Assembly (NCBI GenBank): GCA_014843695.1 | Contig: CM026400.1 | Coordinates: 29,765,563-29,829,562, forward strand | Source: Archivesica marissinica | Taxonomy: Eukaryota > Mollusca > Bivalvia > Venerida > Vesicomyidae | Length of the DNA: 64,000 bases | Reading direction: 5' to 3' | In this document: positions 1 to 64,000 of the stretch, piece after piece | How positions within the stretch are numbered: the first letter of the stretch is position 1 | Layout of the letters: each line of letters starts with the position of its first letter | Notes under the pieces: model-generated | The model's database searches: none | What the model saw: the letters and a program-made list of their open reading frames with translations, nothing else | What the model was told of the DNA's origin: nothing | Translations under genes and position numbers: made by a program

Positions 1-177
1 CGTAAAACATAAGTCCGCACCACGAAACTTTTTTATTCAATGCGCTTACAACTATCACATTTGTTCAATAGCCAACAACCCGAGAACAACATCGTGTATG
101 ACAGCAGTTATTTGCAGTAACACATGGTAGATAAACATTTACAGTCGAGAAAGCACCACAATCATAGAAGTAGTATA
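1..177. other. No gene seen
   Basis: Unique-looking AT-rich sequence before the first MITE. Nothing recognisable. Confidence 0.5.
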
Positions 178-420
178 CAGTCAAACCTGTGTTAGTGCTC
201 ACCTCCATTAAGCAGCCAACCTGTATTAAACAGCCAGTTGCCAGATTCCCAATTTGTTATACATTTGACCTCTATTAAGCAGCCAACCTGTATTAAACAG
301 CCAGTTGCCAGATTCTCAATTTGTTGATTTGTTATATATTTTACCTCTATTAAGCAGCCACCTGTGCTAAGCAGCCATTTTGTGATTCCCTTGGCTGACT
401 GTTTAAGACAGGTTTGACTG
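178..420. mobile_element. MITE with CAGTCAAACCTGT ends, TA-flanked
   Basis: The left end is CAGTCAAACCTGTG and the right end ACAGGTTTGACTG, each flanked by TA. This fits a non-autonomous Tc1/mariner-type element. The interior repeats TTAAGCAGCCA motifs. Confidence 0.83.
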
Positions 421-514
421 TAGATAAGTGATTCGGTGATACTTTATTTTCATTAGTTTTACATCTGTGTATTTAACAAACCATCATGCATGACCAGGGT
501 TCATTCTAGGTCAG

Positions 515-800
515 AGTTTTTGGGAGAAATGAGAAAGCGCGCTGTTGCGTCCTTAACTGGTGTTCTTAAATAAATTTCTGCAAAATATTGTTAACATGCA
601 CAGTATGACCATTAAATACAACATTTGAATAGAAGGAGTGCTCTATAATGGGCCAAGTGCATCTTACTGGACAAAATCCTGTATGAAAATTGTAAAAAAC
701 AAATATTTTTTAGGGAGAAGTGGGGCCCTAGGGGGCGAAGTCAGGGTCCCTAGGGCGACTACTTTGCCATGTTGCCTTCTAGATGCACACCCTGCATGAC
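515..800 (+). repeat. Interspersed repeat (GAGAAAGCGCGC family), uninterrupted
   Basis: Runs from GAGAAATGAGAAAGCGCGCT through AATAGAAGGAGTGCTCTATA to CATGTTGCCTTCTAGATGC. Copies occur at 8775-9295 and 36430-36815. Confidence 0.82.
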
Positions 801-845
801 GGTTTTAAATTTCTATAAATCCACAAAATTAAGCTACCATGAAAT

Positions 846-3800
846 TACAAATATATAGTACAGTACAATGAAGATCTGCTCAGCATGATTTTATATAGTA
901 CAGTACAATGAAGATCTGCTCGCATGATTTTATATAGTATAGTACAATGAAGATCTGCTCCCATGATTTTATATAGTACAGTACAATGAAGATCTGCTCG
1001 CATGATTTTATATAGTACAGTACAATGAAGATCTGCTCCCATGATTTTATATAGTACAGTACAATGAAGATCTGCTCGCATGATTTTATATAGTACAGTA
1101 CAATGAAGATCTGCTCGCATGATTTTATATAGTACAGTACAATGAAGATCTGCCCCCAGGATTTTATATAGTACAGTACAATGACTACCTGCTCAGCATG
1201 ATTTTATATAGTACAGTACAATGAAGATCTGCTCGCATGATTTTATATAGTACAGTACAATGACTACCTGCTCAGCATGATTTTATATAGTACAGTACAA
1301 TGAAGATCTGCTCCCATGATTTTATATAGTACAGTACAATGAAGATCTGCTCCCATGATTTTATATAGTACAGTACAATGAAGATCTGCTCCCATGATTT
1401 TATATAGTACAGTACAATGAAGATCTGCTCCCATGATTTTATATAGTACAGTACAATGACTACCTGCTCAGCATGATTTTATATAGTACAGTACAATGAC
1501 TACCTGCTCAGCATGATTTTATATAGTACAGTACAATGAAGATCTGCTCCCATGATTTTATATAGTACAGTACAATGAAGATCTGCTCCCATGATTTTAT
1601 ATAGTACAGTACAATGAAGATCTGCTCGCATGATTTTATATAGTACAGTACAATGAAGATCTGCTCCCATGATTATATATAGTACAGTACAATGAAGATC
1701 TGCTCCCATGATTTTATATAGTACAGTACAATGAAGATCTGCTCCCATGATTTTATATAGTACAGTACAATGAAGATCTGCTCTCATGATTTTATATAGT
1801 ACAGTACAATGAAGATCTGCTCCCATGATTATATATAGTACAGTACAATGAAGATCTGCTCGCATGATTTTATATAGTACAGTACAATGAAGATCTGCTC
1901 CCATGATTTTATATAGTACAGTACAATGAAGATCTGCTCCCATGATTTTATATAGTACAGTACAATGACTACCTGCTCAGCATGATTTTATATAGTACAG
2001 TACAATGAGGATCTGCCTGCATGATTTTATATAATACAGTACAATGACTACCTGCTCAGCATGATTTTATATAGTACAGTACAATGAGGATCTGCCTGCA
2101 TGATTTTATATAGTACAGTACAATGAAGATCTGCTCAGCATGATTTTATATAGTACAGTACAATGAAGATCTGCTCGCATGATTTTATATAGTACAGTAC
2201 AATGAAGATCTGCTCGCATGATTTTATATAGTACAGTACAATGACTATCTGCTCCCATGATTTTATATAGTACAGTACAATGAAGATCTGCCCCCATGAT
2301 TTTATATAGTACAATACAATGACTATCTGCTCCCATGATTTTATATAGTACAGTACAATGAAGATCTGCCCCCATGATTTTATAGAGTACAGTACAATGA
2401 CTATCTGCTCCCATGATTTTATATAGTACAGTACAATGAAGATCTGCTCGCATGATTTTATATAGTACAGTACAATGAAGATCTGCTCGCATGATTTTAT
2501 ATAGTACAGTACAATGAAGATCTGCTCGCATGAATTTATATAGTACAGTACAATGAAGATCTGCTCCCATGATTTTATATAGTACAGTACAATGAAGATC
2601 TGCTCCCATGATTTTATATAGTACAGTACAATGACTATCTGCTCCCATGATTTTATATAGTACAGTACAATGAAGATCTGCTTAGCATGATTTTATATAG
2701 TACAGTACAATGAAGATCTGCTCGTATGATTTTTTATAGTACAGTACAATGAAGATCTGCTCAGCATGATTTTATATAGTACAGTACAATGAAGATCTGC
2801 TCGCATGATTTTATATAGTACAGTACAATGACTACCTGCTCGCATGATTTTATATAGTACAGTACAATGAAGATCTGCTCAGCATGATTTTATATAGTAC
2901 AGTACAATGAAGATCTGCTCGCATGATTTTATATAGTACAGTACAATGACTACCTGCTCACATGATTTTATATAGTACAGTACAATGAAGATCTGCTCGC
3001 ATGATTTTTTATAGTACAGTACAATGACTACCTGCTCACATGATTTTATATAGTACAGTAGAATGAAGATCTGCTCGCATGATTTTATATAGTACAGTAC
3101 AATGACTACCTGCTCACATGATTTTATATAGTACAGTACAATGAAGATCTGCTCGCATGATTTTATATAGTACAGTACAATGACTACCTGCTCACATGAT
3201 TTTATATAGTACAGTACAATGAAGATCTGCTCGCATGATTTTATATAGTACAGTACAATGACTACCTGCTCACATGATTTTATATAGTACAGTACAATGA
3301 AGATCTGCTCGCATGATTTTATATAGTACAGTACAATGACTACCTGCTCACATGATTTTATATAGTACAGTACAATGACTACCTGCTCACATGATTTTAT
3401 ATAGTACAGTACAATGACTACCTGCTCACATGATTTTATATAGTACAGTACAATGAAGATCTGCTCGCATGATTTTATATAGTACAGTACAATGACTACC
3501 TGCTCACATGAGTTTATATAGTACAGTACAATGAAGATCTGCTCGCATGATTTTATATAGTACAGTACAATGAAGATCTGCTCAGCATGATTTTATATAG
3601 TACAGTACAATGAAGATCTGCTCAGCATGATTTTATATATTACAGTACAATGAAGATCTGCTCAGCATGATTTTATATAGTACAGTACAATGAAGATCTG
3701 CTCAGCATGATTTTATATAGTACAGTACAATGAAGATCTGCTCGCATGATTTTATATAGTACAGTACTATGAAGATCTGCTCGCATGATTTTATATAGTA

Positions 3801-4897
3801 CAGTACAATGAAGATCTGCTTGCATGATTTTATATAGTGCAGTACAATGAAGATCTGCTCGCATGATTTTATATAGTACAGTACAATGAAGATCTGCTCC
3901 ATGATTTTATATAGTACAGTACAATGAAGATCTGCTCGCATGATTTTATATAGTACAGTACAATGAAGATCTGCTCAGCATGATTTTATATAGTACAGTA
4001 CAATGAAGATCTGCTCAGCATGATTTTATATAGTACAGTACAATGAAGATCTGCTTAGCATGATTTTATATAGTACAGTACAATGAAGATCTGCTCAGCA
4101 TGATTTTATATAGTACAGTACAATGAAGATCTGCTCGCATGATTTTATATAGTACAGTACAATGAAGATCTGCTCGCATGATTTTATATAGTACAGTACA
4201 ATGAAGATCTGCTCAGCATGATTTTATATAGTACAGTACAATGAAGATCTGCTCAGCATGATTTTATATAGTACAGTACAATGAAGATCTGCTTAGCATG
4301 ATTTTATATAGTACAGTACAATGAAGATCTGCTCAGCATGATTTTATATAGTACAGTACAATGAAGATCTGCTCGCATGATTTTATATAGTACAGTACAA
4401 TGAAGATCTGCTTGCATGATTTTATATAGTGCAGTACAATGAAGATCTGCTTGCATGATTTTATATAGTACAGTACAATGAAGATCTGCTCCCATGATTT
4501 TATATAGTACAGTACAATGAAGATCTGCTCAGCATGATTTTATATAGTACAGTACAATGAAGATCTGCTCAGCATGATTTTATATAGTACAGTACAATGA
4601 AGATCTGCTCGCATGATTTTATATAGTACAGTACAATGAAGATCTGCTCGCATGATTTTATATAGTACAGTACAATGAAGATCTGCTCAGCATGATTTTA
4701 TATAGTACAGTACAATGAAGATCTGCTCAGCATGATTTTATATAGTACAGTACAATGAAGATCTGCTCCCATGATTTTATATAGTACAGTACAATGAAGA
4801 TCTGCTCAGCATGATTTTATATAGTACAGTACAATGAAGATCTGCTCCCAGGATTTTATTTAGTACAGTACAATGAAGATCTGCTCGCATGATTTTA
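846..4897. repeat. 39-bp minisatellite, about 103 units
   Basis: The unit is 39-40 bp, with core TTTTATATAGTACAGTACAA followed by TGAAGATCTGCTC and GCATGA. Variants swap AGATCTGCTC for ACTACCTGCTC. From about 2820 to 3520 the two variants alternate, giving a 78-bp higher-order unit. The reading frames across it are repeat shadows, not genes. Confidence 0.97.
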
Positions 4898-5062
4898 GAA
4901 ATCCGACCATACACAATTACATAAAGAAACCTTTTCTCGGGACGACATCGCGCTCAACATACCGAATTCTCGTACCATACCACAGTAGTTGGGGGGGTTT
5001 AAAGTCGATACCACAGCCTAGGTAATGATGCCGTCTCTCCCGACTATTATTGCTGGAGGAAG

Positions 5063-5325
5063 ATTCTTGACATTTCGGAATTCTCTCAACATTTAGCAAT
5101 TCCCGACATTTCGGAACTCTCGACACTTCGGAATTCTCATCATTTCGGAATTCTCGACATTTCGGAACTCTCAACATTTATCAATGCCCGACATTTCGGA
5201 ATTCTCGACATTTCGGAATTCTCAACATTTCGGAACTCTCAACATTTCGGAATTCTCGACATTTATCAATGCCCGACATTTCGGAATTCCCGACATTTCG
5301 GAATTCTCGACATTCTCGTACCATA
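5063..5325. repeat. 18-19-bp AT-rich array downstream of the distal PMPCA terminal exon
   Basis: About 13 units of the type ATTTCGGAATTCTCGAC, containing EcoRI-like GAATTC palindromes. It lies in the presumed 3'UTR or flank of the exon at 5373. Confidence 0.9.
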
Positions 5326-5372
5326 ATGCAGCACTAAATACAACACGACAACATTTACAATGCAACACCGTT

Positions 5373-5539
5373 TCATCTGCCAAACAATGAAAACTTCTTG
5401 GTTTTTCCCTTATTAAGTAGCATATTTTGTACAGAATCCAGATCCGGTAAATGTTTTAGTGTTCCATATCCGGCTACCGACGGCTTCGAGCGCAACATTC
5501 TCTCGGCAACTCTCTGTATATCGGAAGCTGTGATTTTTC
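5373..5539 (-). CDS. PMPCA: PMPCA exon 12, distal duplicate copy
   Basis: The same terminal exon in a second copy 8.2 kb further downstream, with an intact acceptor (TTTCTTTTTCAG|GA), open frame and TGA. It ends [10 protein letters not shown], one Lys shorter. The pyrimidine tract is uninterrupted and longer than in the proximal copy. It could serve as an alternative last exon or be a non-functional remnant. The surrounding block is also duplicated. Confidence 0.8.
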
Positions 5540-5621
5540 CTGAAAAAGAAATTATTGACGTCAAATTTGGTGTGTTTTTCACCTGAACAAAAAAATTCAA
5601 ATTTTTTTTTTTACAAAATCC

Positions 5622-5828
5622 AGTAAGTTTAAACTTTATTTATTTTACAGTTTAATCACTCTCGTTGGCGCGGATGAAAGCGTATATGTGGTCATTCTTG
5701 TTGGAGGCAACCGGAGTAAACCCACTGTCCGATCTGGTGACCGTACCATCGCACATACGTCCTGGTCCGAGGATCGAACCCGGGTTGCATTGGTGAGAAG
5801 CGAGCACGATAACCACATCGTTAATCAG
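5622..5828 (-). mobile_element. SINE family A (tRNA-derived), minus strand
   Basis: The minus strand carries CTCGCTTCTCACCAATGCAA and GGTTCGATCC (B box), then the tail GAGAGTGATTAA. The A-box end is diverged. Confidence 0.8.
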
Positions 5829-5962
5829 AGGTAGGGTGGGGGATTTACTGTGGGGTTGGGTGGGGGACTTACTGTGGAGGTAGGGTGGGGGACTTACTGT
5901 GGAGGTAGGGTGGGGGACACACACGCACGCACGCACGCACACACACACACACACACACACCA
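5824..5962. repeat. G-rich 25-bp array (4 units) and (CA/CG)n microsatellite
   Basis: Units GTAGGGTGGGGGACTTACTG run into a CACACACGCACGC tract. Confidence 0.9.
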
Positions 5963-6055
5963 AAAGATGTGCACAGGAATGCTGACTTTGGTATCCAAAT
6001 CCTTTGAGGAAATTATATTATTTTAATTATTTTACGAAACAAATATTTCTTTTAT

Positions 6056-6305
6056 ATCCGATTAGCGCAGTGGTTAACGCGCTCGCTTCTCACCAATGCA
6101 ACCCAGGTTCGATCCTCGGACCGGGAAGTATGTAAGATGATACAGTGCTCGCCAGATCGGACAGGTGGGTTTTCTCCGGGTACTCCGGTTTCCTCCCACA
6201 CGAATGACCACATTTACGCTTTCATCCGCGCCAACGAGAGTGATTAATATAAGTTGTTAGAACTTGCTTCACAATCGTTGTAAAATAAATAAAGTTTAAA
6301 CTTTA
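6056..6305 (+). mobile_element. SINE family A (tRNA-derived), full length
   Basis: Head TCCGATTAGCGCAGTGGTTA (A box), GGTTCGATCC (B box), body with CAGATCGGACAGGTGGG, tail GAGTGATTAATATAAGTTGT and AAATAAATAAAGTTT. Best full-length example. Confidence 0.88.
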
Positions 6306-6777
6306 TATGCAACACTAATTGCAATCTATATTATTCAAGGTTACTGTGACGTAATTATATTTTGTTTTATTGCATGTTATACACAAGTTCCAGAAAAAAC
6401 AATCAAATACGAAATGCCACATCCTGTTTATTATGTTGTTCTGTATGTCCTTTGTAAGAAGCAAAGGATATTATGTGTAATATCCGTCTTCGCTGTCTTA
6501 TATAAGGGGCAATTGTTAGCAGTCATTATATTAGATATATTTCGATGAAATGAGAATAACAGATATGGGTATGTATTCATATAGTTTATACTGTTCTGAT
6601 AAGCGTTTCGCTTTCATTTCTATAATCTTGTATTTATTGTGTACATAATTATTTGTTGTAAATTATGTTATATAATGTCGAGTAAATATGTGTAAGCCAA
6701 ACACTCGACTATCTACTTGTACCATGGAATAATTTATTATTGAAAATGCTTCACTTGGTTACAATTTATATGTAGAG

Positions 6778-6958
6778 GTCGTGATAGCGCAGTTGTAGCG
6801 CTTTCACTTCAGGTGCGAAAGGTCCGGAGTTCGAGCCCCGCTGGGGCCATTACGATTGTGCCCCTAGGCAAGGCATTTAAATTTCACGTTCTTCCACACC
6901 AACATTAGTTACGACATTCCCTAAAGGACTAGATCATAATTAACGAAGTTTTAAAATA
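6778..6958 (+). mobile_element. SINE family B (tRNA-derived), partial
   Basis: TCGTGATAGCGCAGTTGTAG head, GAGTTCGAGCCCCGCTGG B box and TTAAATTTCACGTTC body; the tail is missing. Confidence 0.8.
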
Positions 6959-7646
6959 GCCATAGTTTTCTTTCCTATTTTCACATGTTTATAAATCATC
7001 TTAGTTGCATGCATGGCTGTTGTCTTATTCTTTTATTATGTAGCTTCTTATGATCATCTGATGTCTAATTTTACTGTTCGATTAAATAAGCATGTTCTGT
7101 TTTTAGCATAGTGTCTAATTTAATTAAATTTTTTATTTCCCATAGCTGTTTTACTCTTGTTATTCATATACACATGTTGTTATATAGTCGGTTATAAAAG
7201 CTCATCAGAGATTATGGTTTTTGTGATATGTCTTGCCGACTCAAAATAAAATTTATCTTATCTTATCTTCTACATGTTGACTATTGAACTTTTACGATAT
7301 ATCTATTGTCGTTTTTATTCTTTCATATCCATGTTCGTGCAGCTACCTATTATACAATTACGCTGCTGTTGGTGTGTACGATTGCGGCTCTACTTCCAGC
7401 CGGTACTTCCGCTTGCTGGGCTGCACCAGTGGTGTATGGACCAGTATGCACGTAGGTTAATTTCGTATACATTATATACAATAACAGTATAACCAAATTG
7501 GGGAACATATATATATGTATGAAGCATTTACATTGAGACGCGTACGTGTGGTTTAATTCAATCGCATATGTAACTTGACTGCATTTATAATTATAATACC
7601 ATTTAAACGAAGTGCAACCTCCTTTATTTGGATTTCTACAAGATAC
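6959..7646. other. No gene seen
   Basis: AT-rich; contains TAAAATTTATCTTATCTTAT, which resembles a SINE or LINE tail. Short frames only. Confidence 0.5.
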
Positions 7647-7892
7647 TTAACTCTTTCAACGCCGAATAAATTCAGAGCATGTGCAAACAACATAGATCCA
7701 GATCAGCCGCGACGTAACGCCGCGTCTGATCAGGATCTATGTTGTTTGCTATTCGGACAGGTGCTTCAGCTCCACTGTCTGAAGAGCAATCAGCATATAG
7801 CCTGATCAGACGGCATGTTCTGTTCTGTCCGATCGGGTTCTCTACTTTTTTACAAGGTCGCTTTTATGCGACATTGGCGGTGAAAGAGTTAA
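7647..7892. mobile_element. TTAA-flanked MITE (piggyBac-like target)
   Basis: Left TTAACTCTTTCAACGCC, right GGCGGTGAAAGAGTTAA. The interior has inverted copies of AACAACATAGATCC. TTAA at both ends is the target of piggyBac-type transposases. Confidence 0.8.
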
Positions 7893-8414
7893 TCAGAGTC
7901 CATATTGTCGTACTCAACTTAAGCAATGTAATGTCTACGAATATATGAGAGTGTAAATTATAATGTATTATATATAGTTCTTGCAGCTTATATCTTATTT
8001 CCTATGAAAGTTGTACTGGTTACTGTTTACATGTTTCATTATGCTATTTCATGTTTTAATTTGTTGAGGGCCTCATGGTAGATTGACTTAATTGTTGAAA
8101 TAAGTTCTCTCGTTAAATAAAGTCTTTATTATTATTATATATGTATAGTAGGTATTGTCAATACTGTATACGATGTCTCATATAATTATTGACATATTTT
8201 TCACGTGAATGCTTTTATGTATATATATGTTGTACAATGATGCACTTTTAAGTTGACCGCTCGCCCACATGGTTCGCCGGAGGCGAGGGTAAATAAGCTC
8301 AATCATGTTTTTAAGTTGAAATTGGAAAATAAAATTTCTTCTTCTACTTATATAATGAATTAATCACTTGCTCCAGTTATTTGGAAGGGAATGTGGATGT
8401 GACGGGTTGTAATG
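7893..8414. other. No gene seen; probable SINE tails
   Basis: TTAAATAAAGTCTTTATTAT and CGCCCACATGGTTCGCCGGA appear; the second motif recurs at 10178 (CGCCCACATGGTTCGCCGGC), so it marks another dispersed repeat. Confidence 0.5.
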
Positions 8415-8685
8415 AGCGTGTGTGTTTTACGTTTATTTATCGTCGCTACCGGTTGCCCATATGAGCGACGCCTCCTGAAGAGATTAGTCATTTAGATTGT
8501 TGGAGGATAGTGCATGATACAGACAGAGACCAATTCCAGAGTCTCCTCTGGTTCTTTTACGTGCACGGAGTAAAACACCGACACGAGACCTCGGTTTAAC
8601 GTCCCATCTGAAAGACTGTTTATTTGATTAGGGTCAGACGGGGGATCAAACCTGCGATCCCTGGATTACCAGTCCAGAGGTTGTA
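8415..8685 (-). mobile_element. SINE family C (tRNA-derived)
   Basis: On the minus strand CTCTGGACTGGTAATCCAGG is the tRNA-like anticodon region and GCAGGTTTGATCCCCCGTC the B box. The far end is GATAAATAAACGTAAAACAC. Confidence 0.8.
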
Positions 8686-8774
8686 ATGATATTAACATCT
8701 ACGTATATAGCTAGGTATTCATGGATCAATGACCGAACGTACAAAACCCATGTTAATGTCAAGGCTTAAGCTAT

Positions 8775-9295
8775 ACCAAAAGTGTTGGGAGAAGTGAGAA
8801 AGCGCGCGATTGCGTCATCAAATGGTATTATTTAATAATTTTCAACATAATTGGGTTAAAATATACAACATGACCATTAACCCTTTCAGCCCCACAGGCC
8901 TCTAAATAGGCTTATGAAAAGTGTAGATCCAGATGAGCCGGCTCGTGACGAGCCGTCTCATCAGGATCTGCACTTTTTTGCCAGTAATAATTATTACTAT
9001 TTTTAGATAAAATTACCCATTTTGATAAATGAACTGGTCCAAAGGGAATTTTCTTATTAATTTATTTGTCTGAAAATATCACGCACCAGTCCATGTCAGA
9101 TACTTGGGGTTGAATGGGTTAAATACACTATTTGAATAGAAGGAGTGGTTTACAATGGCTAGTGTATCTTACTGGATAATAAATTGTCTGGAAATTGTTA
9201 AATAAAAATATTAGGGAGAAGGGTGTCCCCAGGTGGCGAAGTCAGTGTAACAAGGGCAACTACTTCGCCCATGTCGACCTCTAGAATGAGCCCCG
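8775..9295 (+). repeat. Interspersed repeat (GAGAAAGCGCGC family) with MITE insert
   Basis: The same family as at 515-800, split by the MITE at 8877-9122. Confidence 0.82.
8877..9122. mobile_element. TTAA-flanked MITE inserted in an older repeat
   Basis: Left TTAACCCTTTCAGCCCC, right GGGGTTGAATGGGTTAA. Comparison with the uninterrupted repeat at 515-800 shows ACCATTAAATAC split exactly at TTAA with TTAA on both sides of the insert. Confidence 0.88.
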
Positions 9296-9475
9296 AGTTT
9301 AATGTCAAAATAACGGGTCATAGATCAAGCTACTAAATGCTGCAAGTGTATCACATCTCATACATGCATTAATTATTTGCATGCTGGGTAAAATAAACGC
9401 TATAAATAGTTCAAATAAGTGTAGCAGACGATACATTCATTAATGTGTTTTTCTTAATATTTGTAACTGAAAACT

Positions 9476-9713
9476 GTTAGGACTGACTCACTTCTATGAA
9501 ATATGTCGTTGTTAGGACTGACTCACTTCTATGAAATATGTCGTTGTTAGGACCGACTCACTTCTATGAAATATGTCGTTGTTAGGACTGACTCACTTCT
9601 ATGAAATATGTCGTTGTTAGGACTGACTCACTTCTATGAAATATGTCGTTGTTAGGACTGACTCACTTCTATGAAATATGTCGTTGTTAGGACTGACTCA
9701 CTTCTATGAAATT
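9476..9713. repeat. 35-bp array, 7 units
   Basis: Unit GTTAGGACTGACTCACTTCT plus ATGAAATATGTCGTT, nearly perfect. Confidence 0.95.
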
Positions 9714-9874
9714 GGATGACATAATTGACTTATTTTCACCGCATAGCGTGAAAAGAGACACTTTGGTTACGTATACGCCACCATTACACATGTAACCTCC
9801 ACGTTCCAACCACGTGTGTTCAGTCAAGGTCACGCGTGCAGGTCAAAGGTCTATATAATTTGTTTATATATATA

Positions 9875-10053
9875 CAGTCAAACCTGTGCTAGTATACTAT
9901 AGTCACCTCTATTAAGCAGCCAATCTGTATTAAGCAGCCAGTTTCCAATTATATTGTTTTATTATATATTTGCTAACTATTAAGCAGCAACCTGCGCTAA
10001 GCAGCCATTTTTTGTGATTCCCTTGTCTGGCTGCTTAAAGACAGATTTGACTA
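9875..10053. mobile_element. MITE of the same CAGTCAAACCTGT family
   Basis: Left end TACAGTCAAACCTGTG; the right end ACAGATTTGACTA is mutated. The interior has the TTAAGCAGCCA motifs. Confidence 0.78.
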
Positions 10054-10098
10054 GTGTCATACTGCGAGTATAATCTTCACATTTTGAGGCAATCACTA

Positions 10099-10123
10099 GA
10101 GATGATGATGATGATGATGATGA
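10099..10123. repeat. (GAT)n microsatellite
   Basis: GATGATGATGATGATGATGA-type triplet run. Confidence 0.9.
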
Positions 10124-10356
10124 TTTGCACCATATTCGTATATCCTATATCATGGTATCAAGGGAATGTTTTTCGCTCGCCCACATGGTTCGCCGGCGGC
10201 GAGGGTAAATAAGCCTAATCATCTTGCGATTTTCATTATTGCATTCTGTATTTAATCTATTAGCAAATATTACAACATATACTCGGAATTGGGGAGTGTA
10301 GCTGTCCCGAAACTGCACTCTGCATCTGTGTTCAATATTTAAGGACGCGACAACAG

Positions 10357-10588
10357 TGGAAGTCGTGATAGCGCAGTTGTAGGGCGTTCGATTGAGGTGC
10401 AAACGGTCCGGAGTTCGCGCCCCGCTGGAGCCGTTACGATTGTGCTCTTAGGCAAGGGACTTGAATTCCACATTGCCTCTTCTCTCTCCCTCGTGGCGAT
10501 GAATTCCACCCGGAATGAGGTCTCGAGAGTGATTAATATAAGTTGTAAGAACTTGTTTTGCAACCAGGCTAAAATTAATTTGTATAAA
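10357..10588 (+). mobile_element. SINE family B, full length
   Basis: TGGAAGTCGTGATAGCGCAG head, GGAGTTCGCGCCCCGCTGG, CTCTTCTCTCTCCCTCGTGG body, and tail GAGAGTGATTAATATAAGTT ending AATTTGTATAAAC. Confidence 0.87.
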
Positions 10589-10763
10589 CACGATAACACC
10601 GCCTCAATAGTGTATGTAAAAGTTGATAATATTCTTATTTGGGGCAATTTATCGGTTACACCCACCATGCACACCAAACCGTGATGGTGTCCTTAGCTAT
10701 TACACATTGCCACTTCTATACCATTCATCATTTCCCAGGATGATGGATTATATCAGGAGAAAC

Positions 10764-11016
10764 TATTGAAGGAATTTGTGTTTCCATAAAGCTAAAGAGT
10801 TATTCATACATCGCCGGTTTTTCAGATCCGGTTTGGGAAGAAATGTGTCATAATGTTGAAGGAATTTGTTTTTCAATAAAGCTAGAGTTATTCATACATC
10901 GCCAGTTTTTCAGATCCGGTTTGGGAAGAAATGTGTCATAAATTTTATGTTGAAGGAATTTGTTTTTCAATAAAGCTAAAGAGTTATTCATACATCGCCG
11001 GTTTTTCAGATCCATA
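10764..11016. repeat. ~90-bp tandem repeat, 3 units
   Basis: GAAGGAATTTGTTTTTCAAT and CATCGCCGGTTTTTCAGATC recur three times. Confidence 0.88.
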
Positions 11017-11335
11017 AGGGGGATAATGGGGAGCCGCAACTACAATATCCAATATACTATAACCGTCACGGGAGATACACAAGTATGTTGCACGGCGTTT
11101 TACTGTGTAGGTTCATCCTGTAGCATGCGATCAATTGGATGCGGACAAGGCAAGTGGAAGAGTAGGCGCCTTACCTGGGGGAATAATTTCGCTACGCCAA
11201 AGATACAGTGCAGGGGAAATGTACTCGGATCTACTTATTCATTTTCGCATTGAACTCCGTAAATGCAGTGCAAGGGAGTCGTACTCGGATCTACTAATAC
11301 CTGCATGCGCATTTACACACTGGAATCCAGATACG

Positions 11336-11550
11336 TTAACCCTTTCAACACCAAGTAACTGACCTGGACTGGTGCATGATATTTAACCCATTCAACACCA
11401 AGTAACTGACATGGACTGGTGCATATTTAACCAATTCAACACCAAATAACTGACATAGAATGAATTGTGCATGCCATTTTATACCAATAAATTAATAAGA
11501 AAATTACATTTGGACTAGTTCATTTATCAAAATGAGTAATTTTGTACTCT
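11336..11550. mobile_element. TTAA-type MITE left ends, stacked three times
   Basis: TTAACCCTTTCAACACC, TTAACCCATTCAACACC and TTAACCAATTCAACACC follow one another within 110 bases, each continuing into AAGTAACTGAC or a variant. Only left-half sequence is present. Confidence 0.7.
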
Positions 11551-11586
11551 TATTTCCTCCGATTTTAGTGTGAAGTCGGGGGGGGG

Positions 11587-12702
11587 GCTTCACCTCGTAC
11601 GCTGGCCACAAACACACTTTTTATAGACAGAGATCACAGGATTCTGTATTGCACAGTACTTACTACATGAACTACAACATGTAGAGTGAAACTCGGGGTT
11701 CGTCTCATACGTTGGCCACAAACAAAACTGAAACTATATATAGGCAGAGACCACAGGATTCTGTATTTACCCCATTATTTCCTCCGTACGCTGGCCACAC
11801 ACAAAACTGAAACTATATATAGGCAGAGACCACAGGATTCTGTATTTACTCAATTATTTCCTCCGTACGCTGGCCACAAACAAAACTGAAACTATATATA
11901 GGCAGAGACCACAGGATTCTGTATTTACTCAATTATTTCCTCCGTACGCTGGCCACAAACAAAACTGAAACTTTATATAAAGACCACAGGATTCTGTATT
12001 TACTCAATTATTTCCTCGTACGCTGGCCACAAACAAAACAACATTGAAACTTTATATAAAGACCACAGGATTCTGTATTTACTCAATTATTTCCTCCGTA
12101 CGCTGGCCACAAACAAAACAACTTTGAAACTTTATATAAACAAGAGACCACAGGATTCTGTATTTACTCAATTATTTTCTCCGACATTTAGTGTCGAGGC
12201 AGCAGCATTGCCTTGTACGCTGGCCGCAAAACAAAACAACATTGAAACTTTATATAAACAAGAGACCACAGGATTCTGTATTTACTCAATTATTTTCTCC
12301 GACATTTAGTGTCGAGGCAGCAGCATTGCCTCGTACACTGGCCACAAACAAAACACTGAAACTTTATATAAACAAGAGACCACAGGATTCTGTATTTATT
12401 CAATTATTTCCTCCGACATTTAGTGTCAAGGCAGCCGCATGGCCTCGTACACTGGCCACAAACAAAACACTGAAACTTTATATAAACAAGAGACCACAGG
12501 ATTCTGTATTTATTCAATTATTTCCTCCAACATTTAGTGTCAAGGCAGCCGCATGGCCTCGTACACTGGCCACAAACAAAACACTGAAACTTTATATAAA
12601 CAAGAGACCACAGGATTCTGTATTTATTCAATTATTTTCTCCGACATTTAGTGTCGAGGCAGCCGCATGGCCTCGTACCCTGGCCACAAACAAAACACTG
12701 AA
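11587..12702. repeat. 76-125-bp tandem array, about 13 units
   Basis: Each unit has CTGGCCACAAACAAAACTGA, CCACAGGATTCTGTATTTA and CAATTATTTCCTCC. From about 12180 the units gain a CATTTAGTGTCGAGGCAGC segment. It joins the 39-bp array at 12703. Confidence 0.93.
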
Positions 12703-13143
12703 TTTTATATAGTACAGTACAATGAAGATCTGCTCGCATGATTTTATATAGTACAGTACAATGAAGATCTGTTTGCATGATTTTATATAGTACAGTACAA
12801 TGAAGATCTGCTTGCATGATTTTATATAGTACAGTACAATGAAGATCTGCTCAGCATGATTTTATATAGTACAGTACAATGAAGATCTGCTCGGCATGAT
12901 TTTATATAGTCCAGTACAATGAAGATCTGCTCGCATGATTTTATATAGTACAGTACAATGAAGATCTGCTCAGCATGATTTTATATAGTACAGTACAATG
13001 AAGATCTGCTCGCATGATTTTATATAGTACAGTACAATGAAGATCTGCTCAGCATGATTTTATATAGTACAGTACAATGACTTATCTGCTCAGCATGATT
13101 TTATATAGTACAGTACAATGAAGATCTGCTCGCATGATTTTAG
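12703..13143. repeat. Second, short block of the same 39-bp minisatellite (11 units)
   Basis: The same unit as at 846-4897. It starts abruptly inside the previous array, where CACTGAA meets TTTTATATAGTACAG, and ends at GATTTTAGAAATCCGACCAT as the first block does. It is the 3' boundary of the duplicated PMPCA terminal block. Confidence 0.95.
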
Positions 13144-13307
13144 AAATCCGACCATACAAAATTACATACAGAAACCTTTTCTCGGGACATCGCGCTCAAC
13201 TTGCCGAATTCTCGTACCATACAACAGTACTTGGGGGGGGTTTAAAGTCGATACAACAGCCTAGGTAATGATGCTGTCTCTCCGACTATTATTGCTGGAG
13301 GAAGATT

Positions 13308-13478
13308 CTTGACATTTCGGAATTCTCTCAACATTTAGCAATTCCCGACATATCGGAACTCTCGACATTTCGGAATTCTCAACATTTAGTAATTCCCGAC
13401 ATTTTGGAATTCTTAACATTTCTGAATTCTCAACATTTATCAATGCCCGACATTTTGGAATTCTCGACATTCTCGTAC
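13308..13478. repeat. 18-19-bp AT-rich array downstream of the proximal PMPCA terminal exon
   Basis: The same array as at 5063-5325 with about 9 units, so copy number differs between the duplicated blocks. Confidence 0.9.
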
Positions 13479-13529
13479 CATAATGCAGCACTAAATACAA
13501 CACGACAACATTTACAATGCAACACCGTT

Positions 13530-13699
13530 TCATCTGCCAAACAATGAAAACTTCTTCTTGGTTTTTCCCTTATTAAGTAGCATATTTTGTACAGAATCCA
13601 GATCCGGTAAATGTTTTAGTGTTCCATATCCGGCTACCGACGGCTTCGAGCGCAACATTCTCTCGGCAACTCTCTGTATATCGGAAGCTGTGATTTTTC
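13530..13699 (-). CDS. PMPCA: PMPCA exon 12, terminal exon (proximal copy)
   Basis: The acceptor is ATTTCTATTTCAG|GA. Two bases complete the Gly codon begun in exon 11, then 55 codons and TGA. The frame contains [20 protein letters not shown] and ends [11 protein letters not shown], matching the PMPCA C-terminus. It has one more AAG (Lys) codon than the distal copy. It is the first terminal exon met by transcription. Confidence 0.92.
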
Positions 13700-16600
13700 C
13701 TGAAATAGAAATTATTGGTGTTTTTCACCTGAACAAAAAAATACATTTTTACAAAATCCAGTAAGTTTAAACTTTATTTATTTTACATTTTAATCACTCT
13801 CGTTGGCGCGGATGAAAGCGTAAATGTGGTCATTCGTGTTAGAGGGGACCGGAGTACCCGGAGAAAACCCACTGTCCGATCTGGCGACCACCGTACCATC
13901 GCATATACTTCCTGGTCCGAGGATCGAACCCGGGTTGCATTGGTGAGAAGCGAGCGCGATAACCACATCGTTAATCCGAGGTAGGGTGGGGGATTTACTG
14001 TGGGGGTAGGGTGGGGGACTTACTGTGGAGGTATGGTGGGGGACTTACTGTGGAGGTAGGTGGGGGACTTACTGTGGTGGTAGGTGGGGAACTTACTGTG
14101 GGGTAGGGTGGGACTTACTGTGGAGGTAGGGTGGGGGACTTACTGTGGGGGTAGGGTGGGGGACGTACTGTGAGGGTAGGGTGGGGGGACTTACTGTGGA
14201 GGTAGGGTGGGGGACTTACTGTGGAGGTATGGTGGGGGACTTACTGTGGTGGTAGGTGGGGGACTTACTGTGGAGGTAGGGGATTTACTGTGGAGGTATG
14301 GTGGGGACTTACTGTGGTGGTAGGGTGGGGACTTACTGTGGAGGTATGGTGGTGGGACTTACTGTGGAGGTATGGTGGGGGACTTACTGTGGAGGTATGG
14401 TGTGGGACTTACTGTGGGATAGGGTGGGGAACTTACTGTGTGATAGGGTGGGGGACTTACTGTGGAGGTAGGGTGTGGGACTTACTGTGGTGGTATGGTG
14501 GGGGACTTACTGTGGTGGTAGGTGGGGACTTACTGTGGAGGTAGGGTTATGGACTTACTGTGGCAGTAGGGTGGGGGACTTACTGTGGAGGTAGGGTGTG
14601 GACTTACTGTGGAGGTAGGGTGGGGGACTTACTGTGGGGGTAGGGTGGGGGACTTACTGTGGAGGTAGGGTGGGGACTTACTGTGGAGGTAGGGTGGGGG
14701 ACTTACTGTGGGGGTATGGTGGGGGACTTACTGTGAGGGTAGGGTGGGGTTCAAGGTCACGGGTAGGTTGAGAAGTTACTTTGGGTGTAGAGAATTATTC
14801 CTCAGATGTGTATACTAAGATTCACAGAAATAACTTTTGACGGTTTTTAAGAAATGATGTGCTATGAACTATGTTTGGCCAAAAGTCAGGTTCAATGTCA
14901 CTCTTGGGGGATGGGACTTATTAGGGTGGGGTCGAGCTGAGCATGGGACTTATCAGGGGGCGTCGAGAGGAGCATCTATGTGAGAAAGGGTTAAAGTACA
15001 TATTGCAAACTGTACCAATAAGATCATAGTAATGCTGTGGTTGTTTCCGATGCCCACTGGCCAGCACCTGGCGCCCTACGTCCTCGAACACAACTGGTCT
15101 CTGCTCCAGATTCATCATTAACATCGACTGTAACTGCGTCTTCGCACGATCCAGCTCAACCTGGTGGGTCAAAAAAGGCAATTAGGCAAGAAACGTCGCG
15201 ACTCTCCAGCAATAATTGATGGAGGAAAGCCCTGGGTGCCCATCGGAGCAGTATTCCAGGCATGGACAGGCACCCGAGTAGAACCACCAACCTTCTGCAA
15301 GCCGGATAGTTTTCTCGCTAGGATTCTACACCCAAGTGGGATTTGAACCTACAGCGGTGAAATGTAAGTGATTTGAAGGCCATGTCCATAACCACGCTGC
15401 CACGGAGGCCCCTCAGGCAACTTGTTGAATTCACGTATCAATGGATACATAAGCTACAATCTGTAATCCAGATCTAGAAAAACTTGCATTTGTGCCCAAA
15501 TAGTTTTTGAGAAACTCGCAAATTACAAAGGGCCATAACTCAGCAATTAGGAAATTGTGGAGAGGGATAAAATAGAACTGGTAATAGACACATTGTTTGC
15601 ATTAGTTCATAATAAAATTACAGCCATAACTCGGCAATTACAAAACACCGGACGGGATAAAATATAACCGGTAATAGACACATTGTTTGCATTAGTTCGT
15701 AATAAAATTACAGCCATAACTCGGCAATTACAAAACTCCGGACGGGATAAAATATAACCGGTAATAGACACATTGTTTGCACTAGTTTGTCTTCCACAAT
15801 ACCTACATCATGTATCTGTCCAGCAGTGTTGATCAGCTCCTGTGAAATCACCTCTGTTAACTCCCTCAGCTGCAATATCAGAAGTGTTTGCATTTCAGTT
15901 GTCTCAGATGCAGGAAATATAAATAAATATAACGGCCAGTAAGACAAGCAAGAGTTTGCATAGCAACTCTACTATAAATGCGCAATGCATCTACTATAGT
16001 TCATTTATAGAAATGTGTGTGTTTTAAGTTTATTTATCGTCGCTACCGGTTGTCCATTTGAGGGACGCCTCCTGAAGAGATTAGTCATTTTAGATTTATG
16101 GAGGATAGTGCAATGATACAGAGAGAGATCCATTCCAGTCTCCTCTGGTTCTTTTACGTGCACAGTGTAAAGCACCGACACAAGACCTTGGTTTAAAGTC
16201 CCATCAGAAAGACTGTTAATTTTATTAGGGTCAGACGAACCTGCGATCCCTGGATTACCAGTCCAACATGTTAACCAGTGGACTACAGATCCGTCTGTAA
16301 GATAAATGGTATACCAGTATATGCATAGTCTGTAAGATAAATGGTATACCAGTATATGCATAGTCTGTAAGATAAATGGTATACCAGTATATGCATAGTC
16401 TGTAAGATAAATGGTATACCAGTATATGCATAGTCTGTAAGATAAATGGTATACCAGTATATGCATAGTCTGTAAGATAAATGGTATACCAGTATATGCA
16501 TAGTCTGTAAGATAAATGGTATACCAGTATATGCATAGTCTGTAAGATAAATGGTATACCAGTATATGCATAGTCTGTAAGATAAATGGTATACCAGTAT

Positions 16601-19600
16601 ATGCATAGTCTGTAAGATAAATGGTATACCAGTATATGCATAGTCTGTANNNNNNNNNNNNNNNNNNNNNNNNNNNNNNNNNNNNNNNNNNNNNNNNNNN
16701 NNNNNNNNNNNNNNNNNNNNNNNNNNNNNNNNNNNNNNNNNNNNNNNNNNNNNNNNNNNNNNNNNNNNNNNNNNNNNNNNNNNNNNNNNNNNNNNNNNNN
16801 NNNNNNNNNNNNNNNNNNNNNNNNNNNNNNNNNNNNNNNNNNNNNNNNNNNNNNNNNNNNNNNNNNNNNNNNNNNNNNNNNNNNNNNNNNNNNNNNNNNN
16901 NNNNNNNNNNNNNNNNNNNNNNNNNNNNNNNNNNNNNNNNNNNNNNNNNNNNNNNNNNNNNNNNNNNNNNNNNNNNNNNNNNNNNNNNNNNNNNNNNNNN
17001 NNNNNNNNNNNNNNNNNNNNNNNNNNNNNNNNNNNNNNNNNNNNNNNNNNNNNNNNNNNNNNNNNNNNNNNNNNNNNNNNNNNNNNNNNNNNNNNNNNNN
17101 NNNNNNNNNNNNNNNNNNNNNNNNNNNNNNNNNNNNNNNNNNNNNNNNNNNNNNNNNNNNNNNNNNNNNNNNNNNNNNNNNNNNNNNNNNNNNNNNNNNN
17201 NNNNNNNNNNNNNNNNNNNNNNNNNNNNNNNNNNNNNNNNNNNNNNNNNNNNNNNNNNNNNNNNNNNNNNNNNNNNNNNNNNNNNNNNNNNNNNNNNNNN
17301 NNNNNNNNNNNNNNNNNNNNNNNNNNNNNNNNNNNNNNNNNNNNNNNNNNNNNNNNNNNNNNNNNNNNNNNNNNNNNNNNNNNNNNNNNNNNNNNNNNNN
17401 NNNNNNNNNNNNNNNNNNNNNNNNNNNNNNNNNNNNNNNNNNNNNNNNNNNNNNNNNNNNNNNNNNNNNNNNNNNNNNNNNNNNNNNNNNNNNNNNNNNN
17501 NNNNNNNNNNNNNNNNNNNNNNNNNNNNNNNNNNNNNNNNNNNNNNNNNNNNNNNNNNNNNNNNNNNNNNNNNNNNNNNNNNNNNNNNNNNNNNNNNNNN
17601 NNNNNNNNNNNNNNNNNNNNNNNNNNNNNNNNNNNNNNNNNNNNNNNNNGGTGGGGTTCAAGGTCACGGGTAGGTTGAGAAGTTACTTTGGGTGTAGAGA
17701 ATTATTCCTCAGATGTGTATACTAAGATTCACAGAAATAACTTTTGACGGTTTTTAAGAAATGATGTGCTATGAACTATGTTTGGCCAAAAGTCAGGTTC
17801 AATGTCACTCTTGGGGGATGGGACTTATTAGGGTGGGGTCGAGCTGAGCATGGGACTTATCAGGGGGCGTCGAGAGGAGCATCTATGTGAGAAAGGGTTA
17901 AAGTACATATTGCAAACTGTACCAATAAGATCATAGTAATGCTGTGGTTGTTTCCGATGCCCACTGGCCAGCACCTGGCGCCCTACGTCCTCGAACACAA
18001 CTGGTCTCTGCTCCAGATTCATCATTAACATCGACTGTAACTGCGTCTTCGCACGATCCAGCTCAACCTGGTGGGTCAAAAAAGGCAATTAGGCAAGAAA
18101 CGTCGCGACTCTCCAGCAATAATTGATGGAGGAAAGCCCTGGGTGCCCATCGGAGCAGTATTCCAGGCATGGACAGGCACCCGAGTAGAACCACCAACCT
18201 TCTGCAAGCCGGATAGTTTTCTCGCTAGGATTCTACACCCAAGTGGGATTTGAACCTACAGCGGTGAAATGTAAGTGATTTGAAGGCCATGTCCATAACC
18301 ACGCTGCCACGGAGGCCCCTCAGGCAACTTGTTGAATTCACGTATCAATGGATACATAAGCTACAATCTGTAATCCAGATCTAGAAAAACTTGCATTTGT
18401 GCCCAAATAGTTTTTGAGAAACTCGCAAATTACAAAGGGCCATAACTCAGCAATTAGGAAATTGTGGAGAGGGATAAAATAGAACTGGTAATAGACACAT
18501 TGTTTGCATTAGTTCATAATAAAATTACAGCCATAACTCGGCAATTACAAAACACCGGACGGGATAAAATATAACCGGTAATAGACACATTGTTTGCATT
18601 AGTTCGTAATAAAATTACAGCCATAACTCGGCAATTACAAAACTCCGGACGGGATAAAATATAACCGGTAATAGACACATTGTTTGCACTAGTTTGTCTT
18701 CCACAATACCTACATCATGTATCTGTCCAGCAGTGTTGATCAGCTCCTGTGAAATCACCTCTGTTAACTCCCTCAGCTGCAATATCAGAAGTGTTTGCAT
18801 TTCAGTTGTCTCAGATGCAGGAAATATAAATAAATATAACGGCCAGTAAGACAAGCAAGAGTTTGCATAGCAACTCTACTATAAATGCGCAATGCATCTA
18901 CTATAGTTCATTTATAGAAATGTGTGTGTTTTAAGTTTATTTATCGTCGCTACCGGTTGTCCATTTGAGGGACGCCTCCTGAAGAGATTAGTCATTTTAG
19001 ATTTATGGAGGATAGTGCAATGATACAGAGAGAGATCCATTCCAGTCTCCTCTGGTTCTTTTACGTGCACAGTGTAAAGCACCGACACAAGACCTTGGTT
19101 TAAAGTCCCATCAGAAAGACTGTTAATTTTATTAGGGTCAGACGAACCTGCGATCCCTGGATTACCAGTCCAACATGTTAACCAGTGGACTACAGATCCG
19201 TCTGTAAGATAAATGGTATACCAGTATATGCATAGTCTGTAAGATAAATGGTATACCAGTATATGCATAGTCTGTAAGATAAATGGTATACCAGTATATG
19301 CATAGTCTGTAAGATAAATGGTATACCAGTATATGCATAGTCTGTAAGATAAATGGTATACCAGTATATGCATAGTCTGTAAGATAAATGGTATACCAGT
19401 ATATGCATAGTCTGTAAGATAAATGGTATACCAGTATATGCATAGTCTGTAAGATAAATGGTATACCAGTATATGCATAGTCTGTAAGATAAATGGTATA
19501 CCAGTATATGCATAGTCTGTAAGATAAATGGTATACCAGTATATGCATAGTCTTTGCTCCACTCAAATAAAAGAAACCATAAACACGATATGCTAGACAA

Positions 19601-22600
19601 GACGCGATATGCTAGACCCGACGATATGCTAGACCAGACGATATGCTAGACCAGACGATATGCTAGACCAGACGATATGCTAGACCAGACGATATGCTAG
19701 ACCGTGATATGCTAGACCAGACGATATGCTAGACCAGACGATATGCTAGACCAGACGATATGCTAGACCAGACGATATGCTAGACCAGACGATATGCTAG
19801 ACCAGACGATATGCTAGACCCGACGCGATATGCTAGACCAGACGCGATATGCTAGACCAGACGATATGCTAGACCAGACGGGTGCATTTATTAGAAGAGT
19901 AAATTAATAACGGGACATGAGACCTCGGTTTAAAGTCTCATCTCAAAGACTTAATTTTATTAGGGCCAAGCGGGGGATCGAACCTGCGATCCCTGGTTAA
20001 CCACTGGACTACAGATCCGTCTGCATCTATAGTTTGAAGCTGAACTAGCTCTATGTATCCCCAGTGACCCTATTATCGGTGAATACTAATTAGCAATGAT
20101 ATTAGCAGTGATCGTGGAAGTCGCGTTCGCTTCAGGTCCGAAGTTCGAGCCCCGCTGGAGCCGATACGATTGTGCCCTTAGGCAAGGCATATAAATTCCA
20201 CGTTGCCTCTTCTCTCTCCCTCAATAGAAGTTGTAATAACTTGTTTCGCAATTGAGCTAAAATAAATTTGTATAAACAAGCAATGATATTAGAATAAATG
20301 TAAATGAATCACACACGCGCATATTGTGTTTACTAGTCATTATTACCGTCGGTGTTCCACAACGAGCTGAAATGTCATTTCTACGGGTATATTTACCTTC
20401 ATTTATTCAACACTATTCTACTTTCATTACTCTCGTATGTTTTCGTTCGCGTAGTCAATAATTAGGTGAATTTCAATGACTTTGTTAAGTATCGGCTGCA
20501 ATTGACATTTGTAAAGTGCCCGACCCCTCGCATGTGACGTAACTCTTCTCTATCTCCTCTTGGGGATTAAGTACAGTGAAACCTGTGTTAATGGTCACCT
20601 CCATTAAGCAGCCAACCTGTATTAAGCAGCCAGATTCCCGATTCCCAATATGCTGTCTTATTATACATTTGACTTCTATTAAGCAGCCACCTGTGCTATG
20701 CAGCCACTTTCTGTAGTTCCCTTGGCTGGCTGCTTAAGGCAGGTTTGACTGTACATCAGGAATGTGGTCTCGAGAGTGATTAATACAAGTTGTAAGAACT
20801 TGTTTCGCAATCGAGCTAAACTAAATTTGTATAAACTAATTTATTTGCACAGCCTCTTTTTGAAACACACATACACAGGTTATTGCTTATGTCACCGGTA
20901 ATCGGTATACCCAGGATAAACGATAAAATCTTTAGGTTGAAACCATCCGTTTGTTGGTTTAGTTTATACAAATTTATTTTAGCTCGATTGTGAAACAAGT
21001 TCTTATAACTTATATTAATCACTCTAGAGACCTCATTCCTGATGGAATCCATCGCCACGAGGGAGAGAGAATTTAAATACCTTGCCTAAGGGCACAATCG
21101 GCCCGGCTCCAGCGGGGCTCGAACTCCAGACCTTTCGCACCTGAAGCGAACGAGCATCCACTGCGCTAACACGACTTCTGTTTGTTGGTTATGGGGGTCT
21201 ACAGTCGCACAGACAACTTAGGGCCCACGGTGACTCTCCAGCTTGTTATTGGTGGAGGAACGTTTCCCTCCGAACAGTATTTCAGGTACTGGCGTGCACC
21301 CATGTAGAACCACTGAATTTCTGCAAGCCAGCTATCTGACATGAAATAATTTGACACCCCCATGGTGAGAGGCAAGTGATTTGAAGTCAATGACCGTAAG
21401 CTCCCGTTAAACGTATCAACAGTAACAAAACAAACAAATGTACCATTAACACACTAGTTAATATATATATATATATATACAATGACTAAAGTAACAAACC
21501 CGGGTGGGGTGCGAACTGGCTTGAATTAGAAACATCCCTGTATCTTCAAACGCATGGTTCATGGCTGTAGCACTTTCTATCCAGTGATATCTACAACAAA
21601 CAATAATGGCTGTAGCACTTTCTACCCAGTGATATCTACAACAAACAATAATGGCTGTAGCACTTTCTACCCAGTGATATCTACAACAAACAATCAATCA
21701 TGGCTGTAGCACTTTCTACCCAGTGATATCTACAACAAACAATCAATCATGGCTGTAGCACTTTCTACCCAGTGATATCTACAACAAACAATCAATCATG
21801 GCTGTAGCACTTTCTATACAGTGATATCTACAACCAACAATCAATCATGGCTGTAGCACTTTCTATACAGTGATATCTACAACAAACAATCAATCATGGC
21901 TGTAGCACTTTCTATACAGTGATATCTACAACCAACAATCAATCATGGCTGTAGCACTTTCTATACAGTGATATCTACAACAAACAATCAATCATGGCTG
22001 TAGCACTTTCTACCCAGTGATATCTACAACAAACAATCAATCATGGCTGTAGCACTTTCTATACAGTGATATCTACAACCAACAATCAATCATGGCTGTA
22101 GCACTTTCTACCCAGTGATATCTACAACAAACAATCAATCATGGCTGTAGCACTTTCTATCCAGTGATATCTACAATAAACAATCAACAGTATGGATCAT
22201 GGCTGTAGCACTTTCTACCCAGTGATATCTACAAGAAACAATCAATCATGGCTGTAGCACTTTCTATCCAGTGATATCTACAAGAAACAATCAACAGTAT
22301 GGATCATGGCTGTAGCACTTTCTACCCAGTGATATCTACAAGAAACAATCAATCATGGCTGTAGCACTTTCTATCCAGTGATATCTACAAGAAACAATCA
22401 ATCATGGCTGTAGCACTTTCTATCCAGTGATATCTACAAGAAACAAACAATCATGGCTGTAGCACTTTCTATCCAGTGATATCTACAAGAAACAATCAAT
22501 CATGGCTGTAGCACTTTCTATACAGTGATATCTACAACAAACAAACAATCATGGCTGTAGCACTTTCTACCCAGTGATATCTACAAGAAACAATCAATCA

Positions 22601-25600
22601 TGGCTGTAGCACTTTCTATCCAGTGATATCTACAACAAACAATCAATCATGGCTGTAGCACTTTCTATCCAGTGATATCTACAACCAACAATCAATCATG
22701 GCTGTAGCACTTTCTATACAGTGATATCTACAACCAACAATCAATCATGGCTGTAGCACTTTCTATCCAGTGATATCTACAAGAAACAAACAATCATGGC
22801 TGTAGCACTTTCTATCCAGTGATATCTACAACCAACAATCAATCATGGCTGTAGCACTTTCTACCCAGTGATATCTACAAGAAACAAACAATCATGGCTG
22901 TAGCACTTTCTATCCAGTGATATCTACAACCAACAATCAATCATGGCTGTAGCACTTTCTATCCAGTGATATCTACAACAAACAATCAATCATGGCTGTA
23001 GCACTTTCTATCCAGTGATATCTACAACCAACAATCAATCATGGCTGTAGCACTTTCTACCCAGTGATATCTACAAGAAAGAAACAATCATGGCTGTAGC
23101 ACTTTCTATCCAGTGATATCTACAACAAACAAACAATCATGGCTGTAGCACTTTCTATCCAGTGATATCTACAACCAACAATCAATCATGGCTGTAGCAC
23201 TTTCTATCCAGTGATATCTACAACAAACAATCAATCATGGCTGTAGCACTTTCTACCCAGTGATATCTACAAGAAAGAAACAATCATGGCTGTAGCACTT
23301 TCTATCCAGTGATATCTACAACAAACAAACAATCATGGCTGTAGCACTTTCTATCCAGTGATATCTACAACCAACAATCAATCATGGCTGTAGCACTTTC
23401 TATCCAGTGATATCTACAACAAACAATCAATCATGGCTGTAGCACTTTCTATCCAGTGATATCTACAACAAACAATCAACAGTATGGATCATGGCTGTAG
23501 CACTTTCTACCCAGTGATATCTACAAGAAACAATCAATCATGGCTGTAGCACTTTCTATCCAGTGATATCTACAAGAAACAATCAACAGTATGGATCATG
23601 GCTGTAGCACTTTCTACCCAGTGATATCTACAAGAAACAATCAATCATGGCTGTAGCACTTTCTATCCAGTGATATCTACAAGAAACAATCAATCATGGC
23701 TGTAGCACTTTCTATCCAGTGATATCTACAAGAAACAAACAATCATGGCTGTAGCACTTTCTATCCAGTGATATCTACAAGAAACAATCAATCATGGCTG
23801 TAGCACTTTCTATACAGTGATATCTACAACAAACAAACAATCATGGCTGTAGCACTTTCTATCCAGTGATATCTACAAGAAACAATCAATCATGGCTGTA
23901 GCACTTTCTATCCAGTGATATCTACAACAAACAATCAATCATGGCTGTAGCACTTTCTATCCAGTGATATCTACAACCAACAATCAATCATGGCTGTAGC
24001 ACTTTCTATACAGTGATATCTACAACCAACAATCAATCATGGCTGTAGCACTTTCTATCCAGTGATATCTACAAGAAACAAACAATCATGGCTGTAGCAC
24101 TTTCTATCCAGTGATATCTACAACCAACAATCAATCATGGCTGTAGCACTTTCTATCCAGTGATATCTACAAGAAACAAACAATCATGGCTGTAGCACTT
24201 TCTATCCAGTGATATCTACAAGAAACAAACAATCATGGCTGTAGCACTTTCTATCCAGTGATATCTACAACCAACAATCAATCATGGCTGTAGCACTTTC
24301 TATCCAGTGATATCTACAAGAAACAAACAATCATGGCTGTAGCACTTTCTATCCAGTGATATCTACAACCAACAATCAATCATGGCTGTAGCACTTTCTA
24401 TCCAGTGATATCTACAAGAAACAAACAATCATGGCTGTAGCACTTTCTACCCAGTGATATCTACAACAAACAATCAATCATGGCTGTAGCACTTTCTACC
24501 CAGTGATATCTACAACAAACAATCAATCATGGCTGTAGCACTTTCTACCCAGTGATATCTACAACAAACAATTGACCAGTGTAGAATCTACAACACTGTG
24601 ATCCTGTATCCTTTCCTCCATATTTATTGTAATTAAATTTGATCCTCGTTAGTGTCACATATTTCTAATATGAAATAGGCACTACCTATCAACGTGGGAA
24701 ATACCAAAAGTCTAAATAAATTACTGAAATAGACATTATAGAAGGAATACGACATTCCTGCGACTTGTTTACATTTGGAATGCATTGTCCCCATTTGTCC
24801 CACGTTGTCTGTCTATCTTAATTGAATTACTCGAGATGTCGATTCACACCTCTGTTATCTAAGTCTTTTAGGGACATGTCTACATCCCCGCGAGGGATTC
24901 GACATTAGAGGAAGATAGATATAGTCTTTCATGCTCAAAATATATACGTTGTTTTCTACATCCCCGCGAGGGATTTGACATTAGAGGAAGATAGATAGAT
25001 AGTCTTTCATGTTCAAAATATATACGTTGTTTTCTACATCCCCGCGAGGGATTCGACATTAGAGGAAGATAGATAGTCTTTCATGTTCAAAATATATACA
25101 TTGTTTTCTACATCCCCGCAAGGGATTCGACATTAGAGGAAGATAGATAGTCTTTCATGTTCAAAATATGTTGACATTCCTACGTGCGTTTCAACATCCG
25201 CTGTTGTTTCACGCATGCGCGTTGTGCGTGTTTACATTTCGTTTGTTGATAAACAATTTGTGTATACGATGGTGTATATTTATTGGATTATCGTTTCTGG
25301 GCGACTATTTCGATTTTTGTAAACACACGTATATTAGTATTTATATTTTCCAAAAAACATCCTTTATTACGATATATAGTGCTGCTTAACCAAAGATCAG
25401 CTGGAAGTCGTCGTATCGCAGTGGTAGCACGTTCGCTTCAGGTGCGAAAGCCCCTCCTACCAGTTCAAGCGCAGCTGTAGCCGATACAATCATGCCCTTA
25501 GACAAGCAAGGCATTTAAATTCCACGTCGCCTCTTCTCTCTCCCTCGTGACGATGGATTCCATCAGGAATGAGGTCTCGAGAGTGATTGGTTTAAACATA

Positions 25601-28600
25601 TTTATTCATTCATAATGTACAGTACATATCTATTGTATATAGAATGAAAATAGATTTAATCAAGAGTGATTGATATAAGTTGTAAGAACTTGTTTCGCAA
25701 TCGAGCTAAAATAAATTTGTATAAACAAATGGCATAAGAGGAAAACCAAATCGATAGAAATTCAAAAATGTTGAATAAAAAGTGACAAGTACTTACTGAT
25801 TGAGAACATTAAGGTAGAGTCTGGTGTACATCCCCTTCCCTGGTCCGCCCGCAGAGAACGACCCGCCACCTCCCAGTAACATATTCAGCACGCAATATGC
25901 GACAAAATCATCATCCTTGTGTGAACAACTTTCTAATCCGATGACTAAATGTGCGAGCTCCGGCATCGGGGTCGGTCCCAGGCTCACTTCTGATAGATCT
26001 GCTTCTTCCTAAAAATGTAAGCAAGAATTAACGTGCATAACATGCCTTCCTTTGGAATAAATAAGTTTGGTTTGTTAGTTCAGGTTTTACACCTGCATCA
26101 TCACCATTTTGAGCTATATCGTCAGCGGGCAGTTTACCTAACAACACCTTTCCATGGCAGGCTCCAGCGGTTAACCAGTACTTGGATGCACCAACCTCCG
26201 TAGAAACTGCCAACTTGATGATAGGTTACCATGGTATACAAGTAAGATTTGCAGGGTTCCCTCTGTCTGAATGTTTGTCTGCGCCACTTCTGTCACCAAT
26301 TGAAAAAACTTGGAGCCAACTAAGAGCCATATAGTTCACAAATAAATATTTGAAGCCATGTATTTGACAAAACATATGCAAAAAAAAAAGGAAAATAAAG
26401 TTGCACCAAATATTTTCGCCAATTCACAAAACTTAGCGCCAATATTTGTTTTTTGTCGCAATTGGTGCCATTGGCGACTGACAGCGGGAACCCTGATTTG
26501 TCCCAGAAATATCCAAACTTGCCATGTTATGCACATTTTTATTTTTCAGTTTCAGGCCCCATTTATTATCTCCGTCAATGACTAGTTGGGGTCGGAGAGT
26601 CATCCCCTACTAGCTTTACATTTTTTCCAATGTATACTAATTTATTTTAGCTCGATTGCGAAACAAGTTCTTACAACTAATATTAATCACTCTCGAGACC
26701 TCATTCCTGATGGAATCCATCGCCACGAGGGAGAGAAGAGGCAACGTGGAATTTAAATGCTTTACCTAAGGGCACAATCGTAAGGGCTCCAGTGGGGCTC
26801 AAACTCTGGGCCTTTCGCACCTGAAGCGAACGCGCTACCACTACGCTATCACGACTTCCACTTTAGTAATAGGAAAGATATTTGAGTTTATAAAAATTTT
26901 AACCTGAATTTTCTATGTTAAAAGGGACATAACTGTGAAAATACTGTAGACAGAATCATGCAACTTTTCCTACTTGTGGATTGTCCCTGTAAACAATTAT
27001 TCCAAGTTCTAAGTAAATATCTTTAGTAATGGGTAAGATATTTTGGTTTATAAATACTAACCTCTGGAAACACAGACAGACAGACGGACACACCCAAAAT
27101 TGCATATTAAGTAGCTATTCCTTTGTTCTCAATAGCAACATAAACAGAATTTATAGCCACATAACCCAAGACAACAAAGACCTATATTGTTCTCTTAGCA
27201 ACACAAGTACTATTTCATGGGTGAGCTCGGACGGACGGATGGACGATGGGTAAACCTATCGTCCCATCCAATGGTTACTTATCTGTAAAAATTTGTTATC
27301 AATTAATTAACATGATTTTGATAAAATTTATCATACAGCAACACTGAACATCTGGTTAAGGAACAACAGTAAAAACAAAGGATTCCAACTAAAAGGACAA
27401 ATATACATTTCTGGATAAATCAACACGTTTCTGCCAAGGGAGGTAATAGAAATACAAGCAACATCTCTCATTACAAGTTGAAAACATGTTTTAACAACTT
27501 ATATTAATCACTCTCGTTGGCACGGATGAAAGCGTAAATGTGGTCATTCGTGTGGGAGGAAACCGGAGTACCCGGAGAAAACCCACCTGTCCGATCTGGC
27601 GACCACCGTACCATCTCACATACTTCACGTTCCGAGGATCGAACCCGGGTTGCATTGGTGAGAAGCATACTTGAAAACATTTACCTTAACAATGCCTCCA
27701 GTGTACTGTGCCAGGGAATTATCGCTACCCTTCGACGGATCTATCACATCTGGCGACCACCGTACCATCTCACATACTACACGTTCCGAGGATCGAACCC
27801 GGGTTGCATTGGTGAGAAGCATACTTGAAAACATTTACCTTAACAATGCCTCCAGTGTACAGTGCCAGGGAATTATCGCTACCCTTCGACGGATCTATCA
27901 CATCTGGCGACCACCGTACCATCTCACATACTTCACGTTCCGAGGATCGAACCCGGGTTGCATTGGTGAGAAGCATACTTGAAAACATTTACCTTAACAA
28001 TGCCTCCAGTGTACTGTGCCAGGGAATTATCGCTACCCTTCGACGGATCTATCACATCTTTCTCCTCGTACCATATCGGCTGCTTCTTCGTAAAATACTT
28101 CTCCGCCATATCGACTAGTGTATCATGGTCCATACCGACCCCGGCTAACACGAGTCTCCGGGGATCATAGAAACTGTTCATGTATGTGTAGAGAGTAGTG
28201 CTATCTATTTTGTTGATGTTGTCGGCAGGACAGATTTTTGGTAGACCTAGCGTGTTGTGTCTGTATGCAGCCTGGAACCATATTATAATCATCCATAAAG
28301 ATTCCGTAATTCAGAAGTTTGGGGCTGTAACTAAAGTTGTTAAAACTTGTAGCAGGGTTCCCTCTGTCTGAATGTTTATCTGCGCCACTTCTGTCGTCAA
28401 TTGAAAAACACTGGAGCCAATTTAAAAAACTTGGAGCCAACTAAGAGCCATATAGTTCACAAATAAATATTTGATGTGCCAAAAAAAACAATACAAATGA
28501 GCCAAATATGTTCGCCAATTCACAAAATTTAGCGCCAATATTTATCTTTTGTCGCAATTGGCAACCGACACCGCAGGAACCCTTTTGTAGCCCAGTTTGC

Positions 28601-31600
28601 TTCAACATATATCGACGATTTGTGTGCATGTCATAGCCTGGAATTGGATCACAATCATAGCAATCGTTAATAAACCATCAATAAACGTTACTGGGAAAAT
28701 ATTTGGTTGTTTTATTCTTTTTACCCCCCCACATATATTATGTCCCTTCTGGCGTTCCATACTTAACGTATATCGTTAGCCACTTGTATATATGTAAACT
28801 GTATATATAAATGGTCATACTAACAATTTGCATGTGACATGTTCTAACCAATCACTATTGTTGGTCACTTTCAGGTCAGCTTTGGAATAGATGATAAATC
28901 GCCATTTTGGGCATATATTAACAATACATTGTTACTACTGTATTGGATATATACCCAGGAAAGGAAGTACAGAAATATTATAAACGTAATCCATTATAAA
29001 TTATTGCGCCAAGTCTTCACTCAAACCCACCCACTCGAGATCCATATACCCATTAGGAGGTGTAAGAGTCAGGGTATGACAAGGGACACAGCGACAAATG
29101 GCGCCCAACCAGTAGTGATGACTTTATTACTTAACCCATTTCACGCTGCATGCTGATCAGGATCTATGTTGTTTGCTACATAGCCAAGTGTCTTAGCAAG
29201 ATCATCTGAATAGCAAACAGCATAGAGCCTGATTAAACGGCACATTCCGTGGCGGCTGATCTGGCTCTATGTTCTTTGCACATACTGTTTGAACGGTATC
29301 CAAAATGAAATGGGCTAACATGGAATACAATATGCACGTGCGATTATGTGTGTGCTTTACGTTTATTTATCGTCGCTACCGGTTGCCCATATGACGCCGC
29401 CTGAAGAGATTAGTCATTTTAGATTTTTGGAGGATAGTGCAATGATACAGACAGAGATCCAGTCCAGAGTCTCCTCTGGTTCTTTTACATGCATGGTGTA
29501 CAGCACCGACACGAGACCTCGGTTTAACGTCCCATCATTTTATTAAGGGTCCCTGGATTACCAGTCCAGTGTGTTACCACTGGACTACAGATCTGTCTGT
29601 AACGTGCGATTAACGTCTCAAAGAGGTTATTGTTCTCTGTTGCCAATGTTGACATACATTGGACATGATGCAGATACCATACCACGAACACGGTCAGAAC
29701 CACGGTGGTGATGTGATGTCCTTAGGCAAGACCTCTTATGTGTGTGTCTGTCTGTCTGTACAACGAACTGCGTTCTATTTACTACCAATTGCCTAGCGAC
29801 TATTCACCACTAAACACAAAATGGCCGACACAGATACAGGGAAAGATGTATGACACAGACATTTGATTTTTCTTTAACGGTTTCCATAGTTATTTGGGGA
29901 AAATCTTAAATAAATGTGTACCTACGAGATACAAGTGGAGTCGTCATAAACGGATGAAGGTATCAGCATTAACTTGTTGCTTTTCTATAGTCGCAGAAAC
30001 ATGTGACAATAACGATGTAAACAAATATTCAACGGAGAACTACCATACTGATATAGAATGACCAGAATTACACACAGTTTACAGAATACCATGCATAATA
30101 AATCTAGGTTAAAAAAGTCGGTTAAATAAACATGAACAAACCATATTTGAATATCCGAGAAGTTGACTGCGAGATATTAGCCCGAGGCTACCAACTCTCG
30201 ACCGACCTTCGTATAGAAAAGCAATATTTGCATTCAATGAATAATATTTACAACTATTTCAGTACACTGACCTCATACTGATGTTTTTGTAGCAAGTTTA
30301 ATACTACTGGTTTGCTTGATTCACAACTAAAACGTGAGAGGAAAAAAAAAAAAAAAAAAAAATTCTCGACTGACCGACGAGGCTAATTATGATGCATATA
30401 CAATCTGAAACCAAACTTCAAAGCCACCAATTTATTCAACAATGTTTTTAAACTAGTTAATATATAATCGAACAATTTTCAGTTAAATTCTACGGAGGTA
30501 TGATTATATGTTGTCTTCTGATAACAGAAATGTAACATTGTAATACCATATTTCAGTTTGAAACTCCTCGCTGGAACAGGTAGAATGTGTTTCTAAAAAT
30601 GATCGCCCGCAATGCTAGAATTAAAATCGAGGCCAGAATCTTCGACCTATGCCCGGAAGCCGCGTTTAAATTTCCGTGGGATCAATGAGATTTATTCCAG
30701 CAATCTGGGGGAATACTAAAATTTAAATATAGTTGAGAATTGGTAGCAGTCGGGAATTGGTAGCGGTCGAGAATTGGTAGTGGTCGAGAATTGGTAGCGG
30801 TCGAGAATTGGTAGCGGTTGAGAAGTGATAGCGATTGAGAATTGGTAGCGGTCGAGAATTGGTAGCGGTTGAGAATTAGTAGCGATTGAGAATTGGCAGC
30901 GGTCGAGAATTGGTAGCAGTCGAGAATTTGTACCCTGATGCAACACTATACCTCGGAAATGACTGTACGCTGTAGTCACTTACATAAGTACACTGAGGCG
31001 ACACTATTTCTCGGGAATGACTGTACGCTGTAGTCACTTACATAAGTACACTGAGGCGACACTATTTCTCGGAAATGACTGTACGCTGTAGTCACTTACA
31101 TAAGTACCCTGAGGCGACACTATTTCTCGGAAATGACTGTACGCTGTAGTCACTTACATAAGACATATCTCTACGATACCTACTTACAGCAAATATCATT
31201 TCTGTCACAAGTGCATCTGGTATCGGGTTCATTGTCTGCGATTCTAACTCAAATCCTATCGCTTGTCGGGCAAACTCAATCTGAAAATCATACATTATGT
31301 TATATTTCGGGTTTTACGCCTGCATCAGCACCATTTCAGGCTATATCGCCGGCGGGCAGTTTACCTAACAACACCTTTCCTGGGCAGGCTCCAGCGGTTA
31401 ACCAGTACGTGGGTGCACCAACCTCCGTAAGAAACTGCCAACTTTTTCATATCAATGAGACACGGCCTGAGCGGGGCTCGAACCCGTGACCATCAGTGAT
31501 GATAGGTTACAGTGGTATACAAGTCAGTGACCTTAACCAGTCGACCACGGAGGCGGACTGAAAATCATACAGAACTGATTTTGTTTGGTTTGTGGGTGTT

Positions 31601-34600
31601 AAAGTAGCACAAATAGCTTAGGTCATACGGCGACCCTCAAGTTATTATTGGTGGAGGAAGACCCTGGGTGCCCCTTGAGGCACAAACCGGCACACGGGTA
31701 GCACCACCGATATTCCACAAGCCTGCTGGATAGCTTGCTCACTTGAACAACTATAACTGGTCTGTATACAGTACTTACCTCTGTATCGTCTATAACTGGT
31801 CTGTATACAGTACTTACCTCTGTATCGTCTATAACTAGTATGTATACAGTACTTACCTCTGTATCATCTATAACTGGTCTGTATACAGTACTTACCTCTG
31901 TACCGTCTATAGCTGATCTGTATACAGTACTTACCTCTGTATCGTCTATAACTGATCTGTATACAGTACTTACTTCTGTATCGTCTATAACTGGTCTGTA
32001 TACAGTACTTACCTCTGTACCGTCTATAACTGGTCTGTATACAGTACTTACCTCTGTATCGTCTATAACTAGTATGTATACAGTACATACCTCTGTATCA
32101 TCTATAACTGGTCTGTATACAGTACTTACATCTGTATCGTCTATAACTGGTCTGTATACAGTACTTACTTCTGTATCGTCTATAACTGGTCTGTATACAG
32201 TACTTACCTCTGTACCGTCTACAACTGGTCTGTATACAGTACTTACCTCGGTACCGTCTATAACTGGTCTGTATACAGTACTTACCTCTGTATCGTCTAC
32301 AACTGGTCTGTATACAGTACTTACCTCGGTATCGTCTAAAACTGGTCTGTATACAGTACTTACCTCTGTATCGTCTATAACTGGTCTGTATACAGTACTT
32401 ACCTCTGTATTGTCTATAACTAGTCTGTATACAGTACTTACCTCTGTACCGTCTATAACTGGTCTGTATACAGTACTTACCTCTGTATCGTCTATAACTG
32501 GTCTGTATACAGTACTTACCTCTGTATCGTCTATAACTGATCTGTATACAGTACTTACCTCGGTATCGTCTATAACTGATCTGTATACAGTACTTACCTC
32601 TGTATCGTCTATAACTGGTCTGTATACGACATCAGACAGAATGTCTAACGCTATCGGTAGTCCTGTCGTCTCGGCTGACATAGCCTGGTCTGTATACAGT
32701 ACTTACCTCTGTATCGTCTATAACTGGTCTGTATACGACATCAGACAGAATGTCTAACGCTATCGGCAGTCCTGTCGTCTCGGCTGACATAGCCTGGTCT
32801 GTATACAGTACTTACCTCTGTATCGTCTATAACTGGTCTGTATACGACATCAGACAGAATGTCTAACGCTATCGGCAGTCCTGTCGTCTATAACTGGTCT
32901 GTATACAGTACTTACCTCTGTATCGTCTATAACTGGTCTGTATACGACATCAGACAGAATGTCTAACGCTATCGGCAGTCCTGTCGTCTATAACTGGTCT
33001 GTATACAGTACTTACCTCTGTATCGTCTATAACTGGTCTGTATACGACATCAGACAGAATGTCTAACGCTATCGGCAGTCCTGTCGTCTCGGCTGACATA
33101 GCATATATCATTGTGTCTCTATAAAAACAATAGAAACACCTAGTAACTGACATGGACTGGTCCATGATATTCTTAGACCAATAAATGAATAAGAAAATTA
33201 CATTCGGACCAGTTCATTTATCAAGATGGGTAATTTTGTCTAAAATTAGTAATACTACTTGCAAATAGTGCAGATCCTGATGAGACGGCTCGTCACGAGC
33301 CGGCTCTACACTTTTTGTAAGCCTATATAGAGGTCTGTGGTGTTGAAAGGGTTAATATATGTCATTGTACGGCACTCTACAATATTTATATATAGCTACA
33401 ATAGAGAGGGAGTGGTGGGGGTGGGGAGGGAGTGGTGGGGGTGACCCGAGCAAGATGATACCCCACACCTTTTTATTAGACCCTCTGGCTCTTATGCATA
33501 CCTATGCAGATCACAGTACATATGACAGTGACTTTGGAGCCTCAAGGGGGAATTCAGAATTACCCGTTTGCTCCATTTACATACAGTAGTACAAAGGCAT
33601 GCAACACATGGACGCCGGAAATCTGGCGGAAGTACAAAGTCTGGTCTTCTCGGCGTGAAAGTCTGACTAATCCAATGTGTCGAACAGAAAAATTGAATAG
33701 TGTGTCTGAGTTGTCTGCCTTTGTGTACACTTACCTAGAGCTCCGACAATCACAGATCCCACCTATCTGGAGCTCTGACAATCATAGATCCCACTTACCT
33801 GGAGCTCTGACAATCACGATCCAACTTACCTGGAGCTCTGACAATCAAGATCCCACTTACCTGAGCTCCGACAATCACAGACCCCACTTACCTGGAGCTC
33901 CGACAATCACAGACCCCACTTACCTGGAGCTCCGACAATCACAGATCCCACTTACCTGGAGCTCTGACAATCACAGATCCCACTTATCTGGAGCTCTGAC
34001 AATCACAGATCCCACTTACCTGGAGCTCTGACAATCACAGATCCCACTTACCTGGAGCCCTGACAATCACAGATCCCACTTACCTGGATTTTGACAATCA
34101 CAGATCCCACTTACCTGGATTTTGACAATCACAGATCCCACTTACCTAGAGCCCTGACAATCACAGATCCCACCAATCTTCTCCAGCTCCTGATTAATCT
34201 TATCACGGTCTGCATAATTTGTTGTTTTCTGTAAAACATTAACACACCAAAAATGACCAAACAATTATAAGCAAGCAAAATAATGAACTTTTGAAATTCC
34301 ACGATATATTGTCACTGTTAAGAGTTAATCATATTATAATAGACGGGTCAGTGTTTAACATAGACTGTACTTATCATAGAGCAACAAAAAAAAACACCTG
34401 TGTTTACGGTTTCCCGACGGACCCTGATTTTTTTTACCCCAACCCGACCCTGAATTTTTTTATATAATATTTTGAAGAAATTAGAACAAAATATTTCAAA
34501 AATTTTGTTGTTCACATGTTGCTGTGCCCAAGAATATTGAGGGGGGGAAAAATCCCTAACGGCCAACCCAATTTTTATTTTGCAACAGTAAACACGTGTT

Positions 34601-37600
34601 TTTTTCCCTAGTCAATTGATGAATAGTCATTTGTGGAAGTCGTGATAGCGCAGTGGATACGCGTTCGCTTCAGGTGCGAAAGGTCCGGAGTTCGAGCCCC
34701 GCTGGAGCCGTTACGATTGTGCCCTTAGGCAAGGCATTTAAATTCCACGTTGCCTCTTCTCTCTCCCTCGTGGCGATGGATTACATCAGGAATGAGGTCT
34801 CGAGAGTGATTAATATAAGTTGAAATAACTTGTTTTGCAATCGAGCTAAAATAAATTTGTATAATAAAAAATAATTTGTGGATAATTTGTTTTGTTTGTT
34901 TGGGGTCATATGGCGACTCTCCAGCTATTGTTTGTGGAGGAAGACCCTGGGTGCCCCTCTGAGCAGTCTGTCAGGCACCAGGTAGAACCATCAACCTTCC
35001 GCAAGCCAGCTGGATACATTTCTCACTTGATATTCGACACCGTTACGGGCAAGTAATTTGAGGTCGATGATCTTAACCACTCGGTCAAGGAGGCTCTCTA
35101 TGTGTGGATAAACCGTTGTCATGTCTACCGGTAACATCCATAGATTTTACTGGAATGCAATATGAACAAGGCAAAGCCTCAAAGCGAGCTCATTCATATA
35201 TCCATAGCCTACAGCAATCCGAGTGATTGAATCCACACCAGTGATACTGTTATTGCTGCTGTTACTATTTCTACTGTGTAAAATAGCAACGATTATGATA
35301 TTGTACATTTTAGAATTATATGATATTTAAACATTTTAGAATTATATGATATTTAAACATTTTAGAATTATATGATATTTAAACATTTTAGAATTACATG
35401 TATATATTTAAACATTTTAGAATTATATGATATTTAAACATTTTAGAATTATGAAATCTTTGAAAAGATATTGCAGTATGAAGGCACAGTCCATACTCGC
35501 CTATAAGACAAGTTTTTTTACCACCAGATTATGGCTTCAAAGTGGCTTCCCGTCTTATAACCGAGTGCAAAAAAGCAAAAAAAATAATTTCAAAATGTGT
35601 GAAATGGTATCCATAATTACGCTTTAGAAAAGACAGCAGCTTGCACTGGCCAAACATGCAATTTATACTTATGCCTGCTGTCCATTTTATTAACCCGTCT
35701 TGTGAGTACATGCCAAAACCTACAGATTTCAGGACCAAAGTATGAGGGTCGTCTTATGGGCGAGCTCCCTTATAGGTGAGTATGGATGGTCTATTCATAT
35801 ACAATTATGTAATTGTTTCTAACTTCTCCCACAAATTCTGACCTAGGATGAGCGGTGCATTGAATGGAAAGCTAAAAGCTAGTCAAACTTGTCTCTGCTA
35901 AATGACTTACGTTAAATGCAATTTTCTCGAGAAAATGGTTTATACCACTCGGGTAGTTCACTTCGTATCTCGATCCAGAGTCTATCAACACACCTACTGT
36001 ACAGAACTCTCCAAACTTGTTCTCCGATGCCACTCTCAGACCATTGTCCAACGTTGTTACCTGAAACAAGAGATACATGTACAAACAGAAATTATTCTAT
36101 TTTCTCTCTCATGTCTATAACACCACGTCCGATTAGCGCAGTGGTTAGCACGCTCGCTTCTTACCAATGCAACCCGGGTTTGATCCTCAGATCGGGAAGT
36201 ATGTGAGATGGTATGGTGGTTGCCAGATCGGACAGGTTGATTTTTCTCCGGGTACCTCCTACATGAATGACCACATATACAATTTCATCCGCGACAATGA
36301 GAGTGATTAATATAAGTTGATAAAACTTGCCTAGTAATTGTTGTAAAATAAATAAAGTTTTAACTTTTAAACACAATGTCTGTTTCACATCCAATGCAAC
36401 CTGGATTCTATCCTTTGGCACGGAGAGCATGCAAAATCAGGGCTCTTTCTAGAGGGTAACATATTCGCCCGAAGGACCATAATTTCGCACCCCCGGGGGG
36501 CCTCACTTGTCCCTAAAAAATATATTGTTGTTTACTATTTTCATAAACAATTTTATCAAGTAAGACTGGCCCATTATAAAGCACTACTTCATTCCAAATG
36601 TTGTATTTAATGGTCATAGTGTGTATTTTAACTCTATTGTTTTTAAATTTATTAAATAATGTGTATTTTAACCTATTAATGTGTATTTTAACCTATTAAT
36701 GTGTATTTTAACCTATTACCGGTAATGTGTATTTTAACCCTATTGTGTTTAAATTTATTAAATTACGGTATACCATCTATGGATGTAACTGCGCGCTTTC
36801 TCACGCTAAATTAAATTACCCACAGAAATTTCCCCTAGATCTTTGGCAAGGTACTGGTTCACAATGAATTGGAAAATTCACATAGTACGATATCAAAATG
36901 ACTAAACATACCTGGTAGGTGTACAGTATAGTATGCATTTATGGCACTTTATACTACATCAAATTAGACACGTCATTGGCCTGTAAAGATCGTCATTGGC
37001 CTGTAAAGATCACAGCTCAATATTTTCTGACTGATTCCAATCATCACAAATTACCCACAATATCAATTTTTAGGGGACCAAAATAGGAATTTTTTCTATC
37101 GTCTTTTTTTAAAATTTAAATTACTATTTTCTATATATCGTTTATTAGTTACATATGGAGTAATGGATACCAACAAACCTGGGTTGGATGTTCCTTCTTA
37201 TCAACTACAGCGTATCTAGGCATGGGAAAGTCTGGCGGCCGCGTTGTCAGGGGAAAGCTGTTGACATCGCTAACAATGTTAACGCCATCCTCATTGCTAC
37301 TGCTGAAACTACGACGACCACATTGCCTGAAGTACAAAGAAGTTGTATATACGTCTTAACACTGTATAACCACAATGATGCCATGATTACTATCAACATA
37401 TTCAATAACTTCCTCCAGCAAAGTTGATCATGTGTACATTCATACATAGGGCTCAAGCTAGACTCCAAATTTTGAGAGAAGTCACTTCTCCCTCCAGATA
37501 ATTTAAAATGACTAATTAATCTCTTCAGGAGGCATCGCTCATATGGGCATCCGGTAGCGACGATAAATAAACGTAAAACACACAAATTACATTTACAATT

Positions 37601-40600
37601 TTAATGTGAATTTAGGCTGAGTCTCTTGTGTCCCATATTTGTTTGCTATATTCCAGTGGAGGTTTAAATGAGTCGACCGAGTTTGCAGAAAACTACCCTC
37701 CCTGGCAGGTCATTCCAGGAATTCACGATTCTAATGCTGAAAAGAAACAGGATTGTTGCGTTGTATCTCCCTATCTTCCTACAGGATTGTTGCGTTGTAT
37801 CTCCCTATCTTCCTCTAATGTCAAACCCCTCGCGGGGACGTAGACATGTTGCGCGTCAAAAACCGCAAAGAAGTTAAAAGTATGAGTAGTTAAAAGTATA
37901 AATATAAGAAAGTAATGAAAAATAAGTTGGGTCAAGAGTTTAAAAGCAGCCGGGCAGAACAACTAGCAGCTGGCATGATCAATACAGCAAACTGTCGTAT
38001 TTTAATTGCTCTATGTTAGGGAGATGGACAATGTCAGGGGGGGGGATGGTTCTAATGATATATTGTTCTTGGAAAAATGGAAAACTTGTAATCTGTAGTT
38101 GCCATTTTCTTGTGCTTAAAAGGTACATAAGTTGAAAAATACTGCCGTTTGTGTCACATTCTTTTTGGGGAACATATAATGTCATGTGCTGTATGTCATA
38201 ATGGTGGCCTATGGATATTTCACTAGCTGTCATTTGCTGTTATTGATATAGTGGTCTGGGATTGGTTGAAAAAGTGTAGAGAAGCGCTAAGAGTTAATAC
38301 ATGAACTGATTGGCTGAGTAGGTATTGTCAGCAATAGTGAAAATGACTTCTAAATATTAAAATACAGCTGCATTTTGGAATATTTTAGAATAGTTGCATA
38401 CTATTTGGTGACATAAAAACACCTTAGTATAAATGCAGGTGTCAGTGCAACATTCACCACCAAATTGCCTTCAGAGTAGGGGTGGGTGGGTGCCTTTACT
38501 GCTTTAGTGCGAAATAGAAAAAACACAATCGGTCAAAATGAGTATCGGTCAACCCCATTGAAATTTGACATTTTCTTGTGGCTCAAACAGTCAAACTTTC
38601 AAGGGCCAGTCTGTTGAAAACTACTGTCTTTTGTGACAAATTATTTTTGAGGGACATCTAATGGCACTGTGTGTTATGGTCAGACGGTGTTATTGATATA
38701 GTGGTCTGAGATTGGTTGAAAAAGTGTAGGGAAGCCCTTAAGAGTTATTGATACATGAACTGATTGGCTGAGTAGGTATTGTCACAAATAGTGAACATGA
38801 CTTCTAAATATTAAAATACAATATATGAGCTGCATTTTGGAATATTTAAAAATATTTGCAGACAATATGGTGACTTATAAATAGCATATTATAAATGCAG
38901 GTGTCAGTGCAACATTCACCACTAAATTACCTTCAGAGTAGGGGGTGGGTGCCTTTAGTGGGAACTAAAAAAAACGCAATCGGTCAACCCCATTGAAATT
39001 TGACATTTTCCTGTGACTCAAAGGCCAGTCTGTTGAAAACTACTGTCTTTTGTGCCAAACTATTTTGGGGGGAAATATAATGGCACTGTATGTTATAATG
39101 GTGACCTATGGAAATTGCAATAGCAGTGTCTGACCTAAAGGACACTGTAAAGAATGATGTTATTTAAAAAGTACTACACAACAAAATGCTGCCTGGGAGA
39201 GGCTTGTTTTCAATTTACAGCTTGATTTGAATGTGTGAGTGCTGGAAACAATAGGTAGCTATGCAATATGAGCCCATACAGGGTGCTACATAACATAGTT
39301 CTGATAAATAATTCATTGTACTGAGTAAATAATAGCATATAGGAACCTATAATCAGGCTGGTGTGTTCAAATTACCTCCCTTTATTAGTGTTAATACTTT
39401 ATAATTGATATCTGTGTCCTTCAGTGCAAGTATGTTGTGGTTAAATTTGCTTTTTTCATTAGGAAATAGTGTTGTTTAATTGAAACAAGCTTGCAATTGG
39501 TTCCAGTATCTATCAAGGGCCTCACAAAAAGAATTTCAGTAAAATATATGGCACAAATATGCATATGCATTGCTTTTGAGTGGTTATATTTTAGTCATTT
39601 ATTAATATTTACAACAAACTTCACCTCCCTAAGATGAAATGTCATATTTCAAGTGGCAGTACATAGTTGTAGAAATCATACAGTGCTTGTTCAAGACACA
39701 CTATCTGAAGTTAAATGCATCTTGTAATTACTTTTCTGCCATTTCTTACTGTCATGTGACCTACAGTAAGCTGCCTGACCCACTCAGCATTTGTAATGAC
39801 CATCATTTTCCATGTTTGTTGTCTTCCTTTTTGTCTGTGTGACATTTTTTCTACTCCATGCAAATAATTATTTCCTTTCAGTAGCTTCCTGGTGCAAGAT
39901 TTAGTTCCATTCTTCAAAAAATCCCTTGTTTTGCAGGGGGTGGGGTAAAATAATGGTCCCTGATCACCACCATGTCTTATCTAATACTATAAATGTGGTA
40001 TGTCTGTCTCAGACAGACATTATTTCATATATTCATGAGAAATATTACACTGTTAGTGTAAAGATTAATATGTGACGACATTATAAATGTCTTATTTAGA
40101 GTTCTATTGCTAAAATGGCCAACAGTCTATGTTAAGCACAATACATAGTGTCCCATTTGAAGGCATGTGCTGTGCAATGGTGATGTGGAAGACATAAGAA
40201 AGTCATATTTATGTGCAGAAATGTTTATTGTAATGGTATATATCTATTATATTAAATGAAACGCAAAATAAAATTGTCTTTAGAGATCAGACGGTGTTAT
40301 TGATATAGTGGTCTGAGATTGGTTGAAAAAGTGTAGGGAAGCCCTTAAGAGTTATTGATACATGAACTGATTGGCTGAGTAGGTATTGTCACAAATAGTG
40401 AACATGACTTCTAAATATTAAAATACAATATATGAGCTGCATTTTGGAATATTTAAAAATATTTGCAGACAATATGGTGACTTATAAATAGCATATTATA
40501 AATGCAGGTGTCAGTGCAACATTCACCACTAAATTACCTTCAGAGTAGGGGGTGGGTGCCTTTAGTGGGAACTAAAAAAACCGCAATCAGTCAACCCCAT

Positions 40601-40989
40601 TGAAATTTGACATTTTCCTGTGGCTCAAAGGCCAGTCTGTTGAAAACTACTGTCTTTTGTGCCAAACTATTTTGGGGGAAAATATAATGGCACTGTATGT
40701 TATAATGGTGACCTATGGAAATTGCAATAGCAGTGTCTGACCTTATAATGGTGGCCTATGGACATTTCAATAGCGGTGTCTGACCAATAGTGGGGTATTA
40801 ATATCGCGAAAACATGTGTCAAACCAGTATTGCATCAGAAATATTGATTCTTTTACATCATACACATAATGATCAACAAGTGAGAATCTATGTAAAATAT
40901 GGAACCATATCAAATGTAAACCATAACATAATTTAGTTGAATAACCTTGTAAACTTTCTGCAACCTCGGCCAACAAAATTTCTGAACAT
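13530..40989 (-). CDS. PMPCA: PMPCA gene, mitochondrial processing peptidase subunit alpha (12 exons, whole locus)
   Basis: Gene-level entry; exons are listed separately. The product is the non-catalytic alpha subunit of the matrix peptidase (M16 family) that binds presequences while the beta subunit cleaves them. Twelve minus-strand exons join with matching phases into about 526 residues, close to the usual length of animal PMPCA. Seen in the frame: an Arg/Phe-rich presequence, the M16 start [11 protein letters not shown] (residues 66-76), HFLEK at 106-110 where the catalytic beta subunit has a zinc-binding HxxEH (so no active site, as expected for alpha), and the glycine-rich loop [14 protein letters not shown] (346-359) that defines alpha subunits. 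Introns are packed with SINEs, MITEs and tandem arrays. Exons 10-11 and 12 have second copies. The promoter and 5'UTR would fall at or inside the gap at 41001-42000. Confidence 0.93.
13763..13977 (-). mobile_element. SINE family A, minus strand
   Basis: Copy of the 5622-5828 element within the duplicated block, with the same B box and tail. Confidence 0.82.
13977..14750. repeat. G-rich ~24-bp minisatellite, about 31 units, in PMPCA intron 11
   Basis: The unit is GGTAGGGTGGGGGACTTACT with GTGGA. In the gene's sense (minus) strand each unit reads CACAGTAAGTCCCC, so it includes a 5' splice-site-like GTAAGT. The frames across it are low-complexity shadows. Confidence 0.95.
15016..15160 (-). CDS. 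PMPCA: PMPCA exon 11, second copy (probable assembly duplicate)
   Basis: Identical to the exon at 17923-18067, including its acceptor and donor. It is the copy nearest the terminal exon at 13530, so in a collapsed assembly this sequence and the other would be one exon. Confidence 0.85.
15195..15412 (-). mobile_element. SINE family D (tRNA-Leu/Ser-like head), copy 1
   Basis: The minus strand starts GGCCTCCGTGGCAGCGTGGT, with GGTTCAAATCCCACTTGGGT as the B box. It lies between PMPCA exons 10 and 11 in the duplicated segment. Confidence 0.75.
15520..15790. repeat. ~90-bp repeat, 3 units, beside PMPCA exon 10 (copy 1)
   Basis: ATTACAGCCATAACTCGGCA and GGTAATAGACACATTGTTTG recur. It is duplicated at 18427-18697. 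Confidence 0.85.
15807..15869 (-). CDS. PMPCA: PMPCA exon 10, second copy (probable assembly duplicate)
   Basis: Base-for-base the same as the exon at 18714-18776, offset by 2907 bases, with the same splice sites. It lies in the duplicated sequence flanking the N gap. If both copies were real, splicing exon 11 (ending in phase 1) into this exon (phase 0) would break the frame. Confidence 0.8.
16015..16292 (-). mobile_element. SINE family C, first copy of the gap-flanking duplicate
   Basis: The minus strand begins GACGGATCTGTAGTCCACTG (A-box side), then GGACTGGTAATCCAGGG. The 35-bp array starts immediately at its tRNA-like end. Confidence 0.83.
16293..16649. repeat. 35-bp array up to the N gap
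   Basis: Ten units of TCTGTAAGATAAATGGTATA plus CCAGTATATGCATAG, cut by the gap. On the gene's sense strand each unit contains TTTATCTTACAG, acceptor-like. Confidence 0.95.
16650..17649. other. Assembly gap (1,000 N)
   Basis: A round-number run of N, so the true size is unknown; it may even be negative given the flanking overlap. Confidence 1.
17923..18067 (-). CDS. PMPCA: PMPCA exon 11 (copy nearer exon 9)
   Basis: The acceptor is GACCCACCAG|GTT and the donor CTTATTG|GTACAG. It has 48 codons plus one base: [19 protein letters not shown], then [16 protein letters not shown]. This is highly conserved PMPCA sequence. An identical copy is at 15016-15160. Confidence 0.92.
18102..18319 (-). mobile_element. 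SINE family D, copy 2
   Basis: Identical to 15195-15412, shifted by 2907 bases. Confidence 0.75.
18714..18776 (-). CDS. PMPCA: PMPCA exon 10 (copy nearer exon 9)
   Basis: The acceptor is CTGATATTGCAG|CTG and the donor CATGAT|GTAGGT. Exactly 21 codons in phase 0: [13 protein letters not shown], then NTAGQIHD. An identical copy at 15807-15869 lies in a ~1.9-kb duplicate on the other side of the N gap. Confidence 0.88.
18922..19199 (-). mobile_element. SINE family C, second copy of the gap-flanking duplicate
   Basis: Identical to 16015-16292, shifted by 2907 bases. Confidence 0.83.
19200..19553. repeat. 35-bp array, second copy
   Basis: The same array as at 16293, here complete with ten units and its right flank CTTTGCTCCACTCAAATAAA. 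Confidence 0.95.
19588..19878. repeat. 17-bp array (GATATGCTAGACCAGAC), about 17 units
   Basis: Near-perfect units with occasional GACGC insertions. Confidence 0.95.
19913..20024 (-). mobile_element. SINE family C, partial
   Basis: The minus strand reads GACGGATCTGTAGTCCAGTG, then GGGATCGCAGGTTCGATCCC; the 3' half is missing. Confidence 0.78.
20113..20279 (+). mobile_element. SINE family B, internally deleted
   Basis: Head shortened to TGGAAGTCGCGTTCGC, GTTCGAGCCCCGCTGGAGCC, then a deletion within the body and the tail AAATAAATTTGTATAAAC. Confidence 0.78.
20574..20751. mobile_element. MITE of the same CAGTCAAACCTGT family
   Basis: The ends are CAGTGAAACCTGTG and GCAGGTTTGACTG, flanked by TA on both sides. 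Confidence 0.8.
20761..20836 (+). mobile_element. SINE family B, 3' tail only
   Basis: GAGAGTGATTAATACAAGTT through AAATTTGTATAAAC; it lies right after the MITE at 20574-20751. Confidence 0.75.
20962..21179 (-). mobile_element. SINE family B, minus strand
   Basis: The minus strand has GAGTTCGAGCCCCGCTGGAG, GCCCTTAGGCAAGG and the shared tail. It forms an inverted pair with the tail fragment at 20761-20836. Confidence 0.83.
21187..21405 (-). mobile_element. SINE family D, truncated head
   Basis: GGTGACTCTCCAGCTTGTTA, GGTGGAGGAACG and TAGAACCACTGAATTTCTGC match the family body. The A-box end is lost. Confidence 0.7.
21500..21590 (-). CDS. PMPCA: PMPCA exon 9
   Basis: The acceptor is TTTGTTGTAG|A and the donor ACCCGG|GTTTGT. 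One base plus 30 codons: [20 protein letters not shown], then [10 protein letters not shown]. This matches the segment after the RLYLNVLN of exon 8. The acceptor and first 31 bases are tandemly repeated upstream to 24571. Two nearest units are 45 bp and in frame, so exon extension into them would keep the reading frame. Confidence 0.93.
21561..24571. repeat. 49-bp exon-edge array from the PMPCA exon 9 acceptor, about 62 units
   Basis: On the gene's sense strand each unit is TTGTTTGTTGTAG, then ATATCACTGGATAGAAAGTG and CTACAGCCAT: the intron end, acceptor AG and first 31 bases of exon 9. The first units next to the exon are 45 bp; most others are 45-49 bp. Some units carry TTGTTTCTTGTAG. Confidence 0.95.
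24875..25165. repeat. ~75-80-bp array, 4 units
   Basis: CTACATCCCCGCGAGGGATT, CGACATTAGAGGAAGATAG and TTCATGTTCAAAATATATAC recur. A reverse-oriented fragment (CCTCGCGGGGACGTAGA) is at 37795-37850 in intron 1. Confidence 0.9.
25402..25727 (+). mobile_element. SINE family B interrupted by about 90 bp, in PMPCA intron 8
   Basis: Head TGGAAGTCGTCGTATCGCAG and body are followed by GAGAGTGATTGGTTTAAACA. An AT-rich insertion at about 25590-25665 splits the tail, which resumes at GAGTGATTGATATAAGTTGT. Confidence 0.8.
25797..26008 (-). CDS. PMPCA: PMPCA exon 8 (glycine-rich loop)
   Basis: The acceptor is ACATTTTTAG|GAA and the donor AATCA|GTAAGT. Seventy codons plus two bases. It contains [19 protein letters not shown] and the diagnostic loop [20 protein letters not shown], which in the family contacts presequences in the MPP cavity. 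This is the strongest single piece of evidence for PMPCA in the window. Confidence 0.98.
26075..26232 (-). mobile_element. SINE family E, partial
   Basis: GGTTTTACACCTGCATCATC, TAACAACACCTTTCCATGGC and GGTTAACCAGTACTTGGATG match the longer copy at 31309. The tRNA-like end is deleted. Confidence 0.7.
26253..26493. mobile_element. Short element with AGGGTTCC inverted ends, in PMPCA intron 7
   Basis: Starts CAGGGTTCCCTCTGTCTGAA and ends GCGGGAACCCT. The flanks share GATTTG. No coding capacity. A second copy is at 28353-28582. Confidence 0.65.
26640..26862 (-). mobile_element. SINE family B, minus strand
   Basis: The minus strand shows TGGAAGTCGTGATAGCGTAG, GAGTTTGAGCCCCACTGGAG, and the complete tail. 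It lies 0.9 kb from the plus-strand copy at 25402. Confidence 0.83.
27491..27667 (-). mobile_element. SINE family A, 5'-truncated, fused to an exon-7 repeat
   Basis: The minus strand shows the tail GAGAGTGATTAATATAAGTT, the body and GGTTCGATCC. It breaks at TTCTCACCAATGCAACCCGG and passes straight into the 154-bp exon-edge repeat. Fragments of it recur in each unit. Confidence 0.82.
27599..28060. repeat. 154-bp exon-edge repeat of PMPCA exon 7 fused to SINE A, 3 units
   Basis: Each unit on the sense strand holds GATGTGATAGATCCGTCGAA, CACTGGAGGCATTGTTAAG|GTAAATG and a SINE A piece (GGTTCGATCC). Donors are at 27685, 27839 and 27993; only the last belongs to a complete exon. Confidence 0.92.
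27993..28271 (-). CDS. PMPCA: PMPCA exon 7
   Basis: The acceptor is TGGTTCCAG|GCT and the donor GTTAAG|GTAAATG. Exactly 93 codons in phase 0. It holds [32 protein letters not shown] and AQYTGGIVK, all recognisable PMPCA segments. The last ~68 bases and the donor recur twice downstream in 154-bp repeat units. Confidence 0.96.
28353..28582. mobile_element. Short element with AGGGTTCC inverted ends, in PMPCA intron 6
   Basis: Starts CAGGGTTCCCTCTGTCTGAA and ends GCAGGAACCCT, with TTGTAG on both flanks. It lies 81 bases upstream of the exon 7 acceptor. Confidence 0.65.
28583..29130. other. PMPCA intron 6 sequence, no feature seen
   Basis: AT-rich; no exon-like frame with splice sites was found. 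Confidence 0.5.
29131..29318. mobile_element. TTAA-type MITE, right end mutated
   Basis: Left TTAACCCATTTCACGC, right TGAAATGGGCTAA. The interior GATCTATGTTGTTTGC is shared with 7647-7892. Confidence 0.75.
29346..29599 (-). mobile_element. SINE family C
   Basis: Contains GTTTATTTATCGTCGCTACC at its far end and GGACTACAGATCTGTCTG at the tRNA-like end. The B-box region is deleted. Confidence 0.8.
29600..30732. other. PMPCA intron 6 sequence, no gene seen
   Basis: Mostly AT-rich. A run of A at 30341-30361 follows GTGAGAGG, possibly an old retroposon tail. Confidence 0.5.
30733..30935. repeat. 17-bp array (GAGAATTGGTAGCGGTC), about 12 units
   Basis: Clear tandem units with AGTGATAGC variants. 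Confidence 0.93.
30940..31162. repeat. ~58-bp array, 4 units, next to the PMPCA exon 6 donor
   Basis: Units contain CTCGGAAATGACTGTACGCT and GTAGTCACTTACATAAGTAC. The sense strand has TTATGTAAGTGACTACAG in each. It begins about 25 bases after the exon 6 donor. Confidence 0.9.
31188..31280 (-). CDS. PMPCA: PMPCA exon 6
   Basis: The acceptor is GATTTTCAG|ATT and the donor TTTGCT|GTAAGTA. Exactly 31 codons in phase 0: [14 protein letters not shown], then [11 protein letters not shown]. It matches the helical region before the second half of the N-terminal M16 domain. The donor is followed within 20 bases by a ~58-bp tandem array (30940-31162). Confidence 0.93.
31309..31557 (-). mobile_element. 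SINE family E (tRNA-derived)
   Basis: The minus strand starts CCTCCGTGGTCGACTGGTTA (A box) and has CACGGGTTCGAGCCCCGC (B box). It lies 29 bases upstream of the PMPCA exon 6 acceptor. Confidence 0.78.
31590..31745 (-). mobile_element. SINE family D, body only
   Basis: GGCGACCCTCAAGTTATTAT, GGTGGAGGAAGACCCTGGGT and GCACCACCGATATTCCAC. The tRNA-like end is replaced by the exon-5 repeat array at 31753. Confidence 0.72.
31753..33060. repeat. 39-bp exon-edge array from the PMPCA exon 5 donor
   Basis: The sense-strand unit is CAGTTATAGACGATACAGAG|GTAAGTACTGTATACAGAC: the last 20 or so bases of exon 5 plus donor. There are 23 simple units (31753-32640), then four composite units that also carry CATTCTGTCTGATGTCGTAT, including the true exon. 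The period is 13 codons and no stop occurs, so the frame stays open for 352 codons. Confidence 0.95.
33016..33118 (-). CDS. PMPCA: PMPCA exon 5
   Basis: The acceptor is GTTTTTATAG|A and the donor ACAGAG|GTAAGT. One base plus 34 codons: [15 protein letters not shown], then [18 protein letters not shown]. This fits the D-T-x-x-YAVSA and LADVV region of PMPCA. The donor shown is the first one after the complete exon, but near-identical donors follow repeatedly down to 31.75 kb, so the true 3' end in mRNA is not certain. Confidence 0.9.
33137..33355. mobile_element. TTAA-type MITE, 5'-truncated, in PMPCA intron 4
   Basis: The right end GTGTTGAAAGGGTTAA is intact. Inside is a GACGGCTCGTCACGAGCCGGC palindromic core (split here: GACGGCTCGT then CACGAGCCGG), as in 8877-9122. 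The left TTAA end is missing. Confidence 0.72.
33731..34175. repeat. 32-bp exon-edge array from the PMPCA exon 4 donor, 14 units
   Basis: The sense-strand unit is GGGATCTGTGATTGTCAGAG then CTCCAG|GTAAGT, the 3' end of exon 4 with its donor. The unit at 34146-34175 is the real exon end. A few units have lost the donor G (CCAGATAAG). Confidence 0.95.
34146..34228 (-). CDS. PMPCA: PMPCA exon 4
   Basis: The acceptor is TGTTTTACAG|AAA and the donor CTCTAG|GTAAGTG. It has 27 codons plus two bases, starting [20 protein letters not shown] and ending ICDCQGS-R across the junction, matching the GGICDC-x-SR stretch of PMPCA. Its last ~25 bases plus donor are the founder of the tandem array that continues to 33731. 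Confidence 0.93.
34633..34866 (+). mobile_element. SINE family B, full length, in PMPCA intron 3
   Basis: TGGAAGTCGTGATAGCGCAG head, GGAGTTCGAGCCCCGCTGG B box, the CTCTCTCCCTCGTGGCGATG body, and the shared tail. Confidence 0.87.
34883..35098 (-). mobile_element. SINE family D
   Basis: The minus strand starts GCCTCCTTGACCGAGTGGTT. The body holds TGGAGGAAGACCCTGGGTGC. Confidence 0.78.
35305..35455. repeat. 26-bp AT-rich array, 6 units
   Basis: Unit TTTAGAATTATATGATATTT plus AAACAT, in PMPCA intron 3. Confidence 0.9.
35911..36060 (-). CDS. PMPCA: PMPCA exon 3 (start of the M16 domain)
   Basis: The acceptor is TTGTTTCAG|GTA and the donor AAC|GTAAGT. Exactly 50 codons in phase 0. The exon contains [20 protein letters not shown], then GSRYE and [14 protein letters not shown] replaces the HxxEH zinc site of catalytic M16 peptidases, which is characteristic of the alpha subunit. 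Confidence 0.96.
36128..36368 (+). mobile_element. SINE family A in PMPCA intron 2
   Basis: TCCGATTAGCGCAGTGGTTA head, GGTTTGATCC B box, and tail ending in AAATAAATAAAGTTTT. Confidence 0.85.
36430..36815 (-). repeat. Interspersed repeat (GAGAAAGCGCGC family), reverse orientation
   Basis: Reverse copy in PMPCA intron 2: TTGTATTTAATGGTCATAG and GCGCGCTTTCTCACGC. It is extended by a short TGTATTTTAACCTATTAA array at about 36655-36735. Confidence 0.78.
36816..37178. other. PMPCA intron 2 sequence, no feature seen
   Basis: Contains a 21-bp direct duplication (GTCATTGGCCTGTAAAGATC) at about 36972-37012 and nothing else recognisable. Confidence 0.5.
37179..37326 (-). CDS. PMPCA: PMPCA exon 2
   Basis: The acceptor is TTGTACTTCAG|G and the donor CAG|GTTTGT. 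One base plus 49 codons. It begins [10 protein letters not shown], which continues the presequence and looks like the region where the presequence is cut. It ends with [15 protein letters not shown], which aligns with the segment just before the M16 domain in PMPCA proteins. Confidence 0.9.
37491..37586 (+). mobile_element. SINE family C, 3' fragment, opposite orientation
   Basis: TCTTCAGGAGGCATCGCTCA, CCGGTAGCGACGATAAATAA and CGTAAAACACAC are the reverse of the other family C ends. Confidence 0.75.
38681..39138. repeat. ~457-bp direct repeat, copy 1, in PMPCA intron 1
   Basis: Starts TCAGACGGTGTTATTGATAT and ends GCAATAGCAGTGTCTGACC. Near-identical to 40287-40743. A more diverged copy precedes it at about 38240-38600. 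Confidence 0.92.
39139..40286. other. PMPCA intron 1 sequence, no gene seen
   Basis: AT-rich sequence between the two 457-bp repeats. Frames are short and without recognisable motifs. Confidence 0.5.
40287..40743. repeat. ~457-bp direct repeat, copy 2, in PMPCA intron 1
   Basis: Only scattered differences from copy 1; its right edge is 203 bases from exon 1. Confidence 0.92.
40946..40989 (-). CDS. PMPCA: PMPCA exon 1 (start codon and mitochondrial presequence)
   Basis: Fourteen codons plus two bases, beginning [14 protein letters not shown]. The peptide is rich in Arg, Lys and Phe with no acidic residue, as expected of a matrix-targeting signal. The exon ends AG|GTTATT in phase 2, exactly what exon 2 needs: AG plus G gives Arg. 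Joining it brings the total to 526 residues, the family's normal length. The donor is weak beyond GT and there is no homology test for so short an exon, so this is an inference from phase, composition and length. It starts 11 bases from the 1-kb N gap, where the promoter presumably lies. Confidence 0.68.
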
Positions 40990-41000
40990 GCGGGTCGCCA

Positions 41001-42000
41001 NNNNNNNNNNNNNNNNNNNNNNNNNNNNNNNNNNNNNNNNNNNNNNNNNNNNNNNNNNNNNNNNNNNNNNNNNNNNNNNNNNNNNNNNNNNNNNNNNNNN
41101 NNNNNNNNNNNNNNNNNNNNNNNNNNNNNNNNNNNNNNNNNNNNNNNNNNNNNNNNNNNNNNNNNNNNNNNNNNNNNNNNNNNNNNNNNNNNNNNNNNNN
41201 NNNNNNNNNNNNNNNNNNNNNNNNNNNNNNNNNNNNNNNNNNNNNNNNNNNNNNNNNNNNNNNNNNNNNNNNNNNNNNNNNNNNNNNNNNNNNNNNNNNN
41301 NNNNNNNNNNNNNNNNNNNNNNNNNNNNNNNNNNNNNNNNNNNNNNNNNNNNNNNNNNNNNNNNNNNNNNNNNNNNNNNNNNNNNNNNNNNNNNNNNNNN
41401 NNNNNNNNNNNNNNNNNNNNNNNNNNNNNNNNNNNNNNNNNNNNNNNNNNNNNNNNNNNNNNNNNNNNNNNNNNNNNNNNNNNNNNNNNNNNNNNNNNNN
41501 NNNNNNNNNNNNNNNNNNNNNNNNNNNNNNNNNNNNNNNNNNNNNNNNNNNNNNNNNNNNNNNNNNNNNNNNNNNNNNNNNNNNNNNNNNNNNNNNNNNN
41601 NNNNNNNNNNNNNNNNNNNNNNNNNNNNNNNNNNNNNNNNNNNNNNNNNNNNNNNNNNNNNNNNNNNNNNNNNNNNNNNNNNNNNNNNNNNNNNNNNNNN
41701 NNNNNNNNNNNNNNNNNNNNNNNNNNNNNNNNNNNNNNNNNNNNNNNNNNNNNNNNNNNNNNNNNNNNNNNNNNNNNNNNNNNNNNNNNNNNNNNNNNNN
41801 NNNNNNNNNNNNNNNNNNNNNNNNNNNNNNNNNNNNNNNNNNNNNNNNNNNNNNNNNNNNNNNNNNNNNNNNNNNNNNNNNNNNNNNNNNNNNNNNNNNN
41901 NNNNNNNNNNNNNNNNNNNNNNNNNNNNNNNNNNNNNNNNNNNNNNNNNNNNNNNNNNNNNNNNNNNNNNNNNNNNNNNNNNNNNNNNNNNNNNNNNNNN
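41001..42000. other. Assembly gap (1,000 N)
   Basis: A round-number run of N between PMPCA exon 1 and the retrotransposon 3' end. The PMPCA promoter probably lies here. Confidence 1.
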
Positions 42001-45000
42001 CAAACAACCTGGAGAGATATGGGAACCTTGTCTGAGCTTAATAACTGCAAATGTCCTCTAAATTTTGTCGGACATCTGACAGTCTAGAATGTACGTTTCC
42101 AGAGCTTTATATACTGAGGTGCGGACAGCCTTGCTGCGGCTGAGAATGTTCTCAATTGAGAAAGTTTTACCAACCCCGGCAATTGCGGCCCGCAAGACAG
42201 CCCGATGAGTCTCGTGGTCGCGACAGTCCAGCAGAAAATGTTCAGTAGTGTATCTGACAACGCACTTGGGACAAACTGGATTTAGATTAAGTATATGTTG
42301 GCCACGGTTGCCTGCCAACAGGTTTGTCCCAAGTCTCAGCCGAGTGATGCACTTATCTATTCTTAAAGACTTAGAATATTGCACCGGACGGCTGAACCCC
42401 ACGGAGCTCCTTTTGTAGGTTTGTTTGAAAGGCCTATCCAGGAGTGAGCGGCCCCAACGTAGATTTGCTTGGGCCTTAACAATGGAGCAGATCTCCGTGG
42501 GTGCGAGCCTTACACTATTCTCCACATTAGTGTGCTCCAGGCCAGACTTGGCAGCCCTGTCCGCCAGCTTGTTTCCAGTGATGCCAATATGTGCTGGACA
42601 CCATGCTATGGTAACCTTGAGGTTTTGGTTCAAGCCCTCATTGTATAACTTGACTATATCAGTAATTAGATCTGGTCTAGACTTACTATTCCTTGATTGT
42701 AAGGAGACCAGTGATGAGAGTGAATCAGATAATATCACATTTTTCTATGAATTATTATCTACTATCCAGCACATTGCTTTCTTAATTGCAATTAGCTCAG
42801 CCGTATAGATGGATGCCTTATCGGTTAACCTTTCTACATATTCACATTGTAGGGATGGAATGACTACGGCTGCAGCTACCTTGCCAGAGTCGGGGCATTT
42901 TGATCCATCTGTATATATTTTTAGGTGTTGACTGTAATTTTCCTCTATGTGGCATAGAACTTCCAATCTAGCGAGGTGAATTAGATCGGTTTTCTTCACT
43001 TTTTCTGATAAAGATATATCTATCACTGGATCTGACTGTGTCCAGGGCGGTATCGAGTCAGGCCTGAAGTCTGCCACTTGGACACCCTCGAGACCGAACC
43101 CAGCCTCAAGTTCCTGGACATAGGCTCCGAAAGGGAGTGGTTTGTCACTGAATTGGGCCTTGCGGTAGTATCCGGTCCCGTAGATCACGTTCACGGGGTT
43201 GTCATCTTTTCTTGTTTGGGCCCTGGCCCAATATTTAACGCATTGAGCCTGGCGTCGGATCTCCAAAGGCTCAATCCCTGACTCAATTTCAAGCATATAA
43301 CTCGGGGTTGTGGGAAGGGCTCTCAGAGCTAGTCTCAGGGCGGAATTCTGTAACCTGTCTAGAGATTTGAGATGAGTGGGGCATGCACTAAAATAGATTT
43401 GTGCACCATAATCTATTTTTGAACGTATTAAAGACATATACAGTAGCAAGAGGCTTTTTTTGTCTGAACCAAAATCTGTGCCACTTAGCATACGCATAAC
43501 CTGAATGTCTTTTTGGCACCTTGTGACTAAGATCTTTAATGTGTTGTGCGAATGAGAGCTTACGGTCCAAAAGCATGCCTAAAAAACGCACAACTTTCTC
43601 AAATTTAATTTGTGTGCCGCCTAAATTTACGTTCAAACTGTGCTGTTGTAAATTTCCAGAAAAGCTCTGAGATACTGGAAGCAAGATCCTGTTATTCCAT
43701 GTTCTCTTAGTTTGTGAAGAACCCCAAAGTGCCAGGTTAGGTCGAAAGCGGCCTGAAGGTCTTGAAAGATTGCCAGCACTGATCGATGTCGGTTTTTAGC
43801 TGCGAGCACGTCATGCTGGAGCCGAGCAAGTTGGTCTAAAGTGCTCCTACCCTTTCGAAAGCCAGACTGAAAGGGACTGATAATCTTTTTGGTTTCTATA
43901 AAGTGTTCTAAACGTTCCTTAACCATCCCCTCAGGCAATTTCCCCTGAGTGAGATGTAAGGCTAATAGGCCTATAAGATTTTGGATCAATTTTGTCTTTT
44001 CCTGGTTTTGGGATAGGAATAACACAAGCTTCCCTCCAGACTAATGGATAGGCCCCATCCCTCCACACCTGGTTGAACAAGTTCAACCAGATTTTCAAGG
44101 CCGTGTCTGGCATATGCTTGAACATCTGGTAAGATATTTTATCTGGCCCCGCGGAGGAATTACTCCTGCTATCTATACATTTCTTGAGTTCCGAAAGAGT
44201 AAAAGGTAAGTTTAAAGGAATATTTTGTTCCCCCGGCTCTTGTAGAATTTGATTATTTTGTTCCTCAAATTATTTTGAAATTTTAGAGTTTCTGGTAGAA
44301 AGAACACTTGAGTCACTAGAGACTTTGGAATAGTGTTTTACCAGCATTTGAGCCTTTTCAAAGGGAGTTTTAGCTAATGATTCTCCTACTTTAATTAAAG
44401 GTATAGGGCCTGATTTTTTCCCTTTTATTCTGCTTTTATTATCAAACATAACTGATTCACAGAATTCCTGCCAGTTTGCTGTTTTAGCATTTAAAATTGT
44501 CGTTTTGGCTAGTTTTTCCGCCATTTTTAAATTATCTAGGTTGACCGGGCAGGTATTTCGTTTGACCTGATTGAGTGCTGTTTTACGGCCCTTTACCGCA
44601 TTATTGCAGGCATCATTCCACCACGGAACCTTTTTGTGTTTTAATGACTTACCAGAAGAGACAGTGAAAGCCTGTTCAGCCACGTGTAGAAACCCGATAT
44701 TTAAGTTTTCTGTGAAGGCATTTATATCTAAAGAGTAGACTTCCTCGAGGCTGATCTCCCTACATAACTGGTTAAATTTGGCCCAGTCAGCCTTATCATA
44801 GTTGAATATAGTATTGGACTGATTTTTTTTGTGGCTCAGAGTTATTTAGTCCAATAGTAATGATTTGTGGGAAGTGGTCAGAGCCCCAATTGTCTGAGTA
44901 CACTCCCCATTCTGCAATGACCTAGAGGTTAGGGGAAGCGATAGTAAGGTCTATTGAAGAGTAGGTACCATGCGCTTTATTTATTCGTGTACTTGACCCA

Positions 45001-46046
45001 TCATTTAGCAATATTAGATTGTTCTCATCTATCCACTGCCAAACTTCCCTTCCTTGACGGTTCGTGTACCGGGAACCCCAGATCTCGTGATGAGCGTTGA
45101 AGTCACCGGTTATGACACACGATTTAAGGTTACTTTTATCTAAAAAGGAGCTAATGGTTTTAAGAGATTCCATATTGATACCTCTTGAGTAAAGATTGAC
45201 CAAATAGAAGGAAGATCTTTCTAAATGTACTGAATAGTTGTAGTTCTATTAGAGTGTTCCTTTTTGTATCCTTGGGGTTGTCTATGTTAATGGTTTCATA
45301 ATTTATGTTGTTTTTTAATTAAGTTATCATGCCTCCAGCACCTCCTTGTAAGGAGTGATATTTTTATTTTCATGGAAGTATCCAGGAATAGAACGAATAA
45401 AATTCTCTTTAAATTTAGTCTCCTGGATACAGATTATGTTAGTACTTAGATTTTGATTAGGGATGGGACTGAATATTCGAATATCCGAATATCCGAATAC
45501 CTGACCGAATATTCGAATCCTATTTCGGTATTCGAATACCAAAAAATAAAATAATTCTATTTTCAATTTTTGTTTTAATATTTGTCATTTCTAGTTATTT
45601 CAATCTATAAAGTACACTGATTCACACCTCCTCGTGTGTTTGTTTAAGTGCGAAAACCTGTTCCCAATCTCGCGCGCCCTCGGGCGTCTCGACACTTTGT
45701 ACAAGGTGTTGTTATAGAAGCTTAGCTTCAAACAACTTTTAATGGGGAAATTATGCAAATCGACCAGTACCTTATTTAAATAAAATGATCAATATGGTCC
45801 CAATATGGTCACTAAAACGAAAAACAATGCTAATTGCCTCTTTGTGAACAACATACCATTTCAAAGTGAGACACCGACGAATAAAACGGAAAATGTCATT
45901 GGATGTTTTGTAACTAATTATTTACTCAATAATATTGAGTCAATCTTCATTTTTACACCAATTTGTATATATAGAAATAAAAATGTGAAACTTTCTCATT
46001 TATTGTCATTCTGTCTGATAATTATAACTACTATTCAAAATTCATC

Positions 46047-46283
46047 ATGCCTCCGCGTCAGCCATCAGCTGTATGGAAATTCTTCACGCGCTCTGCCGAC
46101 AAGACTTCCGCTACATGCCAACTATGCAACGACAAGTTTGCGTACACGCCTGGCGGAACGACGTCAAACCTCAACAACCATTTACGGAACAAACATCCCT
46201 CAGCCGATATGTCGGAGTCTAAGAAACAAGTGTCAATGAGTGCCTACGTCAGTACACCTAAGAAAACATTGATGGGCAAGTGA
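46047..46283 (+). pseudogene. BED zinc-finger fragment of a hAT transposase
   Basis: 78 codons. MPPRQPSAVWKFFT, then CQLC (Cys24, Cys27) and HLRNKH (His45, His50) form a BED-type finger, the N-terminal DNA-binding module of hAT transposases and ZBED proteins. The frame then runs into a SINE-like tail (TGGGCAAGTGATTTGGAGTC) and stops. No dimerisation or catalytic region follows, so it is truncated. Confidence 0.82.
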
Positions 46284-46325
46284 TTTGGAGTCAACGACCG
46301 TAACCACTCGGCGACGGAGGCCCCA
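46273..46325 (-). mobile_element. SINE family D fragment inside the hAT remnant
   Basis: On the minus strand it reads GCCTCCGTCGCCGAGTGGTT, the tRNA-like head of family D. It is joined directly to the BED frame, suggesting that insertion or deletion replaced the rest of the transposase. Confidence 0.65.
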
Positions 46326-46929
46326 GTCGTTTTTATGGTTTAATGTCGCACCCATTTATACTTCTGTTCATTAAACAATAGAAACAACCCTTGATATAGA
46401 CCTCACAAGTCGTAACCAAATCCATGTCAATATAAGTTAATTTCACGACGTGTAAAATACACGCGTGTACCGGTGAACTGGTGAATAGGTCAGGTTTGAA
46501 AAAGTTTGGATTTGTTGTGAAATATTCATCGAATATTCGAATACTATTCGAATACCACTTTCGAATATTCGAATACCATTTAGCTATTCGGTCCCATCCC
46601 TAATTTTGATCAATAAAGTGTTTAATTTCGGAATGTTTATCTGCGCTTAGTCCAAATGCATTAAATGAAATTATGTTCAGGTTTCTACACATAGCCGAGT
46701 TGGACAAGCCGACGCCTAGCATCAATCGATGTTTGTCTATGAGGAGACTGGGAGATAATTCTCCTGGCCTGCCTCATAATTTTTAGTTTACCCGGGGTAG
46801 TAGGGGCCAGTCTCTGAGTTTTCGTGCCCCCCCTCCCCACGCACAGCCGACATCCAAGGACAGTTGTATCGAAAGTTGTGACAGAAGAAAAGGAAGGATA
46901 CGATTATCTGAAGGTAGAATACAAAATGG

Positions 46930-48218
46930 AGGGGTGAATGGATACCACCGATGCCTCCTCGGTCACGTCAAAGCTGCTACTGTCACTTACTGAGTCTTGA
47001 CATTTCTGTCACCCCAGTCAGCGACTGCAGCTCCTCGGTGGCAGGCGAGGCATGGGAGGCATCCCTAGGCGTTGATGATTTAATAGTGGGACTCGAGTTA
47101 CCCACACCCGGACCCCCACCGGGGAGCGGCACCGTCGCGCCCTCCCGCCGGGGAAACCGGAGGAGAAAAAGTTTTCTCCCTAACGGGTCTTCCCCTCACC
47201 CCTACCAACTGCCAGCCCTCTCCATCCGGAGAGTGGGGAGGTCTGACAGGGGACAGCGGAGGTGTAGTGCCGCACCCATTGCCGAGTGGGGCAACCCCCT
47301 CAGCAACCGGGGCAGCACTTGGACCCGGCCTAGGCAGAACAGGATCGCCCACTGCACCCCCCTCCCAGGCAGGGGTCAGTGGTGTGGGGCTCGAGCCTGA
47401 CCCCTTGTCTGGAGTCTGTTCAAACTCCTGCTGCACCCTCCTCTCGGCCAGATGCCAGGGGAGTGACTCCTTCCTGGCCACTACAGTGATGCATGTGGCC
47501 CGGAAATAGGCCATACACCCCCTGTACCTGGTCGAGTGGGGGGCACCACAGTTGACACATTTGAACTGGTCTGAACCACATCTCCTGGTGTTATGGTGTC
47601 CAGCGCACCGGGCGCACCGCTCCAGATTAGAGCATCTTGTGGCAGTGTGGCCAAACTTTTGGCACCTGAAACACCTTACCGGGGGAGGCACGTACGACTC
47701 CGTTCTAAACACGATGTCTGTGTTGCAAACCTTAATTGAGATAGGGACAGATCCTGTGAAGGTGAGCTTAATAGCTCCAGTCGCGTTGCTGAACTAATTT
47801 CTCAGTCTGGTCATATTGACTATCTCTCCTGAGTCATGAACCAGGCTGGACCTAAGCTCGGCAAGGTTCTCTTCCAGGGGGATTCCGTGTATAACCACAT
47901 CGTGTGTTTTTATTGATGACGGTAGTACGGCCGTTAGTTTGTGGCCCCCGACAACAATGTCTCTGGTGTTGAATAGCTGAATTAGGGCCTCAGCTGATGC
48001 CATCTCAAGCACAACGGAACCGGAGGCAAGGGGGGTCCACCTGGAGGCATGTTTAATTTTGGCCCTAATTTCTCTAGAGAGAAAGTCTTAAGAATACATA
48101 TATGTTTGGCCACACCATGTGTGATATGGTGAGACTGTTGTGGGTCCAAGGCCTCACCTACCAACCGGGACAAATCACGTGGGTGCCTCCCCGGCCTAGC
48201 GCGCGCTACTCCTGCCAT
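46930..48218 (-). pseudogene. Non-LTR retrotransposon ORF1 (Gag-like, zinc knuckles)
   Basis: Starts MAGVARARPGRHPRDLSRLV at 48218. One frameshift near 48070 and one in-frame TAG near 47796 break it. The second half carries three cysteine-rich knuckles: CFRCQKFGHTATRC, CARCAGHHNTRRC and CVNCGAPHSTRYRGC (about 47675 to 47545), followed by a proline-rich tail. This layout is typical of ORF1 in I/Jockey elements, an RNA-binding protein. It lies directly 5' of ORF2 on the same strand, so both belong to one insertion. Confidence 0.85.
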
Positions 48219-48250
48219 GACTAAAAATACTGGAAAAGTCGAAAAAAAAC

Positions 48251-48889
48251 CCGAAGGAGGTTATGAATATAGCGTATGCATACCTATAAAACAAATTATA
48301 GTACAAGAACATACAGCACAAATGAACCCAAGTCGATTGGCCAGGACAAAAGAAACAGTATCCGAATACCGTAGTATCCGAATTTTACTGACCGAACACA
48401 ACTGCAACCACTCTAGCCCTACAACTAAACATTAAATAAAACTATAAGCAAACTAGGGAATTTAACAAAAGATGTGGATTTTTATGAAAATTTGGAGTGG
48501 GTGGAGGATGGAGAATTTGGAAGGAGGAAGGTTAAGTAGATCGATGCTAAGTGAGTCGCAGGAAAGAGTTTGACGCTACCCGATCCAGGGTTTGAAGGTC
48601 TTTCTTGAAGTAGTGGTGTAGTAGGATGCAGTGGTGGAAGAAGGTAAATGGATGGTTGCTGTAGTTGTAGTGAATAGTTTTCCTGAGAACAATTTGAAAT
48701 TTTTTATGTTTCCTTGTTTACACCGGAAACGGTGTCAAGGACTGAACTGTGACACTTCCTGTGTTACATGTTTTATATCATTCATAATACATAATATTTT
48801 ATTATTGTATGAGCAAGGACAGATAACATTATGTTTTATAACGTGTGCCTCCCAGTGCAAGAAACTTTTCCATGCCATAGAATAATGAC
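48251..48889. other. Retrotransposon 5' flank, no gene seen
   Basis: May include the retrotransposon 5'UTR. Ends where the 61-bp array starts. Confidence 0.4.
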
Positions 48890-50760
48890 CCCCCTATGTT
48901 TACACAGTAAGAGTGAGAGTGGTCATTTTTCCATGCCGTAGAATAATGACCACCTGTATGTATGTAAACTATATGAGAGAGGGGGAAGGGTCACTTTTCC
49001 ATGCCATAGAATAATGACCACCTGTATGTATATAAACTATAGTGAAGGGGGGGGGTCACTTTTCCATGCCATAGAATAATGACCCCCCTGTATATTAACT
49101 ATATGAGTGAAGGGGGTCACTTTTCCATGCCATATCGATCAACCAGTAAAGCGGGATGGATGAAGTCGTCCCAATTATTTTGCTCATCATTGGTATATTT
49201 TACCAATGTATGGACAAGTGTTTGATTAAACCTTTCCATTAAACCATTTGTTTGGGGGTGATATGCACTTGTCCTGCGATGGTCGATGCCAATTAGTCGG
49301 CAGATTTCGTCATTGAGCATTGCAAAACTATTCTATGATATAGATAGCGACCCCCTCCCACTCATATAATCTATACATATGGGGGTGATTATCCTCTGAT
49401 ATGGATAGTGACCCCCTCCCACTCATATAATCTATACATATGGGGGTGATTATCCTCTGATATGGATAGTGACCCCCTCCCACTCATATAATCTACACAT
49501 ATGGGGGTGATTATCCTATGATATGGATAGTGACCCCCTCCCACTCATATAATCTACACATATGGGGGTGATTATCCTATGATATGGATAGTGACCCCTC
49601 CCACTCATAATCTACACATATGGGGTATTACCTCTGATATGGATAGTGACCCCCTCCCACTCATATAATCTACACATATGGGGGTGATTATCCTATGATA
49701 TGGATAGTGACACCCTCCCACTCATATAATCTACACATAGGGGGGTGATTATCCTATGATATGGATAGTGACCCCCTCCCACTCATATAATCTACACATA
49801 TGTTGGTGATTATCCTATGATATGGATAGTGACCCCCTCCCACTCATATAATCTACACATATGTGGGTGATTATTCTATGATATGGATAGTGACCCTCTG
49901 ACTCATATAGTTTACACATAGGGGGGTGATTATTCTATGACATGGAAAAGTGACCCCCTCACTCATATAGTTTACATACAGGGGGTCATTATTCTATGGC
50001 AGGAAAGTGACCCCTGCACTCGTACTGTGTAATATAGGGGGGTCATTATTCTATGACATGGAAAAGTGACCCACTCACTCCTATAGTTTACATACAGGGG
50101 GTCATTATTCTATGGCATGGAAAGGTGACCCCTCACTTGACAGTTTAAACATAGGGGGGTCATTATTCTATGGCATGGAAAAGTGATCCCCTCACTCATA
50201 TAGTTTACACACAGGGGGGTCATTATCTATGGCATGGAAAAGTGACCCCATCATTCATATAGTTTACACACGGGGGGTCATTATTCTATGACATGGAAAA
50301 GTGACCCCTCACTTGTACAGTTTAAACATAGGTCATTATTCTATGGCATGGAAAAGTGACCCCCTCACTCACTCGTACAGTGTAAATATAGGGGGTCATT
50401 ATTCTATGGCATGGAAAAGTGACCCACCTCATTCGTATAGTTTACACACAGGTAGGTCATTATTCTATGGCATCGAAAAGTGACCCCCTCACTCATAGTT
50501 TACATACAGAGGGGTCATTATTCTATGGCATGGAAAAGTGACCCCCCCCCTCACTCATATAGTTTACATAATTATAGGGGGACATTATTCTATGGCATTG
50601 GAAGTTTGACCTGCCTTCACTCGGATAATCTACATATAGGGGGGTCATTATTCTATGGCATGGAAAAGTGACCTACCCTCAATCAGATAATCTACATTAT
50701 GGGGGTCACATTCTACATGTATGCATGGAACAGTTTCTTGCACTGAATAGATAGGGAGGC
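48890..50760. repeat. ~61-bp minisatellite, about 30 diverged units
   Basis: Units contain TTATTCTATGGCATGGAAAA, GTGACCCCCTCACTCATATA and GTTTACACATAGGGGGGTC. Outlying single units lie at 51255, 51570 and 52020. The gypsy integrase scrap at 49132-49332 sits inside. Confidence 0.93.
49132..49332 (-). pseudogene. Ty3/gypsy integrase fragment
   Basis: About 60 codons: MLNDEICRLIGIDHRRTSAY, then HPQTNGLMERFNQTLVHTL. HPQTNG-x-x-ERFN is the stretch carrying the catalytic Glu of retroviral-type integrases in gypsy elements. No LTR, RT or other pol part is present. Both edges join the ~61-bp array directly. Confidence 0.82.
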
Positions 50761-51131
50761 ACACGTTATAAAGTAGAATGTTGTCTGTCCTTGCTCATAC
50801 AATATTAAAATATTACTTATTATGAATGATATAAAACATGTAACCAGTGTATTGGGAACACAGGAAGTGTCACTGTTGGTTGCAGTTCCCTAAAAATAAG
50901 GTTTTATTGCTTTTCACACCTGTGGCAAAGAAGATAAGGCTTAATATGATCCACAATAGTCAGAATTACAATTGTTAACAACATATTACAAATTGTGCAC
51001 ATTTTCTGGAAAGATTAAAAGAATATGAATAAACATGATAAGAATAGTTTGCTATAATAAGTGGATAACATATATTAATTAAATTTGTTAAAGAAATATA
51101 CATCAATTTCTGCTGTAGAAGCATCCATAGT

Positions 51132-51258
51132 GTGAGTGTGTTTTACATTTATTTATCGTCAGTACTGGTTGCCCATATGAGCGAAGCCTCCTGAAGAGAT
51201 TAAGTCATTTTAGATTTTTGGAGGATAGTGCAATGATACAGACAGAGGCCCATTCCAG
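51132..51258 (-). mobile_element. SINE family C, 3' fragment
   Basis: GTGTTTTACATTTATTTATC through GACAGAGGCCCATTCCAG. It stops where a ~61-bp array unit (GGGGGTCATTATTCCATGGC) begins. Confidence 0.75.
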
Positions 51259-52201
51259 GGGGTCATTATTCCATGGCATCGAAAAATGACCCTCTCTCTC
51301 ATAATTGTAGTCTATACATAGGGGGTGGGCGTCATTGTTCTTATTTGTTTTATGTTTGTCTTTGTTTTATGTTTGTCTGTGTAAATATTATGCATTATGT
51401 GAACCTCCTAGTTATACAGCACCCACCACCTCATGATCATCTTTAGAAATTGATAAGAGACAAATTATCTGCATACTTCTTTTTCAGATTCAATATATTT
51501 ATGTTATTCTGTACATCGTTAAATCAAAATATATGTTGTTAGGCCTTAAACAGTGCTAATTTTTTCGCAAGGGGGGTCAATATTCTATGGCTGAATAATG
51601 ACCTGTGGGTCGTTATTTTGAGGGGGGTCAATATTCTATGTGACACCGGCATTTCCTGACACATGACGTTCTTACTTATTCGTATCATCTGAATGCTTTT
51701 CGTTGTACATATATAATAAGTAACCGTCTCGTATATGAACAAGTACTCGGTGATCTCGTACATTTTATCTCTGCAGATAGGTCTATTTAAAGAATCCGCT
51801 TTCAAAATATTGTTGCGTCACAGAAAACGCATTCAATGATTCTCATTGCGTCTCTGACCATTTCATTGCGTCAAAAAAAAAGAAACACCACACTCTGGAG
51901 AAAACAATGAAGTTAGTGTGTGTGTGGGGGGGGGGGGGGGGGCTAAATTACTTTAGGATCATTGGCAAAATTCATCCAGGTGATAATTAATGACGAGTGT
52001 TTAACTTGAACACCAGACGTAGAAAAGTGACCCCACCTGTAAAATAATGACTCCCATCACAATTCCTTCTCTCTTCCGCACTCAAATGAAGATATATTTG
52101 TTTTAAGTAATAGGTCGTTCGTTCGTCCTTCTGCCTGTCTGTACGGCCGACCGTCTGTTCGTCACATAGCATATAATTATGTTCAACATATCTAAATTAG
52201 G

Positions 52202-53040
52202 TTGGGGAATGGCCTGGTCTGGTGGGGAACATAAGCGTAAATAGACTAAGAAAGGTTGGGGAATGGCCTGGTCTGGTGGGGAACATAAGCGTAAATAGAC
52301 TAAGAAAGGTTGGGGAATGGCCTGGTCTGGTGGGGAACATAAGCGTAAATAGACTAAGAAAGGTTGGGGAATGGCCTGGTCTGGTGGGGAACACCAGTAC
52401 ATAAATGAGCTACTTAAATATATATACTAGTACCCCCAAACGTGCCGAATCCCTGTGACTAGGATAGGGTCTGGTGGGGAACATAGCGTAAATAGACTAA
52501 GAAAGAGCCCGATGGGGAAGCCCAGTGTTTAAATAATTAAATAGACTTGGGAATGTCCGGGTGGATTACCCCGTTACTTTAATAGACGATGGAAAGGCCT
52601 GGTGGGGATTCCACAATACTGATAAAGTACAACGCAAGGACCTGGTGGTGGTACTCCAATACTGAAGTATGCTAGGGAATGGTCTGGTGGTGTACCCCAA
52701 TTTTTATAATGACTATGGAATGGCTTGGCGGGGTAACCCAGGGCGCGTGCTTAAATAGACTTAGGGAAGGGTCCTAGTGGATTACACTATTGCTTCCATA
52801 GGCTAGAGAAGGGCATTGTGGGGCACCTCAGTATTTAATTAGACTAGCTGGTGAAGTACCCATTACTTACATAGAGTAAGGAATGGCCCGGTTGGGTATC
52901 TAAGTGCTTCAATATATTTAGAGATGGTCCATGTTGGTTGGCACATCCATTTGTTTAGCTGGGTGAATGGCCTGATTGTGCACCACAAGTACTTAGATAG
53001 ACCAAGGAAAGCCATGGTGGGGTGCCCCAGTACTTAATTA
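52202..53040. repeat. 54-bp array (4 perfect units) decaying into a degenerate array
   Basis: GGGAATGGCCTGGTCTGGTG and AATAGACTAAGAAAGG recur perfectly to about 52400. Degenerate units then follow to 53040. Confidence 0.88.
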
Positions 53041-53459
53041 TCCCCCGTATTTTCGAAGAAATTTAGGGGGATATACACGTAGCAATGGTCTGCGTCCGTC
53101 TTTCCGCCCGTCCGACTGTCCGTAACACATATTGTCCACTCTCTAACTGGAGTAACTATTGTTCAATCTTCTTCACACTTGGTCACAATGTTTAGTAACA
53201 TAATATCTTAGGCAAGTTCGATAAACAGGCTGATCGTATCATTAACACCTCAGTTATGGCCATCGAGTAATTAATACCGTTCTGTGACCAAACTTTGGTG
53301 TGTTACAATCTCTTGTTATATTAGAGAAGAGACTGGTGGTACATTAATATCACGTTTTAGAACCAGAGGATACTCTGGAATGAGTCTCTGTATCATTGTA
53401 CTATCCTCCAAAACCATAAATAAACTCAAATACACATACACTTCCTCTTCTTAATGCAC
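53041..53459. repeat. Spacer between inverted arrays, probably an interspersed repeat
   Basis: GTCTGCGTCCGTCTTTCCGC, CACTTGGTCACAATGTTTAG and TTATGGCCATCGAGTAATTA look like a dispersed repeat type, but only one copy is in the window. No coding frame. Confidence 0.4.
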
Positions 53460-54060
53460 TGTGTATCTACTTACCAGGCCCTTCTCAAGCACTATAAGCA
53501 TTAAAGACTGCCTAATAAAGCACTGGGGAACCACATCAGGACATTTTCAGCCAATTTAGGTAGTGGAGTATTCCACCAGGTCCTTCTCCATACTATTTAA
53601 ATACTGGGTTACCCCCCCCCCACCAGACCCGTTCCTATTTAGGTTTTGGGGTACCCCATAAATGCATGTCCGTAGTCTATTTAAATACTGGGGTACCACA
53701 CCAGGCCCTTCCACACCGAACCATTCCATAGCCATCTGTAGCACTAGGATACCCACCAGGTCCTTCTAAAGCACTGTGGTACCGCATCAGGTCCTTCATT
53801 CACCCTACTGAAGCATTTGGTACCTGTCAGAATCTTAATTGCCTTGAAGTATTGGAGTACCCATTAGGTGCTTCACCAACAATGTAAGTGCAGAGTACCC
53901 CACCCCACCATTGCTAGCCTATTAAAGCACTAGGGTAGCCACTAGGCCCTTCCGCAGCCTATTGAGGCACTGTCCGTCCTGGGTTCAACCAGATCATTAT
54001 ATTGTCGCTGTACCACACCCCTATACGTCTTATAATGTAGTAGGGTACCGTACCGTACGC
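53460..54060. repeat. Degenerate array, inverted relative to 52202-53040
   Basis: Units of the type CTATTTAAATACTGGGGTAC then CACCAGGCCCTTCC are the reverse complement of the left array. Confidence 0.8.
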
Positions 54061-55122
54061 GGCCGTCGGGCCCTGTCCTGTGTATATTTTAGCACATAAT
54101 TACCTATACATCACATATAATGCAGGGACAGATAACTTCTAAGGGCGTAGCTAGTCATTCCGGTGTGCAGGCTGAAAAGGGTCCGGGAAAATGTTTAAGC
54201 TGTAGAATGTCTGTGGTGCGTTTTGGTACGTATATTTGGGCATACATTGTGAGACAAAATTAATTAATTTCACTATGCTTGTGGAAATTATGTGTCCAGG
54301 CCTAACGGTAGCTACGCCACTGACTACATGCAGCTGACCAAGGGTGGTCATAACAAATGCCAGGTTTGAGTATGTGGTCACCAATGAACTTAAATAATGT
54401 CAAGATATGACCTTGCAGTGGGGGGGGGGCACTTTCCTACGAGGGGATCTATAATTTACAGAGGGGAGTCACATTTTGACAGCGAATAATGACCGGGGTC
54501 ACTTTCCGATGTGGGTCACAAATAAACGTTATACCGGCAGATTGTCCCCGAAAATGAATATTATAAAACCCCGAAAATGCAATAAATACTGTAAGGGGGG
54601 GGGGTGACCAACGAGTTGGGTTGTTTGAGGTCACACGCATTCTGAGCAACATAAAGTCATATTCATATCTCTACTTTTTTCTCTCCAAACATTAACTTAT
54701 TGCAGTTATATTAGCAATGATCAGGTCTCCGCGTAGCATGCTTTATGCCGTTTTTGAAAGTTTAATTTACGGAACATTCTACTTAAAAATGACGCCCGCG
54801 CGCGCACGCACGCACGCACACACAGTTTGCCAGCTGTCCCATAAATGATCAAAATTATTATTCTTGTTCTTCGTGAACTCTACGGGTTTTTCATGTTGCC
54901 TCTGGAGCTAAAATTATTTTTCAAAATGTCAGTTCTGTTCCTCCTTATTTTGTTTTCGTAAAACGTCCCTCAAATTGCCTCACGTTTTCATACAGATAAC
55001 CTCAACTGCAGTGCTTGTTCATCAAAGTACATCTATATAGAACTACTTGAAGCCTGTTATTCCATAATGAACATTGTGACCAATCACAAGAATGCCTCAT
55101 AACTTATATGTCTAAACTTGGC
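54061..55122. other. No gene seen
   Basis: Contains runs of G (54420, 54595) and a CGCGCGCACGCACGCACGCA microsatellite at about 54796. No supported coding sequence. Confidence 0.5.
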
Positions 55123-55370
55123 TGTCCGATTAGCGTAGTGGTTAGCGCGCTCGCTTCTCACCAATGTAACCCGGGTTCGATCCTCGGACCGGGAGGTATG
55201 CGAGATGGTACGGTGGTCGCCAGATCGGACAAGTGGGGTTTCTCCGGGTACTCCGGTTTCCTCCCACATGAATGACCACATATATGCTTTCATCAGCGCC
55301 AACGAGATTAATTAATATAAGTTGTTAAAACTTGCTTCGCAATCGTTGTGAAATAAAGTTTAAACTTTAA
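55123..55370 (+). mobile_element. SINE family A
   Basis: TCCGATTAGCGTAGTGGTTA head, GGGTTCGATCCTCGGACC, GACAAGTGGGGTTTCTCCGG body, and the shared tail AATATAAGTTGTTAAAACTT. Confidence 0.87.
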
Positions 55371-55479
55371 AATGACTGAACCTTTTTATATATTTGTACA
55401 CAGATTCATATATTGTGTTTTAGCAGAAGTAAATACCATACAATAAGTAATAGTATCCGGTATCCGGGCCTGGAGGTTA

Positions 55480-55600
55480 TAAAACATTTCTCCACTCTCA
55501 AAACTCAGTCTCAAGCGTCTGATTGGTTCAGCTGACAGTAATACTCAGAATCAACCAATCAGATCACTTGAGCTCGAGTTTTATAACCCCAGGGCATGGT
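55480..55600. mobile_element. Fold-back element (hairpin)
   Basis: GGTTATAAAAC at the left pairs with GTTTTATAACCCC at the right. TCTGATTGGTTCAGCTGAC pairs roughly with AATCAACCAATCAGA inside. Likely a small MITE. Confidence 0.6.
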
Positions 55601-55669
55601 GTTTATCTGGAAAACATAAAAGGAATGTTCCTTCTAATTGAAAAAGATATGGGTTTGACAATATAGCAT

Positions 55670-55800
55670 GTGGCGTCCGTGGTCCAGTCCATGTATAGCG
55701 TTGGATTTGGAATCGAACGGTCCCGGGTTCGATACTAGGTCAGGCCACGTATGTATTGTCATTGAGCAAGGCACCTCACACACATTGCATAGTACTGGTT
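55670..55800 (+). mobile_element. tRNA-like SINE head of another type
   Basis: GTGGCGTCCGTGGTCCAGTC and GGTCCCGGGTTCGATACTAG resemble A and B boxes. It is single-copy here, so the family assignment is open. Confidence 0.5.
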
Positions 55801-56094
55801 AACCACTTAGGTCGACTAATCTTGCCCACGCACACATACACACGCACAAACAAACAAACACACACGCACAAACACGCACGCACGCACGCAGTATAGGTAT
55901 TACAATTGTTTTCAGGGAACTAGTTCCAAATTGGTGTGCGCATAGAAATATACAGGCTTGAGCTGGAATCCAGAAATAGTCCGGAATCCAGAAATAGTCC
56001 ATGTCCAGCAGGGATGTGGTATATACTATTATACTGGGCAGGGTTTCATGTTATTGTCAACATGTTTGCATTTAATTACTAAAGTATGCACTTT

Positions 56095-57395
56095 ATAATT
56101 AATACACATTCACTCAATACACTATCCGAGTGTGTATTAAGCAGAGTGAGTATTCAATCGTCCTTCTATTACATATTTATACACATTCACTCAATACACT
56201 ATCCGAGTGTGTATTAAGCAGAGTGAGTATTCAATCGTCCTTCTATTACATATTTATACACATTCACTCAATACACTATCCGAGTGTGTATTATGCAGAG
56301 TGAGTATTCAATCGTCCTTCTATTACATATTTATACACATTCACTCAATGCACTATCCGAGTGTGTATTATGCAGAGTGAGTATTCAATCGTCCTTCTAT
56401 TACATATTTATACACATTCACTCAATACACTATCCGAGTGTGTATTATGCAGAGCGAGTATTCAATCGTCCTATTGCATATTTATACACATTCACTCAAT
56501 ACACTATCCGAGTGTGTATTATGCAGAGCGAGTATTCAATCGTCCTTCTATTATATATTTATACACATTCACTCAATACACTATCCGAGTGTGTATTATG
56601 CAGAGCGAGTATTCAATCGTCCTATTACATATTTATACACATTCACTTAATACACTATCCGAGTGTATATTATGCAGAGTGAGTATTCAATCAGCCTTCT
56701 ATTACATATGTATATACATTCACTCAATACACTATTCGAGTGTGTATTATGCAGAGTGAGTATTCAATCATCCTTCTATTACATATTTATACACATTCAC
56801 TCAATACACTATCCGAGTGTGTATTATGCAGAGCGAGTATTCAATCGTCCTTCTATTACATATTTATACACATTCACTCAATACACTATCCGAGTGTGTA
56901 TTATGCAGAGTGAGTATTCAATCGTCCTTCTATTACATATTTATACACATTCACTCAATACACTATCCGAGTGTGTATTATGCAGAGTGAGTATTCAATC
57001 GTCCTTCTATTACATATTTATACACATTCACTCAATACACTATCCGAGTGTGTATTATGCAGAGCGAGTATTCAATCGTCCTATTGCATATTTATACACA
57101 TTCACTCAATACACTATCCGAGTGTGTATTATGCAGAGCGAGTATTCAATCGTCCTTCCATTACATATTTATACACATTCACTCAATACACTATCCGAGT
57201 GTGTATTATGCAGAGCGAGTATTCAATCGTCCTTCTATTACATATTTATACACATTCACTCAATACACTATCTGAGTGTGTATTATGCAGAGTGAGTAGT
57301 CAATCGTCCTATTACATATGTATATACATTCACTCAATACACTATTCGAGTGTGTATTATGCAGAGTGAGTATTCAATCATCCTTCTATTAAATA
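56095..57395. repeat. 77-bp array, 17 units, upstream of the TcmP-like gene
   Basis: Units contain CACATTCACTCAATACACTA, TCCGAGTGTGTATTATGCAG and TATTCAATCGTCC. AATACACT and AGTGTGTATT within each unit form a hairpin stem. The array ends 18 bases before the gene's splice acceptor region. Confidence 0.95.
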
Positions 57396-57429
57396 TTTAT
57401 ATGTAATAATGATTTTCTTGTTGTTTCAG

Positions 57430-57462
57430 AGAGCGATACAAATCCAATAACACGTTCCGAAA
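57430..57462 (+). other. 5'UTR part of the TcmP-like gene's coding exon, with splice acceptor
   Basis: TTTTCTTGTTGTTTCAG at 57413-57429 is a good acceptor with a pyrimidine tract. Thirty-three bases separate it from the ATG. It implies an upstream non-coding exon, which I could not identify because the preceding 1.3 kb is a tandem array. Confidence 0.55.
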
Positions 57463-58905
57463 ATGGCCAGCAAAAACCTTGAGTCAGATTTCTTTAATGA
57501 GGACACTACACACGGTTATATTAAAAGATTAATGTATAAAAAATATCTGCAAGCCTATATTGCCAAAACACAATCTGTAAATAGATACAGAACCGTTATA
57601 ATTGATGGATTTGCAGGAGCTGGCCGCTATGGGAACGAATGGCCAGGTGCTATCGAGAGCTATGGTTCTCCACTCATTGCTGTAATGGTAGCACTTCGGT
57701 TCCTTAGCAGAAAATTGGGAGAAGAAAATATCGTCTTTGGTCCGCCGTCATCAGTCACGGAATCTGAACTTGAAATGGAAATGAATGCACTTGAAATCAA
57801 CACATCTGATATACGGCCGGACACTATTTGTCTTCAAGACTTTGCCATTTCCCTATACTTCATAGAAAACAACATTGACAATTACACGCGACTCCTATCG
57901 AATGTGAAACAACTCCTCGTATACTTTTTGGGGAAGTATTTTCCCGACACAACGTACTCGGAGCACCGAACATCTGGTGGCCATGTTGTGCTTCACAGAC
58001 TAACAGATGTTAGTATTCAGATTGCAATATTCCAAGGGGAGTTTAAAGAGTTTGATCCACCTAGTGAACTGTCGGAAGGGAATATACGTAGTCTTACTTT
58101 CCTGGATCCTTTTGGATACTCGCATACGCCGATGCAACACGTTGCACGGTTTGCGTCTGGGAAAGGACACGAATTGTTCATCAACTTTATGAGTAGTTAT
58201 GTGAATCGCTTTGTTTCAAGAAGCCCAGGTGCTGTTGTCGATCTGTATGGTATAGATGACCCTTCTTATGCAGGTGAAAACTTTCTTGCACAATATGAGG
58301 AGGAGGAGAACATGTCGCTAGAGGATACAAGAGTCGAGTTTGTGAAACAGGTAATTTTTTTCAACAGAGATCACGTACATGGAAGGCGTGTAAATAATGT
58401 ACAGAAATGCGCTGAAAACTACGAACAGTTTCTGAAGACGAAAACAGGAAGTGAATTTGCGCTCTCATTTGAGGTAAGAGGAAAGGGTAACACAATCATA
58501 TATCATATGATTCATATCACGAATCATCACAAAGGACTAGAAGCTATGAAGGAAGCAATGAATAGATGTTCACAAACAGAAGGCCAGATGAAAATGTCCG
58601 ACTTTAATATCCTCAGGAAGGGACACGAGCTAAACCTTGGCAATTGTGATGACCAAAACAGAGTTGCGGATGCTATTTTTAATAATTTCGTTAAACAAAA
58701 AAAGGTTGAAATAGATACAGTAAGCGACTTTGTATGGCTAGACACCCCATATGTATATCGGAAGAAACCGCTTAAAATTCTACAAATGGACGGAAGGATA
58801 ACCGATGTTCAGGACAACCATGGACAATTACAGAAGCGAATATATACATTTCCAAATCTCACCAAGTGGCTCATTTCTTTTCAGGATAGAAGACCGACAT
58901 GTTAA
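57463..58905 (+). CDS. TcmP-like protein (three-Cys-motif partner family)
   Basis: A 480-codon open frame without introns. The start ATG has a strong context (AAAATGG) 33 bases after an evident splice acceptor. Seen: K-rich N-terminus with KKYLQAYIAKTQ (26-37), DGFAGAGRY (48-56) resembling a Rossmann/methyltransferase nucleotide loop, GSPLIAV (68-74), FLDPFGYSHTP (213-223) and INFMSSYVNRF (240-250). This order (K..YL..Y, DGFAGxGxY, GSP, DPFG, iNF) is that of the TcmP family (TIGR04474), common in bacteria where it is encoded with a three-Cys-motif protein; the biochemical role is not established. No such partner is visible here. Residues 90-130 look like an extra insert, and ~385-470 is a C-terminal extension. 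Family placement is from motif recognition, not a search. Confidence 0.72.
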   Translation: MASKNLESDFFNEDTTHGYIKRLMYKKYLQAYIAKTQSVNRYRTVIIDGFAGAGRYGNEWPGAIESYGSPLIAVMVALRFLSRKLGEENIVFGPPSSVTESELEMEMNALEINTSDIRPDTICLQDFAISLYFIENNIDNYTRLLSNVKQLLVYFLGKYFPDTTYSEHRTSGGHVVLHRLTDVSIQIAIFQGEFKEFDPPSELSEGNIRSLTFLDPFGYSHTPMQHVARFASGKGHELFINFMSSYVNRFVSRSPGAVVDLYGIDDPSYAGENFLAQYEEEENMSLEDTRVEFVKQVIFFNRDHVHGRRVNNVQKCAENYEQFLKTKTGSEFALSFEVRGKGNTIIYHMIHITNHHKGLEAMKEAMNRCSQTEGQMKMSDFNILRKGHELNLGNCDDQNRVADAIFNNFVKQKKVEIDTVSDFVWLDTPYVYRKKPLKILQMDGRITDVQDNHGQLQKRIYTFPNLTKWLISFQDRRPTC

Positions 58906-58931
58906 ACCACGCATCGGACGGCTTAAACTCG

Positions 58932-59045
58932 TGCATCAAAGGAGATATAGAATCTGGCAACTGTGATGACCAAAACAAAGTTGTGGATGCTATTTAGAAA
59001 AATGTTGCTGGACAAAAAAATGTTGGATATATATATAGTAAGTTC
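58932..59045 (+). pseudogene. Partial, broken copy of the TcmP-like gene's 3' part
   Basis: Aligns with 58635-58722 of the intact gene: both share GATGACCAAAACA, then AGTTG and GGATGCTATTT. In the copy the codon after the shared stretch is TAG. Further fragments with GTGCATC...GGAGATATAGAA recur at 59357-59385. It is a diverged tandem remnant. Confidence 0.7.
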
Positions 59046-60147
59046 ATTTATTTTGCGTCGCCACGATAATTAAGTATTCTGCCATGGTTCGCAACAATTC
59101 GGCCGATCGGTTTTTCTCAACAATTTTATATTTACTTTATTAAAAAGACAACATATTATAACATTGCGACATGAATATTGTTTCACAAGCTTCGATTATA
59201 GACGCAGACACCCGCATCGGTGCCTACAAGCTCGTGTGTATATAAACAGAAACAGGACGGAACAACCTAGGAGATCGATAAACTGACAACGCGACGGCGT
59301 AGCCTCATTTATCCAAGAATATTCATAAACTGGCAACGTGATGATGTATTCTCGTGCATCTGAGGAGATATAGAAACTGAGTCACGTATTATCCTCAAAC
59401 GTCCAATATGTATAATATTGGCACTGTGTTCTGAGCTACTCGCCTCAGGATGCTGAGACATGTTTAGAGCTTGGCAGTTAGTAATGAACTGATTAATTTT
59501 ATGTGTACATACAATATTCTGATTTTTGGGCAGTTGTGTAGGTTGCCGAGCAAGTATCTAGCGAAACATTTTTTTACAAACAGACTTGTGCAGTACATCA
59601 ATATAAATTCACAGCCTTCAGAATTTATTGCCGACATGTACAGGATTACGTAAGTCAACAAACAAGAAACGCTTCAGAGACTTACTATGTCTATTGAGAT
59701 AGCTGACCATTTCACATTAGTTAAGCATTGTACGTCCTTGATAGCCTGGGAACATATATTTTGCCTGGTCAGTCAAATAAATATAGTTTAACACCGATAC
59801 TATTAATTGGGCGGTGTTGATATGTTCAGAAACTCAATAACTGGCGGGGTTTCCCGTGAAATTATTAATCCTATTAATAGGCCTATTAGCACGTGACTTA
59901 AGTAATGACGTACTCGAGTCGAAAGCTAGGCACGGCAATGCTGATGAAACTTTATAATTGGCCACCATTGTTTATGGGTCAACGGAACGATAAATAGTTT
60001 TAAAAAGTACAATGTGCGTCTGTTTTGACATATTTACTCAATATTGAAGTCGTCCTTAGTTCAATTACGCCGAATCGATCCATTACCATCTAAATGTAAT
60101 ATTTATAATCTCGTCTATATAAAGCATGCAAACAAATTTCATCATGA
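59046..60147. other. Flank of the TcmP-like gene, no further gene seen
   Basis: Apart from small fragments resembling the TcmP pseudogene copy (59260-59390), nothing recognisable. Candidate polyadenylation motifs (ATTAAA near 59144) are not specific enough to call. Confidence 0.4.
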
Positions 60148-60932
60148 AGAAGCAGCTAAAGCCACAGCACTGAACAAATAGTTTCAGTCCGTCTTCAGCT
60201 CCAAATCCCCACTAAGACTTGCCTCCATTTGTAAAATGAAAATTCAGGACACAAATGGAAACCTGAATGGTCAATCCACGCCAAACATGAATGAGATCAT
60301 GGTCAATCCACGCCAAACATGAACGAGATCACAGTAAGTTCAAATGGCATAGAGAAACTTCTCAATAACCTGAACCCTCATAAGGCTAGTGGTCCTGACC
60401 AAATTAAGCCAATCATACTTCAAACCCTGTCTAAAGAACTCTCACCTATCCTTGAAGTCTTATTCCAAAAATCCCTCAACGAAGGACCACTGCCGGCCCA
60501 GTGGAAGTCAGCAAATGTTGCTCCCATTTACAAAAAATGGGACAAGTCAAACCTCGCCAACTATAGGCCTATCTCACTGACATGTTTCTATGCAAGGTAC
60601 TAGAACATATAGTTTCCTCCTCGATAGTAAAACACTTCACTAACCACAGTATTCTGTACCATTTGCAGCATGGTTTTAGAGAAAAACGGTCGTGCGTTAC
60701 CCAACTAGTAATGCTAGTCAATGACTTGGTTACCTCTGTCTACAATAAGCATCAAGTAGATCTCATCCTATTAGACTTCAGTAAGGCTTTCGATACGGTC
60801 TATCTATCACTGACATCTGCAAATGAATCGGTCACACTCCAAAACGATCTCAAGAGATTAGAAGAGTGGGAGTTGGAGTGGGACATGAAATTTAATCCAC
60901 ACTACTTAAAAATTGCGAAGTTACAAAAATAG
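60148..60932 (+). pseudogene. CR1/L2-like reverse transcriptase fragment
   Basis: A decayed frame with KASGPDQIKP, PAQWKSANVAPIYKK, ANYRPISLT, HGFREKRSCVTQLV and ILLDFSKAFDTV (RT motif A), then SANESVTLQNDLKRLEEWE, which normally comes after the YADD motif. The frame shifts at about 60590. The catalytic YADD block is missing between motif A and SANES. A ~31-bp direct duplication (TGGTCAATCCACGCC) occurs at 60269-60330. No endonuclease is seen. Confidence 0.86.
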
Positions 60933-61365
60933 AAAGATTTTTTATTACGATGATATAGATATTGATATTTATAAATATCTATAAATTATTTCAGTTATAT
61001 TCTTTATATTTTAAATCAATGTTTCCCGATTCCTATTTTGATGCTAGTATGTGTTTTATTTCTTATGTTTTATTTCTTATTTTTATGATATTTTATTTTT
61101 CTACAACACAACTTATACAATTTTACGAGCATCATGAACTTTCAAAATTACGATCCATCTTTGCTCGCTGTGTCAGTGGAGCTGCCACACTCATATGCCG
61201 AATCGGTATCCGAGCCATGTATAGTAATCACTACCTCAGTCGGCTTTTCTCCGGAGTAGTGATCTGGTGCTTGCATCTTGCCAATCAATGAATGTTAATA
61301 AAATCGTGCAAAGGTGTAGCATTTTTATAAAACCAAGAAATAATAAAAATAAAATTTTACCTTTT
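60933..61365. other. No gene seen
   Basis: AT-rich 3' flank of the reverse-transcriptase fragment; includes GCATCTTGCCAATCAATG and a possible poly(A) signal AATAAAAT, which may be an element tail. Confidence 0.4.
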
Positions 61366-61430
61366 CGGGGATCGAACCTGGGACATCTGTCATAATTAGT
61401 GGCATTACCACTGCGCCATCAATCGGATTA
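61366..61430 (-). mobile_element. tRNA-like sequence (SINE head or tRNA pseudogene)
   Basis: The minus strand reads GATTGATGGCGCAGTGGTAA and later CCCAGGTTCGATCCCCG. The A and B boxes are good, but the T-stem and acceptor stem do not pair properly, so a functional tRNA is unlikely. Confidence 0.5.
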
Positions 61431-61777
61431 TATTATCAAGTTAGAACGGCCTTATACTGATTGTAACTTCGTATATGACCTAAGGTCAGCCGAATATGCA
61501 GATGTCTCAAGTAAATGCGTACGTACAATACCTTTGTTTTATCATCTCCTTAATGTAAATATTCATCTTTCGTTGAACATTAAACTTATAAATATTGTAC
61601 ATGAGTGTTGATTGTTTCTCGTTTGTTATTGTAATCACGCTTTGCCGGTCCATCCTGTTACAATTGCTATCACTAAGATTTCCGGATTATTTCGCTTATA
61701 CTAATTTTCAATGGATAAACAGTGATTTTACGATCTACAAATTCTCAAAAGTGAAAATAACATTTAATATAACGGTA

Positions 61778-64000
61778 TTCCAGCAGTGTGTAGTGTGATC
61801 CAGCAGTGTGTGGTGTAGTCCAGCAATGTGTAGTGTAGTCCAGCAGTGTATAGTGTAGTCCAACAGTGTGTGGTGTAGTCCAACAGTGTGTGGTGTAGTC
61901 CAACAGTGTGTGGTGTAGTCCAACAGTGTGTGGTGTAGTCCAACAGTGTGTGGTGTAGTCCAACAGTGTGTGGTGTATTGCAGCAGTGTGTGGTGTAATC
62001 CAGCTGCGAGCTGTGTATTGCAGCAGTGTGTGGTGTAGTCCAGCAGTGTGTGGTGTAGTCCAACAGTGTGTGGTGTAGTCCAACAGTGTGTGGTGTAGTC
62101 CAATAGTGTGTGGTGTAGTCCAACAGTGTGTGGTGTATTGCAGCAGTGTGTGGTGTAATCCAGCTGCGAGCTGTGTATTGCAGCTGCGAGCTGTAGTCCA
62201 GCAGTGTGTGGTGTAGTCCAACAGTGTGTGGTGTAGTCCAACAGTGTGTGGTGTAGTCCAACAGTGTGTGGTGTAGTCCAACAGTGTGTGGTGTAGTCCA
62301 ACAGTGTGTGGTGTATTGCAGCAGTGTGTGGTGTAATCCAGCTGCGAGCTGTGTATTGCAGCAGTGTGTGGTGTAGTCCAGCAGTGTGTGGTGTAGTCCA
62401 ACAGTGTGTGGTGTAGTCCAACAGTGTGTGGTGTAGTCCAGCAGTGTGTAGTGTAGTCCAACAGTGTAGTGTAGTCCAACAGTGTGTGGTGTAGTCCAAC
62501 TGTGTGTGGTGTAGTCCAACAGTGTGTGGTGTAGTCCAACAGTGTGTGGTGTAGTCCAGCAGTGTGTGGTGTAGTCCAACAGTGTGTGGTGTAGTCCAAC
62601 AGTGTGTGGTGTAGTCCAGCAGTGTGTGGTGTAGTCCAGCAGTGTGTGGTGTAGTCCAGCAGTGTGTGGCGTAGTCCAGCAGTGTGTGGCGTGATCCATC
62701 AGTGTGTGGTGTAGTCCAACAGTATGTGGTGTAATCCAACAGTGTGTGGTGTAGTCCAGCAGTGTGTGGTGTAGTCCAGCAGTGTGTGGTGTAGTCCAGC
62801 AGTATGTGGTGTAATCCAGCAGTATGTGGTGTAATCTAGCTGCGAGCTGTGTATTGCAGCAGTGTGTGGTGTAGTCCAGCAGTGTGTGGTGTAGTCCAGC
62901 AGTGTGTGGTGTAGTCCAACAGTATGTGGTGTAGTCCAGCAGTGTGTGGTGTAGTCCAGCAGTGTGTGGTGTAGTCCAGCAGTGTGTGGTGTAGTCCAGC
63001 AGTATGTGGTGTAATCCAGCAGTATGTGGTGTAATCTAGCTGCGAGCTGTGTATTGCAGCAGTGTGTGGTGTAGTCCAGCAGTGTGTGGTGTAGTCCAGC
63101 AGTGTGTGGTGTAGTCCAACAGTGTGTGGTGTAGTCCAACAGTGTGTGGTGTATTCCAGCAGTGTGTGGTGTAATCCAGCTGCGAGCTGTGTATTGCAGC
63201 TGCGAGCTGTAGTCCAGCAGTGTGTGGTGTAGTCCAACAGTGTGTGGTGTAGTCCAACAGTGTGTGGTGTAGTCCAACAGTGTATGGTGTAGTCCAACAG
63301 TGTGTGGTGTAGTCCAACAGTGTGTGGTGTAGTCCAACAGTGTGTGGTGTATTGCAGCAGTGTGTGGTGTAATCCAGCTGCGAGCTGTGTATTGCAGCAG
63401 TGTGTGGTGTAGTCCAGCAGTGTGTGGTTTAGTCCAACAGTGTGTGGTGTAGTCCAACAGTGTGTGGTGTAGTCCAGCAGTGTGTAGTGTAGTCCAACAG
63501 TGTAGTGTAGTCCACAGTGTGTGGTGTAGTCCAACTGTGTGTGGTGTAGTCCAACAGTATGTGGTGTAATCCAACAGTGTGTGGTGTAGTCCAGCAGTGT
63601 GTGGTGTAGTCCAGCAGTGTGTGGTGTAGTCCAGCAGTGTGTGGTGTAGTCCAGCAGTATGTGGTGTAATCCAGCAGTATGTGGTGTAATCTAGCTGCGA
63701 GCTGTGTATTGCAGCAGTGTGTGGTGTAGTCCAGCAGTGTGTGGTGTAGTCCAGCAGTGCGTGGTGTAGTCCAACAGTATGTGGTGTAGTCCAGCAGTGT
63801 GTGGTGTAGTCCAGCAGTGTGTGGTGTAGTCCAGCAGTGTGTGGTGTAGTCCAGCAGTATGTGGTGTAATCCAGCAGTATGTGGTGTAATCTAGCTGCGA
63901 GCTGTGTATTGCAGCAGTGTGTGGTGTAGTTCAACAGTGTGTGGTGTAGTCCAACAGTGTGTGGTGTAGTCCAACAAGTGTGTGGGGTAGTCCAACAGTG
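61778..64000. repeat. 21-bp satellite, about 105 units, running off the window
   Basis: Unit AGCAGTGTGTGGTGTAGTCC plus A, with a variant CAGCTGCGAGCTGTGTATTG. Marked variants recur about 1 kb apart (62161 and 63178), showing higher-order duplication. The long minus-strand open frames are shadows of the stop-free unit. Confidence 0.97.

Follow-up and report, generated by a model that had tools for sequence, protein, structure and literature searches.

Four exon edges of a single clam gene are occupied by tandem arrays whose repeated unit carries the splice junction itself, which raises the question of whether such arrays are anchored at splice sites or have come to lie there by chance. The gene, PMPCA, is located in a window of 64,000 nucleotides, the whole stretch of Archivesica marissinica DNA analysed here. 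A sequence-only reading of this window had pointed out arrays of 32, 39, 49 and 154 bp at exons 4, 5, 7 and 9 of PMPCA. We defined the gene with homologues in tblastn searches, a splice model, translation and Pfam M16 domains. The gene and the exons considered below, the latter placed by tblastn and the splice model, are as follows.

13530-40998, minus strand: PMPCA (mitochondrial processing peptidase alpha), 12 exons
34146-34228, minus strand: PMPCA exon 4
33016-33118, minus strand: PMPCA exon 5
31188-31280, minus strand: PMPCA exon 6
27993-28271, minus strand: PMPCA exon 7
21500-21590, minus strand: PMPCA exon 9

With the splice model and its translation, 528 codons could be read from exon 1 as a single uninterrupted frame, the stop being the last of them, and the start adjoins an N gap at 41001. 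Exons 2-9 displayed 83% identity to Mercenaria, and the protein, spliced over the introns with arrays, aligned over its full length with homologues. The four arrays were all found where they had been reported.

33728-34173, minus strand: 32-bp array, about 14 units; unit made of the last 25 bp of exon 4 and a GTAAGTG donor; 28 bp lie inside exon 4
31751-33100, minus strand: 39-bp compound array at exon 5; 85 bp lie inside exon 5
27594-28059, minus strand: 154-bp array, 3 units plus 4 bp (AGAT); 67 bp lie inside exon 7
21559-24572, minus strand: 49-bp array, about 61 units; unit made of a pyrimidine tract, an AG acceptor and the first 32 bp of exon 9

The four arrays are independent of one another, and both sides of introns are affected, as had been proposed, with three arrays at donors (exons 4, 5 and 7) and one at an acceptor (exon 9). 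The arrays had been described as starting exactly at the junctions. A PMPCA junction is indeed contained in the unit of all four, but the units straddle it, and 28-85 bp of exon lie inside the arrays. The exon-5 array had been taken as a simple 39-bp repeat; units of this length do make up 22.5 copies at 31751-32627 (the last 29 bp of exon 5 followed by GTAAGTACTG), but the array is compound, and its exon-adjoining part consists of 100- and 109-bp units, to which the exon contributes as much as about 85 bp. The 154-bp unit joins the exon 7 end (63-67 bp) and its donor to a piece of a SINE-like dispersed repeat from the intron, which occurs at five other places in the window. The 49-bp array contains a higher-order block repeat of 1292 bp. 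Each of the four arrays occupies one intron end only, the far side being about 470-1600 bp of other sequence.

Further arrays are present in the gene.

30930-31162, minus strand: 58-bp array, 4 units; begins 25 bp inside the intron past the exon 6 donor and does not contain the junction
18471-18694, minus strand: 90-bp array, 2.5 units; begins 19 bp past the exon 10 donor (exon end 18714) and does not contain the junction
17818-17882, minus strand: 32-bp array, 2.1 units; 40 bp past the exon 11 donor (exon end 17923), junction not contained
13978-14749, minus strand: 25-bp array in intron 11; unit with sense GTAAGT, 28 occurrences

The 58-bp unit holds a GTAAGT distinct from the modelled exon 6 donor. 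The sequence of the 90-bp array is repeated at 15564-15787 via contig overlap.

In favour of misassembly having created or inflated the arrays, the scaffold is imperfect in this gene: the 1904 bp of 14743-16646 recur with 100% identity at 17650-19553, on the other side of a 1000-N gap, which comes after a tandem array. On the other hand, the units differ from one another and carry structured variants, the four arrays lie away from both gaps, and arrays make up about half of the stretches sampled elsewhere in the genome. An assembly artefact is thus the least probable of the explanations considered, and we give it almost no weight. In the duplicated exon-12 segment, other arrays differed strongly in copy number. 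Among 16 assembly matches there was no second copy of exons 4-9, and only exon-12-like copies were found outside the gene; consequently, the assembly shows no second PMPCA allele with which copy number could be compared.

We then considered whether chance is sufficient. The PMPCA arrays have the properties of minisatellites, namely head-to-tail copies, units of about 10-150 bp and internal divergence, for which counts in four arrays gave 0.03-0.04 substitutions per site and copy. Chance placement on four junctions had been judged hard to believe. Array density was estimated from 20 evenly spaced, arbitrary stretches of 10 kb on contigs C1-C4 (8191 N included), in which 111 arrays covered 47-49% of the sequence. 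At this founder density, 0.71-0.93 spanning arrays are expected per 22 junctions, which does not support the judgement that chance is hard to believe. PMPCA alone has a modest excess, the four observed comparing with 0.7-1.0 expected (P=0.003-0.015; P=0.016-0.054 when dispersed repeats were removed). The sequence-only reading had asked for an enrichment beyond this gene, and here the test comprised the 20 stretches and one other gene, clathrin heavy chain, within a single fetched 40-kb stretch. We used 20 of its 21 refined introns, leaving out the poorly aligned junction of the last two matches; 27 matches were listed, and the count covers the exons inside the 40 kb. No clathrin junction was spanned (0/40, 1.66 expected; P of none 0.17). 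With the two genes pooled, four spanning arrays stood against 2.1-2.7 expected (P=0.16-0.28), so that the excess of PMPCA was no longer significant in this comparison with one further gene.

Taking these results together, we consider that the PMPCA arrays are probably 'mirage'-type minisatellites derived from junction-spanning duplications, with no anchoring at splice sites required, and assign this reading a probability of roughly 0.77. Short stretches with a splice junction inside them by chance would have been duplicated in tandem, at least partly between matches of a few bases. In agreement with such founder matches, the 154-bp array ends with 4 bp (AGAT) beyond 3 units, the 32-bp array with 3 bp (GTG) beyond 14 units when five deleted bases are allowed for, and the 58-bp array with 1 bp beyond 4 units. 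We infer this mechanism of tandem duplication for the founders. The duplicated stretches may then have expanded through slippage or unequal exchange, as would the many other arrays of this genome; diverged copies and a block repeat such as that of 1292 bp are usual for minisatellites. A tandem duplication at a donor or acceptor would keep one complete junction flush against the exon body, and if the spliceosome picks this flush copy, the others would become intronic and the protein would be unaltered. As the protein is unchanged in that case, junction arrays could survive, while arrays arising within exons would mostly be purged by selection. With a very high rate of array birth, several could be expected in one gene.

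The sites within the arrays were examined with respect to frame. At all four arrays, the exon-proximal junction was intact and its use led to the open PMPCA frame, which fits the earlier proposal that arrays are tolerated owing to the working splice sites in their units; the exon-proximal site is, judging from the frame, presumably the one spliced. Past exons 4, 5 and 7 there were 35 further donor-like sites (34 within the arrays), and ahead of exon 9 there were 60 further acceptor copies. These numbers could be taken to suggest that array length or decoy sites control PMPCA isoforms, and two of the acceptor copies, 45 and 90 bp upstream, do leave the frame open. However, none of the 35 donor-like sites gave an open frame, and splice motifs had at best a small advantage in upkeep over other parts of the unit. 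A functional splicing switch of this kind would therefore be very surprising.

Concerning the upkeep of these sites, 2 of the roughly 14 units in the 32-bp array had an altered GT. Among the 39-bp units at exon 5, the GT showed no changes, the overall rate there being 0.032 per site per copy. The AG of the 49-bp array also showed none, yet substitutions there were confined to 6 of 49 positions. AAG|GTAAAT was present in 3/3 units of the 154-bp array. In the four arrays with GTAAGT, this hexamer was intact in 86-100% of units, whereas the hexamers of these units were on average intact in 72-90%, and by upkeep GTAAGT ranked 4th of 32, 12th of 39, 5th of 25 and 1st of 58. GTAAGT or TTGTAG was kept above the mean hexamer in 5/5 arrays checked (rank 3 of 49 in the 49-bp array), a purely descriptive tally. 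Selection on splice sites within the arrays is at most suggested by these figures, considering the loss of GT in 32-bp units and the mixed hexamer ranks.

An alternative that does invoke anchoring is that, in transcribed genes, tandem duplications preferentially start or persist at 5' splice sites, through a process tied to transcription or to U1 binding near donors. In PMPCA, 6/11 donors carried an array or had one no more than 40 bp away (1.0 expected under the null, P about 2e-4; 1.5 expected and P=0.001 with dispersed repeats removed), whereas acceptors were at chance level (1/11 in PMPCA, 1/20 in clathrin). For both genes together, donor proximity gave P=0.0002-0.012, depending on the threshold. 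Of 12 strong PMPCA arrays, 4 held GTAAGT in sense orientation (null 0.25, P=7e-5; by method, the mean under the null came to 0.09, 0.14 or 0.25) and none in antisense, and 2 of the 4 lie away from any junction (P=0.007). Together with the upkeep of GTAAGT described above, these counts favour a donor bias. Against it, the choice of motif and of distance threshold came after the inspection of PMPCA, and clathrin alone was not significant (3/20 donors, 1.5 expected, P=0.17; 1/20 against 1.1 expected for arrays of score >=200). Moreover, arrays of the genome sample displayed no GTAAGT enrichment (1/111, 1.4 expected), and neither the altered GT in 32-bp units nor the hexamer ranks give a clear sign of selection. 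GTAAGT as a general array seed, strong as it is in PMPCA, was not retained in view of the genome sample. We regard a donor bias as unlikely, and the same applies to its candidate causes, which are pausing, RNA-DNA hybrids and the retention of arrays with decoy U1 sites. In a general form, it would hold that, where animals carry very many minisatellites, tandem duplications arise or are retained with a preference for the 5' ends of introns, at and just past donors, shaped by co-transcriptional splicing, which we find doubtful. It is equally a long shot that lancelet mirages and the clam arrays represent one process, acting via U1 recognition or polymerase pausing. Several observations nevertheless speak against the reading that needs no anchoring, for which one comparison gene was read: PMPCA alone has at least four times the expected number of spanning arrays, the asymmetry between donors and acceptors is not predicted by it, sense GTAAGT exceeds the null in strong arrays of the gene, and splice hexamers are somewhat better preserved than the average hexamer.

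Introns can also be born from repeats. The potato RdRp gene is said to have gained an intron by repeat expansion or tandem duplication. In Cryptococcus (PMC2395259), introns are reported to have been gained by the same routes, and tandemly duplicated splice signals are shared with PMPCA. Once-coding repeats might accordingly have given rise to introns 4, 5, 7 and 8 by use of splice sites within them; the route has precedent in other taxa, and a splice site is present in the unit of every array. Unlike these cases, however, PMPCA shows no sign of introns created by arrays: the arrays fill one intron end with unrelated sequence opposite, and the protein aligns full-length with homologues once the introns are spliced out. 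Furthermore, the 154-bp unit includes a piece of the dispersed repeat, so intron 7, together with this repeat, is older than its array. We consider intron birth highly improbable.

The structure had been put forward as an undescribed phenomenon, but it is already known from lancelets as 'mirages'. Mirages are reported there in Adh3 (Canestro et al. 2002, via PMC3087553), the globins BflGb6 and BflGb9 (PMC3087553), and TnC and PGBD5 (PMC3902484). Their units range from about ten to 160 bp, splice signals are found in many but not all of them, and regular splicing is reported as undisturbed (PMC3087553, PMC3902484). Length instability between alleles or cells is a further trait of mirages, as reported for Adh3. 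The four PMPCA arrays are likewise minisatellite-like, with a unit spanning an exon-intron boundary, and the splice dinucleotide is again kept in many but not all units. They differ in that they occur in a bivalve, four within one gene, and reach about 61 units, as against 6 and 3 in the two BflGb6 haplotypes (PMC3087553). Splicing and instability have been examined in lancelets. Boundary repeats of human segmental duplications (De Grassi & Ciccarelli 2009, PMC2812944) similarly involve minisatellite expansion at boundaries and can alter gene structure; the cases there are paralogues in which exons have changed or introns are new, while PMPCA is single-copy and its protein frame is normal. Ordinary minisatellites and VNTRs share unit length, divergence, block repeats and short founder matches with the PMPCA arrays, whose units add an exon edge. 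Among the listed matches in open-licence literature, there was no report of mirage-like arrays in molluscs or bivalves.

PMPCA thus extends a structure known from lancelets to a mollusc, in a stronger form with four arrays per gene and up to about 61 copies. The arrays are also a warning for gene annotation in array-rich genomes like that of this clam. If the donor bias were true genome-wide, transcription or splicing would be tied to the birth of minisatellites. The PMPCA arrays suggest that mirages accompany a high minisatellite load rather than lancelets as such, and, in a housekeeping gene where dozens of junctions are nearly identical, they provide a natural test of how splicing settles on one.

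PMPCA, the gene for the mitochondrial processing peptidase alpha subunit, occupies the middle of the window (13530-40998, minus strand), and its model was derived from homologous proteins and a splice model. When spliced, the 12 exons form a single open frame through to the stop codon, and Peptidase_M16 domains (Pfam) are present in the translation. The closest homologue was from Mercenaria mercenaria (83% identity), followed by Ruditapes (75%), which suggests that the sequence belongs to a venerid-like clam. The assembly comprises 1.54 Gb in 2808 contigs, and the start of the gene adjoins an N gap at 41001. Two segments of 1904 bp (14743-16646 and 17650-19553; 100% identity) flank a 1000-N gap (16650-17649) and appear to be unmerged overlapping contig ends, so that exons 10 and 11 are present twice in the window. 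The last exon and its surroundings also occur twice (4898-5918 and 13143-14068; aligned over 1038 columns with 32 mismatches and 14 gap openings, at 84% identity), with different copy numbers in the flanking arrays by TRF (39-bp, 103 and 11; 25-bp, 3.7 and 31.6); this segment has further matches on two contigs, at C15:29850609-29850782 and C2116:11973-12143. In the public PMPCA model of Ruditapes philippinarum, divergence from its relatives was seen by eye near the counterparts of exons 9-11, possibly reflecting annotation trouble from similar arrays.

Arrays were detected with TRF and their edges inspected against the exon model. This confirmed what the sequence-only reading had reported, arrays of 32, 39, 49 and 154 bp at the edges of exons 4, 5, 7 and 9. 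Both donor and acceptor sides are indeed involved, distributed as three donors and one acceptor. The arrays had been described as starting exactly at the junctions; instead, the exon edge lies inside the unit in all four, and the arrays extend across the junctions.

Arrays at PMPCA exon edges (minus strand)
33728-34173, exon 4 donor: unit of 32 bp made up of 25 bp of exon and GTAAGTG
31751-33100, exon 5 donor: unit of 39 bp made up of 29 bp of exon and GTAAGTACTG, 22.5 copies; exon-adjacent compound units of 100 and 109 bp
27594-28059, exon 7 donor: unit of 154 bp containing 63-67 bp of exon, the donor and a piece of a SINE-like dispersed repeat
21559-24572, exon 9 acceptor: unit of 49 bp comprising the pyrimidine tract, the AG and 32 bp of exon, ~61 copies
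Exons 6, 10 and 11: three non-spanning arrays, beginning 25, 19 and 40 bp past the donors

From the TRF output and the edges, short matches were read at the founder edges of the 154-bp (AGAT), 32-bp (GTG) and 58-bp (one base) arrays; the 39-bp edge was more complex, and no clear match was found for the 49-bp array. The latter contains a block repeat that recurs every 1292 bp; its copies are 94% identical, and the longest exact repeat measures 392 bp. Such matches and the block repeat are habits of minisatellites. At 31623-32757 the 39-bp array can be read without a stop in a single frame of either strand, for 359 and 336 codons, 39 being a multiple of three.

Tandem duplication of a junction-spanning stretch would keep the first copy attached to the exon at a donor, and the last copy at an acceptor. 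The exon-joined copy gives the correct frame in 4/4 arrays. Downstream of exons 4, 5 and 7, a frameshift or stop results from every one of the 35 additional donor-like sites; one of them, at 27587, is not part of the repeated units. Two of 60 upstream acceptor copies at exon 9 (45 and 90 bp away) preserve the frame. As the other sites mostly break the frame, normal PMPCA would be made only if exon-proximal sites are used or the other products discarded.

Judged from their structure, the PMPCA arrays belong among the mirages, the name given in lancelets to minisatellite-like tandem repeats whose unit spans an exon-intron boundary, and the proposal of an undescribed phenomenon is thus not supported. 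They differ from lancelet mirages in taxon, number per gene and copy number. No mollusc report of such arrays was found in the open-licence literature searched. Lancelet mirages also include TnC and, with imperfect repeats, PGBD5 (PMC3902484).

The sequence-only reading had held chance placement hard to believe. With every array reduced to one founder unit placed randomly on PMPCA, 0.7-1.0 spanning arrays were expected against the four observed (P=0.003-0.015); removal of 5.7 kb of dispersed repeats raised the expectation to 1.1-1.5 (P=0.016-0.054). Intron 6 contains an interspersed repeat: with 40 of 161 candidates scored, a 1-kb query from it (30000-31000) gave at least 70 genome matches including itself, and the remaining matches, spread over many contigs, were 64-94% identical. 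For an independent estimate, 20 evenly spaced 10-kb stretches from four contigs (C1-C4) contained 111 arrays (period ≥10) covering 47-49% of the sequence, the share per stretch ranging from 1% to 100% (one stretch was wholly array). By the standards of animal genomes, such a load of minisatellites is very high. The founder density, 0.032-0.042, corresponds to 0.71-0.93 spanning arrays per 22 junctions. With about half the genome in arrays, such a structure is expected nearly once per PMPCA-sized gene, so that a splice-site-anchored process is not supported.

Elsewhere in the window, an intronless 484-aa open frame (57451-58905), directly following a 77-bp array, had no Pfam match; we presume a resemblance to bacterial three-Cys-motif partner proteins (TcmP). 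Several minus-strand open frames at 42058-45245, among them one that matches RNase_H and two for which the Pfam search gave nothing, have the appearance of a decayed retrotransposon.

Enrichment over shuffled positions, put forward as a test of a general mechanism, was examined in the clathrin heavy chain gene on contig C18 (40 kb fetched, 21 introns refined, 20 used) and did not appear: arrays spanned none of the 40 junctions against 1.66 expected (P of none 0.17). Both genes together have four spanning arrays at 62 junctions against 2.1-2.7 expected (P=0.16-0.28), so that the case against chance holds, modestly, for PMPCA alone but not for the pair.

The splice-donor hexamer GTAAGT was found in the sense orientation in units of 4/12 strong PMPCA arrays (null 0.25, P=7e-5) and in antisense in 0/12. 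The two such arrays away from junctions gave P=0.007, and 86-100% of units in these PMPCA arrays retain the hexamer, slightly above the average hexamer. In the genome sample it was not enriched (1/111 units, either strand, against 1.4 expected), and in clathrin the sense hexamer occurred in 1/20 units and 0/13 strong ones. GTAAGT as DNA therefore does not seem to seed arrays; a gene-specific effect is possible.

Arrays lay within 40 bp of 9/31 donors in the two genes (2.5 expected, P=0.0002), or 6/31 for strong arrays (1.8 expected, P=0.005); at 100 bp the values were 10/31 (4.0 expected, P=0.002) and 7/31 (2.8 expected, P=0.012). In clathrin, 3/20 donors (1.46 expected, P=0.17) and 1/20 acceptors had an array within 40 bp, and 1/20 donors a strong one (score ≥200; 1.14 expected). 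Since PMPCA, where the bias was first detected, supplies most of this signal, we treat the donor bias as a hypothesis rather than a result. Within its class PMPCA stands out as a rich case, perhaps a lucky one, and the donor-side bias is the sole part of the observation that might prove new.
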